This document shows, in pieces, positions 1 to 64,000 of a stretch of 64,000 nucleotides of DNA; the stretch's first letter is position 1; every line of letters starts with the position of its first letter. A program made the translations under genes and the position numbers. The DNA lies in contig OU612066.1 in the NCBI GenBank assembly GCA_914767715.1, positions 39,220,283-39,284,282 of the forward strand. Direction: 5' to 3'. A model generated the notes under the pieces. The model was not told the DNA's origin. It saw only the letters and a list, made by a program, of their open reading frames with translations, and did not search any database. The DNA comes from Membranipora membranacea. Its lineage: Eukaryota > Bryozoa > Gymnolaemata > Cheilostomatida > Membraniporidae.

Positions 1-497
1 TCGGGTCAGCATTTAACTAGATATAAAAGATACGTCAGCGAGATAAGAGTCAAGCTTGTCAAAGTGTAACTCAAATTATTAAAATATTAGAATGTTGGTA
101 GAATACCATGTGATTAGATCTATCAATTCATCGGTGTGACAACTTTACCAGTCAAGCTATTTAAAATACAATTAGCTTTGCTGGAGCTGTCATGAGGGGG
201 GATAATAATTGTCAGTTATGTAGGGATGTATTAATATGACAGTACACAGGTGTGTGAGGTCATTCTGTAACAAGTAAGCCCTCCTACCAGTTAATCTGTG
301 TCTCTGCACAATTTTAGTGCTTGGCTGATCAACCAAGGAGCTTCTGATAGGAAGGAATACAACAGGAGTGTTTAGCTTGTTTGGGGCGGACTACAGCTGT
401 GTCATAAACTTAAGTTTACGCTCCTCATTACTGTGAGTAAAGCTTCCTGTATAAAAGTACATCGATCAAAAATACAGATTCTCAAGGGCATCGTTAG

Positions 498-533
<36 letters not shown>

Positions 534-1200
534 TTAAAGTTAAAGTTAAACCAACACAGCAACAGTGCATCAGCAGAGATAGGATACGGGAGGGGGTAAA
601 ACTTTTTAATTCTAAAATTAAATCTTAAATAAACATGTCAATTTAATATAAAGGGGTGGATTACGAGGGATATTCGTTAGAGTTGTAGCTGTATAGTGTA
701 AGAAAACTTTTATTCTGGTAAATATTAAACAAAAATTTACTAAAAGTACATCAAAACCGTTTGATGGCACGACACATTCCAAATTACTAAATGCAAAGTT
801 GTGATGGAGAGAGAGGGACAAATATCTTGTATCGTTGCATCATGGGAAGGGAGGGGGAGAGCTGATACCGTCTCCTAATAAATCATGAGAAATTAATTCT
901 TTTCGTTCACAATTTTAACCTACAATTAGGTCTGTATATGTTAACAGGATCAGTGTGAGAGCCTGGAGCGAGCCTGGATGATCTGGTATGGTACCTAGTA
1001 TAACAAACAGCAGAACTAGCTAACTATCCCAAATATACACAACAGATAAGGATTCGGGGAAAGATTGGAAACGCAGATCTAAGGAGGAGTAGCTGGTATG
1101 TTTGATTATTTGACACTGATGCTTGTCCCTACTGATAGATGGGAGGAAATGATCAAGTTATATAAATAATGTGACAAGAGGACAGATAAGATTTGGTTAT
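1..1200. other. Non-coding stretch, no gene recognised
   Basis: No open reading frame with recognisable protein character is visible on either strand. The only clear structure is a short GTT trinucleotide run near 497-531. The stretch is AT-rich and looks like ordinary intergenic DNA. Confidence 0.5.
497..531. repeat. (GTT)n microsatellite
   Basis: About eleven uninterrupted GTT units are visible, followed by a short T run. There is no evidence of function. Confidence 0.9.
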
Positions 1201-1224
1201 TGATGTCTTCCCTGTACATATATT

Positions 1225-1860
1225 ATAACAATAAGCGTATAAATCCTCTAGACTGGAAACTATTGGCTATTTGATACAGGCTCAGTGTCTTCTCTAATTC
1301 AGTGACGCGACGTTACTGCGCTACTCACTTTTTCTTAGTTATCTCCACATAAATTTAATGTATGAATAAAAGACCTTCTTATTTCTAAATATTACCACTA
1401 CAACTGGGTATAACCGGTGAGTTTTACAGAACATGTACTAATGAAGTATAAAATTTGATAAGTATACCGTGCCATCGGATATTGTGTGTGGCATAACAAC
1501 ATATATGCTATAGCATGTTTCTGGTCTTAACATTTGTTAAAAAATGGTGCGTCAATAACACTAGTTTGTTCCCTCAGAGGACGGTGGTGGTGGAGGGATA
1601 TTTAGAAAGCTGTGTATCAAATCAGTTTGTACCTATGGTGCGTCAACTTTTTCAGAGTTCAAGGTTATGCTCAGAATTTGACCTAATTAGCTGCATCTGA
1701 TCTTTCCAGCTGTCAGACGTGTTGACGTAAGATGGAAAACACTAATGGCCCATGAGTAAGGTCCGATTTCAAATGTATTTTTGTCAACTAAATGCTTAAA
1801 AGCTCAGAACACTTAGTCTTTGCTCTTCATGGTTCTTGCTCTTGGCTACTGATGGAATTT
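1225..1860 (+). repeat. Dispersed repeat, forward copy of an inverted pair
   Basis: This stretch reads, with moderate divergence, as the reverse complement of about 4000-4505. Shared landmarks include a block around 1250-1320 (tctagactggaaac, then a tctctaattcagtgac-like run) and a block around 1690-1830 (gcatctgatctttcca, then agctcagaacact). The forward copy also holds an extra segment of about 80 bp at 1559-1640. A third, partial copy lies at 2590-2705. It looks like an old non-autonomous mobile element family; no termini or target duplications could be fixed. Confidence 0.7.
1559..1640 (+). repeat. 80-bp direct repeat, copy 1 (copy 2 at 2007-2088)
   Basis: The two copies share a run containing gaggacggtggtggtggagg and then tgtatcaaatcagtttgtac, with only a few mismatches. 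Copy 1 interrupts the alignment of the larger inverted repeat, which suggests it is a separate small insertion or duplication. Confidence 0.8.
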
Positions 1861-2006
1861 TAGTGCGGTGAACTAAAAAGAAACATCTCAGCCGCCATCA
1901 AAAGTAAATATAAACTGCAGATACAACACAAGCAAGTCACCTTGACCGCTGTGTAGTAGTGTATGGCACATCAGATTATTTGATCTTTACCGGTGATATC
2001 TATAAC

Positions 2007-2088
2007 ACTAGTTTGATCCCTCGGAGGACGGTGGTGGTGGAGGGACATTTAAAAAGCTGTGTATCAAATCAGTTTGTACCTATGTATA
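2007..2088 (+). repeat. 80-bp direct repeat, copy 2
   Basis: This is the partner of 1559-1640 in the same orientation, about 450 bp away, with a handful of substitutions. Confidence 0.8.
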
Positions 2089-2589
2089 GTCTATATTGAG
2101 CCAAGATCTACAAAGTAGTCCAGGGACCTAAGTCTGCAACATGAGTGCGGCTTCGTCTAATTCTAATTTTCTAAGGTACGAAAGGCAGAAGATTTGTCTT
2201 CTGTCTGCGACTTCCTAATGTATTAAACAGAACCCACAGAGAGCCATTTGAGTCCAGCTGCTGGTACTCAGAATTTGCAATTCGCACCCTATACCCATAT
2301 CTAAAACCCCCATAGGATGAAAATATTCACTGATTTAAATTTAGCAACCTGGCCAAGAATAGGAAAACTTACTAGTGAATCTTTAATGAATATCGATTTT
2401 GTAAATCCACAATGTATAATATCATTGGTAACTTTCCAAACACCTTATAATTTGAGTAGGGCAAGGAGTTATAGACTTAACTTTAACTCCTTGATTAGGG
2501 AAGTAATATTTTGCATATTTTCATGAATACTTAATATGCGAAATTTAAATTTTAATAAAAGTTTTCATGCTGTGGGGTATCTCATAAAC

Positions 2590-2705
2590 AATAAATACTT
2601 TAGACTGGAAAATACTGGTTAATTGAAGCATGAACAGGGTCCTCCCTAATTTAGTGCATTCCTCATGACCGATGTCACTGCGCTTTTCAAAACATTTTTA
2701 TGCGT
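2590..2705 (+). repeat. Partial third copy of the 1225-1860 repeat
   Basis: It shares the tagactggaaa block and the order of following blocks (a tctaattcagtg-like run, then an actgcgct motif) with 1245-1325, and is more diverged. Confidence 0.6.
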
Positions 2706-2830
2706 GTAGCATGCAAAATCAGTGGAAATTCAGGCTTGATCTACAAGCAGACAGGTCAATATCAATAAGCCAGTTGATCACAAAACATATTTAAATAGAT
2801 TAAATATAGTATTAATTACTCAATGGGTAC

Positions 2831-3271
2831 ATGATTCTTTCTCTGATAGGAGGTTTCATAACCAGAATGATACAACTAAGCTGTAGCCTTTGTGTCGAGG
2901 ATGTGGCCAAAGCAAGGGAAGTTGACATGCCGACACCAATCAAACTTAAGAAACGTGGTGGACTCAAAACCCCTTCCGAAGCAGTTTTGAGAGTTTGTCT
3001 TTTGTCAGAGAGAGTAATCAGATCATTGCTTAAAACAGGTTTGGGTCCTAAATTCCCAAAACTTGTCCGGCTGCACAGTCTTGCAAAGATTATAGAGTCA
3101 GGCCATCTCTCATTATTCAGTTGTGCTGAGTATGCAAGCAGCATTGTGAGGGAAATAATTGATCGTTATGTAAGGATCCGCGCTCATCATGAGGCCGTTT
3201 TAAAAACGGATGCAAACACTCTTATTCGGTTCAAAATGACCCGCCTCCCTATATTCAGCCATGTCAGATAG
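2831..3271 (+). pseudogene. C-terminal fragment of a P-element/THAP9-like transposase
   Basis: A 146-codon open stretch with protein-like composition. The start (GGFITRMIQLSCSLCVED) resembles the 'Y-I-A-G-Y-V ... C..C' segment, and the following GGLKTPSEAVLRVC resembles the 'GGL..PS..V' segment, that occur together near the C-terminus of P-element and THAP9-type transposases. The rest is helical and basic and ends at a stop. No catalytic core, THAP finger or inverted terminal repeats were found, so it is a remnant and not a mobile copy. The family assignment rests on motif spacing remembered from the family and could be wrong at the superfamily level. Confidence 0.5.
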
Positions 3272-3304
3272 GATAAGTCTCGGTAAATATACAGCCACTA
3301 AATT

Positions 3305-3475
3305 ATCGATTGATTTGGCCAGTCTTAGCCACTTTTATTTTCTTTACAGCATGCACATTAAACTCAATATTTATGTGATTGATAGGGCCAGTCTGGGCCA
3401 TTTTTTGAATCGATAAGAATCTTGCTTAATTTTGAAGTCTTTCTTTGGATTGATTGGGCCAGTCTGGGCTGCATT
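3305..3475 (+). repeat. Loose tandem repeat, about 70 bp period
   Basis: The motif gattgatwgggccagtctgggc occurs three times, near 3308, 3378 and 3450, each followed by diverged T-rich sequence. It is a short local amplification with no sign of function. Confidence 0.6.
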
Positions 3476-3999
3476 CAAATCATCCCTGATAATAGTTCAA
3501 TTTCTTATCCCTATCAAATATTTTATTCATGTCCTGTCGCAAGCCAGGGGATTATTCTCACAAGGTGAGTTAAATTGTGGTATTTTATCAAATCTTGTTT
3601 CCTGTGCGATGGAGAGACCTGTTGTTCTGCCAGTGAATTTTCTTCAGAAATAAACTCTTAAGAGGAATACCCACCAAATGTTGGGGAAACACTAGACATC
3701 TAGGTCATATGTGAGATTATAAACCCTCAACGCTATTGAAATATTCCACTGCTTATAATTTGTTGATTTTTACACAGATTGATACATGGGCATACATGTG
3801 TATCAGGGAGGGATGTGTAGGAATACCATGTCAATCTAAGACCAAAATTTCTAGCTTATGCTAGTTTAAACTGTCAGTAAGATCAGGGAGTTACAGAGTT
3901 TTCAAACTCCTTGGTAAGATTGATCCAGAAGTAGCTAATCTCCAACTATATTATCATGCAAAATCACAGAATCGATATGAAGAGCGAAGACTCAGTGTT

Positions 4000-4505
4000 C
4001 TGAGCTCAGATATTAAGCCTTTTAGTTGAAAAAATACATTTGAAATTCTACCATACCAGGACCATCAGTATTATCCATTTTACGGTTACATGTCTGACAG
4101 TTGGAAAGATCAGATGCAGTTAATTAAGTGAAAATGCTGAGCAAAACCTTAAATTTACAATGCACCATTTTTCAGACAAATTCTTCAGGCCAGAAGCAGC
4201 TATAATGTAAGTTGTTACTGCACGGACAATATTTGATTGCACGATATACTGATCACATTTTATACTTTATTGCTATATGTTCTATAAAACTCATTGGATG
4301 TACCAAGTTTTAGTGGTCATATTTAGAAATAACAGGACAGGGTATTTTTTTCTCACATTACATGTATGGGGACATAACTCCTATTCTGGCCTATGCGCTA
4401 CAGTGAAAAAGTGAATAGCGCAGTGACATTGTGTCACTGAATTAGAGAAGACGCTCTAAGCCAGTAGTTTCCAGTCTAGAGTATTTATATGTTTATGATT
4501 GTAAC
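4000..4505 (-). repeat. Dispersed repeat, inverted copy
   Basis: This is the reverse-strand partner of 1225-1860 and lacks that copy's 80-bp insertion. Together the two copies form a widely spaced inverted repeat around the transposase fragment at 2831-3271, which may simply reflect two insertions of one family. Confidence 0.7.
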
Positions 4506-4818
4506 AAAGAATACAATGCTATATGTCACATCATCATTCTACGCTCAGTATATGAAATATGACAAATACAGGATCTAAAAGAAATCGTTGGAAGGTGTCA
4601 AAAATTCATTACTTGCAGCTGTGTACCATCGTAGTATGGTACTATTTTAGGTTTTATATCATGATAATTATGTAATGTGAGATATTGTACGACCTGGCCA
4701 CCTATCCCTGGTTGTGTTTTGATCTTTTAATAGCCATACACAGTCAGATTAAGTGCTGCAGTCTAGGACTCAGGGAATCTATTCTCTGTTCAATTTCAGG
4801 ACAATTCACGACAGCAGC

Positions 4819-7800
4819 ATGTCGTCATCGAAAGAAAAGTTTGAGTTTAATGAGGGAGGAGAAGGTGGTACTCCGTCAGCCGAGGAGAGAGATCTGAACG
4901 AGCCTTCTATACTATACAAAGTACTGAAGACTATCAGTATAGTCATAGTGTGGATGGCTATCTATAGTAAGTATTCATGTGATAGTATGGATGGCTATAG
5001 TAAGTATTCATGTTATAGTATGGATGGCTATAGTAAGTATTCATGTTATAGTATGGATGGCTATAGTAAGTATTCATGTTATAGTATGGATGGCTATAGT
5101 AAGTATTCATGTAGTGGTATGGATGGCTATAATAAGTATTCATGTCATAGTATGGATGGCTATAGTAAGTATTCATGTTATAGTGTGGATGGCTATAGTA
5201 AGTATTCATGTTATAGTATGGATGGCTATAATAAGTATTCGTGTTATAGTATGGATGGCTATAGTAAGTATTCATGTTATAGTATGGATGGCTATAGTAA
5301 GTATTCATGTTATAGTATGGATGGCTATAGTAAGTATTCATGTAGTAGTATGGATGGCTATAATAAGTATTCATGTCATAGTATGGATGGCTATAGTAAG
5401 TATTCATGTTATAGTATGGATGGCTATAGTAAGTATTCATGTCATAGTATGGATGGCTATAGTAAGTATTCATGTAGTAGTATGGATGGCTATAATAAGT
5501 ATTCATGTCATAGTATGGATGGCTATAGTAAGTATTCATGTAGTAGTATGGATGGCTATAATAAGTATTCATGTTATAGTATGGATGGCTATAGTAAGTA
5601 TTCATGTTATAGTATGGATGGCTATAGTAAGTATTCATGTTATAGTATGGATGGCTATAGTAAGTATTCATGTTATAGTATGGATGGCTATAGTAAGTAT
5701 TCATGTTATAGTATGGATGGCTATAGTAAGTATTCATGTTGTAGTATGGATGGCTATAGTAAGTATTCATGTTATAGTATGGATGGCTATAGTAAGTATT
5801 CATGTTATAGTATGGATGGCTATAGTAAGTATTCATGTTATAGTATGGATGGCTATAGTAAGTATTCATGTTATAGTATGGATGGCTATAGTAAGTATTC
5901 ATGTTATAGTATGGATGGCTATAGTAAGTATTCATGTTGTAGTATGGATGGCTATAGTAAGTATTCATGTTATAGTATGGATGGCTATAGTAAGTATTCA
6001 TGTTATAGTATGGATGGCTATATTAAGTATTCATGTTATAGTATGGATGGCTATAGTAAGTATTCATGTTGTAGTATGGATGGCTATATTAAGTATTCAT
6101 GTTATAGTATGGATGGCTATAGTAAGTATTCATGTTATAGTATGGATGGCTATAGTAAGTATTCATGTAGTAGTATGGATGACTATAGTAAGTATTCATG
6201 TTATAGTATGGATGGCTATATTAAGTATTCATGTTATAGTATAGATGGCTATAGTAAGTATTCATGTTATAGTATGGATGGCTATAGTAAGTATTCATGT
6301 AGTAGTATGGATTGCTATAGTAAGTATTCATGTTATAGTGTGGATGGCTATAATAAGTATTCATGTTATAGTATGGATGGCTATAGTAAGTATTCATGTA
6401 GTAGTATGGTTTGCTATAGTAAGTATTCATGTAGTAGTATGGATTGCTATAGTAAGTATTCATGTTATAGTATGGATGGCTATAGTAAGTATTCATGTTA
6501 TAGTATGGATGGCTATAGTAAGTATTCATGTTATAGTATGGATGGCTATAGTAAGTATTCATGTAGTAGTATGGATGGCTATAGTAAGTATTCATGTTAT
6601 AGTATGGATGGCTATAGTAAGTATTCATGTTATAGTATGGATGGCTATAGTAAGTATTCATGTAGTAGTATGGATGGCTATAGTAAGTATTCATGTTATA
6701 GTATGGATGGCTATAGTAAGTATTCATGTAGTAGTATGGATGGCTATAGTAAGTATTCATGTTATAGTATGGATGGCTATAGTAAGTATTCATGTTATAG
6801 TATGGATGGCTATGGTAAGTATTCATGTTATAGTATGGATGGTTATATTAAGTATTCATGTTATAGTATGGATGGCTATAGTAAGTATTCATGTTATAGT
6901 ATGGATGGCTATATTAAGTATTCATGTCATAGTATGGATGGCTATAGTAAGTATTCATGTTATAGGCTCGGGTGTTAGAAAGGGGGGAGGGGGGGCAAAC
7001 CATTTATCCATCTTGCTTTACCACCACAACCACAGTGTCTCTGAAGAAACACGATCTTATCTCGATCAATCTCCACAGTGGTCAATGGCTGATATAATGT
7101 GTTTCTAATCTACTCATAATATATGTTATATCAATAACTCCTTAGTTGATGATGCCAGCGACCTGATGTTTTAGAACATTACACTCATTTTTCTGACATG
7201 AAATCCTTAACCAGAGTCAGGGATCTAGATAATCCTGAATAAAAACTTGATGCAATCTGTTATTTGAAAACTGAGCTCGCTTCCCAGATGTAGATCCCCT
7301 TTTGCGTGAGCAAAGGTTTTGCCGGGGCAAGCAACAAAAGTGAACGTAACAAATGAACAGTTTGTGTTGTCAGTTTTATAACTGATTTCATTGAGCTGAG
7401 TCTCTGAATCCGGCACATTATTTTACATCCTGTATTAGACATCAGTAGATATGAGCTGACATATCCTGATATATCCAAACCTGTTACAGATTTGATCATT
7501 AGCCTGTGACCCCATCTTATATTACAGGGCCTGTGGTCGGAGGTTAATGGAGCCACCTTCCAGGATCTCATGTTCAAGAACAGTGCTACATACGCTTCTC
7601 TGTCTAATGCAATATCTATGAGGGGTGCGGGAGGACTAGCTGGCTCTATTCTAGGTACGCACACAGTATATAACATTATATCAGCTATTTAGGAGACGGG
7701 GCACGTTGTAGGACATTTTAGGAATAATAAAGTAAATTGTCTGCTTTGTTGACCTTTGAACTTTGTGATTGGATGACTGCCCTCTTAGTTAGAATCTTCC

Positions 7801-9898
7801 GGAGAGTTCTTACTAATGAAGTGAATAATACATTAAATAAAGTAAATGATAACAATAACTATGCTACGAGAGGTTTTTCACTTCCAAGCATTACGGAGCT
7901 TGAAAATATCAAACTCTTGACCTTTAAAGTGAATTTAGCAATTTTAATATACATTAAATATATATTACCACCCCAAGCTGATTTTCCTGGGCCAAAAGAG
8001 TTTTAGAACTTTATGAAATGTAATTTCCATCTACGTCAACCTGGTCTCATGGTTATGAAATTAGAATTTGGAAATGACAGTGGCTATTTAAAATGTCACA
8101 ACAATCTCAATGTTTTACATTATAATGCAAATCAAATTCTGATTATGGTTTTATGGCAGTTTTCCAGCCAGGCCCAACGCTTAGATATACCGGAGATATT
8201 TCAGACTCCTCAGCTAATCAAGTGTCTCCTTTAAAGATGAGCAAATGAGTGAATAAATATAATAAGACCATTTTCTTGTCTCATTATATTCTGTTAATCA
8301 TCAACAACATATTATTGTGTGGTTGACTTTCCCTCCAAACTTCCCATACATAGTATATTTAGATAACACATGATTTGTATATTATATTAGGTGGAGGATT
8401 ACTCGTGGACAGATTTCACTCTAAGGCTGACTTAATCTTAGCTATCTGTGTGGCTGTCTGTGCCGTACTTAACGCCATTGTACCATACAGTCAGTGGATT
8501 GAGCTTCTCTTCGCTCTGTTTCTGCTCGAGGGATGGCTCGAGGTTATCATCAATGTCGGTAAGTTCTTATACATATACTCTAAGGTCTGATGAGTTTGTC
8601 GAATGTTGATTGTTACATTCTTCCTATTCTAATTAATGACCCACTATTTGCACTTCAATAATCGCCCCCATCAGAAATTGATTCCTGGCACATAACTTTC
8701 CCACGCCATGTACACTTATTACACAGTTAATAAATTGGAGCTAACTCGCCTGCAAAGCAGGCACTGGCTGCCCAATTATTAATAAAAAAAACTATGAATA
8801 ATATTCTGCAGTCCTTTACATAAGTAATGATTTGAGCCTAGCCTGAGATTTCTCTTTTTCCTCCTTGTAGCTGGACAGGTGGTCATTATGGATATCTGGA
8901 AGGATAAAGCCAATGGACCACTTCATCTCATTCATCTGGGTTATGGGGCGGGTAGCTTAATTGTCCCCCAAATAGTAGCACCTTTCATCAGTGATGTACT
9001 TCTAACACAAGAGGAGGCAATTACAAACCCAGCCTGTGACTTAATTTCTGAAGAATTATCACTTAACGGTACCAATATCACAACTATGGCTCCAGAACCC
9101 TCAGACAACCTGGCCACAGGATTCTGGATTGTGACGGCCTACATAGCAGCTAGCTCTGCCCTCTGGTTCGGTTACTTCTTCTTTGGTAAGAGGAAGGCCG
9201 AGAACGGTGCAGCTTCCCAGGCTAAGGATCTCAAGATTAAGCAGATATTCAACCCAAACACCTGTTCCCCCGGTCACCCAGTCTATGCAATTCTACTGTA
9301 TATCCTCATGTTCATATGGATTTATAGTGCAATGGCTGGTGATAGAATCTATGGTAAGTTTCTGTACTCCTACGGCCGACAGCATGCGTGTCTCTCTAAA
9401 CAAGAAGCTGCAAACCTCCTCACAGCATTCTGGCTCTCCTTCACAGCTGGTAGATTAGGAGGCTTCATGGTTAATAATTATATCCCGATGAAGATTTTTA
9501 TCTTTATTGAGGGTCTTGGTAATCTCGCTGCTGGCCTTGTTATATTTTTCTTTGGATCTAATAAGACTGTGCTGTGGGCTTCAGTGTGTGTGGCTGGTAT
9601 ATTTATTGGCCCATGTTATCCCTCAGGTTTAGCCTGGGCTAACCGTTACATGACTGTAACAGCTGTTGGTGTTACTGTTCTCTCTATCGGTGCTGGGGTT
9701 AGTGATCTCACATTCCTACCTGCTGTCGGTAGTACTGTAGATAGTGTCGGTATCTCTGCTATGACAGCTTTTGCTCTCGGGTTTGGAGTTGTCTGTGCTG
9801 CCCTGCCTATAGCTATGCAGGGCGCGGCCTGTACCAGAGGTGATAGGTTTGAGAGAGAAGAAGCAGAAGAGGACGGAACTCAGCAAAGTTCTCATTAA
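4819..9898 (+). CDS. MFS transporter, sodium-dependent glucose transporter 1/MFSD4-like (4 recognisable exons)
   Basis: Major facilitator superfamily membrane transporter, by family expected to move sugars or related solutes across the plasma membrane. Coding exons: 4819-4966, 7528-7654, 8391-8558 and 8871-9898 (TAA). A likely 5'-UTR acceptor lies at 4797-4799. Exon 1 gives a charged cytosolic N-terminus and the start of the first membrane helix (ILYKVLKTISIVIVWMAIY). Exon 2 has the NaGLT-type G-ATFQDLM segment. Exon 3 opens with GGLLVDRFHSKAD, the loop motif after helix 2. The long last exon carries hydrophobic helices, the internal RIYGKFLYSYG and LSFTAGRLGG segments, and ends in an acidic tail. 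About 490 residues is normal for the family. Exons 2-4 join in matching phase. The strong exon 1 donor (4967) leaves phase 1 while exon 2 is open in phase 0, so a small exon or a defect may lie between them. Substrate is inferred only. Confidence 0.8.
4967..6963 (+). repeat. 33-bp minisatellite built from the exon 1 5' splice site (about 60 units)
   Basis: The unit is 33 bp (ggatggctatagtaagtatt then catgttatagtat), with about 60 copies differing by scattered substitutions. The first, founder-like unit straddles the end of transporter exon 1: the exon ends ggatggctatctata and the intron starts gtaagtattcatg. Later units lack four bases (ctat) of the exon part but keep gtaagtat. So nearly every unit holds a candidate donor with a perfect eight-base intronic match to U1 snRNA. 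Because 33 is a multiple of three and the unit has no stop, exon 1's frame runs through the array as an 11-residue repeat (DGYSKYSCYSM) to a stop at 6976-6978. The other frame and the opposite strand are also largely open. I regard these long ORFs as by-products of the repeat, not as genes. Confidence 0.9.
6979..7527 (+). other. Rest of transporter intron 1
   Basis: Non-repetitive intron sequence after the array, ending in the acceptor ttatattacag at 7517-7527. I looked here for a small exon that would convert phase 1 to phase 0 and found no convincing candidate. Confidence 0.5.
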
Positions 9899-12860
9899 TT
9901 AATCAAACTCTTACAGCGAATCGACTGTTTCTATCATATCATAATATTTTAATAATAATTTTTCTCTGACCTGAGGGGTAAATAATACACTTTTTTCAAA
10001 TCTATTTCATGTTTTTTAAATGAATGATATTTTCAATCAAACTTTCATTACTAGAGAGATAATTTCTAAATTATTTAATGACCAGTTTGGTTAGGGCAGT
10101 CATCGGACACCTTATGAGGCAGATCACCATTTTCATCAAAGTTTATCAAAATCTGAACAATATTTTCTGCTGTAAAATATTGCTATTTTTAGCAAATTAA
10201 CCATAATAAAGTCATTAATGAATAAAGCTTGAAGAATGAACAATGCAGGTTCCTTACAAATTAGGAAAAAAGGAAAATAAATTTGAATTGTGTAAATGCA
10301 TTGAAGTTGAAATTAATTAGACTGAGCGGAGTTATAATAATATGATAACAAATATGAATTTAATCAATGAATTCAATCAATGAGGACAAGACAGGGCGAT
10401 GAATCTCCTCTGTATGGGACCATGTTAACTTCAGTTGTATGTGTAGATAATACCATTATATAATAAGTAGCCAACAGAATACATAATAGCACATGGTATA
10501 CTCAATTCACACTGAGGCCATATAATGGTTTTGGGCCAGAAGTGATCAGGCCTACAGGTACCATCCTCACATAAGGGCCCTTTCTGATGGAGCCATTTAT
10601 AATGATTCCCAGCCACCCTCGGCAATGAAATAAAATAAATAACACTTTTGTTGTAAGGAAGATCAGCAAAAGGCAGGCCTTGAACAGTTTTGTTCGTCAA
10701 CAATCGGCCAGCTATTTCTATCTGGATGGCTTGTTTTTACTGTATCTATCAAAGACCACTAGCTATGGTCTTAAATATTGAAAGAAGTATCAAAATACCC
10801 TTGTGATGTATTAATTACGGACTGGTTGTGAAGAAAGTCTGATATGGTATACATATCGATTGTAATGTTCTATCAATAATTAGTTAAATTTCATCAACAT
10901 TATCCAGGCTTGTTTACTGTCCCTAGACTGATAAATCTAAGATCTGTGGTGTGTGAGAAACCCTACTATGACTAATTAGTTAAATTTTATTACGATTTTC
11001 CAGGCATGTTTACTGTCCCTATGTTGATAAATCTAAAATCTGTGGTATGGAACAAACCCTAGTATAAATAAACATTCTTATAGACTTAAATTTCCATTGC
11101 AATATTTTAATTGCAAACAATAACAAACTCTTCTTATCAAGCATCTTTAAAACCCAAATTTCAATACACTGCACTGCATGATTTCACTGCAGTAAATCCA
11201 GAGATAGTCTGATAGTGAAGGACTCAATTCATTTTGTTTTTAACTAAGTTTTCGGCAATTTTTCATCATTACGTCTCCAGCAGCACAACATACAACATGT
11301 GAAATCTGGACACAAAGTATTGTATATCAGAATTATTCTGGTACTTCTCTGACATTATATATTATTCTGAATTATACGAATAATATTTTATATCTCAATA
11401 CTTATACTCAGCTGCCCTAACATAAGCAGCAACCACTAAATAGCCTCTCCTTGGATGGTGTAATCAAGGTAAATTTACATTTTATCATTTTGTCGTAATA
11501 TATTTCACAATCCAGGAATAACCTGTTTTTATTTGTAATTTGCGTAACTAGATTTAGAATAATTTGCACTAATTTTGAGCCATTGTTATCTAATGTTTAG
11601 TCTTACAATTGTTTTACAGCTGTGCTGTTCTCAAGATTAATTTGTTTTACATGACTCATTTTATATCAAAATTCTCAAAACCTTTACAAAAATGCTATAT
11701 GTTAACCTTATTATTTTAGTTTCACGGTGTTATCGTAAATAGTGAGAATCCAATAAAAGATTTTATGCCACATAGCATCAGTAAAAACTAAAGCACTTCG
11801 ATTAATCCGAGCAGAGAGCAGTAGGGCCGTTACATCGATTCTCCAAACACAAAACGTTTTTTCTTTATTTTCACACACTAATTTTTGCTGTAATTTCTTT
11901 GGCACGTTAAGGAAAACCTCTGTTTAGGATACAATTATCAGCCAAAAAAATATTGCATATATATCTCCATAAATTATTTGATTGGCAGTACTTAAAATCT
12001 TTGGAAGGTGTAAATTAGTTATTCATATAATGATATTGTATTTATTAATGTGATATTATTGATTACAACCCATATGGGAGACCATCTACTTAAGTTTTAA
12101 ATTTCTGCAGAACAGTAGAATCATTATAAATGGACCATTTCCTTTAATTATCCACAGGTACCTCCAGCTGAAATAAATTAAAACCTACTGGACACTTCAT
12201 AATCATATAGCGATATGTATGACCAGATAAATTTTAGTTTCTGTTTGACCACCCTCAGTTTCAATAACACATGTAGACTGCCTTTTTAAGTGGAAAGTTT
12301 CACATTCTGCACTTCATAGAATAGTATGTGGGCTGCATCTCATGTATAAAATAATGTTCAAAAATTTGCAGATATGATATTTGCAGAGTCATTGTTTCAG
12401 CTCTTTTGGGATTGGACTCAGTGCAGTTGACTTTTAATGTTGTCCTTAGCAGAATGAAGGGGTAGATTAAAGCTGTAGACAGTATCTCCTCTATCTCCGG
12501 AATTTACAGTATGACTTTTTTAATGAGGTAATAATACCAGCCTGACACTGATGACACGCCAGCAGCTTGAAATGTCATCTCATATGCACAGTCATGTGAA
12601 CACAGCAAATATTGTTATTTTATATTTCATCATCGACAAAGCGTGTGATGAAGTTCTAGAATGAGAAGACACATATCTTTGTAACCTGTTGGTATAACTC
12701 TGAGCAGGATTTATAGATTTGATGGATACTTTCACAGTCAGATAATCAACCCACTGACCTCCACCTACGCCAAGCTCGGCATATTTTCTAATATTTATCT
12801 GGTTCAAAGGAATCTTTAAAAGTCAAAGCGCTCGAGGTTGTTATACTAACCATTTGTAGT
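9899..12860. other. Intergenic, no gene recognised
   Basis: Downstream of the transporter stop the sequence is AT-rich, with possible polyadenylation signals (for example ataataaag near 10203). Apart from the 93-bp duplication at 10880-11064 no structure was seen, and the short ORFs here lack protein character. Confidence 0.5.
10880..11064 (+). repeat. Tandem duplication, unit about 93 bp, two copies
   Basis: Copies at about 10880-10968 and 10973-11064 share attagttaaatttyat, ccaggcwtgtttactgtccc and gataaatctaaratctgtgg, with roughly 15 differences. Confidence 0.8.
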
Positions 12861-12869
12861 ATTAAGTAT

Positions 12870-13725
12870 GCACTCTACAAATGTCATACACATTGACTTT
12901 CAACAAACCAGCTGTCCAAAACCATTACTGTGGCCAAACAAAATGTTTGTGAAAGCTCTCACATACGAAGCTGCTTACATTAACCATGCTGCACACAGGA
13001 AATGCCTACAGAATTCTGCAATACCTAGCCAGCTTTCCTGAAATTTACGCAACAGAATGCTCAGTAATTCCTCAAAAGTCCTGAAAATTAGCTGTTTTTT
13101 GGCATACTGTTGCGTCAAATTCAAGCAAAATGAATATGCAGTGAAAGATTATCTTAGCATTTCTTGTGTGCACCATAGTTAAGGAAAGCGGCTTGGTATG
13201 TGAGAACTTTCAAATAAACTTTGTTTGGCCACAATAATGGTATTTGGACAGCATGTTTGACGTTATGCAAAGGTGACGAAAATATTAGCTGTATTCAATA
13301 GCCCATAATTGTCATTGCAATATGCAAGCTAATTTGTTGATGAAAGTCAATGTGTATGACATTTGTAGATTACTCTAAGAGAAATTGTAATTAATTTTGT
13401 TTCAAGCCTATGGTCTGTACGGAATGATTGATTAAAATTTCACATATCTTTAAAAATTTACAAAAAAATGCATTGTATGACATGACGTAGAAAGTCACTT
13501 TAGACTAGTCATATATCAAACAAACCAAATTTTACGATGAACGCAATCTCTAAATATACATTCCACCTGTTTTGAAATATTTTGCAATTAATTTGACTCC
13601 TCCATCTGCATTGACAAAAACAGCGTTCTGTAGTTTTCGTTCAGGTATTCATTTTCAGTAGCTTGGCAGCTTTCCAGCGCTATATGATATGTTGATATTC
13701 GGATCGGTCTTTGACATTACCTTAA
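12870..13725 (+). mobile_element. TTAA-ended foldback transposon, copy 1 (left end diverged or truncated)
   Basis: The right terminus (ggatcggtctttgacattac followed by cttaa, ending at 13725) matches the right end of the copy at 30179-31798. Inside, 12870-13010 and about 13120-13380 are inverted arms: for example tcatacacattgacttt at the left against aaagtcaatgtgtatgac at the right, and ctcacatacgaagc against a diverged gcttggtatgtgag. The single unit aggaaatgcctacag near 12990 corresponds to the unit amplified about 23-fold in the other copy. There is no transposase, so it is non-autonomous. TTAA ends suggest a piggyBac- or Kolobok-type mobiliser. Confidence 0.65.
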
Positions 13726-13729
13726 GCTG

Positions 13730-14558
13730 CTGGCAAACATGGAATCTGGATAGTTTCTACTTTACTTCAATGCTTCTCCACATGTGGCTCTAACGACCAA
13801 GATGTAATATTACTAAATTGTTTTAACCTCCCATAATTAAAACTGGTCAAAAAGTAACAGAATGTTTTTTGACTTTTAACCCTAAACCGCCTAACAACAA
13901 TCCCAAAATCCACCGTGAATTGCAAAAAATATTCATATCAAATACTTCATTATTGATTTTTTGTCATGTAACTGTTTTTAATGGATGATGAGAGGGTTTG
14001 GAAACAACACCACCCAATGACTGGCAATATATTGTAGCGAAGAATGAAATCATTATTCCGATTGTCATGCTGTGACATTGATTGTGAGCTTGTAAAGATA
14101 GAGCATCCACTTGTAACGGCAGGCTTCAGATTTATTGAGGGTATCTATTTGTAGTCGTAATTCTTGGATCATTGTTTTGAATTCAGCATCATAACAGAGT
14201 GAGGGAAAGTTTGCCATACAATTAAAATCACAAACTCATTTCCATAATTCTTCTTCGCCATTCTACTGTTTAGCTCTATAGCTCTTATTGACACCACTCC
14301 ATTGTGAGCGATAAATATTTGTTAATAAATATCCAGTTAGCTTTCCATCTTGGGATGATAGAAAGTGGAGTGAACCTTGTGGCCACTGATTTTATTTATA
14401 TATATCTTAGTGCCTGCGACCTTTGACAGCTTATTACCAAAATATAATGCTTTCTTGAGAAAACTTTCTTGACGTTATCTACCACTTTTGAATTTCTATA
14501 GCACACCTAAATGGTATTTTTTTATTCTTTTCCCAGTTCATTCAGTGAAGTAAGAGCC
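13730..14558. other. Intergenic, no gene recognised
   Basis: AT-rich non-coding sequence. No ORF of note, repeat or RNA-like structure was identified. Confidence 0.4.
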
Positions 14559-15000
14559 AGACCTAGACAGGACACTATATACAGCTAAATAGTAGGTGAG
14601 GTTATGACATTGGATTATGTAGTAGCAATGATGCTACTATTGATTTACTGTCCATGTAGGTTTTTTGTTGACAACTCGATCAATTTTGATCAGATTTTCA
14701 GTTTGAAAACCGCTTTATATTCAGCAGCATATGATATCATTTTGATAATTTTTTTATCTTACAAAAGATTTTGAATCGAAAATTAATATTTAGCTGTTCG
14801 CTTTAAGCTGCTAAATCTATTTCGAACTAAAATTCTGATCCAAATTCATAGAGTTATCAATAAAAAACCTGGTACATGGACTAAAGGTCAATGAAAACAG
14901 CAAAGCTACAGCAAAATTCAATGTTGTAGCATCGTCCACGATAGAATGCCTCAGTGCCCCATGCGGCGTCCACCCTAGGTTTACCATTAAGTCTATGGTA
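14559..15000 (+). mobile_element. Foldback element, family with ends like accatagacctaatrrtaaacctag
   Basis: The left end (agacctagacaggacactat) and right end (ctaggtttaccattaagtct then atggta) are inverted versions of each other, and inner arms also match (cagcagcatatgatat region against the middle, gtcaacaactcgatcaattttgat against the right half). Diverged partial copies are at about 33684-33960, 40684-40812 and 57686-57995. No coding capacity is seen. Confidence 0.65.
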
Positions 15001-15044
15001 AAAGTTGATTACCACATCTAAGTTTATGCAGGCGTCTGATCAGG

Positions 15045-15290
15045 TCTTTCAACCTGGGATATACAGTCACAGTTTTCCAAGCTGAAATTACTGCAGACTC
15101 AAATGCTCTTACCATTGCTCAACATTTAGAAGGCCTGAATATTGTCAGCTATATCGATAGCCAGGCTGCTATGCATGCATTAAAGTGGCATTCAACCCTA
15201 GGTACCACTCAATATGAATCCACTTGCAGTTTGACTCATCAGATAGGCAACATCTACAACAATCACAATCCAAGGTATAAGCTCTAGTTC
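15045..15290 (+). pseudogene. RNase H domain fragment of a retrotransposon
   Basis: The frame at about 15060-15270 reads TVTVFQAEITADSNALTIAQ followed by a segment with SYIDSQAAMHALKW. This matches the retroelement RNase H pattern: 'VFQAEI.AI..A' with the catalytic Glu, then 'DSQAA..AL' with the catalytic Asp. Upstream and downstream parts of a reverse transcriptase were not found here, so it is an isolated fragment. Confidence 0.55.
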
Positions 15291-15737
15291 TATGCCACAA
15301 GCAAGCCCGAAAAAAATAGTTTTTATACCTTTACTTTTTCCAATAATATATTTATATGAGATTATAAATAACTTGACTGAAACACTATGGTTGAAGAAAG
15401 CTTGCAATGAAATAATCAAAATATTTTACTTTAATATTAATTTTGTCAAAACACCTTCTAGTGATGGCAAAATTGTCAGATTTTGGCGAGATGGGACGAG
15501 ACCGAGACAGCAAGAAAATTCGGGACGAGACCGGGACGAGACAGAGACATATATCGATGCCGATAAAACATTCTTCAGATATCACAATTTAAAAGAATGG
15601 TGGATATTCATTGATTCATTAGTGCAATCAGCTTATTATAGTACATTTGATTCAATTTTTAACTTGTCATCTAGCAATAAGGAACTATGTTGAGACCAAT
15701 TTTCATCAAATTCTGTCAAGTATTTATTGAATTATAG

Positions 15738-16842
15738 CAGGGGCGTAGGGAGTAACCCCTACCCCCGGCCTATCGGGGGTTGAATTTACAACTCAAGATT
15801 TTCGGGGGTTGAATAGATCTGGAGTTGGGAGAGAAAATCTGGGGTAGAAAAGTATAGCAGGCTAAAACTCACTTACTATTGCATTAAAGTGGGGTTGGGG
15901 AGCCCCAACAATCCCCAACGACATTGGGGTAAGAGTTTTTTGGTGTTGGTGTTGTTCTCCTTTTCCAAAGATTTTAGACCAAAAATCTTCTATTTGGAGC
16001 ATGCTTCCTGAAATTATTACCTCCCACCCACAAAATTGATCTGTTGTGTGTTCCTCTGGATTTTGGCCAGGTCAGTCAAAGGTCATAGCTTGAAATTCAC
16101 ATGTTTACAGGTTTTTGATGGAGAGATTGCACATTTGACTCTATTCTATGGAAATAATCCATTATTCTTGCTAAAGCAAATTTCAAGCTCAGTGGTTTTC
16201 CCATGAGTGTCCATGCTTTTCCCATTTTTTCAATAGAATAACAACAATCTCTTCTGAATTTCAATTCTCCATGACTGAGAGGTAAGTCAATTCTAATATA
16301 TTCCACAGTGGATGTGTTCCTGACCAATAGATTAAGATTGTTTGGTGGGTAGATAGAGGAAACTGTTTCTCTCTCAGTCTCATTCCTCAGTCTTACTCAC
16401 TTCACCCACCCCACCCAAACTGTGCCCTATTCAATTCAGGTCAATAACCTGGACCCACTCATTCACCACCATCATGATCATACTTGTGTTCTAACTGGTT
16501 GTCTCTGTGAGCGATAAAACTCCCATGAGTTATTGGAAATTTGCAGACACACTATTATGCCTAGCAGGTGTTTGTATGAAGGAATGAAGAAGAGAAATTA
16601 CATACATATTACTGCTGAGAGGGAGTACTTGTCACTACACATTACTAGTTGGCCCTTGACTGCCTCGAGGGCACGGTCTCCTTATCATACTGGTTTGTGG
16701 GGGTCTGTGGGATAGGGAAGGAGAGGAGACATCTCTTCTTTTTTCAAAAAGTTGGAATTGAACCCCAGATTTTTACTTGCCAACCCCGGACCCTAATTTT
16801 TTTTGCGATATGGGTTTGAATAAAATACTCAATACGCCCCTG
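15738..16842. mobile_element. Non-autonomous hAT-type element, 1105 bp, with 8-bp target duplication
   Basis: The termini are caggggcgta at 15738 and its inverse tacgcccctg ending at 16842. The element is flanked on both sides by the identical 8-bp sequence aattatag (15730-15737 and 16843-16850). An 8-bp duplication with a CAGGGGC-type end is the signature of hAT transposons. The inside has short purine and pyrimidine blocks and no transposase. The perfect flanks imply a fairly recent insertion. Confidence 0.88.
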
Positions 16843-16950
16843 AATTATAGATGTCTAAAGAAAGCTTCATGTAGTGCTGTGAGCCGTTTAATAATTGCAG
16901 CAAAAACATGACCAATAACTAAACTGAATTTCTCATGACGTCATATAAAA

Positions 16951-17014
16951 TCCGTGGCGTAGTGGGTAAGAGCGTGGACTTCACTGGGTCACTGGTTCCA
17001 GTCTGGGTGAAGGC
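16951..17014 (+). mobile_element. tRNA-derived SINE head
   Basis: tggcgtagtggg fits the RNA polymerase III A box and ggttccagtctg is close to a B box, at the right spacing. Anticodon and acceptor stems do not form a good cloverleaf, so a SINE is more likely than a functional tRNA. A tail probably continues toward 17160. Confidence 0.6.
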
Positions 17015-17159
17015 AATATTTTGACCAGCTACTACCATATGCAATGCTAGTAGTCCCGACCTGTATTAAGAGTTGTCTGTCTCGACGGGACGAGATATTG
17101 TCCTGAGGAGACAAGTCCCGCAAGACCGGAGTTGTCCCGTCTCATTGCCATCACTACAC

Positions 17160-18726
17160 CTTACTGACAATATGCACTGAGGGCTCGATGAGATTGACTG
17201 ATATGCTCACCAGCGCACAGGGGTGGCTTCATGCTACTGAGGCCGGCCATGAGGAATTTGTACTAGAGGATGCCTCGAAACAGCCCTTGACTCACAGTTT
17301 CTAGCTGACAACCTGTGTGGTGTGCAGTGGTATGCGCACCACTGTATGTTGTATCCTCCTAACATACAAACTTAAAAGGGGTAAATCATTATGCATCAAA
17401 TATCAAAATATAAATTTTGTGGTTCTTTGCTACTTTAAATCACACATGCAAACTTCAAAAATAGTATCTGAGAGACGCAAAAAAACTAAAAAATAATGCT
17501 AAGGGTGCCAAATCACATTTGTATTTTGTAATTTAACAAGCTGACTTAGTAGTGAATGCTGGTCCAGCTCAAGAACTCCGTACAACTCGATCATTCATAA
17601 AATAAGGAATCAGAAGATGGGTGATTCCAAACATGGTTATCATACAAAATCATTCATTATTAAACTGAATCTTAGATTTAAAATTTGGCTTCTTTCTGAT
17701 TTTGATAGTTAGATATCAGTAACCTCATATCACATGTGACTGGTCACGTGCAGCACAGTCAAGAAAAGACAGAGCGCTTCGCTTTGTAACCTCATGCTAG
17801 TTCTACGACCGAGCAAAGGGGGCAGCTAAGCCAACGTGTATCACATTTCAGATCTGCTCTGATTCATCCCTATTTTTGGGCGTTTTGAACACTGATGAAA
17901 GATATGTTTTATGAGGTCTGAACCCAGGTTGATTAGAGTTATCCCAAAGATAACACAAGTAAAAGCTGGTTGGAAAATGAAAAAAATTAACTCCACATGA
18001 TCATGACAGCTCCAGTGCTTCGATCATTTTCGGTCGACTCAGGGAGGGCAAAACCCACCCAGAGCTATGAATACAAGCAGTTTTCTACCCTTGCCTTTTT
18101 CTACAGGTACCCTGGATATCTATGATATGATCATGTGGTCTGCAGGCGAGCGATATCACAATGACCTTGTCAAGCGTGATGATAATTATGTTTACTGCTA
18201 GCTTTTAGCTGTCAATCACCTGCACATAATAAAGAGGGGTCAGAATAACATTACACATTGTTATAAGTAGTGATAGCCTTATCAGTAAAATTCATCGAAT
18301 AATCAAACTAGTATTTACTGACTGCACGCTGGTAATTATACCTCACTCAGCAGTCATAATATCACATTGGTTGGGACAGAAGGGTATTGCACTAAATCTG
18401 AGCAAAGTTTTAACAGGTATGTGGAAACAACTTGATACCCTGTAAAACCCTGACTTTAGAGTTAGAATTGCTGGAATTATGGCTTGGGTGGTCAATTGTG
18501 GCTCCCCATGTTGAATAGACATGCACAAAGAGACAGCACAGAAAAAATGCAAGAAAGAGAGCTAAACTTCATTCCCATCATCCTCTGAGAACAATAGATT
18601 CGATGTGGCTGCACAGCTTAGTGCATTCTCCACCCTACAGTCAGTTAAACTGTGCGATAGTAACTTTATGAAAACACTGGCAAAGTTTTCCAAACCCAAT
18701 GATGACCATTCAGACTTGTTTTCAGC
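17160..18726. other. Region upstream of regucalcin, no gene recognised
   Basis: Mixed non-coding sequence that leads into the regucalcin start. A promoter must lie somewhere near 18.5-18.7 kb, but no TATA box or other element could be pinned down. Confidence 0.4.
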
Positions 18727-21597
18727 ATGGCCGCCCCGAACGCTAAGGTAGAGGTGGTTATTGAGCACGCTGCTGCCTCTATCGGAGAAGGTCCTCACTG
18801 GGATGAGAAAGATAACAAACTGCTATATGTGGATATTCTGGATAACAAAGTACATAGATTGGATGTGGAGACTAAAGCTCAGGAGACCGTGGTGTTAGGT
18901 GAGTGTTAGGTGTGTGTTAGGTGTGTGTTAGGTGAGTGTTAGGTGTGTGTTAGGTGAGTGGTAGGTGAGTGGTAGGTGAGTGTTAGGTGAGTGTTAGGTG
19001 AGTGTTAGGTGAGTGTTAGGTGAGTGTTAGGTGAGTGTTAGGTGAGTGTTAGGTGAGTGTTAGGTGAGTGTTAGGTGTGTGTTAGGTGAGTGTTAGGTGT
19101 GTGTTAGGTGTGTGTTAGGTGAGTGTTAGGTGTGTGTTAGGTGAGTGTTAGGTGAGTGTTAGGTGAGTGTTAGGTGAGTGTTAGGTGAGTGTTAGGTGAG
19201 TGTTAGGTGAGTGTTAGGTGAGTGTTAGGTGAGTGTTAGGTGAGTGTTAGGTGAGTGTTAGGTGAGTGTTAGGTGTGTGTTAGGTGAGTGTTAGGTGTGT
19301 GTTAGGTGAGTGGTAGGTGTGTGTTAGGTGTGTGTTAGGTGAGTGTTAGGTGTGTGTTAGGTGTGTGTTAGGTGAGTGTTAGGTGAGTGTTAGGTGAGTG
19401 TTAGGTGTGTGTTAGGTGAGTGTTAGGTGTGTGTTAGGTGAGTGTTAGGTGTGTGTTTGTTGAGCCAGGGAGAATGGTTGAGTGTTAGATGAGTGTTAGC
19501 TGAGTGTTAGGTGAGTGTTAGGTGTGTGTTAGGTGAGTGTTAGGTGTGTGTTTGTTGAGCCAGGGAGAATGGTTGAGTGTTAGATGAGTGTTAGCTGAGT
19601 GTTTGTTGGGCTTTGGGTGAGCATTAGTTGAGTGTTTAGGTGTGTGTTGGGTGAGCGTTTGGTGTGCGTAAAGTGTGTGTTAAGTTCAGTTAGATGAGTG
19701 TTTGGTGAGCGTTTGATGAGCGTTTGGTGAGCGTAACGTGAGCGTAAGGTGAGCGTAAGGTGAGCGTTTGGTGAGCACGTATCAGTCTTTGTGGTTGGAA
19801 ATTGCACTGATACATGATTTGTATATTTACATGAGCACCTCCCTCACATTTATAACCTTATATAAAATCCTCAGTTCTCAGAACAATGGAGAAAGTATAT
19901 ATCTATGCAGTCATATAAGATAATCACGTACAAAAAGTATGTATGAAAGTGTAACCACTGGGATACACGACCACTGGACAGGCACAAACAACAGACGCCT
20001 AAGTCAATAAGTTACACTTATATACTTATGATGAGATCCGTAGTTGGAGCTTTAATCTGCGCTGTTTATTATAGATGGTTACGCTTCCCTGATCGTACCG
20101 AGCAGTAAAGGTGGATACATTGTGTCCTCACTGAGAAAGTTGTGTCACCTTGACTGGGACACACAGACAGTGACAGATTTACACGAGGTACCAGTTGTCG
20201 GAACTGAAGACAGGTTCAATGATGGGAAGTGTGACCCTATGGGACGACTCTGGGCTGGTCAGTGTTACAATGTTACAAACAGGAAGTACACCTGTCCACA
20301 GCAGATGTTCTTTTCAAATTTATCATATATTGATACTTGAGCCAGTTGAAAACATATTTGAAGTTTGACCTCGATTTCAATGTAGTGGCAACACTCTTAG
20401 TCTGTTATGACACTAACTTGTGCCAGAGAGATTTACTAAGAGCCTCTTTTGTATAATTTGTGGTTTACATTATTACGTTTCCAGGTACAATGGGTTATGA
20501 GAGCACACCTGGGCAGCCTGAGATTGGTAAGGGTAGTCTCTTCCTTCTCAATAAGGGACAACTCTCTACTAAAGTCAGCCCTGTCAGCATATCAAACGGC
20601 CTCGCCTGGTCACATGACAAGACTATTATGTACTATATAGACAGTATACCGAGAGTGGTCTACGCCTACGACTATGATAACGCCACCGGTGATATAAGTA
20701 CGTGTGACTTATGTATATTATTGCCTTATGCTTTATGGGCAGATTGGTTTGTTATCACTGATTGGTTGTTACTTTGTATATAGGTCAGAGTTCAAACACC
20801 ACTAATGTATACAGGTTAGCCTTGTCACACAGCTTCCTTTTTGTAGCCTAGGTTAGGTCCAAGTCTGTTATCTATAGATCTAAGATTCGGCTCGTCCTCA
20901 TTGGTCGATCTACAGATCTAAGATTCGGCTAGTCCTCATTGGTTGATCTAGAAGGTAACAGTTTATCTTTACTTACCTGATATCCGAGTTTTATCGTGTG
21001 ACATTCTACTCTCTACTCTCTACTCTCTTCTACTCTCTCTCTGTAAATCTCGGGGACATCTACTCCCTCGTTATTCTACTCCCTCGTTATTGTCGATGAC
21101 GATGTGTTTCTTTCTCACAGCTAATCAGCGAGTAGCTGTGGACTTTAACAGATGGAGTATTGCTGAGGTCGGACTCCCAGATGGAATGACGATAGATAAG
21201 GACGGTAAACTCTGGGTGGCTGGATATCTCAGCTCTAAAGTCATGCAGTTTGATCCCACAAATGGTTAGTAATAAATCGTCAATACTGCGCATCAAAATA
21301 AAAAAAGGCTGGTCATATGAGTGATGACAGATGAGATATAATGAGAGACTGATGATATCATACTTTACAAACTTTTTTTTTACAGGTGCCCTTTTGAGAA
21401 GTATTACAGTACCAGGTATTCGTACCACCTCCTGCTGCTTCGGAGGTAAGGATTACTCTGAGCTCTATGTCACATCAGCTCGTCAAGGATGGACTGAGGA
21501 GGAGTTCAGGACTAAAGATCCCCAGGCAGGCTCGCTATTAAGAATTACTGGTCTGGGTGCTAAGGGTGGTCCCGCTAATATCTACTGTGCTGAGTAA
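18727..21597 (+). CDS. RGN: Regucalcin/SMP30 (gluconolactonase-like), complete, 5 exons
   Basis: A metal-dependent lactonase of the SMP-30/gluconolactonase family, a six-bladed beta-propeller acting in the cytosol. Exons: 18727-18898, 20075-20257, 20485-20697, 21121-21264 and 21386-21597 (TAA). All four introns are phase 1 with GT-AG ends, and the joined frame gives 307 residues (human protein 299). Expected metal ligands are all present: Glu21 (SIGEGPHW), Asn156 (SISNGLAW) and Asp210 (GLPDGMTID). The substrate-site pair Arg104 and Asn106 sits in EDRFNDGK, followed by GRLWAGTM. C-terminal SARQGW and GLGAKGGP fit the last blade. Nothing is missing, so the gene looks functional. Its first intron holds an 11-bp minisatellite derived from the exon 1 donor. 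A possible polyadenylation signal is at 22012-22017. Confidence 0.95.
18893..19480 (+). repeat. 11-bp minisatellite built from the regucalcin exon 1 donor (about 50 units)
   Basis: Exon 1 ends gtgttag and the intron starts gtgagt. The array repeats exactly this joint as gtgagtgttag, with a gtgtgtgttag variant, from the splice site onward. Each main-type unit therefore holds ttag/gtgagt, a good 5' splice-site sequence. A larger unit containing tgttgagccagggagaatgg appears twice (near 19457 and 19551), and degenerate units continue to about 19775. The unit is not a multiple of three, so use of internal donors would usually shift the frame. Confidence 0.92.
19481..19775 (+). repeat. Degenerate tail of the 11-bp array
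   Basis: A higher-order repeat of about 94 bp (two copies) is followed by diverged units such as gtgagcgtttg and gtgagcgtaag. This is the pattern of an array decaying away from its growing, splice-site end. Confidence 0.8.
20873..20950 (+). repeat. 38-bp tandem duplication in regucalcin intron 3
   Basis: gatctaagattcggctmgtc followed by ctcattggtygatcta occurs twice. It is followed at 21004-21090 by short tactctc runs and a duplicated ctactccctcgttatt motif before the acceptor. Confidence 0.8.
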
Positions 21598-21727
21598 ATC
21601 ATGCTCTGGACATTAATCTATGGATGATTTTCCTGCCTTCACTAGACTCTGATTAATTGTCTGCTCTTCAGACTGCTATTCATGGAGTGACTGAGTTGAG
21701 CAAGCTTACCTCCAGTGTAAATATGAG

Positions 21728-21798
21728 TGCTTGTAGAGCTTGTAGAGCTTGTAGAGCTTGTAGAGCTTGTAGAGCTTGTAGAGCTTGTAGAGCTTGTA
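21728..21798 (+). repeat. 10-bp tandem repeat (about 7 units) downstream of regucalcin
   Basis: The unit gcttgtagag is repeated about seven times without change, 130 bp after the regucalcin stop and probably inside the 3' UTR. Confidence 0.9.
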
Positions 21799-22819
21799 TG
21801 GTTCAGGGTTGAGAAATATTGTCCTTTTTGTTGTCTCTTCTGACAATCATTGATGCGTTACGTAAAAGCTTCGCAGTGATGCCGAATCAATCATTGTACT
21901 GTCTGCTGGTCTATAAGAAAACGGATATTAATTTAGAAATCATAGTAAATGCGAAATTTTTATGGTTTTTGTGAGAGTTGCCTTCCTGGGTCACAAGAGC
22001 ACACAACTCATAATAAACTGAGCTGTTAAAAAAAAACTTTAACTTCTGTCGATATAAAAAAAGTGCCTAAACTCTAAGGGGGTTGCTTACTGAGGCCTCA
22101 CAATATCAAACACTTCATAAAAAATAGAGGAAATTTTGTGTACAAAATAATGAAAATCACCTAGTAGTTCAGTAGTTCATGGTCAGTAGTTACGAGTTTA
22201 TGAACATAAAGTTAAGTGAATCATGATATTATATAATTCATCAAAATATGTGGGTGTAATGATTTGACATTTGACTTGCCAGTAATAAACAATTCAACAG
22301 CTTTAAACTGTTCAATGGTTTGACTGTTCGACCATTCAACTATTCGACTGTTTTGTTTTGCACCTCACAGAAAGACCGAGTGTGTTATTCTGTGTTGATT
22401 TTATGATATGATCCCCGCCGCCCGTGTGATGTGCCGAGTTTGAACTGTGTATCTATGCAATGTACCACTTGGATGAAAAGTAATTACAAAAGCTCACATC
22501 GATTGAGTTGGCCTAGAGCACCATTTTGTATACCGGGAATATCGAATACCGAGACCTGCAAATTTATTCAATGTTTCAGCTTCTAACTATCGTACTTCCA
22601 TAAAGTGCATGTCATAAACTGATCATGAACACACTGGTATGAAAACTATTTTAGGGCACACTCTGCACCACATCAACGTTAAAAGGATTATTTTGTAGGT
22701 TGTTTATGAAATTCCCACGCACGCTTTTTCTTTGGGCCATTCTGATTGGTCGGTTCATATCAATATTTGTTTTTGCAAAGGTAGTAATGACATTACCACT
22801 GCAGAGAATAAGCCTTGGC

Positions 22820-22966
22820 TTAATAATGGCTCGAGATAACTGTTTAAATGACTAAGCAGTTTTGGAATGAATATGTTGAGTCATTATTATTGATGGATAA
22901 AGTTGTTCAAAGTTGTGCTTAGCGATCATTACTGCCCCGCTCTCCAAACAAAACAGACAGACAGAC
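22820..22966 (+). promoter_or_regulatory. Probable promoter and 5' leader of the selenoprotein gene
   Basis: The sequence just upstream of the selenoprotein ATG, ending in a gaca-rich run. It is duplicated, together with exon 1, at about 56190-56490. No TATA box is apparent, and the promoter role is inferred only from position. Confidence 0.35.
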
Positions 22967-25900
22967 ATGGAACAGAAAAGACTTCAGGTGACAATATCCA
23001 GATGGTGAGTTAAGTATCATCACATATAGTAATATTCATACATGCAGTCCGATAGCTATACAGGACTTCATAAAGCTAACCAATTTCTTGCCTTTCCCTG
23101 AATTGTACTAAGGCCAACTCTGATAAATATGGAAATGGTTCTTATTTGGAGTCAGCATGAGAGTTGAAAGTGAGTTAAGCACAGCACTTTTAGGGACAAA
23201 AGTGTGTTGAGCTAACTGGCCAGCTGATGTACTCATTATGTATCGTTTCTGACTTTTTACAGCTCTAGCTGAGGGTACGCACCACGAGCGAGATCGCTCA
23301 AAACTTACATCGAGAGCGTTGTGCCGGACGCCATTGTCAATGTCAAGGCTGGCCGAGCAAGTGAGTGAAGAACAAACACAATGTAGCTGTAGCTTAGTTT
23401 GAGCTCTTAGATGGGTCACCATTGGTCTCAGATAGGTCACTCCAAGACCAAAGTTTGTCTATTTACCTGCATTTGAAGTTGCTCCCCTTCCACTGGTCAC
23501 GCCGCAGGCAAAAAGTTTTGCTAGTGGCTTGACCAGCGGAAGGGGAGCAAGAAGTGTGTAGGCAAACTTGATCAAACTTGTTCTAGGTCTCTCAAGTTTG
23601 AGCGATCAAACTGTGGCGGGATAGCTGGTATAGCTGGTAGATGGCTGGTAGGTGGCGGGATAGCTGGTAGGTGGCGGGATAGCTGGTAGAGGCATTTCAC
23701 TATCAACCACTTTCCCCGCCCACAGATTAAGAACCTGCCCATAAAGTGTGGAAGTAATCAATCACCTCCCTCTTTGTGCAGAGATGACTATCAAAATAGT
23801 GTGGTGGTGGGGAAAGTAGTTGATAATACTAGAAATGCCGCAATCGATCGATATTATATAATTGTATATAGTATGCATGTATGTATTATATAATTGTATG
23901 TATTATATAATTGTATGTAATATCTAATTGTATATAATATATAATTGTTTGTAATGAGTGTATGTAACAAAACATGATATAGATGCCAATAGGTTATTGA
24001 AAAAAAATCGTCTTCACCGGGATTCGAACCAGGCCTCTCGCCACTTTGCCTGTTTTTTGGTCACAACCGGGAACTTAATGAGGTAGTGGGTAAAAGTAAT
24101 CCACCAAGTATTTAGGAGAAGTTATGAAAATATCAGACAACACCAGGACATGAACTTGAGCCTCCCGTGTTGCAATTGACCATGCTAACCACTCAGCCAC
24201 ACCTTCCCGCTGATGCTTGAATGGGTAAAGTGTAATTTTGTTCAATTTTTCTTTTATTTAAACTTTAATGGCACATATTAGGCAAAAAATGTGTAAAAAA
24301 TGTTACATGCACATGCGCAACTGGATTTACTACACACATGTGGTTGAAGACAGGACTTTGATATAGACATTCCTTTTATTTTCCAAAATAACCTTTTTTG
24401 AAAAAAGTGTTATGAGGCACTGGATATGGGTTTCTTTTATTTTATATACACATGCGTTTATCATAAACACAAAACTGAAGTTTTGTGGAAAATACCTCTA
24501 CCAGCTATCCCGCCTCAGGTTGATCGCTTTAACTAAGGTCACCCCCAACATTTCAAACTTAGATTCTTTAAACTCAAGCTTTAATTCTTTTTTTTCTCTG
24601 ACTATTTCATACGTTGGCATGCAGACATGTCAACCAGCCACAAAAACCTTGGCTCAGCACACCACACGGGTTTGCAGCGCCAATCCAGAACAACTGAGGG
24701 GGGGGGGGGGGGTTTGGGGCTCCAGAAAAATAAGAGGATTTCATTCCCATATGCACATCTCATTTTTAACAGAAATTAATACAATTTAATTTGATAATAA
24801 ATAATAATATTTTATTTGTCAAAAAGCAAAGAATGGACAGATTTTATGTTAAGGTCAAATTTGCATAATTCTTGGACAATCCCTTGAGTCCTTGGACAGT
24901 TGACCCATATGTATTATGGTGATCGGGCTGATTAGTGGTAGTGGATATTAGCACAGAGACATCTGGTAGCAGCTGACTCCAGATTTGAGAGCAAACATTG
25001 TACTGAAAAATTGATTTCCTCTCAATTTGCTTGATTAGCTAAATTCCCAGCGGTGACACTGAGATAAATCATGTTTTACAATTTTAGCCTCTTATGAAGT
25101 GGAGGTAGATGGATTTCTTATTTACTCCAAACTAAAGATGAAGAAATTCCCTGATGAGGTTGCTGTGAGTATAATCAGGGTTCTATGCCTCTATGTTTAT
25201 TTGGTTTGAGGGATGTCACTCCTTACACAAAGCTGAGAAGAGATGTCAGTCTGTTGAGTAACGGGAAATGAATCTTGTGATGGGAAAATTTATCCTTTCC
25301 AAATTAACCAACTCTCCTATGCAGAGATTTATCCCCTCTAGAGTACACATACTTGATCATATCATGCTCGAATCAAATGCTTATCGGAAACCCAGCTATT
25401 ATCCATAATAAAGGCACAGTGTATCTTTTTACTGCATGTGATGGGCTTTACAAATTGTCTTCCAATCTAATCCCATGAGTAACTGATTAGAGATTATTTG
25501 ACAGTGATCTGAAATAACTGCAAGCACCCTGAACAGAGTAGGTCCAAGCCTCGAAAACATTAACATAACTTGAGTACTAAGATCACAGCACTGATAAATT
25601 TGGCAGAAAGTCTTCAATTATATATTCAAATATATAACCTGCCCCTCCCAAACTTACTGAGAGCACAGTATGGTTGTGAGTCAACGAGGGAGATGACTTC
25701 CACTGTCAGCTTTCTGAACAATGAACTTTCGCTTAGCAGATACTGATAAATACATTACTATGGTGATTGAGGTAGAATGATATGATTTTTGCCTTTATAC
25801 TACTGGGGTGAACGTCACGATCATCCTCAGTCTATCGAAAAGCTGTTCTAAACACGAGACCTGGAGATGCATAGACTGCACCCAAATATTGCTGGTCTAT

Positions 25901-26023
25901 CATTTATCCTAAATTCTGTCATTTTTTAAATTTTAGATTGTTAATGAGATCAAAGCTGTTGCAAGAGGTCAGAAGAAAGCAGAAGTAGTAGAGGAGAAAG
26001 AGAAGACATGTTGTATTCTGTAG
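22967..26023 (+). CDS. Selenoprotein W/MIEN1-like Rdx protein with in-frame UGA (Sec16), 4 exons
   Basis: Thioredoxin-fold Rdx-family protein, by family a small redox protein. Exons: 22967-23004, 23263-23360, 25088-25164 and 25937-26023 (TAG). Phases 2, 1 and 0 match at every join, giving 99 residues. The only interruption is TGA at 23270-23272, exactly the second active-site position of the family CxxC/CxxU motif (Cys13-Ser-Ser-Sec16, followed by GYAPRA). Upstream LQVTISR is the first beta strand, and exon 3 has the conserved SYEVEVDGFLIYSK strand pair with KKFPD. The protein ends EKTCCIL, a CaaX prenylation box like the CVIL end of MIEN1, so membrane attachment is likely. A SECIS candidate lies 254 bp after the stop. 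Read as a stop, the TGA would leave only 15 residues. Of the Rdx members, MIEN1-like fits best because of the CaaX end. Confidence 0.88.
23270..23272 (+). other. Selenocysteine codon (TGA)
   Basis: The TGA is the fourth position of Cys-Ser-Ser-X in a Rdx-family active site. The exon stays open for 88 nt beyond it with family-like sequence, and both flanking splice phases fit. Reading it as Sec is supported by the SECIS candidate at 26268-26333. Confidence 0.85.
23479..23550. repeat. Hairpin in selenoprotein intron 2
   Basis: ttgctccccttccactggtc and gaccagcggaaggggagcaa are near-perfect inverted arms around a loop of about 32 bases. It is a small foldback sequence and lies in the intron. Confidence 0.85.
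23614..23690 (+). repeat. Short tandem repeat of ggcgggatagctggta
   Basis: Three main units plus shorter atagctggta variants are visible, next to the inverted-repeat element at 23691-23839. Confidence 0.8.
23691..23839. mobile_element. Small MITE-like inverted repeat, 149 bp
   Basis: The left end ggcatttcactatcaaccac and the right end read as diverged inverses of each other (…gttgataatactagaaatgc c), with inner ctttcccc and ggggaaag also paired. No target duplication could be assigned. Confidence 0.6.
23852..23960 (+). repeat. AT-rich tandem repeat (tatataattgtatgta)
   Basis: About five diverged units of 18-22 bp lie in selenoprotein intron 2. Confidence 0.75.
24006..24212 (-). mobile_element. 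tRNA-derived SINE(s) in selenoprotein intron 2
   Basis: On the minus strand, 24212 to 24138 reads as a tRNA-like head with a perfect A box (tggctgagtgg) and a B-box-like ggctcaagttc. A second B box (ggttcgaatccc on the minus strand) lies at 24018-24030. The two may be fragments of related SINEs. No cloverleaf convincing enough for a real tRNA gene was found. Confidence 0.6.
24213..25087. other. Selenoprotein intron 2, 3' part
   Basis: Non-coding. It includes a G homopolymer of about 16 bases near 24696, a common assembly weak point. It ends in the acceptor attttag at 25081-25087. Confidence 0.6.
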
Positions 26024-26096
26024 AGGAGACATGTTGTATTCTGTAGAGGAGACATGTTGTATTCTGTAGAGGACACATGTTGTATTCTTTAGATAT
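26001..26096 (+). repeat. 23-bp tandem repeat of the selenoprotein C-terminal codons and stop (4 copies)
   Basis: The coding end agacatgttgtattctgtag (Thr-Cys-Cys-Ile-Leu-stop) is copied three more times immediately downstream, the last ones with small changes (…gacacatgttgtattctttag). The first copy is coding; the others are 3' UTR. The 23-bp period keeps the copies out of frame with each other. Confidence 0.9.
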
Positions 26097-26267
26097 CCTT
26101 ATAAAATAATCCACCACGCCTCAGCCATCAATAGTGTGTTGATTCTTAATCTCAATTCTGTACTTTTTAACAGTCTGACTCAAACTCATTACATCCGCAT
26201 GAACCATCAGACCCTCTCTTACATATAACTATGATATAGATGTATTAGGGCCATATGTTATATCAGC

Positions 26268-26333
26268 ACCAGCCTAATGACTGGGTACATCTAAACTCAC
26301 ATTCGAGTGATCTACCCATGATGCTCTACTCAT
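26268..26333 (+). promoter_or_regulatory. SECIS element, form 2 (candidate)
   Basis: The SECIS core is complete: 5' ATGA at 26277-26280 faces 3' TGAT at 26319-26322, which would form the non-Watson-Crick GA quartet. Above it, tgggtacat (26282-26290) pairs with atctaccca (26310-26318) with one C-C mismatch. Unpaired AA lies at 26293-26294, 12 nt after ATGA, the expected distance. An extra apical stem, actc (26295-26298) with gagt (26305-26308), makes it form 2. It recruits SBP2 and EFSec for UGA decoding. The lower helix is weak by eye. Confidence 0.82.
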
Positions 26334-26485
26334 GCTCATATAACTGTGTCTGCATATTATATCTATCAAGATGTGAAAGACTTTATTCTTCGTGCAAGTG
26401 AAAACGGTACATCTTATCCATAGAATTATATTTTTGAAAGATAGTTACTATCTTACAATCACATTTTATGAGAAGGATAAAGAAC

Positions 26486-26491
26486 AATAAA
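26486..26491 (+). terminator. Polyadenylation signal AATAAA of the selenoprotein gene (candidate)
   Basis: The first canonical AATAAA after the SECIS candidate, about 460 nt past the stop codon. Position is the only evidence. Confidence 0.45.
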
Positions 26492-26499
26492 ATCACGTC

Positions 26500-27823
26500 A
26501 AATTATATTCACCTCATAGAATAGTCTTTTGAAATGGCTCATATCTGCAGCAAAGAGATCGGCACTTTAAAATTCATTGTACATGGTTATGATCAGTTCA
26601 ATCGTTCTCCTATTTTAGAGACTTAGACCAGAAGAATGATTCAAAACAAGCTGTGCTACTCGAATTAATCCTCAAAACTTCAGTTTTGTGTTTTTGATAT
26701 GATGTATATACAATCCCTTATCCAGTGCCTCATATCACTTTTTCAAAAGGTGTCTTGGAAAAAAATAGAAGCGACGGCTGAATCACAGTTTTTTCTAAAG
26801 CTGCACTCATCCAAACTTTAGACTATATACCATGGGTACCCACACCACACCAACCGTACTTTAATTTTTTCAACATTAACATTGAAATCAAATACAAAAA
26901 TACAAACTCAGCCTAACACGGTCCCAAGCCCGGTTGTATAAATGAGGAGGGGTTGATACAACCTTTATCAATAGTCATGTGTCTGTAATATGTAGCCTAA
27001 TAGTTTGCTAACTCAAAGTTCCCATTTAATATTGACCTTTCTGAGATTCTACAGACATGTGTCTTTTCGGTGGGATCACTGATTATATCAGTTCTAGTCT
27101 ATATGATATTGGTTTTCCTACTTTTCAACAAAGGCAATGTAAACAAACCGATAACTGGCAAACATTGTGATACATATCTAAAGAAAAGCTGTGTTTCATC
27201 TATTATATAGCTTGGTTATTTACACACTGAGTCTAATCAATAATTGAATGAAATCACCTTTTCATAAATGCTACACACGAGCAGATAGTTTTGTGTGTGT
27301 CTGTGCTAGACAGAAAATTTAGTTCTTCCTGCTGCAACGGCGTTGACAAACAAGTAGGTGCAAATTTACTCTCAAAGCTTTAAAATGTCTGCTGACTCTT
27401 GCTAAACTGTTGTTTCTATGGAAGTTTTACTGGAAATAGGTTGCATTCAGCTGTTATGGTTTACACATAGATTGCTTCATTCGCATGTTACAATTTCTAA
27501 CTAAAAACAAAACAACTATCTCGCCTCTTACTACCCTCGCTAATGCTCAGTGCCATCATTAACCTCAAACGCTGTCTGTGATATCCTGAGATTAATTGGT
27601 GTGCAATCAGTGAATATAATAAAGAAAAACATAGAATAAGGCTTGTTCTAACGAACCCTGAGTTTCCCTGTATGAACACATACTCGACTCAACTTAGCAT
27701 CCTTCCTATAAGAGTGTTATGAATGAGCTGTTCTGAACTGTTGGCTAATGCATTTGACCCTACGAAGGCTATATTTTATTCAACAGGTATGAACTGCTCT
27801 CTTTGAAGTCACACGAGACGAGG
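26500..27823. other. Intergenic between selenoprotein and GB1 genes
   Basis: No coding sequence or RNA gene recognised. AT-rich, with only short spurious ORFs. Confidence 0.45.
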
Positions 27824-27949
27824 ATGAAATGTGTGTTTAGGATTTCTCTTTTGTCAGGATTTGTGTTATTTTGCATTATCATTGACCAATCCTACAACAA
27901 AGCGGTAAGTGATGCCAATTTACAACTGAAATAAAAAATGGATACTAAG

Positions 27950-28980
27950 GCCACTCCAAATTAATACCTTGATCTAGATGAACGCCCGCCACCTTGCCAG
28001 AGCCCTGATTAAATCAAAATACCGCCAGACGCCAGTTGGAAATAGTCATAAAATAATAAAATATTTTACCTCCTGGTCAATTGACCAAGTAAAATAAAAA
28101 ATATAATACCCCTAAACGCCTATCAATCTCCTATATGTATGAACATGTTATCCATGATATATAATTTTATTACCTATGGTGAGTGGTGACTCAATATGGA
28201 TGAAGAGAACAAAAATTTAACATCAAATTAAACTTTCACTCTATTTTCGCTCTCTTCCAATGTCTTTCTTGGGCCCATTCTAGTTGGCCAATCAGAAATC
28301 CTATTGTAATACAATAGTATTTCTGATTGGCCAACTAGAGTGTACTTGACTAATGTGAGGCAACCTAGAATCTTTTACAAATAGCATTTCTGAGTGGCCA
28401 ATTATGTGACCAATCAGTAGTGTGCATTTGCCTTCTTTACCAATGAGAGGCGACTTACGATCTTTAGCCCTTACTGATCTTTAGGATATTTTTCGGCTCA
28501 TATCATTATAGTTGAACACACAATAAAGTGAGAGAACATTTGTATGGCAGGACTCCTTGGTTTGAGCAAGGAGTTAGAGACAAATCTCTAACTCCTTGGT
28601 TTAAGAGAGAAAATGTCTCAAGAATTGAGTCAATAAAGTGGTTGGTGCTGCACAAAGTGACACAAAGGGACATGTGTATTCACACTACCTAAACAATCAG
28701 TTAATATCTAAGTGCTGAATTGAAGGTTAGAACACACAAATATTCAAATACATCAGAAAATGCTAGCAAAACACTAATTTTCCATATATTAAATATTTAA
28801 AAATATAAAATAAAATAGCATGTTCCTCCACTTGAGCTCAGGGTTCATAGATAAAATAAAATAATATTTTAACTCCAGCTGTTTTGTAGGGCTAAAATTA
28901 CGCATAAAATAAAAAACCACTTCCCTTCACCTTCAAATCTTCATACTGTCATCTAGATCAAGCTATTCATTTGGAGTGGC
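27950..28980. mobile_element. MITE-like element, 1031 bp, in GB1 intron 1
   Basis: Inverted ends: gccactccaaattaatacct followed by tgatctagatga at the left, matched by tcatctagatcaagctattc followed by atttggagtggc at the right (ending at 28980). The inside is AT-rich with several smaller hairpins, including the CCAAT palindrome at 28280-28338 and small ones near 28550-28600. No coding capacity is seen. Confidence 0.75.
28280..28338. repeat. Palindrome with paired CCAAT motifs
   Basis: ctagttggccaatcagaaat and atttctgattggccaactag are exact inverses around a 19-base centre that is itself self-complementary (attgt/acaat). Each arm holds a CCAAT sequence. Confidence 0.9.
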
Positions 28981-30264
28981 TTATCATATACTTAACCGGC
29001 AGTGACAGAAAAAATAAAAGGTACATTGAGATATGAGTAACTTAAAAATTAGTACAATATAAGTATTAATTTAGGAACATTTTGTCTCTGCGGACAAACT
29101 TCCACCCCAATGCACCCCACCAAACTCTTCATCCTGCAGTGTGAGTGCGATTTGGCTCTCGTTTGTCATTTTTCTAAGCAAAACTTGGGACGTTCCTATT
29201 ATGATTTGCGTCATTTTACCTAATTTCACAAATGATATTGTTGCATTTAATACGTACTAGGAGAGACAGCCCTAACAGTAGTGTTTGGCTAAATAAAAGT
29301 TATGGTAATAAGCAATTACACAGGTATATGTGCTGTAGGTAGGCTGAGGTAGGAAAACATAGTTTCCCTTGCATAAAGAAGCCTAGAAAGTTTTCTGGGT
29401 GAAAGAAGCTAAAAAAATGAGGAAAAAGGAGAAAGAGAAGGGTTGGAAACAACCCCCTCCTTTTTTCCTTTTTCCTGAGGTATGAATTGTTCCCAAAAAC
29501 TATTTGTATGCCATTTTTTAATTCTCTCCTCAATACATTATCCCCGCATACAAATAGAATAGAATGCAGCAATATTTTTCTTCCAATTAATGCACTCATT
29601 TTTTTTTAAGAATCTCAATATCTCAATGTATTGTATTTAAACAAAGATCCTGTTTCTCAGGTGGCAGCCAACCACTATGGCATGGTGAAAATAGCTCATT
29701 TTCCTGAAGATCTAGCTGATAATTGGACAGATGAGAATAAGCCAGCATTCTATGATGACAGAATAATTGAACAACTAGAACCACTAGGAGTACACCATGT
29801 ACTGGTAATATCGATATCAGGGGTGTTCCGTTCCGGAAAAACTTTTCTTCTAAATCTTTTTGCAACTTATCTCAAGGTATATGACCAAGTAAGTGTAAAT
29901 CCATATCTCCTAAAAAAAATCCATTTGTTTGAGTCATTGAACATAGCAAAGACAAAAGATATGAATGAGGGAATTACCTGTCCAAATGTTGGGTATAATT
30001 CCTCTAATCAGCTACCACTTGTGTTTTTACTGGATCTTCTCATCCGGAATGGAGACTGGAAATGTAAATAATTGCAAATCATATAAACAAGCGCCTCCCG
30101 ATGTCTTTTCTCCAATTGATTTGCTACAATGAACTTTATTAAGAAGTATGCTTTTGACCGATTGATAAGAGCTATGACTTAAGGTAATGTCAAAGACCGA
30201 TCCAAATATCAACATATCAAAGTTTTTTTGAAAGTTCCCACATACGAAGCCGCTTTCATTAAAG

Positions 30265-30729
30265 TGTCTAGGAAAGCAAAACACAACCAGTGTTCATATC
30301 AAAGCTTTGCCATTGCAATGAACAAAAATGGTAAGTTTTTTCGCACAAGGACTTTACTGAATGATGTAACCTAATTTAAAGTACGAAAATCCAGGGTCTA
30401 GAAGGGTCTAGAGTATATTATCTCCCCTGTCACGGATTCAAATTTAAATGATGACCCAATTACAGTATAACAGTAAGCTTAGCTCGGCTTACTTAGAACA
30501 GTTACAAGGCTGCTCTACTTTCACTAGACATTATCAAAAAACAGTATTGGACAACGGTAGTGTAGTCAAAGATAATTTAGTGTGAATCCGTAACAGGGGA
30601 GATAACATATTCTAGACCCTTCTAGACCCTGGATTTTCGCACTTTAAAGTGGGTTATATCGTTCAATAACGTCCTTGTGCAATGGCAAAGCTTTGATATG
30701 AACACTGGTTGTTTTTTGCTTTCCTAGAC
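30265..30729. mobile_element. Nested foldback element, about 465 bp
   Basis: Left arm blocks (gtctaggaaagcaaaacaca, ccagtgttcatatcaaagct, gggtctagaagggtctaga) recur in inverted order at the right (tctagacccttctagaccc, agctttgatatgaacactgg, ttgctttcctagac). Arms are about 170 nt around a unique centre. It lies inside the TTAA element and was probably inserted into it. Confidence 0.8.
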
Positions 30730-30832
30730 CATAATACTCAGGGAATGCCAACAGAATTTTTCACTGCATATTCATTTTTCTTGAATTTGACGCAAAAGAA
30801 TACCATAAAGCAGCTATTTATAGTGCAGAATT

Positions 30833-31226
30833 CTGTAGGCATTCCCTGTTTGTAGGCATTCCCTGTTTGTAGGCATTCCCTGTTTGTAGGCATTCCCTGT
30901 TTGTAGGCATTCCCTGTTTGTAGGCATTCCCTGTTTGTAGGCATTCCCTGTTTGTAGGCATTCCCTGTTTGTAGGCATTCCCTGTTTGTAGGCATTCCCT
31001 GTTTGTAGGCATTCCCTGTTTGTAGGCATTCCCTGTTTGTAGGCATTCCCTGTTTGTAGGCATTCCCTGTTTGTAGGCATTCCCTGTTTGTAGGCATTCC
31101 CTGTTTGTAGGCATTCCCTGTTTGTAGGCATTCCCTGTTTGTAGGCATTCCCTGTTTGTAGGCATTCCCTGTTTGTAGGCATTCCCGGTTTGTAGGCATT
31201 ACCTGTTTGTAGGCATTCCCTGTTTG
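30833..31226 (+). repeat. 17-bp minisatellite (about 23 units)
   Basis: The unit gtaggcattccctgttt is repeated almost without change. The related transposon copy at 12870-13725 has only one such unit (opposite strand, near 12990), so the array grew after that copy's insertion. Minus-strand ORFs over the array (17-residue repeats) are artefacts: 51 bp equals three units and 17 codons, which leaves all three minus frames open. Confidence 0.92.
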
Positions 31227-31798
31227 CACCATGGTTAATAATGGCGGCTTTGTATGCGAGAACGAAACGAAACTTTGTTTGGCCAATATAATCATTTGGA
31301 CAGCATGTTTGATGTTATGCAAAGATGGCGAAAATATTAGCTGTATTCGAGAGTCTATTGTCATTGCAATATGCAAGCTAATTTGTTGAAATTTAATGAG
31401 AATGACATTTAAGGAGTACTCTAACAGAAAATCATAATATATTTTGTTTCAAGCCTATGATCTGTTTTGAAATAATGATTGAAATTTTGCGTATTTTCAC
31501 GACTTCACAAAAAAATGCACATGATGTGACATAAAAAGTCACTTCAGACTAGTCATATTTCAAACGAAATCAAATTTGATGGTGAATGCGATCTCTAAGT
31601 ATACATCCCTCTTGTTTTGAAATTTCTTGACTTGTCCATCTGCATTGACAAAAACAGCGTTTTCAGCCTCATTTCTTCCCTAAAATGACAAAACGTCATT
31701 GAAACAAGGTTTTGTTTAGGTATTTATTTTCAGTAGCTCGACAGCTTTCCAACAGTATAAATATGTTGTAATTTGAATCGGTCTTGACATTACCTTAA

Positions 31799-32220
31799 AC
31801 ACATCTGCCAGTCAGGTAAATGCTAATTCCGTATAGCTAATCTTTAACCAACTGAAGCTTTATCTCAGAATCATCAATCATGGGAAAAAATCTGGAGGTA
31901 ATGATTGTCAAAAGCTTTGATTTTAATTAATGGGCTAAGCATGCAGTCATGTCATTGTATCTAACTCGTAACACAGCATACTACTTCAAATAGTTTGTTG
32001 GTTCCATTTCCTGATTTTGGCAATCAGTTTTTTCAATTTTTTGACCATAAGGTGGAAATTCTGGGATCAAAGCCTCAATTAATAGGGTCATACATAATTC
32101 TGTGGGCACTCATCTCTCAAAAAATAATGATAATATCAACTTTATTTGCTATTCAAGGGCTCTTTCGGGGCAAATGAGAATATGCATATAGTATGTGGAA
32201 TAAGATTTATCACATCTATT
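31799..32220. other. GB1 intron 2, unremarkable stretch
   Basis: Non-coding. No repeat or exon recognised between the TTAA element and the SINE. Confidence 0.4.
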
Positions 32221-32396
32221 CAGCCCACTCCTGTACAAGGTAGAAGTGGACAAGCTAGGCTATTGTCCGGAGAGCTCACCTCAGCATGGGTGGTGACCGG
32301 GATTCGAACTTGCAACTCTCAGATTGAGAAGCTCGAATCCTAACCACTACGAATCCTAACCACTACGAATCCTAACCACTACGCCACCCTGCCTGC
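32221..32396 (-). mobile_element. tRNA-derived SINE, minus strand, with triplicated A-box segment
   Basis: The minus strand starts at about 32396 with ggtggcgtagtggttagg (perfect A box) and has the B box gttcgaatcccgg at about 32298-32311. The segment with cgtagtggttaggatt is tandemly triplicated (16-bp unit, 32337-32382). A second copy of the family, with one A box, is at 50500-50648, and the two align through the non-tRNA body. Confidence 0.82.
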
Positions 32397-33683
32397 AGTT
32401 GTAGAATAATTTCCCCTAAGCAAAGATGACAATATAAAAGCGGACAACAAAAAATCCATTTTTATCAAGCATTTTGTTTTCTTAAAGCATGAAAGTCAGC
32501 CATGGAGTTATTCTAATCATACCATCGCAGGTATGGAATGGGCTGAGGGAAGGAAGTCTGTCACTCACGGGATCTGGATGCGCGTACCTCCATTTGTGAT
32601 TAGCAAGAACGGGAAAAAGGTAAAAAAGATTTGAGCTCTGTACAAGAATTTTGTTTTTTTGCTTGATTAAAGACTCCGGAAGGACCAAAGCAATATATAG
32701 TCCAGCAGCTAGTTCCACAATTGTTAAGCAATATTTTCACACTTAGAAAATTCAGAGCACTCTGGGTAAAAGTTATGTATAGTGTTAGAAATTGGCCTCC
32801 CTTCTCATCTATGAGCTATGAGGTATCTGCGGGTCCTAGTGCTGTAAGAGCTCAATAAACTATCACCTCTATCTACTTGAGAGAACTGTATAAATTAATA
32901 AATGAAGTTAACTACTATTGTAAGAAGTCTCCTGACAATGGATCTATATTTATTTTGAACTTATGTGGAAAAGAATGGTAAGCTGCTAGACTATATATTG
33001 CTGTGGGTAAAAATATCAATTCCAGTATCTAATAAACATATTTACAAAAAACCTTATGTTATAATAATATGATGATGATGTTTAACTATGCATCCCTTTA
33101 GTCCAGTTATCAACTTACGATGAACCCATTCGAGATTATTATCCACAGGACTTTGTTCTAGTGAAATGCTTGCAGAGATTTCTTTGAATATTCAGTGAAA
33201 TTGAGTTTGGTTCTCAATCCAGGTGTTTATAATTTGTATTGTATTTGCAGCGAAGGCTTGTTTCACTTTTAATATACTTCAAAATCTCAGTCTAAAATAT
33301 AAGTGCAGTTAAACTAGCAACTACGTCAAATACCACTAGTGATTTCAACTGTACCATACCAAGCCATAACACTATAGGTATATCCAACAGACTGCTGTTT
33401 TACTGGTGGACTGCCAAGGTAGCGGAGATAGCATGCGGAGTAACACCAAATTGGACACACTGATATCTTATATTAGTTCAGAAATATCATGGGTCGAGAT
33501 AGTAAACTTTAAGCACGAAATTACTGCAGACGACATCGGAAAATTACAGGTTTGTACTGAAAAATATCTTTGGATGGTTTCAGTTCAGAAATGCGTTTTA
33601 AAAATATTTTTTAATTCTAGAGAGGAAACAATTGAATATATTTGTAGAATCTTCATGTTACAACCTTGAGTTTCTGAGTATAC

Positions 33684-33960
33684 ACCATAGACCTAATAAT
33701 AAACCTAGACAGGACACCATATGCAGCTGAAGTGAGCCACTTAATTGTGGGCGACATAACAACATTGGAAGGTGTAGGAGCAATGATGATATCATTGATT
33801 TACTGTCCACAATCAATTACTCAATCAAATCTGATCGAATTTAAATTTGAAAATTGCTTCATAATCAGCAGCATCTTGTTATCAACTCGATGTTATTTCT
33901 TCTTTGAAATATTTTGTTTGCCTGAAATTAGCACCAAACTGTTCAGGACAAGCTGCTTTG
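33684..33960 (+). mobile_element. Partial copy of the 14559-15000 foldback family
   Basis: The left end accatagacctaataataaa followed by cctagacaggacacca, and the inner cagcagcatcttgtt block, match the other copies. The right half was not found nearby. Confidence 0.6.
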
Positions 33961-34079
33961 TGCGTAATTTCGTATTGGCAAGCAGCAACAAAAACTTTCT
34001 CTCTGAAAATTTGTTCTCTTTATTAAATGATAAGGGCTTCATTCAAACGAAAACAAAAAAAACTTACTGATAATAACAG

Positions 34080-35880
34080 TGAAACATCAACCAACGATAT
34101 CATTGAGTCTGAGGACCAAGATCATGGATAACCATACTATCTCGACAGACTCAAAGCTATTCAAAAAAATGTCAATAGCGCACAACATCTAAAATCTGAC
34201 ATTGAGTTTGAGGGCACCTAAAAAAACCCGCAAATCACTATCAATCTAGATGCGGCTAGATACGATGTCATCAAAGAAGTTCCTCCTGTTAAGATTAAAG
34301 AGCATGGTCTCGTCAAGGATAAATGAGCAGAGACAAGACAAGAGCAACCGTAAGCTCCTCTCTAAAAGTCAGCTCCGCTATCGGTTCAGCAATGTATACC
34401 ATAAACTATACAACACAACATTATGTCCGTTGATAAATGGTATACCGGACATATCAGCTTTCCTTGTTCACTACGAGGAAAAAATCAGTAGTATCCCTAC
34501 CGATATTGCAATGTCTGCCAACAAGACGAAAAGCGACAAATTCAAGGCATATCTACAGGACCAATCCAACTCAATGCACACATCCACAAAAACTGCTAAA
34601 TCAAGTTTCATGTTCTAAAGTAAGCACCTCCGACCTCAATCCAACCAATCCCAACATCACCTCAGGTTCACAGCCTTGTCGTAGTAATACCACTGCTCAT
34701 GACAAGCCGCACTGCTTTGATGGTTCCCTCATAACAACTCTAATAGAAAGAATCATGCAAATGAGTGAAAACAAAACCTCATTTTGAACAGGTTAGCCAA
34801 GGCAGAAGATGCTATCCATGTGATCAGTATTTTAAAGGGGAGTTCACTGCGCTGACAGATCTCAGTGACTTATATGGATGTTCTAGTTCAATAGCTGCAG
34901 GAATTATGATCTTCTTATTTGTATAAATATCTAAACCAGAGTTATTATCCCACAAATTTTATATACATATAGAAAGTCTTTTTTTTCTGCTAAACAAAAT
35001 CCGCAAGAAATTTAGAAGAATAGAAACAAAAGACAATGGAAATTCTGGTTTGTATCAACTGATTTGTCTTTTGATTGAAAGCCGAACAGTTTTGAATACG
35101 ACATGCTTTATTAAAATTAAGTGTCAATGCTAATTCCATGTATCCAATTTGGCCCTCAAATGATGCCACGCTGACATATGGCAACGTAGTGATTTTGAAA
35201 TAGAATTTCAATACACAAAAAATGTTGCTACACTGAATTATTACTAAACAAAATTAATGGAGAAAAATTCATGCAGCAACAGTGAATTTTTGTAAATTGT
35301 AACTTTAATAACATCCGAAAATTAAAAAGTGATATTATCAATACACACAATTACTGGTCAATTAAATTTGATTTTGATTCTGCAAGGTTTTGGTAGCTTT
35401 GGTCTTAGCCTTGAATGGTATTTTTTAAATGGCCCATCGTATACCATGCTCACTGAGTTGGAACTTAATCGACAGAAGACTAGGAGGTATAAAGTTTCCT
35501 TAACCAAATTTGTCAAATTGATGATAATCTAGAGCGGCAGCATTTCACTCAGGATGGCAGCATTAGAGCTGCAACAACTTAGTATCCAATAGATTCCTTT
35601 ACTCTTTCTTCTCTATGATACTTTTAAAATTCTTGCCACAAGTTGGTACTACTGGTATGTGGGGTCGAATCAGTAGTGTATTCGTCGGAAGGGCTAGGGG
35701 GCCTGACCCTACCAATTTTGAAAAACCTCTTTAAACCTCTTAAACCTTTAATTACCAGGTGCCCAGGTGACTTGGTGTGATTTGCCAATTCTTACAAGTT
35801 TTGAGTGTAAGATGTCATCAATAAGGTTTTAACTGATATTTTTGACATAAGCTATGTCCAGAAATGTGATATTGCCGCTG
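34080..35880 (+). other. GB1 intron 4, unrecognised sequence
   Basis: A few open stretches exist (for example 34250-34618, 122 codons, basic and serine-rich) but no domain was recognised. They may be remnants of a retrotransposon or captured sequence; there is no support for a host exon. Confidence 0.35.
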
Positions 35881-35899
35881 TCTGCATCATTTTCAAACA

Positions 35900-38800
35900 A
35901 GTCTCAAATTAAGAGGCTTGTCAAATGAAATAACACCCATGCACAATGTTTGTTTTGGCAAAGTGAAAATCATCAAGCAGCTCATGAATGAGCTCCCTAA
36001 TTCGATGAATTTTCCGAGGACGGTTTCCGCCACAACATTACAACAACAGACCAATTTAACGGAACTTTCTCTAACACCTACGAATCACAATGTATGGCAA
36101 GATGTTGACAACTCCAAAGTTAAATCACCACCCACCAACGAGGCCAAACGAAGTTGCCCAGACCCCCACCTACCCAAGCACCTCAAAGTAACACATAGAA
36201 ACGCAAGAATACTACAGAATTCAAACCTGATAATAACACAGTGATTTCAAACCAGAAAACATCACAAGCATTTGAAGGATTTTCTCATGACCTAGTGAGA
36301 AGGACAGTAAACTAATATGGAATATGGACCCATTCTTATCGAAAAAATTAGTCCATACAAATTTAACTTAGGATATTAACTTAGGAAGACCATTGACCCC
36401 AAGAAATTTACTGTCAATGTAGCTATGCTGAAAGGTGTGCCACTGGATGTCATTGATGCAGAACTTGAGGAACAACTACAAAATCAGTTCTCTGAATCAA
36501 CAGCTATTAGTCTTCAGATGAATGGTAAACCACTTTGTACTTTTAGGGCAATGTTTCTTGATTCAACACAACTTTAAACAGCTACAAACCAGATAGGTTT
36601 TTACCTCCCTCAGAGCATATTATATGTCACTTTGAAAAACATATCGATGGCTAAGTCTAGAAGATTTTTCAATATTGCTTATTTAAATGTTAGGTTGAGG
36701 TTTGGCCGGCAAGCTTGATGAGTTGAAGAGGATTTTACCAACTGAAAATTTACCTATTCTCTGTTTAACTGAGACTTTCATAAATCTAAATGAAAAGAAC
36801 AATTTTTCTATCACAATTGGTATCTCAATGATAGTCGGTAACCTCTCCCCTGGGGGAGGGGACGACTAATACGTCATTGAGCGATCGTAATTAGGTTGGC
36901 AGTGGCGACACACCGACTGGTGAGAAGTCTGAGTCAAACGATGATAGCATAGAAATTCCTCACCTTATTTTACCTTTAATGCATTCTACTTCAATTCTAA
37001 GTGAGTATTTGATTCCACCCACTTTGATATTTGTAACAGGGAGGAGGGAGGGAAATTTCCAAAGTTGGTTTAACACTTTTAGAATTTCAGATTGAAAGGA
37101 AAGAGAAAAGAAACTCCTGGTTGTATAACCGTATGACTTAGAGCTAATCTACTTCTGATTTGTCAGAAGAATGGAACTCTAGGGTGAGCTGCAAAACCTT
37201 TCCCAATGTATTTTACAAGGGAGAACAATTGCTATGTTACATGGTTAGGAATAAATACCTGATAGATTAACTTACAAAAATGTTTAATGATACATAAGAG
37301 AACAACACTAATAACTTTAGAGGATCAGCAATGAGGATACAATAATGACATAAAAATAAGTTTTCAAACTTTCATTTCTGCACCATTTCTGGATACGATA
37401 TGATTAGGAATGACAGACCTGAGAAGGCTGATGGAGGTCTTCTATGCTTTAAAAACACTTACATAAAGTATGAACTTTTACCATCACTTGATCAGTCCAT
37501 GCCTGAAAGCTTAAGTTTAGTTGTCAAACCAGATTATCAAAGAAAATTTGCTGTCTCTTTTGTTTACAGGCCTCCATCTAAACCAGTTTCATGGATAAAC
37601 GACTTTTTGAGACACATTGACAGTTGGTTTGATATATCAAATGATGTCATCAACATGGGTGACTTTAATATCAACCTCAATGACGAAAAATTAAAGATAA
37701 ATTCGTTCAGAAATGTTGTTTCCCAAGTCTCACTGACTCTGCTTGTATCACATGACACCAGGGTCAGTAAAAAGTCAAGCACTATTATTGCATTACATCC
37801 ATGCTTCAAATCTGCAACAGTTTTGTGATACTAAAGTTCTAAGTGAGTGATCATTTCCTTATTTATACATCGCGAAACCGAGGAAAGGGATCTAGAGTGC
37901 CTAGAGAGAGGAAAAACATCACACACTATGATTATAAGCGCTTCACAGATGTTAACATCCACAGAGTTTTTGGTAATGTTAACTGAAACAAAAAGTTGAT
38001 GGAAAATGATCCTGACATGATGTTAAACAATTTCAGTCAAAATTTCATGGAACTTGTCAACCGACTTGTAAAAGTAAAATCCAGATTTGTTAAGTCAAAA
38101 ATCCTCTGAGTGATGATGGATGATGAAGTGAGAAGGGAGATGAAGTTGCGGGACACATGAAAATCAGAAAATGATTTAGTTAACTATCGTATCAAAAAAT
38201 ATCTTGTGACAAAGTTGATCCCTAAGAAAAATAAGTTTCACATGGAGGACCTAGTCAAAAATAGTGACTCAAACAATACAAACGAAACCGTTATGGGATG
38301 CTTTGAACGTCATTCCAAAAAGGTGTTCTATTTCAGTGTCAGACCTCCATGCAGAGAATTTGATTATTCACTTCACTACTATTGCAGATGTTTTGACTTG
38401 TAAATTACCAACTCTTCATGCCAGTATTGACTCTTTCACAAAAGCGAAAATGGACCCGATTCAACATTTGACACCATCAGACTGTATCAAATACAAGTCT
38501 AGCATAACAAACAAGAAATCAACTGGTTCTGATAGTATTTCAGTGAGAATACTGAAAGAAAAATTCCCTTATGTTGTTGGCATTCTTCTGACTGGATAAA
38601 GAGATTTCTGGAGTTTTCCCAAAACAATGGAAATCAGCTAGAGTCACACCAAATTTTAAAGGTGGTGATAGAAATGTTCCATCCAACTTTCAACCGATTT
38701 CAGTTTTACCAATTTTATCCAAAATCTTCGAGAAACACATCAATATTCACCTTCAGACATATTTGGAATCAAATAAAATCTTATACAATTTATAGTTAGA

Positions 38801-39520
38801 TTTCAGAAAAGTTTTCTCCTGCGCAGATGCTATGCAAAAAATATTTAGTTATTTTCTAGACTATAAATCCCACGGGTTTTACATTTCTATAATATTTCTG
38901 GACTTCATAAAAGTGTTTGATTGTGTTGATCATGCTATGCTTCAGAAATTGTCTAGATATGGAATAACTGGATCATCCCATAAACTTCTAGCTTCATTTT
39001 TAGATGGCAGAAAACAATATGTTTCATTGAACCATATTCGGAAAGGTGTCTCGCAAGGTTCAATCATTGCCCGACATTGTTTTCTATGTTAATCAATGGT
39101 CTTTTAAACTTACACCTTTTCTCTATTATCAATGCTTACGCCGATTATACTACTTTTGTCGCCAAAAACCACAAAATTTTTCAGTTGAAATATCTTGCAA
39201 TCTTGATCGCAGGGAGATACACCAATGGTGTAAGTCAAACAAAATGGTGATCAATACAAATAAATCACATCTTCTTTACATCACCCAACACCAAATTTTT
39301 ATTATCAATTTCTGGTTCTGAACTCGAGAGACACATCGAAACAAAACTCCTTGGATATGTGATACATGACATGCCTTCATTGACTGATCATGTTGTTTAT
39401 ATTTCAAAAAAGCTAATAGCTTATCTTGCCCTATTTCAGCAATGTAGATTTTGCATTTGAAGGAAAGCGGGACTTTTTACCACCATTTCATTTTCTGTTA
39501 CTTAATCTATGGCATTCAAA
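35900..39520 (+). mobile_element. Degenerate LINE (non-LTR retrotransposon), plus strand, in GB1 intron 4
   Basis: Pieces appear in LINE order. First is an ORF1 part (35918-36244), then an RRM-like stretch at 36390-36570 (VNVAMLKGVPLDVIDAELEE). The start of an endonuclease follows at about 36660-36800 (FFNIAYLN, then LPILCLTETF), with more endonuclease at 37400-37828 including NMGDFNIN. Reverse transcriptase runs from 38264 to 39320: FQPISVLPILSKIFEK, FLDFIKVFDCVDHAML, GVSQGSI, and a YADYTTF-like catalytic box in a shifted frame. Many frameshifts and stops show it is dead. It is probably of the CR1/L2/jockey-like group. Confidence 0.8.
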
Positions 39521-40683
39521 TATATTACTATAACATAGCCCCTGCTCATAATTAACAAATCCATTGTTTTTGCTGCAGATGCAGGCTTTTAGGCTTATCG
39601 CCTTTGTTCACTTCATTTCAAAATATCTGACATCTACTCAGGTTCTTTCAAGATCCTTAAATCTTCTCCCCTTGCCACAGCTTGCCAGTTATTGCTCTGC
39701 CACTTATGGTACTTAACTGCAAACAACTGACGAGAGATAAGTGAAATAACAAAAAACTAAACATAAAACTTTAGTTAATTTTAAGTTGGAAACCAAATCG
39801 GGAAATTGTGCTCCTTATCGTAAACTTGGGTCTTTGTCAAATCCAAATCCTTCTTCTGCTGTGAGAATTCTCTTGTAGTGTCCACAATGATTTTCTTTCT
39901 GAGATGTCTAAAACTGTTTTTAACAATATTGTGCCAATGAAGACCGTTCTCTTTTTAGTCATGTTGTTTTCAACTGTGCAAGGGTATCTTCCCGCCTGCA
40001 TACCATTTATCGCCCACCAAAGTGCAGGACACAGAAGCGTTTGAAGAGCTTTTTTCCATATATGGCAGCTCTCAACAAAATTTAAATTGTACATTTTCAT
40101 GTACCAATCCAATCTTATCGCCTGTTGATACATGGATTGTTATAATAAACCAAACCGAATTATATACATACTTTTCATTCTCATCTTCTCCTTGTTGTCC
40201 CAGTTCACTATTATGTTCGCCACTATTAAATTGTTTCTACAAACATACCCTTTATAATACTTATAATACAACAAACTCCTTCATTTTCACACAGCTCTTT
40301 GCAGAGTATGCCAAGGTGCAGGATCAACAGGAGAACGATCAGAGCATGTTTAACAGGCTTATAATGTTGTAGAGGGACACACCCAGCAGTAGATGCGGTT
40401 TGAGACCTGATTTAGAGTTTGAGGAATTTGTAAGTTTACCTCTAAATCAATGGAAACTGCATTGAGACTATACTGGTTGCACCAATGGCACTGAGGCAAT
40501 CATTGGTTATGTAACATCACCAAATATAATAAGCAGCTTGTTTCGATCAATCGGACCTTATCTTTTGGCTATTTCAATGAAAAGCAGAATCAAGGTAATC
40601 ACAAGAAGCTGCAGAATCAAAACCAAATTTCAAATCTCAAAATTCGATCTGAATTGTTAGAGGATCAGCAAAAAACCTTGACT

Positions 40684-40812
40684 GTAAACTGTAAACTATA
40701 GCATCATTGCTTCTGCACAATTCCAATTCGCTATGACATGCTCTTTTGAGTGCCTCAGTCTATCTCTATTTGGTGTCTTGTTTAGGTTTACCATTAAATA
40801 TATGTTATTTCA
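40684..40812 (-). mobile_element. Partial copy of the 14559-15000 foldback family (right end)
   Basis: gtttaggtttaccattaaat together with the upstream gcatcattgcttctgcac block matches the inverted ends of the other copies. Confidence 0.5.
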
Positions 40813-41322
40813 CAGTTTGCATACAATGGGCACTGATATTGATAGACACAATCTCCTTCTAATGTGTTTCACTATCTTCAGCCACTGTGAAAACAGTCCC
40901 TCAATCTATTAAACAAACTCAGGCATTTTATATTGTGACGTAAAAGTAAAAGTTTATGAAAGCAACACATATAATGATTGGATAAATCTCTTAGACAACT
41001 TCTAATGGTCTTCAGATTTCTTGCAACCAATTTGACTCTCCCATCCATTGTGTTAAATACAATGTAATATCATAGCAGAAATTTTCCCTGATTTTTTAAA
41101 AATACTGTAGCATGTATCAAAAGATGTACAGCAGAAAGTCAGCATTACAGCAGAAAGTCAGCAACCCCAGTACCCCAACAAGCTTAGCTCACTACTCATA
41201 ATTTAAATATTTGTTTGCCAAAATTCAGATGCATGAAGCCAGCACCAAAGAAGTGAGGTGTGCTGCCAAAGGGATTAAGGCTGCATTCAGAGATGTACAA
41301 ATGTTTGGTTTCCCTTAGTCTC

Positions 41323-41433
41323 AGTGCTCAGACTCCAAGGCGCAGGGAGTTACTTGCGCAAGCTATCAAACTCCTCTCCCCTTAGTTTGATAGCTTGCGC
41401 AAGTAACTCCCTGCGCCTTGGAGTCTGAGCACT
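41323..41433. mobile_element. Perfect 50-bp inverted repeat (hairpin) inside GB1 exon 6
   Basis: Bases 41323-41372 and 41384-41433 are exact reverse complements over 50 bp with an 11-base loop (cctctcccctt), and pairing continues outward (tagtct on both sides) after one mismatch. The upstream flank is the GB1 exon 6 reading frame (…FRDVQMFGFP), which meets a stop at 41316-41318. Confidence 0.95.
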
Positions 41434-41487
41434 TAGACTACTGAGCAATGTGATAAAACAAAACCGATAACAAGTAAGATCACAAGC

Positions 41488-41632
41488 ATCCAATACAGGG
41501 TCACTATAGCTGGTAGATTTGACCTTGACTTTATGGCTGTTTAGTGAAGTTAACTGGAAACAAATTTTCATCGAACTGTTTTATATATTTTATATTACCT
41601 CCTCTGGAAAGAGATAATTGGTGAATCACAAA
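41488..41632 (+). pseudogene. Frame-shifted remnant of GB1 coding sequence after the hairpin
   Basis: After the hairpin, 41488-41541 reads IQYRVTIAGRFDLDFMAV then stops, and 41599-41632 reads LLWKEIIGESQ in another frame and ends at a good donor (a/gtaagt). These resemble, in order, the 'F.G...D.DF' and 'KEI.G..vT' segments that follow the LLPHPG turn in atlastin-type proteins. The donor leaves phase 1, as exon 7 requires. This suggests exon 6 once ran from 41229 to 41632 and was broken. Confidence 0.45.
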
Positions 41633-43169
41633 GTAAGTCACTTCAATAATTGAAAACTAGTGTTTGTAAGCTATAGTATTAATGAAGATAAAGATAAATT
41701 TTTATCCATGTTAAATAAACCACTTATACTGTTGTCTTGTCATAAAATTATGTTATAACACATTCTCAATACATATGTACACAACCTTGTAACTTTCTGC
41801 ATAAATCCTGTCTGAATAATTTGGCCACCCAGGTTGAATATCCTAACCTTGTATGAAAAGGGTGGCAATGGTAGAATTAGATTAGCTTGCAGACACGACT
41901 GCCTGACTACGAGTGGTTAATAAAATTATTACACAGGTCAATTGCAACTTTGTAATAAGAACGACATGGTTCTCTCATAATTTATTTGATTATGTTTCTC
42001 AACAAATCCGCTTTATCCACTCAGATCGTTGTTCATTCTTTTGATAATGATATTTGTCAGTGCCTGGGGAGCTGCCGGGTAAAGCTGAGGATTATAATCA
42101 CACCAGCAACAATTGCTAGTGTATAGGCTCATGCTCCGATATCATTGACTTAATTTATGCTATCACATTTTAACTTTTAATGCAAATAAAAAAATTATGT
42201 ATTGTAGCGGCGAGTCTCAGTATGAACTTCCTCATTAGATCCAAGGAACTGTTTGATAACATTCTCCAGAGTCTGTATGATGATCTTCCGACAAAATCAG
42301 AATTTATGAGAAAAATGAAGGTAATAGTTTGAGCTTTATGTCTAGCTTGAATACCACTAATCGCCATATTGAAACAAATCTCTCATAACCATATAGATCA
42401 TACAAGAAATATGAAACGGCGGTGCCTACCATCTTGTCTTGCCTAATGTATGAAACATGAGTGTTATACATGAGTATACTAAACACTCAGAGTGAAAAGG
42501 AGTGAAATGGAAGGTCAGTTTGCATATTAGTGATATGTTTGCCACGAATGTTAATTGGGTATATATTTATGTCCAGGAAAGGATTCAATGTCACAGAGGT
42601 AGTAAAAAAATGTGGAAAATGCTATAATTTGAATATTCCTCTCGTTTCCACCATTGTAAAATTTTGAAAATTGATAATTTTTACTGTTTTTTTTATATTA
42701 TTATTGAGCAATAGGTGCACTTGCAGTATAAATGACATTCCTGTATCAGTAAACAATGATAGCGAATTATCTCCTATTAAAATACCAACTTTATCAGCCT
42801 GCACTGTTCAATAACAAATATCTACATTGTTCTTCCTTAAAAATTGTGTCAGCTGTAAATTAAGATGAAAAAATCACACATAATGACATTTAAAAACAAT
42901 GGTAATAACAGACTCAGATTGTAATAACAGATACAACTTAAATATCTTTACTGTAGATGACTAAAGAAAGAATATCAAAAGAAGGACCGTCCATTCAGTC
43001 ACCGGCTGATGCATTCAGAAGCTCAGGGTTATTTGAAGCCTTTACTAAGACACAGGAGGAAATTCCCAGCTTAGTTCAAGAGGTATATATTTATTGTTAA
43101 CTTTGTTCACTCACTGCTTAACCAAATATCATATTAATCTTCTGTGAAATGCATACTTGCCAAGTCTCC

Positions 43170-43480
43170 CTATTTAGGTGGGACACTCCAGATTTTCACA
43201 CCCACTTTCCACTTTTTGTAATTCTGACTATTTCCTTCAGCCCTATCTCTGTCACGGCGATAGATCTGGTGGTTTTCCATCTCTAGTGTTTCCGTGGCGA
43301 CGATGATGTCATGTTTAGTGCTGTCGAGTAAAATTTCCAGGCACAACCCTTTGATACCAGGGACTGACAATTTATATTAATCAGTCTTAGGGGTTGGCCT
43401 TTTTGTCTGTGTGGCTTAAGCACTTTCAGTGATGACTCGTATTTTGGTATGGTGTTTTCATCAATTGAATCTAGGCTCAT
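43170..43480 (-). pseudogene. LINE endonuclease fragment, minus strand
   Basis: The frame 43480 to 43283 reads QPLRLININCQSLVSKG, the typical start of a LINE APE endonuclease domain. It continues in a second frame (IIVATETLEMENH) that matches the '..TETW' segment. A frameshift separates the two. Confidence 0.6.
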
Positions 43481-43570
43481 ATCATCAGATTGGCTGTATT
43501 GGTAGTCTTTTTTTTTTCTTTCTTTTTGTTTTAGGTTTCTGCTTTAAATTTTCTAGTAAAATGTTAAATT

Positions 43571-44270
43571 AAAATGTAGATAAAAAATGCAGCGGTGCGG
43601 TCTGATAGTCTACGTCAGACAGGTCGAGACTAGAGTGGCGACCACCCAATTAAACAAAGCTGAGACCATCCCGATCCGACAATCGACCTGGAAGCCCATC
43701 TACCAAATGCCCCCTACACACCAACCCCCCCCCCCCCCCACAAAGCCTCTGCGAACCGACCCCACAGCCCCAACAGCCCGCTCCCCTCCTCCCCCATTAG
43801 GTAATTGTTGAACAGGTTGACTCCCTTTGTCAACAGTGACCTCTCCCCTCTGCAGTTGTTGGCTTTCTGAGGTTGAAATTTCAATTTTGACCTCGTTTTT
43901 TTGGTTGTTGTTTAATTAAAGGTATAATTTGTTGTCATTTACTTGTTTTTTACGAAGAAAAGAATATAATGATATTCAACTAACATCGAAATTGGCATGA
44001 TATTTAGCTTTTCAAAATTTGATGTTTTCCAGGTGGTGTTTTCAAAATCACACGCAATGAAGCTTTCTGTAAAAGTAAAATTTGTTTCAATTCACATTGA
44101 GCTGCATGGCCCCACAACTCAATGCCATAAATAAGGTGTGGATAGAAACTGTCTGATACTTCGCAATAATAAAAGAGCATCGTCTAACTTTTTGCAAATC
44201 TGTGATGTATGGTTTTTAAAAGTAATATTGCTATAAATTTCTTATCCTAAAAACTCAGTGGAGGAGATTG
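43571..44270. other. GB1 intron 8, unremarkable stretch
   Basis: It includes a C homopolymer near 43726-43739 in a C-rich block. No gene recognised. Confidence 0.4.
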
Positions 44271-44785
44271 ATAGACAGTTTTCTGAGCTCTTATTTATGC
44301 CTCAATTCGGAGTTGTCCTCTCTCCAGTTTGGTCCTTTTAACCAACGCCGCATAGGAAAAACCTGCTGAGAGAGGGTTTTCTTGAAAACTGCTTATATTA
44401 GGATAAAAATGATTTTTTGTTCAGAGTCTGCGCCATTGAAAACCCTGTGAGACAGGGTTTCCAAATCATCGGAGGCTTGAATGTTGATAAATCTTAATTT
44501 TAGTGACAAAACTCATGAAAGATTCTGCCAAATTTTCCGCAAAACAGGCAGAAAATGCTGTAATTGACTTTCCAAATACTAAAATTATTTCCCAAACCCA
44601 TGTCCATATGAGTTTTCAATGTTGCAGATTCTGAATCAAAAATAATTATTATCCTATTATAAGCGGTTTTCAAGATAACCATCTTTTCAGCACGTTTTTC
44701 CTATGCGGCGTTGGTTAAAAGTACCAAACTGGAGAGAGGACAACTCCGAATTGAGGCCTAAATCAGAGCTCAGAAAACTGTCTAT
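44271..44785. mobile_element. 515-bp MITE with long terminal inverted repeats, copy 1
   Basis: It begins atagacagttttctgagctc and ends with the inverse gagctcagaaaactgtctat; the arms are at least 100 bp. A second copy of exactly the same length lies at 57170-57684 in the opposite orientation. There is no ORF of note. Confidence 0.9.
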
Positions 44786-47270
44786 TTTTTAATGTTGTTT
44801 CCCATACTAACATTAAAAACTTCAGGATTGTATACTTTTTAGTTAGGTGCTTTAAAGATGACCTGAAAAGTTTTTTGATATTAAGAATTAATCAGTTTGC
44901 CAAGCACCACTGTTCGGTGCTGATTAAATTTTCTTTTAAAATTTTTGGATCAGAGCTAAAAGTATTTGTGTCGTCTGCAAATAAAGTGTATTCAAATTGA
45001 GGAGCAGAGTTGATTAGGTCATAAATGAAAATTAAGAACAAAATTGGTCCCAGTACCGATCCCAGAGTAAAAATATCATGATTAATAGAATCATAAGCTT
45101 TACTAAAGTCTAAAAATATACCTTGTTTAATTTCACTTTTATTTAAACTCTCATAAAGGTTTTCCATTAATTTTGAGATTGCCAAACATATGTTTTTTCC
45201 TTCCCTAATACCGAATTGATTCTCATAGAATAATTTGTTCGTTTCAAAGTGGAGTCGAAGTTGTAATGCTAAAACTTTCTCACAAATTTTGGAAATTGCT
45301 GTCAAAATTGATATTGGCCTGTAGTTGTTAGTTTCAAGCTTAGAGCCCTTTTTAACGATTGGTTTAACTCTTGGCTATTTGGAAATTCTAAGTTTTGTAT
45401 CGTAAGATAAGTTAATATTGGTGATATTGCATTTTTATTTTCTTTGAATGATGCTCATTGAAATTTTTTCATAGCCGGCAGCGTTCTTTCCATTGCAATT
45501 GTTTATTATAGTCCTCGTAGTGTGCTGTCTGAAATTCCAGAGAACGAAAATTTTGGTGGCTGTCCGAAATCTGCATTTGGCGAGGGCATGTAAGACTCAA
45601 AGCTTGTGCTGGCTTGGGGCAAAGATCTTGAAAGTCCCTCACCAACCTGAGTAAAATAGGCATTGAAAGTGTTCTATTTTCTGGTCATAAGGGTGTGATT
45701 TTAAAATTTTGCGATATTTCTCTCTCTCATTTCTTAAATGTAAAATCTCCTGTGTCATCCAGGGTATTTTAATATAAGTTTTTCACTAGCTCTTATAGTT
45801 TTGGTTCTGGATGATTCAGAAATTTTCTGTTGCATAACCTCAGTGAATTGTTCAAAGGCTATATTTGGGACATACTTTTCATAAACAGTGTCCCAGCATT
45901 GTGGTTCTGCTAATTTTCCTGCAATCAAGCCTCCATCAAGCTTAGTAATTGAAACTTTCTGAGTTTTGCTTTCATTGTTGGAATGAGAAAGCTGCTTAAA
46001 ATTAATGAGCCAGGCTATCGGAAGATGATCTGCAAGCAGGTCGGTTTCAACAGTTCATGAAAGCATCAAATTTTCAATGTTGTTAACAAAAATATGATCT
46101 ATCAAACTGTGCTTTTGGTTTCCAAAACATGTTGGGGATTCAGTTATGTTAAAACGTCCATTCGAGCTCATCATTCTCAGATAATTTAGAGATTGGTCAT
46201 TAATTTCGTTGTTTGGGTTCAGATCAAAGCTCAGGTCACCAACTACTACAGAGTTTGATGGTAGAGAAGGCAAGCAGGCCCCCCAGTCTGCCAGGAAAGC
46301 CGCCGCACCCTCCAAGGTAGAGCGGTATACAGGCAGCACCGAGCAGAGAGTGCGCCCACGGTAGTATATATGAACCAACATAGCCTCAGTTCCCTCCAAC
46401 CGCATGTCCTCCACCGTAGCATCGAATCCCTCTGCCACGTATACGCACACACCTCCACCGCCGCCATGAGGTTGTGACCTGCAATATAAATTATAGCCAT
46501 TTATGAAAAACTTGTTTCAGTATTCATTCTCAGAAAACCAGGTCTCAGTAATAACAATGCATGAAAAATTGACGTCTAGATCAGCCAATAAAAGTTCTAA
46601 TTGGGGTAGTTTGTGATGAAAACTACGGATGTTTACATGTAAAATTGTGAAAAGATGTTTTAAAAAATCACTAATGGAGTGTTTAACAGATCAGGGTTTT
46701 AGTTGTGGTTTATAATCCACTAAGCTAATGTCTGCATAGTCACAGGGCTGAGCCATTATGCAGAAATGTTGTGATTGTGTTTCCCTAGGTATTCTACTGT
46801 CTAGCAGTTGCTGTTTTTGCTGAGCTGCCAGTTTTGGCTGATTTTCATTGACTCATCTGACGTTGACTTTCTCATATATACCTGTCCGTGGAAAGTTCAG
46901 GCATATTTCCAACCTAGGATAGATTTAGCTTTTCGAGCCTTGTAGAAAAGATTTTGCTGATGTTTAGAGAAAACCTCACTGATGAGTATATTGCTTTTCT
47001 GGCTGAAGTTTAAAGAGGTGGTGTCAATGGATTTCTCCATGATCATCTTCCAGGCAGAGTATAGCTTGTCTTACATTGTAGGTCCCCAGTATAGTCGTAT
47101 AAATTTTGGTGTAGTTTATCGAGTTGCAGTTTATGCCTGCCCATACTGCACTGGAATGATCTTGATTGGCATATTCGGCAGAATTTTGGCAGTTTATGTG
47201 GTACCAATGGGAGCACTCATCACAGACACTCCTATATCACCCAATGGTAGAGACTGTTGATATCATCTGG
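44786..47270 (-). mobile_element. Degenerate LINE with PHD-finger ORF1, minus strand, in GB1 intron 8
   Basis: Read on the minus strand. About 47230-47090 gives a PHD-finger half (VCDECSHWYHINC, then VWAGINC) typical of some CR1-like LINE ORF1 proteins. 46500-46055 gives an endonuclease (GGGVCVYVAEGFD, VVGDLSFDLNPN, SLIDHIFVNN). 45305-44892 gives a reverse transcriptase with FLDFSKAYDSINHDI, GSVLGPILFLIF and the catalytic YTLFADDTN. An in-frame loss of about 20 residues between the NHDI and GSVLGP motifs, plus stops, marks it as dead. The FADD box is intact. Confidence 0.82.
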
Positions 47271-48693
47271 CAGTGACGACTCAGTGATTCTGGTTGAGCT
47301 TTGTAGGTGGTGTGACTCCATGTTCTTTGTCAATAATGGCGGGAAAAGTTGCTATGGTTCTTGGGAGGGAGGAATCAAGTGGTGGTACTGGCAATGGGCT
47401 TCAAATGGTTTGAGGAAGATCTCTGTAGTATGTACCACAGCTTCGTAGGAGTTGGTTGTCGGTTTATAAGAATTCGATGAGAAAACTTGGTATAATTTTT
47501 AAGAATTTTGAGAACAACAATTGTCTAGTTGCCATCTTGATCTTTAACCTTCTTTCTTTTTTTTTAAGTTGGAGAGTTTAAGTTTTCTCCCTTGGAAGCT
47601 GCTAATATTAATTGAAATTCTCACCTCTATGACAGCAGCAGTAAGACCTTCTGAAAAAGCTAACAGAAAACCAGGTAAACAGAGGTTTCAAATTGGAAAG
47701 CCACATCTTTGGCAAGTCATTGCAGAGGTTGTGTACCTTCCAGTCTTCTGGAATAATGGCAAGGGTAATTAGTTGAAAGCTCAGAATTAATGTAATCCTA
47801 ATTTAAATCCGATCCGTGTATTAGATCAAGGCGAGACAGAAAGGACAAATTACACAATCTCATTTAGAAAATGTTCAGAGTCTTGAGTTCACCCTTTCAA
47901 CCTGTGCAGGCTGACCTAGATCATTTCTTACTTCCTTTGCCTGTTAGTGCAGTTTGCGATTCTATCTTCATGTGTCATAGAAGGTTACAGGCCTCACAGT
48001 GTTGGCCGCAGACTAAACTATTGATTTTATACAATGTTCTCAATCTGACCATATTGTTTTCTTAAATTTTGTGACAAAAAAAGACAGGCAAATATGGGGC
48101 TCCCTGCACAAAATGTTGTCTTCAATTTCTTCAGAGAAAATAGCACAATCTTCAATTTTAAAACTCTAATCTTCAGACTTAATTCTTCAAAACAACTGGA
48201 CTCGACATCAACCTGCTGTACCTAAATGCCTGTAAGAACTGAGCCAGCAAATTTAATAGTTCATGAAGGTGAACATTTTTCTCTAGACAAACAATGCATC
48301 TGGTTGGGCTCGAACCCAGAATCCTGTTATCCAAAATTAGTAACACTGATGGGCTTTGGTTCGTTGTTGTGTAGAGTTGTCTGTTCAAACCAACAAACCC
48401 AACTTGAGTAGATAACTTCAAGTTGTTGGGCTGAATCCAGTCTACTTGAAATGGGGAAATCTTCTATTTATTTTTCAGGGAAAAGATTGTTGACGGTGTT
48501 TATCCATGTATTCAATGACCTTAAATGTAAAAGTACAGCTGCTGGGACTGGTAAATTTAGCGTTTGTACGCGTTATCCGGGTCCGGATCCGATCCGAGGT
48601 TGAATTTATGGACCGATCCGATATCCGATCCGAGGTTGCCTAACCCTGATCCGTTCCACCCCTAGTCATGGCGCTGCGCTGTTTTGATAAAAT
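47271..48693. other. GB1 intron 8; contains a dispersed repeat shared with 56514-56890
   Basis: Blocks at 48095-48260 (tggggctccctgcac, gtcttcaatttct) and 48560-48660 (gggtccggatccgatccgag, tandem gatccgaggttg) recur in diverged form at 56514-56700 and, reverse-complemented, at about 56815-56890. No gene recognised. Confidence 0.5.
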
Positions 48694-49396
48694 CACAGAG
48701 TAAGGATATACAGAGGGGACAGTTCAATGATAGTTATAGTGCCTGCGGTTTTTGATTCACTGGGGGAAAATTGTGCACAGCTGGATGCCAAAAACTCATT
48801 ATCTCTATATGTTATAATGGCATTTTTCTTGCAGACATCCCTACCTTTGATGGGCCATAATTCATTCTGTATTTATCCTAAAGACTGATTTCCAACTTTG
48901 CTGGAATGTCCAAGTTTCAAGCTATACACCATATTGTTGTCATTTTTTGCTAGGATTCATAGGCTAAGAGTAATCCAGGTTTTTGAAATGAGTTTTGTCA
49001 TATAGATTTACATGTGACAATTGATAGACGGCTGGTCATCAAAATTAGGAAATGTCCGTGCATTGACCTAAGCCCTATGTAAATCTATATGAAAAAACTC
49101 ATTTTAAAAACCTGGATTACTCATAGCCTATGTATCCTAGCAAAAAATGACAATAATATGGTGTATAGCTCGAAGATTGGACATTTCAGAAAAGTTAGAA
49201 ATCAGTCTTTAGGATAAATACAGAATGAATTATGACCTATCAAAGGTGGCTATGTCTGCATGACAAAACTCCACTGTAACTTATATATATTCTGAAATTG
49301 GCAGGTGGCCAGATTGATGAATTTCCCCCAGTGGATAAAAACCGCAGGCACTATAACGATCATTGAAGTGTCCCCTCTGCTTATCCTTACTCTGTG
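48694..49396. mobile_element. 703-bp foldback element
   Basis: The left end cacagagtaaggatatacag and the right inverse (…gcttatccttactctgtg) are matched by inner arms of about 300 bp on each side: for example tgcctgcggtttttgat/…aaaccgcaggca, tatttatcctaaagactgat/atcagtctttaggataaata, and ttttttgctaggat/atcctagcaaaaaa. A shorter relative starts at 55547. Confidence 0.9.
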
Positions 49397-49399
49397 ATA

Positions 49400-50499
49400 A
49401 AATGGAGGATAAGCTGCTTTGAGGAGGAATTTTTGGGATGATTTGGTGCAACAACAATGGTTCATATCGGAATTTCAACTGAATAATGTTCACAATAAAC
49501 CTCATGAGGGGCAATTTATGGATCCTGTGGCATTAAGCACCAGAGGAAAAACCATCTTTTTGTCATTAGCTAATAAAAGACATGGGGTATCAATAATATT
49601 AGGAGTTGCCCTCTCTGTCAGGATGTTTATATTAGGTTCAAAGCGAGTTAGGATAATGCTGAATTTTATATTTATTTACATGTAGAAAGAGTGTAGCAAA
49701 TTAACGTTATCAAAATAAAGTGGTTTGAAGATCATCCAACATCCTAAAGAAGACCAAGTCTAGCTCTTCCCCCTACATGACATAGCGTAGACTAACCCTC
49801 ATTGCTATTCCCAGACTATTTCATTTAACAAAATCCTTTCCAATTACATGCATCAATAAACTATGCAAACCTCACCGCCAATTCTTTTTTAAGCTCTTGT
49901 TGACAAAATGCTTATGTCATCAATAGATGTAACAAGTGACCAGGAGGTGAGTAAACAGTATAAAAAGGGTACTACATACCTTAACACTTCAGATAATGAT
50001 AGTGATGTCTGCTGAGCCCTGCTCTCGGCCTAATGGCTAAGATCAAAGTGTCATGGCCAATGGCTGATTATTGCCTATTTCAGTTTCTGGCAGCTTGCTG
50101 CACACTTACGATTAGGAGGTCCACCATGGTCTCACCTCTAGGGTGCATTATAGTTTACTAGGATGTATCACACTCTCAGTACGAGGACTCCGGGCAACTT
50201 GCTTACCTCTTTAGGGGCAGCCCACCCTCTGTTTTGTCATAAACAGGGGAGCCCTGCTCTCCTATCATTCATGCCCAGGGTTAAGGGGTTTGTTTTGCGA
50301 TTTGCGATTTCAAGACAAATCATATCAGATCATCACTACCTACCAAGCGACCATAAACACTAAGTGGTTTAGTAGAAATCCACCTCATGATACTGCTCAT
50401 GATTTTAAAAAAAAAATGTGTGTAAATCACTTTTTATTTAGCTGCTCTCCAGCAATCTTTACATGGATATAAGATAGATACATATACATATTCAATTTA
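49400..50499. other. GB1 intron 8, no gene recognised
   Basis: A short ORF (49419-49685) has no recognisable domain. Part of the sequence may be old retrotransposon. Confidence 0.35.
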
Positions 50500-50648
50500 G
50501 CGCACTCCTGTACAAGGTAGGAGTGGGCAAGCTAGGCTATTGTCCAGAGAGCTCACCTCCTTCAGCAGCATGGGTAGTGACCGGGATTCGTACCTGCAAC
50601 ACTCAGTTTGAGATGCTTGAATCCTAACCACTACGCCACCCTGCCTGA
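50500..50648 (-). mobile_element. tRNA-derived SINE, same family as 32221-32396
   Basis: The minus strand has ggtggcgtagtggttagg (A box) and a diverged B box (gtacgaatcccgg), followed by the shared body ending gtaccttg-like at 50510. Confidence 0.8.
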
Positions 50649-50985
50649 GCTGTGCCTCTAGAACTGTCAGCGTTGTGCATTGCAAACAATGCCAATCATT
50701 GATTTTCTGACAGTAGGTTGATTCATGACAGCTAGATTTTGACCATAGAGTTACACTAAGTGTTGCTAAAGTCCTCAAATATCAGATTTAACATAAAACG
50801 GCTAAGTTTAGGAGTACACAAATTTGTTTATTTTGTTGATTGTTCATCTCAGGGGTTTTGGAAAACAAAGGTGGAACATACAAAAAAGATTTATTGCTAT
50901 AATACAATGTAGTATAAAGTTATGTCATGTAATGTTGTGTTGTTGATTTTTGTGAATGTAGTTGGGAATGATAAATAACATGAAT

Positions 50986-51016
50986 CATTTTGTCTCAGTC
51001 TTTGACATTACCTTAA
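50986..51016 (+). repeat. Solo right end of the TTAA transposon family
   Basis: cagtctttgacattacctta a at 50997-51016 matches the right termini at 13725 and 31798, without a recognised left end. Confidence 0.55.
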
Positions 51017-51639
51017 GATAAAGTAACAAGTAATAAGGATATTAGGGAATCATATTGGTTTATATATCATTTGAAAGCTCTTGATAAAATAATTTCAGCA
51101 AATAAATTTTATACAATATCATGTCATGTGACGCAATATAATCATTCTATATATAATTTGACTGTTCTAGAGCAACTTTCAAACAAATGATGGTAGAATC
51201 AAAATTATCTTAGTTATTGTGTTGGTCTTACAAATGAAGATGGGTATAAAAGGCCCAGTCAATGTAAAGCGATCACCCGGCCATATCGAATTCAAAGGGG
51301 GTTAGCCTCCTGATTTTTTCGGAAATAAGAGGAGAAGAAGTGAATTTTAATTAAATGGGAATGGGATGTGCTGATGCGGAGATGCGTGATACACATGCCC
51401 AATCAAACTTTGTTCCAAAATCGCATCGGACAGTGGTGAAAATACATCCGATGTCATTCGAAATCGCCCAGTTTCAGCAACTTTAATTTTGAACAGTCCC
51501 TATCACAAATTGTGTTTTTTCATAGGCATTAGGAATGCTTGTTGGGCTATTATCTCAGAAGAAAAATTATGAAAGAGACTACCATATTCACCTAAAAGCC
51601 ATGTCTTAAGTTGTCTTCTTTCTTCTGTTTAGGTAGTTT

Positions 51640-53000
51640 GCCACAAGAGATATAGCAGGTGGAGATCTACAGGTTTTGATAGGAGAACCTTATTGTCCAT
51701 AAAGTCGAAGGCTCGAATTGTTTAGTATAAGTTGCTGGTATGGCTTTTGTCACATCCCAAAGTATACAGACCAGAGCATCAATGCACCCAACTTTATGGT
51801 GGTAGGCAAACTGGTTGTGGTCTAGTTTCTTTGATAGCCCATTTGATTTGGGAGTTTTGCCTATCTCAGCTGTTTTTTATAGCGAAGGGTAGTCTCAGGT
51901 TTAAAGTGCAAGACTTACATAACTAGTTACATGAATACATGGGTCGTAACTACACTGTTTGCTAATCTTTTCGGATCATCATTACTAATTACTGCTTTTT
52001 GATGTTTTCAGCACAGCTTTCATTTGACTGATGGAGGAATATGATGTAGATTATGAATAACATTGGTGTTCGTTGATGACAAGATGTCTGGCGGGGATTA
52101 GGTGATTGAGATGGAACTCCAGCTATTATGTTCCAATACTCATCCATTAAGTCACCAAAGTGCTGTGGGGTTCACAGGGCTGCCAGTTGAGTACATAGTG
52201 AGATGGTGTTTCCTTTTTAGTTTATCTGGATTAAGAGATATTGTTACGCGCCACCAGTTGCAAGATCCTACTTTGAAAATGCATATTTTGGTATCGTAGT
52301 AGCCTACCGCTGTTTGACCTTCTCAGCAATTTTTTTCTAGTGTGGTTTGCAGGTAGGTATAGGTGTATCTCAGTTTCCCTGATGGTAAGGCTCTATCTTG
52401 AGCTCGACGGAGGTTTTATATCAGAGGGGTTTCCAAGGCTGGCCTACTATCAGCTTTGATATGTACACATTTGAGTTGACAATTTGTATGGTTCATGTTG
52501 GTAACAATGTCTTTAAAGCTCTCTGTCAGCAAATCAACGTCAGATATTTTGTCTCATAATGTCCAGTCAGTAGTGGCTTCATCTAACATGATGGAAGTTC
52601 TTGTTTTATGGGAAACATGGTGTCTATAAAAAGGTGCATAGTCATCTTGCCTCAAGAAACACTAGTTACAAAAAAGAAAAGCATGATCTGATTTACCGAG
52701 GGGGGGGGGGGGGCGGCACAACTAATGTCATTGTTATATGACATATCATTGGTAAAGATATTATCTTGAAGCTCTGGAAGGGCAGACTTAACTTTTAGTC
52801 AGCCCAAACATATCATTTAGGATAGAACAGTCTAATCTATTTATCTGATCACTATCTAATACTTATGGGTGGTTGGTAATCAAGAGTCGTCTTATCACAG
52901 GCATTTATAGGATGATATAGCCACTGGTAAAGCCTCTTCAACATATATAGCAGAGCCACCACATGATATCTTTACTCATGTGGTCAAATAGAGTATCCTG
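51640..53000 (-). mobile_element. Old, degenerate LINE, minus strand, in GB1 intron 8
   Basis: On the minus strand, about 52990-52900 reads GGSAIYVEEALPVAISSYKC (endonuclease). About 52560-52390 reads LLTESFKDIVTNM and then HIKADSRPALETPLI (the linker before the RT). About 51850-51750 reads LDHNQFAYHHKVGCIDALV (RT, the 'QFAY...T..AL' segment). The pieces are in LINE order with many stops between them. A G homopolymer is at about 52700-52713. Confidence 0.6.
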
Positions 53001-55321
53001 AACGGACTCATAAAACCGCTCTCAGCTGCAGCTAGCCTGCCAGAAATGTCTTTCTGATGAAAATAATATAAATATTGAGAACAGTTAATTTTATTGGTTA
53101 GGGTAGAGGTTGGCAGTTTCAATGCAGAATGTCTTCAGCTCATTATCTGCTCTTCTAATTTAACAGATGTTATTCTGTGTTTCTCGTTTCGTTGGCTAAG
53201 AATTGTGTGCCAACCGTCTCCTGATCTGATCCCCGTTTGCACCACTGGATCCGACAAGGCGATGATAATTGGATATGATTACTGGTGTAATTACGTTTAT
53301 GACATATAATTGAGCGCGCCTTGGTAATGATGAGATGGGAATCCCTCTTACAACGATTCCTTTGCTTCTAACACTGGTGGACACAGAAAGCCTAATACAG
53401 CCCTTATACCCTGAGTTTGTCGTTCTGAGTTCGGGCGTTATTCTGCTGAAGTTGCAGCAGCAGTACTCAATAGTATATCAGTGTACCTGGTGCAATGAGG
53501 TTTAGGTGTTATGATCATGTTTAAACCATGAAATTGGTGCAGCCTCAGAACTTTTTAATCCAAGCCCTATTTTAATAATCATAAATGTTTGCGTTGGCTC
53601 ATCATTGTGTATGTTTTTTAAACCATAAAATCTCACAGAATGCAGACAGCTTTGATTCAGTTACCGTTGAAGAGCTCGATAACTACATGGACAACATCAA
53701 GGCAAAGATTCTAAAGAAGTATGATGAACGCTCAAGAAAATATAGCGAAAATGAGGACTGCAGTATATACAAGTATGTGACAAGTTTACAACTCACAAAA
53801 ACACTGATGTGTAGAATAGCACCCTTGTAGAAAATGAACCCTCTTAGATTTCTGTAAGGGTTTGGCACTAGCCAACCAATCGGTAAAGGCTACTGAATGA
53901 CCAAATAAATACAAAGCGCTGAAACTAGTTCTTCCAGTAAATAATATGTACAATGTAAGGAATTCTCGCCGCTGTTTATCTCTGAGGTATAAATGGTTCA
54001 CAGTTTATAAAAAACCACTGGCCAGTAGAAGAGTACCTATCTGAAAATGATTCTTCCAGCTTCAATATTTTTCCTTTTTTGCAGAAAGTATCGGCATATT
54101 CTGGAGAACGAGGTCAATGCCTATAGGGAAAATATAGCATGGACCATAAGAATAAGGGAATCAGTGGAAAAGCTCAAGAAAATTGAACAACAGTCGTAAG
54201 ATACCATCACCATCTTGTTATCATTGTATTTGTGGTCCTCAATATATTATTTTCTGGAGTGACCTCTTTCAAATTCTTTTGCACCACAGCCTATGTGGTC
54301 TGAAAGTTGACAGGTGATTATAAATGGAATGATGTGCAGGTATGACATTGTGTGTTATATTAGGAAAAAATGGAAAATAGCCACATGTGCATATAGTTGT
54401 CCAAGTGTGAAAAAAAAAGATGTTTCAGATGACAAGAAAAATATTCAACAATTATCCGTAGCTCAATATAAAGATAAGATAGGCTTCATTTTTTTCCTCC
54501 TCATACATACCAGAAAGTTTGATGCCCTTGACTAAAAAAGCGTTACAATATACAAATTAATTTAAATGAAAAATTAGACTAGAGCTCTACATGAAAATGA
54601 GATAAGAAAATTATCTCAAAAAGCAAGACAGAACTTTTCACTTGAAATTTCATACTCGAAAAAGAAACCTCTCTTCAACTCCTCATTGATATTCAACTCC
54701 CCACAGTGTTTTGAAGTTTGTATCCTGTCAACTGATAATCACAGCAAATCATGATCACCAACTTGCCTCAACTGAGAGACAAATCGGCATTTTTGCTGAC
54801 TTACGACGTTCGCGATGTTAGTTGGATTGAGCTATTGCGACGTTTGAAAAAATTGCGATGTTTAAAAAAACCTTTGTTGCGACGTTTTAGGGAATCATAA
54901 AACAGTACAACTTATCAAACTTTGCGGCAGAGTCTAAGTGTTATGTCTTTTGAAAAATAGAAGTTGAATGAATTGAGACGGAAACCTAAAGAGACCCTTC
55001 ATCATTTTCATGTACTGAGCTAAATTTAACAAAACCATATCTGTTGAAGAAATGAAGCAAAGGAGAAAAGAGAAGAGAATGAAAGGAAACGTAAAGATGC
55101 CGAAGAAGAGAGAGATCGCTTAAAGGCAGAGTATGAAAAAAGCCAGGAAGAGGAGAGAAAACGAAGAGAAGACAATGCATTTTACAGCGATAAATTTTTT
55201 GCGGTTATCGATTACATCCAAAAAATTGGAGATATGCTAATGAGGTTTATGTACAACTGAGTTACACCAAGGGCTGTCATATACATACATTTCTTCATCA
55301 TCCTCGCCATGATATCGTATG

Positions 55322-55368
55322 TAAAAATACAAATCAATCAATGTAATCAATCAATCAATCAATGTAAG
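55322..55368 (+). repeat. (AATC)n-like microsatellite in the GB1 3' region
   Basis: Several caat and aatc units in tandem. A polyadenylation-like aataaa lies at about 55512. Confidence 0.7.
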
Positions 55369-55546
55369 TTCATATAAAGCTTTGGAACAGTTTCAAAATA
55401 GCATATCAACATTTCAATGAATGAGTCGGTCTCCTGTAAGGTGTTGAATGATATTTACATTAGATATTTCATAGCTTTCATAGTTTATTTTTATAACCTC
55501 ATAGATAATACAATAAAAGACATGTATAATCAATAAATTATATGTT

Positions 55547-55800
55547 CACAGAGTAAGGATATAGTAGAGGACACTTCAATAATAGTTAAGTCAACTATAA
55601 GTTATGAAGGTTTTTAAGATAAGTTTTATCATATAGATTTTCTTGTGACAATTCAGAGTCTTCTGGCCATAGAAGACCCAAGGCACTCGTGAATCTATAT
55701 GATAAAAAACAGAGGACAAGCAATGAACCTTGTTTCCAATACAAAATATCACCTTATATACCTTCAAAATGTGTGGGTGGAGTATCATCCATTAGCTCCT
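55547..55800. mobile_element. Shorter relative of the 48694-49396 foldback element
   Basis: It starts cacagagtaaggatat and shares aagttttatcatatagattt and the inverted aatctatatgataaaa with that element, but most of the arms are missing. Confidence 0.65.
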
Positions 55801-56189
55801 GTCGTGACAAGCTTGTCAATATAGGCTGACCTAATACCTGCTGTGAAGAAGCATGACAGGCAGGGCATACAAGGACATAGAAAAGAGGGGATCAGGTGGG
55901 GAGGTTTGTGTCATTGGCCCCAGGGACTTGCAAGACTGTAGTTGGCCAATGTCAAGTATCAACCAACCAAGACCTGTCTATACATGAAAATCCATTTACC
56001 ATTCATTTCACACCAACTCAATCAAAAAATAAACCTAATACAAATAAAGGGTCTGTTATCAGTTACCCAAAAGTTTTGCGGCAATAATTCCTGTGGTCCT
56101 GGCCTTGGGCCTCTGACATGAACTACAGTCAGAAAAACAACGGGGCTCTGTTATTTTGGTATGATATGACTGCTGAAGGGAGTAAACCT

Positions 56190-56490
56190 CGGTTGAGGTA
56201 CAGATAACTGTTTAAATAACCAGGCAGTTTTGGAATGAATATGTCATTGAATGAGTCATTATTTTCGATGGATAAAGTTGTCACCAGTTTTGTCTTTTTG
56301 CTATCATAACTGCTCAGGTCACCAAACAAACAGACAAACAGACAGACAGACAAACATGGCATAGTAAAGACTTCAGGTGGCAATCTCCAGATGGTGAGTA
56401 ACCAATCTTCACATCATAGAGAGTAATATTCATCCAATCATTCGAACAGTCATGCAGCATTTCATCAAACTAACACATTTCGTGAAGGCC
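56190..56490 (+). pseudogene. Duplicated promoter and exon 1 of the selenoprotein gene (dead copy)
   Basis: It aligns with 22820-23110 over about 300 bp: gataactgtttaaatrac, gcagttttggaatgaatatg, gatggataaagttg, the gaca-rich leader, and exon 1 with its donor (aaagacttcaggtg…ccagatggtgagt). Here the start is ATG-GCA-TAG, so the frame is closed at codon 3. No copies of exons 2-4 follow. Confidence 0.85.
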
Positions 56491-56513
56491 AACTCAAATT
56501 TTTATTAGAATAA

Positions 56514-56890
56514 TGGGGCTTCCTGCACACAAAGCTGTCTTCAATTTCTATGGAGAAGAATAAAGTGACCTTTGATTTTAAAACTAAAATCTTCAGAATA
56601 AATTATTCAATCAACAGATTGACCGGACATAAAACTGAACATACATCTGAAAAGTTGAGCCATCATTGGACAAAAGTTTAATGGTAAATGAAGTCGATCT
56701 TCTTTTCATTTTGGCCTCGAAAGATGAAATTTTCTCTTCAGAGACCGGTTTTAATTAGAAAAATTGCTGGCTAGACGTTCACTCCTAGCATTGTGTTATG
56801 TATAATTTGGGGTGGAATGGATCAGAGCTAGGGAATCTCGGATCAGTCAATCACTTCAACCTCAGATCGGATTTGGACCCGGATGATTGG
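56514..56890. repeat. Dispersed repeat shared with 48095-48660
   Basis: The tggggcttcctgcac and gtcttcaatttct blocks and the gatccga-rich end match the copy at about 48.1-48.7 kb, the latter block in inverted orientation. Confidence 0.55.
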
Positions 56891-57169
56891 TAAAGCTTTA
56901 GTTCTGATAAACTCGCTTAGAGTTGGCTTGTTCGTTGAAAATGCCTTTGAACTGCTAAAGTGGTTTTCAACCCTTTTGGATTATGGTGAGATTATTGTTC
57001 ACTACTATTCCCCTAGCCTCTCAGTTGTCTTGTTTGATCTGAGTCAACGGCAATCACCTTGAATATAATAGGTCCAAACCTCGCAAACATTAGAATAATT
57101 GTTAAAGTTACTGTCCATAATATTCCAGGTTTTTTGTTCATAACTCCATCAATTTTGATTGAATTTTGA

Positions 57170-57684
57170 ATAGACAGTTTTCTGAGCTCTGATTTAGGCC
57201 TCAATTCAGGGTTGTCCTCTCTCCAGTTTGGTACTTTTAAACCACGCCGCATAGGAAAAACGTGCTGAAAAGAGGGTTATCTTGATAACCGCTTATAATA
57301 GGATAAAAATTGTTTTTGATTCAGAATGTGCAGCATTGAAAACTCATATGGACATAGTTTGGGAAATCATTTTAGTATTTGGATAGTAAATTATAGCATT
57401 TTCTGCCTGTCTTGTGGACAATTTGGCAGAGTTTTCATGAGTTTCGTCACCAAAATTAAGATTTGATCAACATTCAAGCCTCCACTGATTTGGAAACCCT
57501 GTCTCACAGGGTTTGCAATGGTGCAGTCTCTGAATCAAAAATCATTTTCTATCCTAATATAAGCGGTTTTCAAGATAACCCTCTTTCAGCAGGTTTTTCC
57601 TATGCGGCGTGGGTTAAAAGTACCAAACTGGAGAGAGGACAACTCCGAATTGAGGCATAAATAAGAGCTCAGAAAACTGTCTAT
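57170..57684. mobile_element. 515-bp MITE, copy 2 (opposite orientation), nested in an older repeat
   Basis: It has the same length and ends as 44271-44785, and the left arm of one matches the right arm of the other. It splits a copy of the 14559-15000 foldback family: aattttgattgaattttg lies before it and tttacaatcagcagcatctt after it. Confidence 0.9.
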
Positions 57685-57685
57685 T

Positions 57686-57995
57686 TGCTTTACAATCAGC
57701 AGCATCTTGTTAACAACTTGATGCCATTTTTACTTCAAACAACTTTTTTGCCTCAAATTAGTATTCAACTGTTTAGAACATGCTGCTTAATCTATTGTAA
57801 TTTTTAAACTCAAAATAAGATCAAAATTGATCGAGTTGTTGACAAAAAACCTGGATTTTGGACAGTGAATCAATGATAGCATCATTGCGTCTACACCTTC
57901 CAATGTCGTTACATCGCCCACAATCAAATGCCTCGGTGCCTCAATGCTAATGCTCCATATAGTGTACTGTCTAGGTTTATTATTAAGTCTATGGT
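57686..57995 (-). mobile_element. Copy of the 14559-15000 foldback family, interrupted by the 515-bp MITE
   Basis: It holds the cagcagcatcttgttaacaa block, gatcaaaattgatcgagttg, and the terminal ctaggtttattattaagtct then atggt. Its other part lies just left of 57170. Confidence 0.65.
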
Positions 57996-58527
57996 ATGCA
58001 CCAATGAATACACTTCCGAGTTCAAGCGTTATAAAGACAAAACCAGACATTGGAACTTGCAAAATATTCATTGTTGTTGCAGAGTATAGCAGCCAATAAG
58101 TCATCACATAATTCAACTCCGCTAGACGCGACAAGTATTTTGTGCGGTACGAAAACCATCTGAGCAAGAAACTAATCTTCACCTCAAACATGATTATGTG
58201 TTATAGTTATCACTTGGGAGTATATAATGGTACCTTGGGAGTATATAATGGTACCTTGCAGTTGTTTGCCTTAGTAGCCATGAGGGTTGTGAGGCTGAAA
58301 TCATTGCAATATTAGTATGTCAATGTTTCCAGCGTAATGCTACTGTGGGCAGCAACGATGAAACTGTAAGTATATGTTTAGCTAATTACCTTCTATTGTC
58401 CATTCACAATGGTAGATATTTTTCTCGCCCATATATATAAATCTGTTTCTTGAATTTTTACAACCTCATCAAATAACATCCACCAGTCAACCGATTATTT
58501 ATGATTTGATTTTTATTTCTCAATATC

Positions 58528-61500
58528 TTAGCCAATGACTGAACCATGACATAAATCAGCAGTTATCTCACATATATATGCTCTGGGTGAATCACAGGAT
58601 ACATCGTTCCACATCACACCAGTTATAGCGGGTGGAGCATAAATACCTAGCTCCAAACACTCTTCCCCATAATCAGCACCATCGGGCTGACCAGGGTACC
58701 AGTTCGTGTAGGTGAATGCATAGGGTGGAAAGCCACCAGCCTGCCACCTCCAATCATTGTCATTTTTGCCCCTTCTGCCTCCAACAAGCCATCCTTTACT
58801 TCTAAATTCTGAAATCAAGGTAAAGAGAAGCGGTAGAAAGGGTTTGATATGGATATAATATATATAATTAACTTTATTAATCACTAAACTGATCAGTACC
58901 CGAAGGAAAATGAGATCATGTTGTACATTCATGCTACTTTATGAAGTATCAAAGGTAAAAAAGTGTTAAAAATACACATAACCAGTCAGTGATATTGAAA
59001 CAAAAATGCATTTTAAAAATATCTAATAGTATTTAAAGAATAAACTTCGTTCCAGTAGTGCAGTTCTGTGGGTAGGACATACGAGTTTCAGATGATTCCT
59101 ACCAGTGGTGGGATATGGTTTGTAGTCATGTAGTGGGTGGATGATTGTATTCTCACTCAGCCATTCGTTAAAACATTGCACATGTTAGATTATTAAGAGA
59201 GGAAGAGCACCATGTCTAGCAGTCACGCAGTCACATTAAGGGCTATAATATTGGCACTTTTCCTTTAATACTTTACCCTACTCAGTAGGAACATCATCAT
59301 CAATTATTCCAAAATTGTCATTATTTGTCGCCAAGTTTCCAACTTAGCATTGAGTTATCAAAGTTGGCAATTCCTTTTTTTAAACGTTTTATTGACAAAC
59401 AAACTTCATCATTAAAATGATGTCCTTCAGAGTGTGCTAAAACAAAACAATAATAAGTAAAAGAAGAAATATGGTAGATAAAGACTAACAATGAAAAATA
59501 ATGGGGTTGTGTTTTTCGGAATAATCTCCCTTGATTATTTACAGATGAGACCATACTTTTGCAAAGGTTTATATAAGCCATAAAGGAAGCAGATGAGATC
59601 TTTTGCTGTAAAAACTCCTCGGTTTCTGCTAACTTCAATTGATTGTTTTATTCGGTAATCCAAAAATCTGACCTATATGCTGAAATAAAAAAGTATCTGA
59701 AAATCTTAATTTTTATTACAATTAAAATTAAATAATAATGCATTAAATTATAAAAACTTGATCAATCACCATGAAATTCAGTGCCAGGAAGGAAGGTGTC
59801 ATTAAATATACAGCTAAATTTGTTTTGCAAAAAAATTCCATATATATTAAGTTATTGTATTAAATTTAGAATTGTTTTGTATTACAATAACATAAAAAAT
59901 ATATATGTTATTCTGAATTTTTTTTCTGCCATCAATATTTTGAGGTTGGATTTATATAACATTCAAAATTCAAAGCTGGAATATTATTATTTCTTTTTTG
60001 TTTTAATGACATATTTATTATATTATATAATATAATGAATATCAAATCATATTCGCAGTCAATTTTTGTCTCATAAAGTGGGTCAGCATAATCCACCTAT
60101 GAAATTACCCTCATTTTGTTTCTATCTTAATTTCCCTGGCTGCCAGACCAAAAAGTGTGATCTGCTCCAATGATAGCTTATATAAAAAAGTGCCAATTTA
60201 TGGTCTCATCTGTTCAGCGCCCCCTATAATAAGGGACAACTCCTGACACAACCCCATTATGTCTTAGACATGAAATACATAAATGCATTGTCGGAATGCC
60301 TTCAAATTGTTTGCAGACCTGATCTGATGTGGAAGGCTATTGAATACAATTGAAAGATTGCAAAGAAAAGTATTTCACCAGAATAAATATGTAATATATA
60401 TATTTGATGGAGGTTTCAGGAAATGTGTGTCTCTCATTGGAGTGCTATGAATAGTGAATGAAAACTGCTCACAAATATAACCTGGAGCCAACCATATTAA
60501 GTTTCTTATAGCCATAGATTACAGAGAAATAACTGGCAAGCTGTGGCAAGGGGATTTTTCATTTTTATGCATTCTTATGCACTCCCTGAAACCTCACTAT
60601 TGCGTGTCTCAACTTGAGAATTTCAAGAAGGTGATCCTAATTTATATCGAGCAAATATAAGCTAACTCAAATCATAATTTTTGTAAGCTCGCCTGCACAT
60701 AAAGCTTTGGGTAGGCTGTGCTGTGTGGCCATAAAAATGCTATATCGATGACGACGTGTGGAACAAAATGAATGGACAGGCATGGACAGAAATGGGCAGA
60801 AATTAGACCAACATAGACAGATGCAGATGAAAAGGGACAAACTCAGACCAACCTAGGTCTGGAGCAAAAAAATAACACGTTGGAAGACCGTTGAAGCATC
60901 CATGAAATAGAGCTTGAAATAATCAGAGGAACTGCTCCAGCTTATAAGCTTCAAAATCAGCCCAAGAACAGCTCAATTGGGTAACTAGGACTGAAGTTAC
61001 GACTTATCAAAATAAGACCTCGCGGGCGAGCCTTGCTAAAGGGATATGTGTCATAAACATTTTACATTTTGCATATATGTCTACCATTAGAAACTTCGGA
61101 CTTAGGTATTTTCATCAAAACTGGATGAAACGAAGCAAATTTTGAGGGGGAAAGAAGTTGGTTTCTCTTTAACACTCGGATATACGAAAAATGTCAAAAA
61201 TTGGTCAAAAACCCTGATGGGACCTCGCACACATGCTTTCCGACCTAACGAGCGTATATTGAAAAGGTCTGCGTCTGGTTGTCCTAGAGGATTTTTGGCT
61301 TATTTTGAAGCTGTTGAGCTAGAGAAACAGATTTGATAATCCCAATCTTAATTTCATGGGTACTTTAAAGTAGCAGCATTGGGAAACAGGTTTAGGCATG
61401 AGGTTTTGTGGATTTCAAAAAGCAATATATCACGTTAGTGGGAACCTTTTAAGAGTAATTGCTCTAAAACCTAAGGAATGGTGCGGTTGGCTTCTGATCA

Positions 61501-61897
61501 GTAATTCATCAAAATATAATTAAACTGATTAACTTACCAGAGTGAAGGTATAAGTACCCTGCGATGAATGCACTCTTCTCTAGGTTGTCTACCACGGCTA
61601 GTTGACCTCCGAGATCTCTGCATATCCCCTGAGCTTTGTTCCAGCTCACCTCAGTTGTGATGAATCTGTAACAGGATCCTCCTCCATGAACCCAACCAGT
61701 CTTACAACCAGCAGCAGCTAATAAAAGATAACAAGTGTGGAATCTTTGAAACCTGAGTTTCACTCACTGGTAGCCAACACCATACAGACTTACAGAACAG
61801 AACAGAACAAAACAGAACTTACAGAGATATGAGGCTCACCTTCAGATAGGTATGAGAAAGAGAATACTAGTAGGACGGAAACGATGAAAAACTTCAT
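58528..61897 (-). CDS. Secreted C-type lectin, single CRD, complete (3 exons)
   Basis: Minus-strand exons: 61897-61840, 61717-61538 and 58808-58528 (stop), both introns phase 1 with GT-AG ends, giving 172 residues. Residues 1-18 are a signal peptide (MKFFIVSVLLVFSFSYLS), so the protein is secreted. The rest is one C-type lectin domain: Cys24/Cys35 at its N-terminus (long form), Cys52 with Cys159, and Cys130 with Cys151. Sugar and calcium motifs are QPD at 120-122 (galactose-type, in contrast to EPN) and WND at 146-148. The usual WIG box is changed to WLVGG (86-90). A short tail follows with one extra Cys166, perhaps for dimerisation. It likely acts in recognition of glycans outside the cell. 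Ligand choice is inferred from QPD only. Confidence 0.92.
58809..61537. other. Large intron of the lectin gene; contains old repeat remnants
   Basis: Blocks at about 59200-59640 recur in inverted orientation at about 60130-60260 (ataatggggttgtgt against acacaaccccattat; acagatgagaccat against atggtctcatctgt). The block ataactggcaagctgtggcaagggga at about 60529-60554 matches, inverted, 39670-39697 next to the plus-strand LINE. These look like LINE 3' remnants. No exon was found. Confidence 0.45.
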
Positions 61898-62500
61898 GAC
61901 TGATATACAGAGATCCAAAATTATAAGTGTTCAGCCCAAAGATGAAATTATTAGTGATCCAGTCATAGCGAATGAATTTAGGCCCTAGATATCCTGCAGA
62001 CCAGCTGATGTTACCCATGAGGTGTGCCTACTCCTAGTACTCTCTATTGATTGGCTCCGTTACTATTGTGATAAGAGATTTGTCTCAAGCAACGTAAAGG
62101 TGTTGCAACTGCGGTGTGTAAGAATGCTGAATAGCTGATTATAGAATTGCCCAGGTTCTTGTTGCTTCACAAAATAGTTCTGATTGAACCATCTGCCACA
62201 CAGCATGATCAAACAAGACACAGATATCTTGAAGGAGAGTGTTGTTTTAATGTTGCTGTTCTGTTAAAATTATAAAACATGCTTTGTCCTTGCTCCAATT
62301 GTGTAATTATCAGTTGGGTTGAGCTTCCGTGCTTTCAGATTCAATTTCTTGCTTATTCTGCTTCTCTTGTCGGTATCCGATTGGGCAACTTATTCCGAAA
62401 GTTATTCACTCAGATTATTAATGCATTAGCAAATAATTTAGGAAGGCGGCCTCCATCCAGTCCAGACATTTTAGCGAGAGGATTCCATACATCCATATGT
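61898..62500. other. Upstream region of the lectin gene
   Basis: It contains a ttataagtgttc sequence at about 61920-61932 and an inverted CCAAT (attgg) at about 62048. Either could belong to the lectin promoter on the minus strand, but this is only positional. Confidence 0.3.
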
Positions 62501-62525
62501 AAGTTGAAGATGTTCCCAAGGAGTC

Positions 62526-62830
62526 GTGTGTGGTCTGGCTGTTGAGGGTAAGGACTCGTGATCTTATGATCCAGGTTCGATTCCCAGCTCCGGCTGTCAT
62601 TTATGATTTGGTACTGGCAAGCCATCCACCCTAGCCAGGTCTGTTCAGACCAGGACCATAAACAAAGGAGGTCTACTGTGTACAGGATAAAAATATCCCT
62701 CTGCCTTTTCGAAAAAATAGTAGCCGGCAATGGTGGGCATGGTATAGGTTATTAGGTTATCTACCCCACACAAGCCACCTATGCTTAAGGGGGACTAATA
62801 GGGCGGTCAAATCATACCTAGTCTAGTGTA
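62526..62830 (+). mobile_element. tRNA-derived SINE
   Basis: tggtctggctgttgaggg resembles an A box and ggttcgattccc (62574-62585) is a perfect B box. The body continues to about 62830 and is unlike the SINE family at 32.3 and 50.5 kb. Confidence 0.65.
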
Positions 62831-63390
62831 GAGAAAAAAAATATATGTTGAGTTAGTGATTGATTTGCTCTGAGAAGAATTTTTGAAAATTTTGCAAATT
62901 TTTACATTTTTTATACAATTTCAGCGTTGTCAGAATGTGTTAAGATTTCTTAGAGATTTATAAATCGGCATGTAACTTTCATTATACTGAAGTTTGCTGT
63001 CAGTCACTTTTTACATTCAGCCAACACATTATATAGTCCCATTCTGTATTCTTCATATGTTACCCTTGTGTGTTAATATTAGTTCAGAGAGATATATAGC
63101 GTGTATCTTGGAGAGTAAGGTTGTATTCATTATGTGCTCTCTATTGTTAACAATAGCAATTACAGACTATTAGTGAACTACTGTTTATCACTATACACAA
63201 CGACAGATTTTAGACATCACACCGACAATCTTATTGGATATTCAAGGATATTTCATCAATACTCTAATCTCTGGAGTTAACCACTTTTACTTCATTAGCT
63301 GGATTGATATCAGATATCAGCACTGTGTACCATATGCTGGTTAGGAGAGAGAAGCAGGGAAAGGTAACGCTAGGATTTACATCAAATTTA
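62831..63390. other. Non-coding stretch, no gene recognised
   Basis: AT-rich. The part from about 63130 may already belong to the 5' region of the LINE that follows. Confidence 0.4.
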
Positions 63391-63397
63391 CCAGACG

Positions 63398-63583
63398 TTG
63401 TATGAAAAACTAATGTTTGCAAGTCGCACAAAGAAGAAAGTGACCATTGCCAAACTTAGACACAGTAGCAGCGGTAAGATCTACATACATGAACACCTCA
63501 CTAAAATTCAGTCTGAGATGTATTTCAAGACTAAAGACATGGTGAAAGAGCTTGGCTACACGTTTGTATGGACCCAGGTATAA
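63398..63583 (+). pseudogene. LINE ORF1 C-terminal fragment
   Basis: It reads YEKLMFASRTKKK, then SSSGKIYIHEHLTKIQ and GYTFVWTQV before a stop. This follows the pattern of the C-terminal domain of LINE ORF1 proteins ('R..L...A......KY.W...G.I'), with a rearranged order of detail. It precedes an ORF2 start by about 180 bp, as in intact LINEs. Confidence 0.5.
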
Positions 63584-63763
63584 TGAACATATATGTGCGG
63601 TATAATGAAAGATTTATGGGCATCCTTATCACTAGTGTAAATGATTGCGACTATCTTCAGGAGAACTCTACATCTGAAACCAATCAGTAAGCACCTATAC
63701 TAAGACCTTGCAAACAACAAAGCGCATCCGGTTTGGTCAAACCCTCGTTAAGCTTGTTACCAG

Positions 63764-64000
63764 ATGGTCTCATCATTCAGAATGTTGAGTATTGTCCATC
63801 TTAATATAAGATATTTGCCTAAACATTTTGATGAGTTCAGACTAACTCCTGATTTGGTCAATAATGACATAATCTGTTTTTCTGAAACTTGGTTTAATGG
63901 CTCTCATTATGGCAACAATTCTCAGCTATCTGGTCATGTATTGATTCGTAAGGATAGAGGTTTGACTTCACGTTGTGGCGGACTGGCTGTTTATGTTAAA
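63764..64000 (+). CDS. LINE ORF2, endonuclease start (cut by window edge)
   Basis: The 79 codons from ATG 63764 to the window end are uninterrupted. They show the APE endonuclease pattern of non-LTR retrotransposons: SIVHLNIRYL near the start, then DIICFSETWFNGS with the catalytic Glu, and CGGLAVYVK at the edge. An unbroken frame suggests a younger copy than the LINEs in the GB1 introns. The rest lies outside the window. Confidence 0.8.
   Translation, partial: MVSSFRMLSIVHLNIRYLPKHFDEFRLTPDLVNNDIICFSETWFNGSHYGNNSQLSGHVLIRKDRGLTSRCGGLAVYVK

Follow-up and report, generated by a model that had tools for sequence, protein, structure and literature searches.

Minisatellites that begin on the 3' edges of coding segments in the bryozoan Membranipora membranacea, with a probable origin in silent tandem duplication

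Why should two neighbouring genes each carry a minisatellite that begins on the last coding bases of an exon and goes on repeating the splice donor found there? The question is raised by a window of 64,000 nucleotides of nuclear DNA (the whole stretch of DNA analysed here, C2:39220283-39284282) from the bryozoan Membranipora membranacea, whose genome comprises 339 Mb in 18 contigs. Its contig is 39.5 Mb long, and the window sits 245-309 kb short of one end. TRF returns 20 rows for it, which merge into 17 arrays; inverted repeats were searched in two regions, each of which holds one pair. The nearest named protein relatives of both genes are from Watersipora subatra.

Gene 1 resembles the sodium-dependent glucose transporter NaGLT1/MFSD4, and the window holds a duplicate copy of it, designated B. 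The four coding exons lie on the plus strand at 4819..4966, 7528..7654 (beginning GLWSEVNGATF), 8391..8558 and 8871..9898, the last including the stop codon. The first exon aligns with its relatives up to 4962 and then reads TATA before GTAAGT, the result of a 4-bp CTAT duplication. Through this repeat, which sits at the end of the exon, the donor and exon 2 no longer share a frame, and copy B reads VWMAIYRPVVGG and then a stop. Array 1 occupies 4962..6965 of the same strand (TRF: 33 bp x 60.7, 95% matches) and starts with the last 5 bases ahead of GTAAGT at 4967. Its unit is approximately the exon end plus the donor (GTATGGATGGCTATA/GTAAGTATTCATGTTATA, the slash marking the exon edge here and below), and the in-register match is between ATAGTGTGGATGGCTAT of the exon end and ATAGTATGGATGGCTAT of the unit. 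The last 40 bases of the exon score 31 against the 33-bp unit, a value that 1 of 2000 shuffles attains. The next-best 40-mer in the window scores 29, so the letters alone are not decisive. GTAAGT is kept in 49 of 60 units and the donor +1 G is changed in the other 11; +1 is the third most variable of the 33 positions, and +2 to +6 are invariant over all 60 units. The array makes up 78% of the intron, which contains a single AATAAA/ATTAAA. The acceptor at 7528 lies outside the array.

Gene 2 is regucalcin/SMP-30-like. Its coding exons, again on the plus strand, are 18727..18898 (ending in ETVVL plus one G), 20075..20257 (DGYASLIVP), 20485..20697 (edges taken from sequence), 21121..21264 (3' edge taken from sequence) and 21386..21597 with the stop codon. 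Array 2 (plus strand, 18892..19775; TRF: 11 bp x 81.1; unit GTGTTAG/GTGA) starts with the last 7 bases ahead of GTGAGT at 18899. The first-pass annotation had ended this array about 300 bp before the TRF end; beyond 19460 the 3' part is degenerate. Donors were counted in the 51 strict in-register units of the roughly 81. Of these first 51, 35 read GTGAGT and 16 the weaker GTGTGT, and the GT is intact in every one. Array 2 accounts for 75% of the intron, in which neither AATAAA nor ATTAAA occurs, and the acceptor at 20075 is outside it. The annotation's central statement, that the donors of two neighbouring genes had become minisatellites, is thus upheld: both arrays start on the last coding bases.

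That edges other than donors take part is evident from a third gene. Gene 3, which is MIEN1/Rdx-like (Pfam Rdx, 51.5 bits; PDB C17orf37, E 2.1e-7), has four exons with canonical splice sites on the plus strand (22967-23004, 23263-23360, 25088-25164 and 25937-26023) and ends in KTCCIL. Its last codons and stop (ACATGTTGTATTCTGTAG) are repeated roughly fourfold, at a period of 23 bp, and so extend into the 3' UTR (plus strand, 25999..26093; TRF: 23 bp x 4.1), the first unit being coding and the later ones untranslated. The geometry is that of the donor arrays, with the stop codon as the edge. An in-frame TGA in the motif C-S-S-U(-G) aligns with a Cys of human C17orf37, and the protein ends in the CAAX-like CCIL; it is probably a selenoprotein of the Rdx12 kind. 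The Rfam matches for 22900-27500, taken at E up to 5, include no SECIS family, and a protein search returned no relative. About 0.9 kb 3' of the gene, 26900-26955 matches the Type-P1 twister ribozyme (39.2 bits, E 3.4e-6, under the Rfam gathering score of 67.2), and an inverted repeat in a gene 3 intron (23473-23559) gives several weak miRNA-family matches, all under gathering scores.

The annotation had also judged chance placement unlikely, and the randomisations agree, with the reservation that the window was singled out for the finding. They use the 17 merged arrays and the coding edges of the three genes. Genes 1 and 2 together have 7 donors; when the 17 arrays are placed randomly, two array boundaries come within 10 bp of them with P = 0.00275, and the units themselves resemble the exon edge. 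Three of the 17 arrays start, at their 5' end, 0-30 bp inside a 3' coding edge, of which there are 13 (uniform placement in this selected window gives P = 0.00025); the looser count of three arrays spanning a 3' coding edge gives P = 0.021, again for a window chosen for its arrays. In these genes arrays span 3 of 13 3' edges and none of 13 5' edges. Because Fisher P is 0.22, not significant, a preference for 3' over 5' edges is only suggestive. A comparison array at 30834..31226 (no strand assigned; 17 bp x 23) was checked against 26 coding edges and crosses none. By eye its unit resembles its own flanks and a stretch near 12998, and it possibly grew within a dispersed repeat. On either side of it, at 29610-30068 and 33370-33666, lie two N-terminal GBP (guanylate-binding-protein) fragments, just over the Pfam cut-off. 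Probable retrotransposon remains lie between 37 and 47 kb of the window: of two reverse-transcriptase matches (Pfam RVT_1) one passes the curated cut-off and one does not, and an endonuclease-like match falls just short of its own.

Which of the many donors is used? Two assembled proteins and one homology join carry the answer. The protein P0001 comes from a 2101-bp JGI contig that counts as cDNA-like because the gene itself is longer, at 3.2 kb; it equals the intact transporter copy, A, save for 2 of 488 residues. It reads WMAI/GLW and has no array residues, although two further GTAAGT units follow in frame in copy A; the first donor was therefore used in that assembled sequence. Array 1 was also considered as coding sequence, for which it is open in frame, and this was rejected on the same protein. 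P0019, from a cDNA-like JGI contig of 1128 bp, agrees with gene 2 in 251 of 253 residues; it represents gene 2 or a close paralog. It reads VVL/DGY, and its exon-1 letters, GTGGTGTTAG, occur once on the plus strand of the window, at the gene 2 exon end. The beginning of P0019 coincides precisely with the final three codons of exon 1, which are the seed of array 2; this may be chance, or the assembly may have forked at this junction, for example through alternative donor use. Read-through past the first donor of gene 2 meets a stop before the donor of the next unit (VVLGEC, then stop).

Four copies of the transporter locus share the 33-bp array at the same donor, in very different lengths. Copy A (L009 3952-7161) lies about 5.4 kb upstream of gene 1, and its four exons are open and in frame (GCT ATA/GTAAGT). 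Its array has 4 core units, three of them with GT, and 4.1 units by TRF. Copy B, at 4819-9898 of the window, is a frameshifted tandem duplicate of A with 60 full units (TRF 60.7). Copy C3 (L010) has exons 1 and 2 and an array of 111 units by strict core count or about 157 by TRF (52.7 + 104.7); exons 3-4 are absent from the 6.8 kb fetched past exon 2. Copy C6 (L011), with 4.1 + 5.1 units, has a frame change within exon 2, and exons 3-4 are absent from the 2.9 kb fetched past that exon. Array 1 is thus a head-to-tail array whose copy number changes between locus copies, as in ordinary minisatellites. At the 3' side of the C3 fragment (L010 1-180, L012 5582-6001) the sequence matches the region upstream of copy A, and for this reason the fragment seems to be part of a larger segmental repeat.

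The arrays of A and B have in common a variant first unit (GTGATAG) and a variant penultimate unit (TTAAGTATTCATGTCATAG), each with further changes. The B array would accordingly appear to have grown internally from a short array; contraction in A rather than growth in B may be the alternative. Copy B looks like a decaying duplicate, judged by the CTAT frameshift, the residues derived on its side and the A-B substitution ratio. B and P0001 differ at 30 residues, of which 18 could be polarised and 12 could not, with 14 of the 17 relatives other than P0001 as reference (P0016-P0018 left out); at all 18 the derived state is that of B, and majority rule gives 24 to 2. The dN/dS between A and B is 0.48 overall, being 0.24 in codons 1-175, 0.81 in 176-371 and 0.16 in 372-488. 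Nonsynonymous differences are concentrated in codons 176-371 (23.5 of 32.5), with 1 after codon 371, a clustering that suggests gene conversion or uneven relaxation. B and C3, which hold the two largest arrays of the family, are broken-looking copies. This contrast between intact and broken comprises four loci only, and there are counter-cases to an equation of broken with long: C6 is broken but short, and the regucalcin gene is apparently intact with 81 copies.

Outside the transporter family, a genome search with the 11-bp array found at least one other place, C5:2586689-2587854. Here a 289-copy 11-bp array (TTAGTGTTAGG) begins 10 bp past a donor of an arfaptin-like gene. When this donor is joined to an acceptor 3417 bp further on (L043 rc 6070), which is outside the array, a continuous protein results, and the joined exons align without gaps to residues 49-115 of the Arfaptin-2 chain 4dcn (E 5.7e-22). 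Read-through would end within five codons (LLGECI, then stop). The array forms 93% of this intron. Among 286 units, 224 read GTTAGT, 49 GCCAGT and 3 GTGAGT; 3 equal the true donor in strength and 283 are weaker. The regucalcin and arfaptin units, GTGAGTGTTAG and GTTAGTGTTAG, are one base apart, and both arrays start beside TAG/GTGAGTGT.

The arfaptin locus bears on two further statements of the first-pass annotation, which had placed the phenomenon at first exons and proposed a genome-wide class. Both window arrays do adjoin the first coding exon; a restriction to first introns is doubtful. Since the arfaptin alignment begins at residue 49 of the 4dcn chain, earlier coding exons are to be expected and the donor is probably not the first of its gene, although PDB searches with two candidate upstream exons brought up no arfaptin. 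A 5' UTR intron may likewise precede the first coding exon of genes 1 and 2, given acceptor-like sites 19 and 1 bp upstream of their ATGs. These rank in the top 2.2% and 8.4% of 4026 AGs, on a scale where seven confirmed acceptors, left out one by one, rank from 1.3% to 35%. As to a class, the arrangement recurs in the unrelated arfaptin-like gene and in the four transporter copies, and the idea that it is common found no support. A 200-kb sample (20 stretches of 10 kb at round coordinates on contigs C1-C5 only) holds 37 arrays of period at least 7, of which one contains GTRAGT, with a 355-bp unit in 2 copies. Permuted hexamers occur in a mean of 1.69 of these arrays (179 hexamers, of which 144 reach at least 1), so GTRAGT is in no excess. 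A class of donor arrays, if it exists, is not common at the resolution of this sample.

The preferred reading, with a probability of roughly 0.6, is that tandem duplications at 3' edges are silent when the first copy is used and then expand as ordinary minisatellites. A short duplication would straddle the 3' edge of a coding segment, either an exon donor or a stop codon. As long as the edge signal is read from its first copy, the product would be unchanged, the rest becoming intron or 3' UTR. Being silent, such duplications could survive and drift, and would expand by replication slippage or unequal exchange until they filled most of the intron. Slippage is the presumed cause, and no selection for the arrays would be needed: they would record the sequence of an exon edge rather than be maintained as U1 sites. 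They would enlarge either in gene copies that are broken in any case (transporter B and C3) or in genes whose first donor continues to prevail (regucalcin, arfaptin). Such shielding covers both the donor and the stop-codon arrays, the decay of the donors and the first-donor products, and the arrays are probably a non-functional oddity. Against an absence of upkeep stand the array-1 hexamer, invariant outside +1, and the GT of all strict array-2 units. Silence also accounts for tolerance, not for enrichment at edges; with edge P values of 0.00025 and 0.021, edges may in addition be more prone to duplicate.

That last point leads to a reading by mutational bias alone. Donors, being GT-rich, G-skewed and possibly R-loop-prone on the non-template strand, would be hotspots of tandem duplication, and no benefit would be required. 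The edge enrichment beyond uniform placement and the recurrence in three unrelated gene families fit this. So does a GC skew of +0.59 and +0.91 in the two donor arrays vs +0.02 in the 30834 array, except that any donor-like unit would bring such a skew with it, which deprives it of independent weight. The stop-codon array of gene 3 is not at a donor, and the sampled arrays show no surplus of GTRAGT over permuted hexamers. As a sufficient explanation, the bias is considered unlikely.

It is less probable still that the 11-bp array was copied between the regucalcin and arfaptin introns, by gene conversion or ectopic repair, instead of arising twice. The single-base difference between the units and their common position beside TAG/GTGAGTGT invite the idea, and because the units are near-identical, independent origin must invoke the donor consensus as most of the unit. 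The letters in common are indeed mostly donor consensus, the exon ends differ (TGGTGTTAG and AACTGCTAG), and no similarity was seen outside the array: tblastn with regucalcin gave none, and neither did blastn with the low-complexity filter, which missed the array itself as well. A comparably poor case can be made for coincidence. Chromosome-end DNA is rich in minisatellites, and two of them could have fallen on donors near the contig end and been picked out; array coverage is 6.6% in the window vs 1.9% in the 200-kb sample. Coincidence would not be expected to give units that resemble the exon edge, sits badly with the P of 0.00275 for donor placement, and leaves the other 11-bp-array locus (at least one was found) also abutting a donor. 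At the C5 and C6 loci, moreover, the contig ends are over 1 Mb away.

Selection for many intronic U1 binding sites, for telescripting or a transcription boost, which the first-pass annotation had offered, is rejected as very improbable: GT is kept in 49/60 array-1 and 51/51 strict array-2 units, and in U1 pairing the array donors reach the best 1.9% and 0.03% when ranked against 3341 other GT sites, but U1 sites are not preferentially conserved outside array 2 (the array-1 donor +1 is variable, and 283/286 arfaptin units are weakened), the arrays fill 78%, 75% and 93% of introns that would be short without them, the two window introns hold one and zero AATAAA/ATTAAA, and the intact copy A has 4 units only.

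Silent duplication at the edge, the reading preferred above, can be extended to a broader statement that is put forward tentatively and is itself rather doubtful. The 3' edges of coding exons might be preferred birthplaces of minisatellites in this genome. Donor and stop seeds would turn short introns into kilobase arrays, with up to 93% of an intron consisting of donor-edge repeats. Intron growth would then have a directional rule: duplications at 3' edges are tolerated and those at 5' edges are not, as splicing and translation would take whichever copy they meet first. If true genome-wide, such a rule would offer a simple reason for intron growth from 5' ends. Array donors would be natural experiments on donor choice, since similar 5' splice sites follow one another in them by the dozen or the hundred and splicing apparently takes the first. 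A time scale for one array would come from the transporter family, with about 4 units in the intact copy against 60 in the duplicate at dS 0.06. Titles and abstract beginnings on bryozoan tandem repeats offer nothing on point; the phenomenon is not claimed to be unpublished.

Known systems supply several partial parallels. The minisatellite of human IFI6 (6-16, G1P3) was reportedly described by Turri, Cuin and Porter in 1995 (NAR 23:1854). The bryozoan loci are of the same type, in that tandem arrays lie at an exon-intron boundary and their units contain a 5' splice site. In IFI6, according to the available text of PMC4526556, two downstream repeat units act as splice donor sites, whereas two cDNA-like bryozoan proteins use the first donor; the bryozoan arrays also reach 289 copies and occur in several genes. 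The accessible parts of PMC2812944 describe variable internal tandem repeats in human segmental-duplication genes, where they lie at exon-intron boundaries, with 27 intron modifications. These too are boundary minisatellites (mean 30-bp units, recent paralogs). They average about 4 units and may create novel introns or alternative transcripts, whereas in the bryozoan the acceptor is outside the array and the array is most of the intron. Minisatellites in introns, not donor arrays, are the subject of what could be seen of PMC4039745 and PMC12783039, and the available portion of PMC3152781 has no relevant passages. The tandem genomic duplication model of intron gain, as far as PMC3443670 and PMC4974935 are accessible, likewise involves duplication that crosses or creates splice sites and is silent in mRNA if the right copies are used; unlike in that model, no new intron is seen here, and the intron of the duplicated donor has its own acceptor. 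The polyubiquitin gene UBC, in the excerpts available from PMC10809524, has tandem arrays of dual-specific AGGT sites. Array-2 units (TTAG/GTGAGT) are formally both 3' and 5' splice sites in the same way, but unlike UBC they are non-coding, 11 bp long and without a pyrimidine tract; an acceptor role for them would be hypothetical. Of these systems, IFI6 and the boundary repeats of human segmental duplications, on the parts of the sources cited, are precedents for the donor-array phenomenon.
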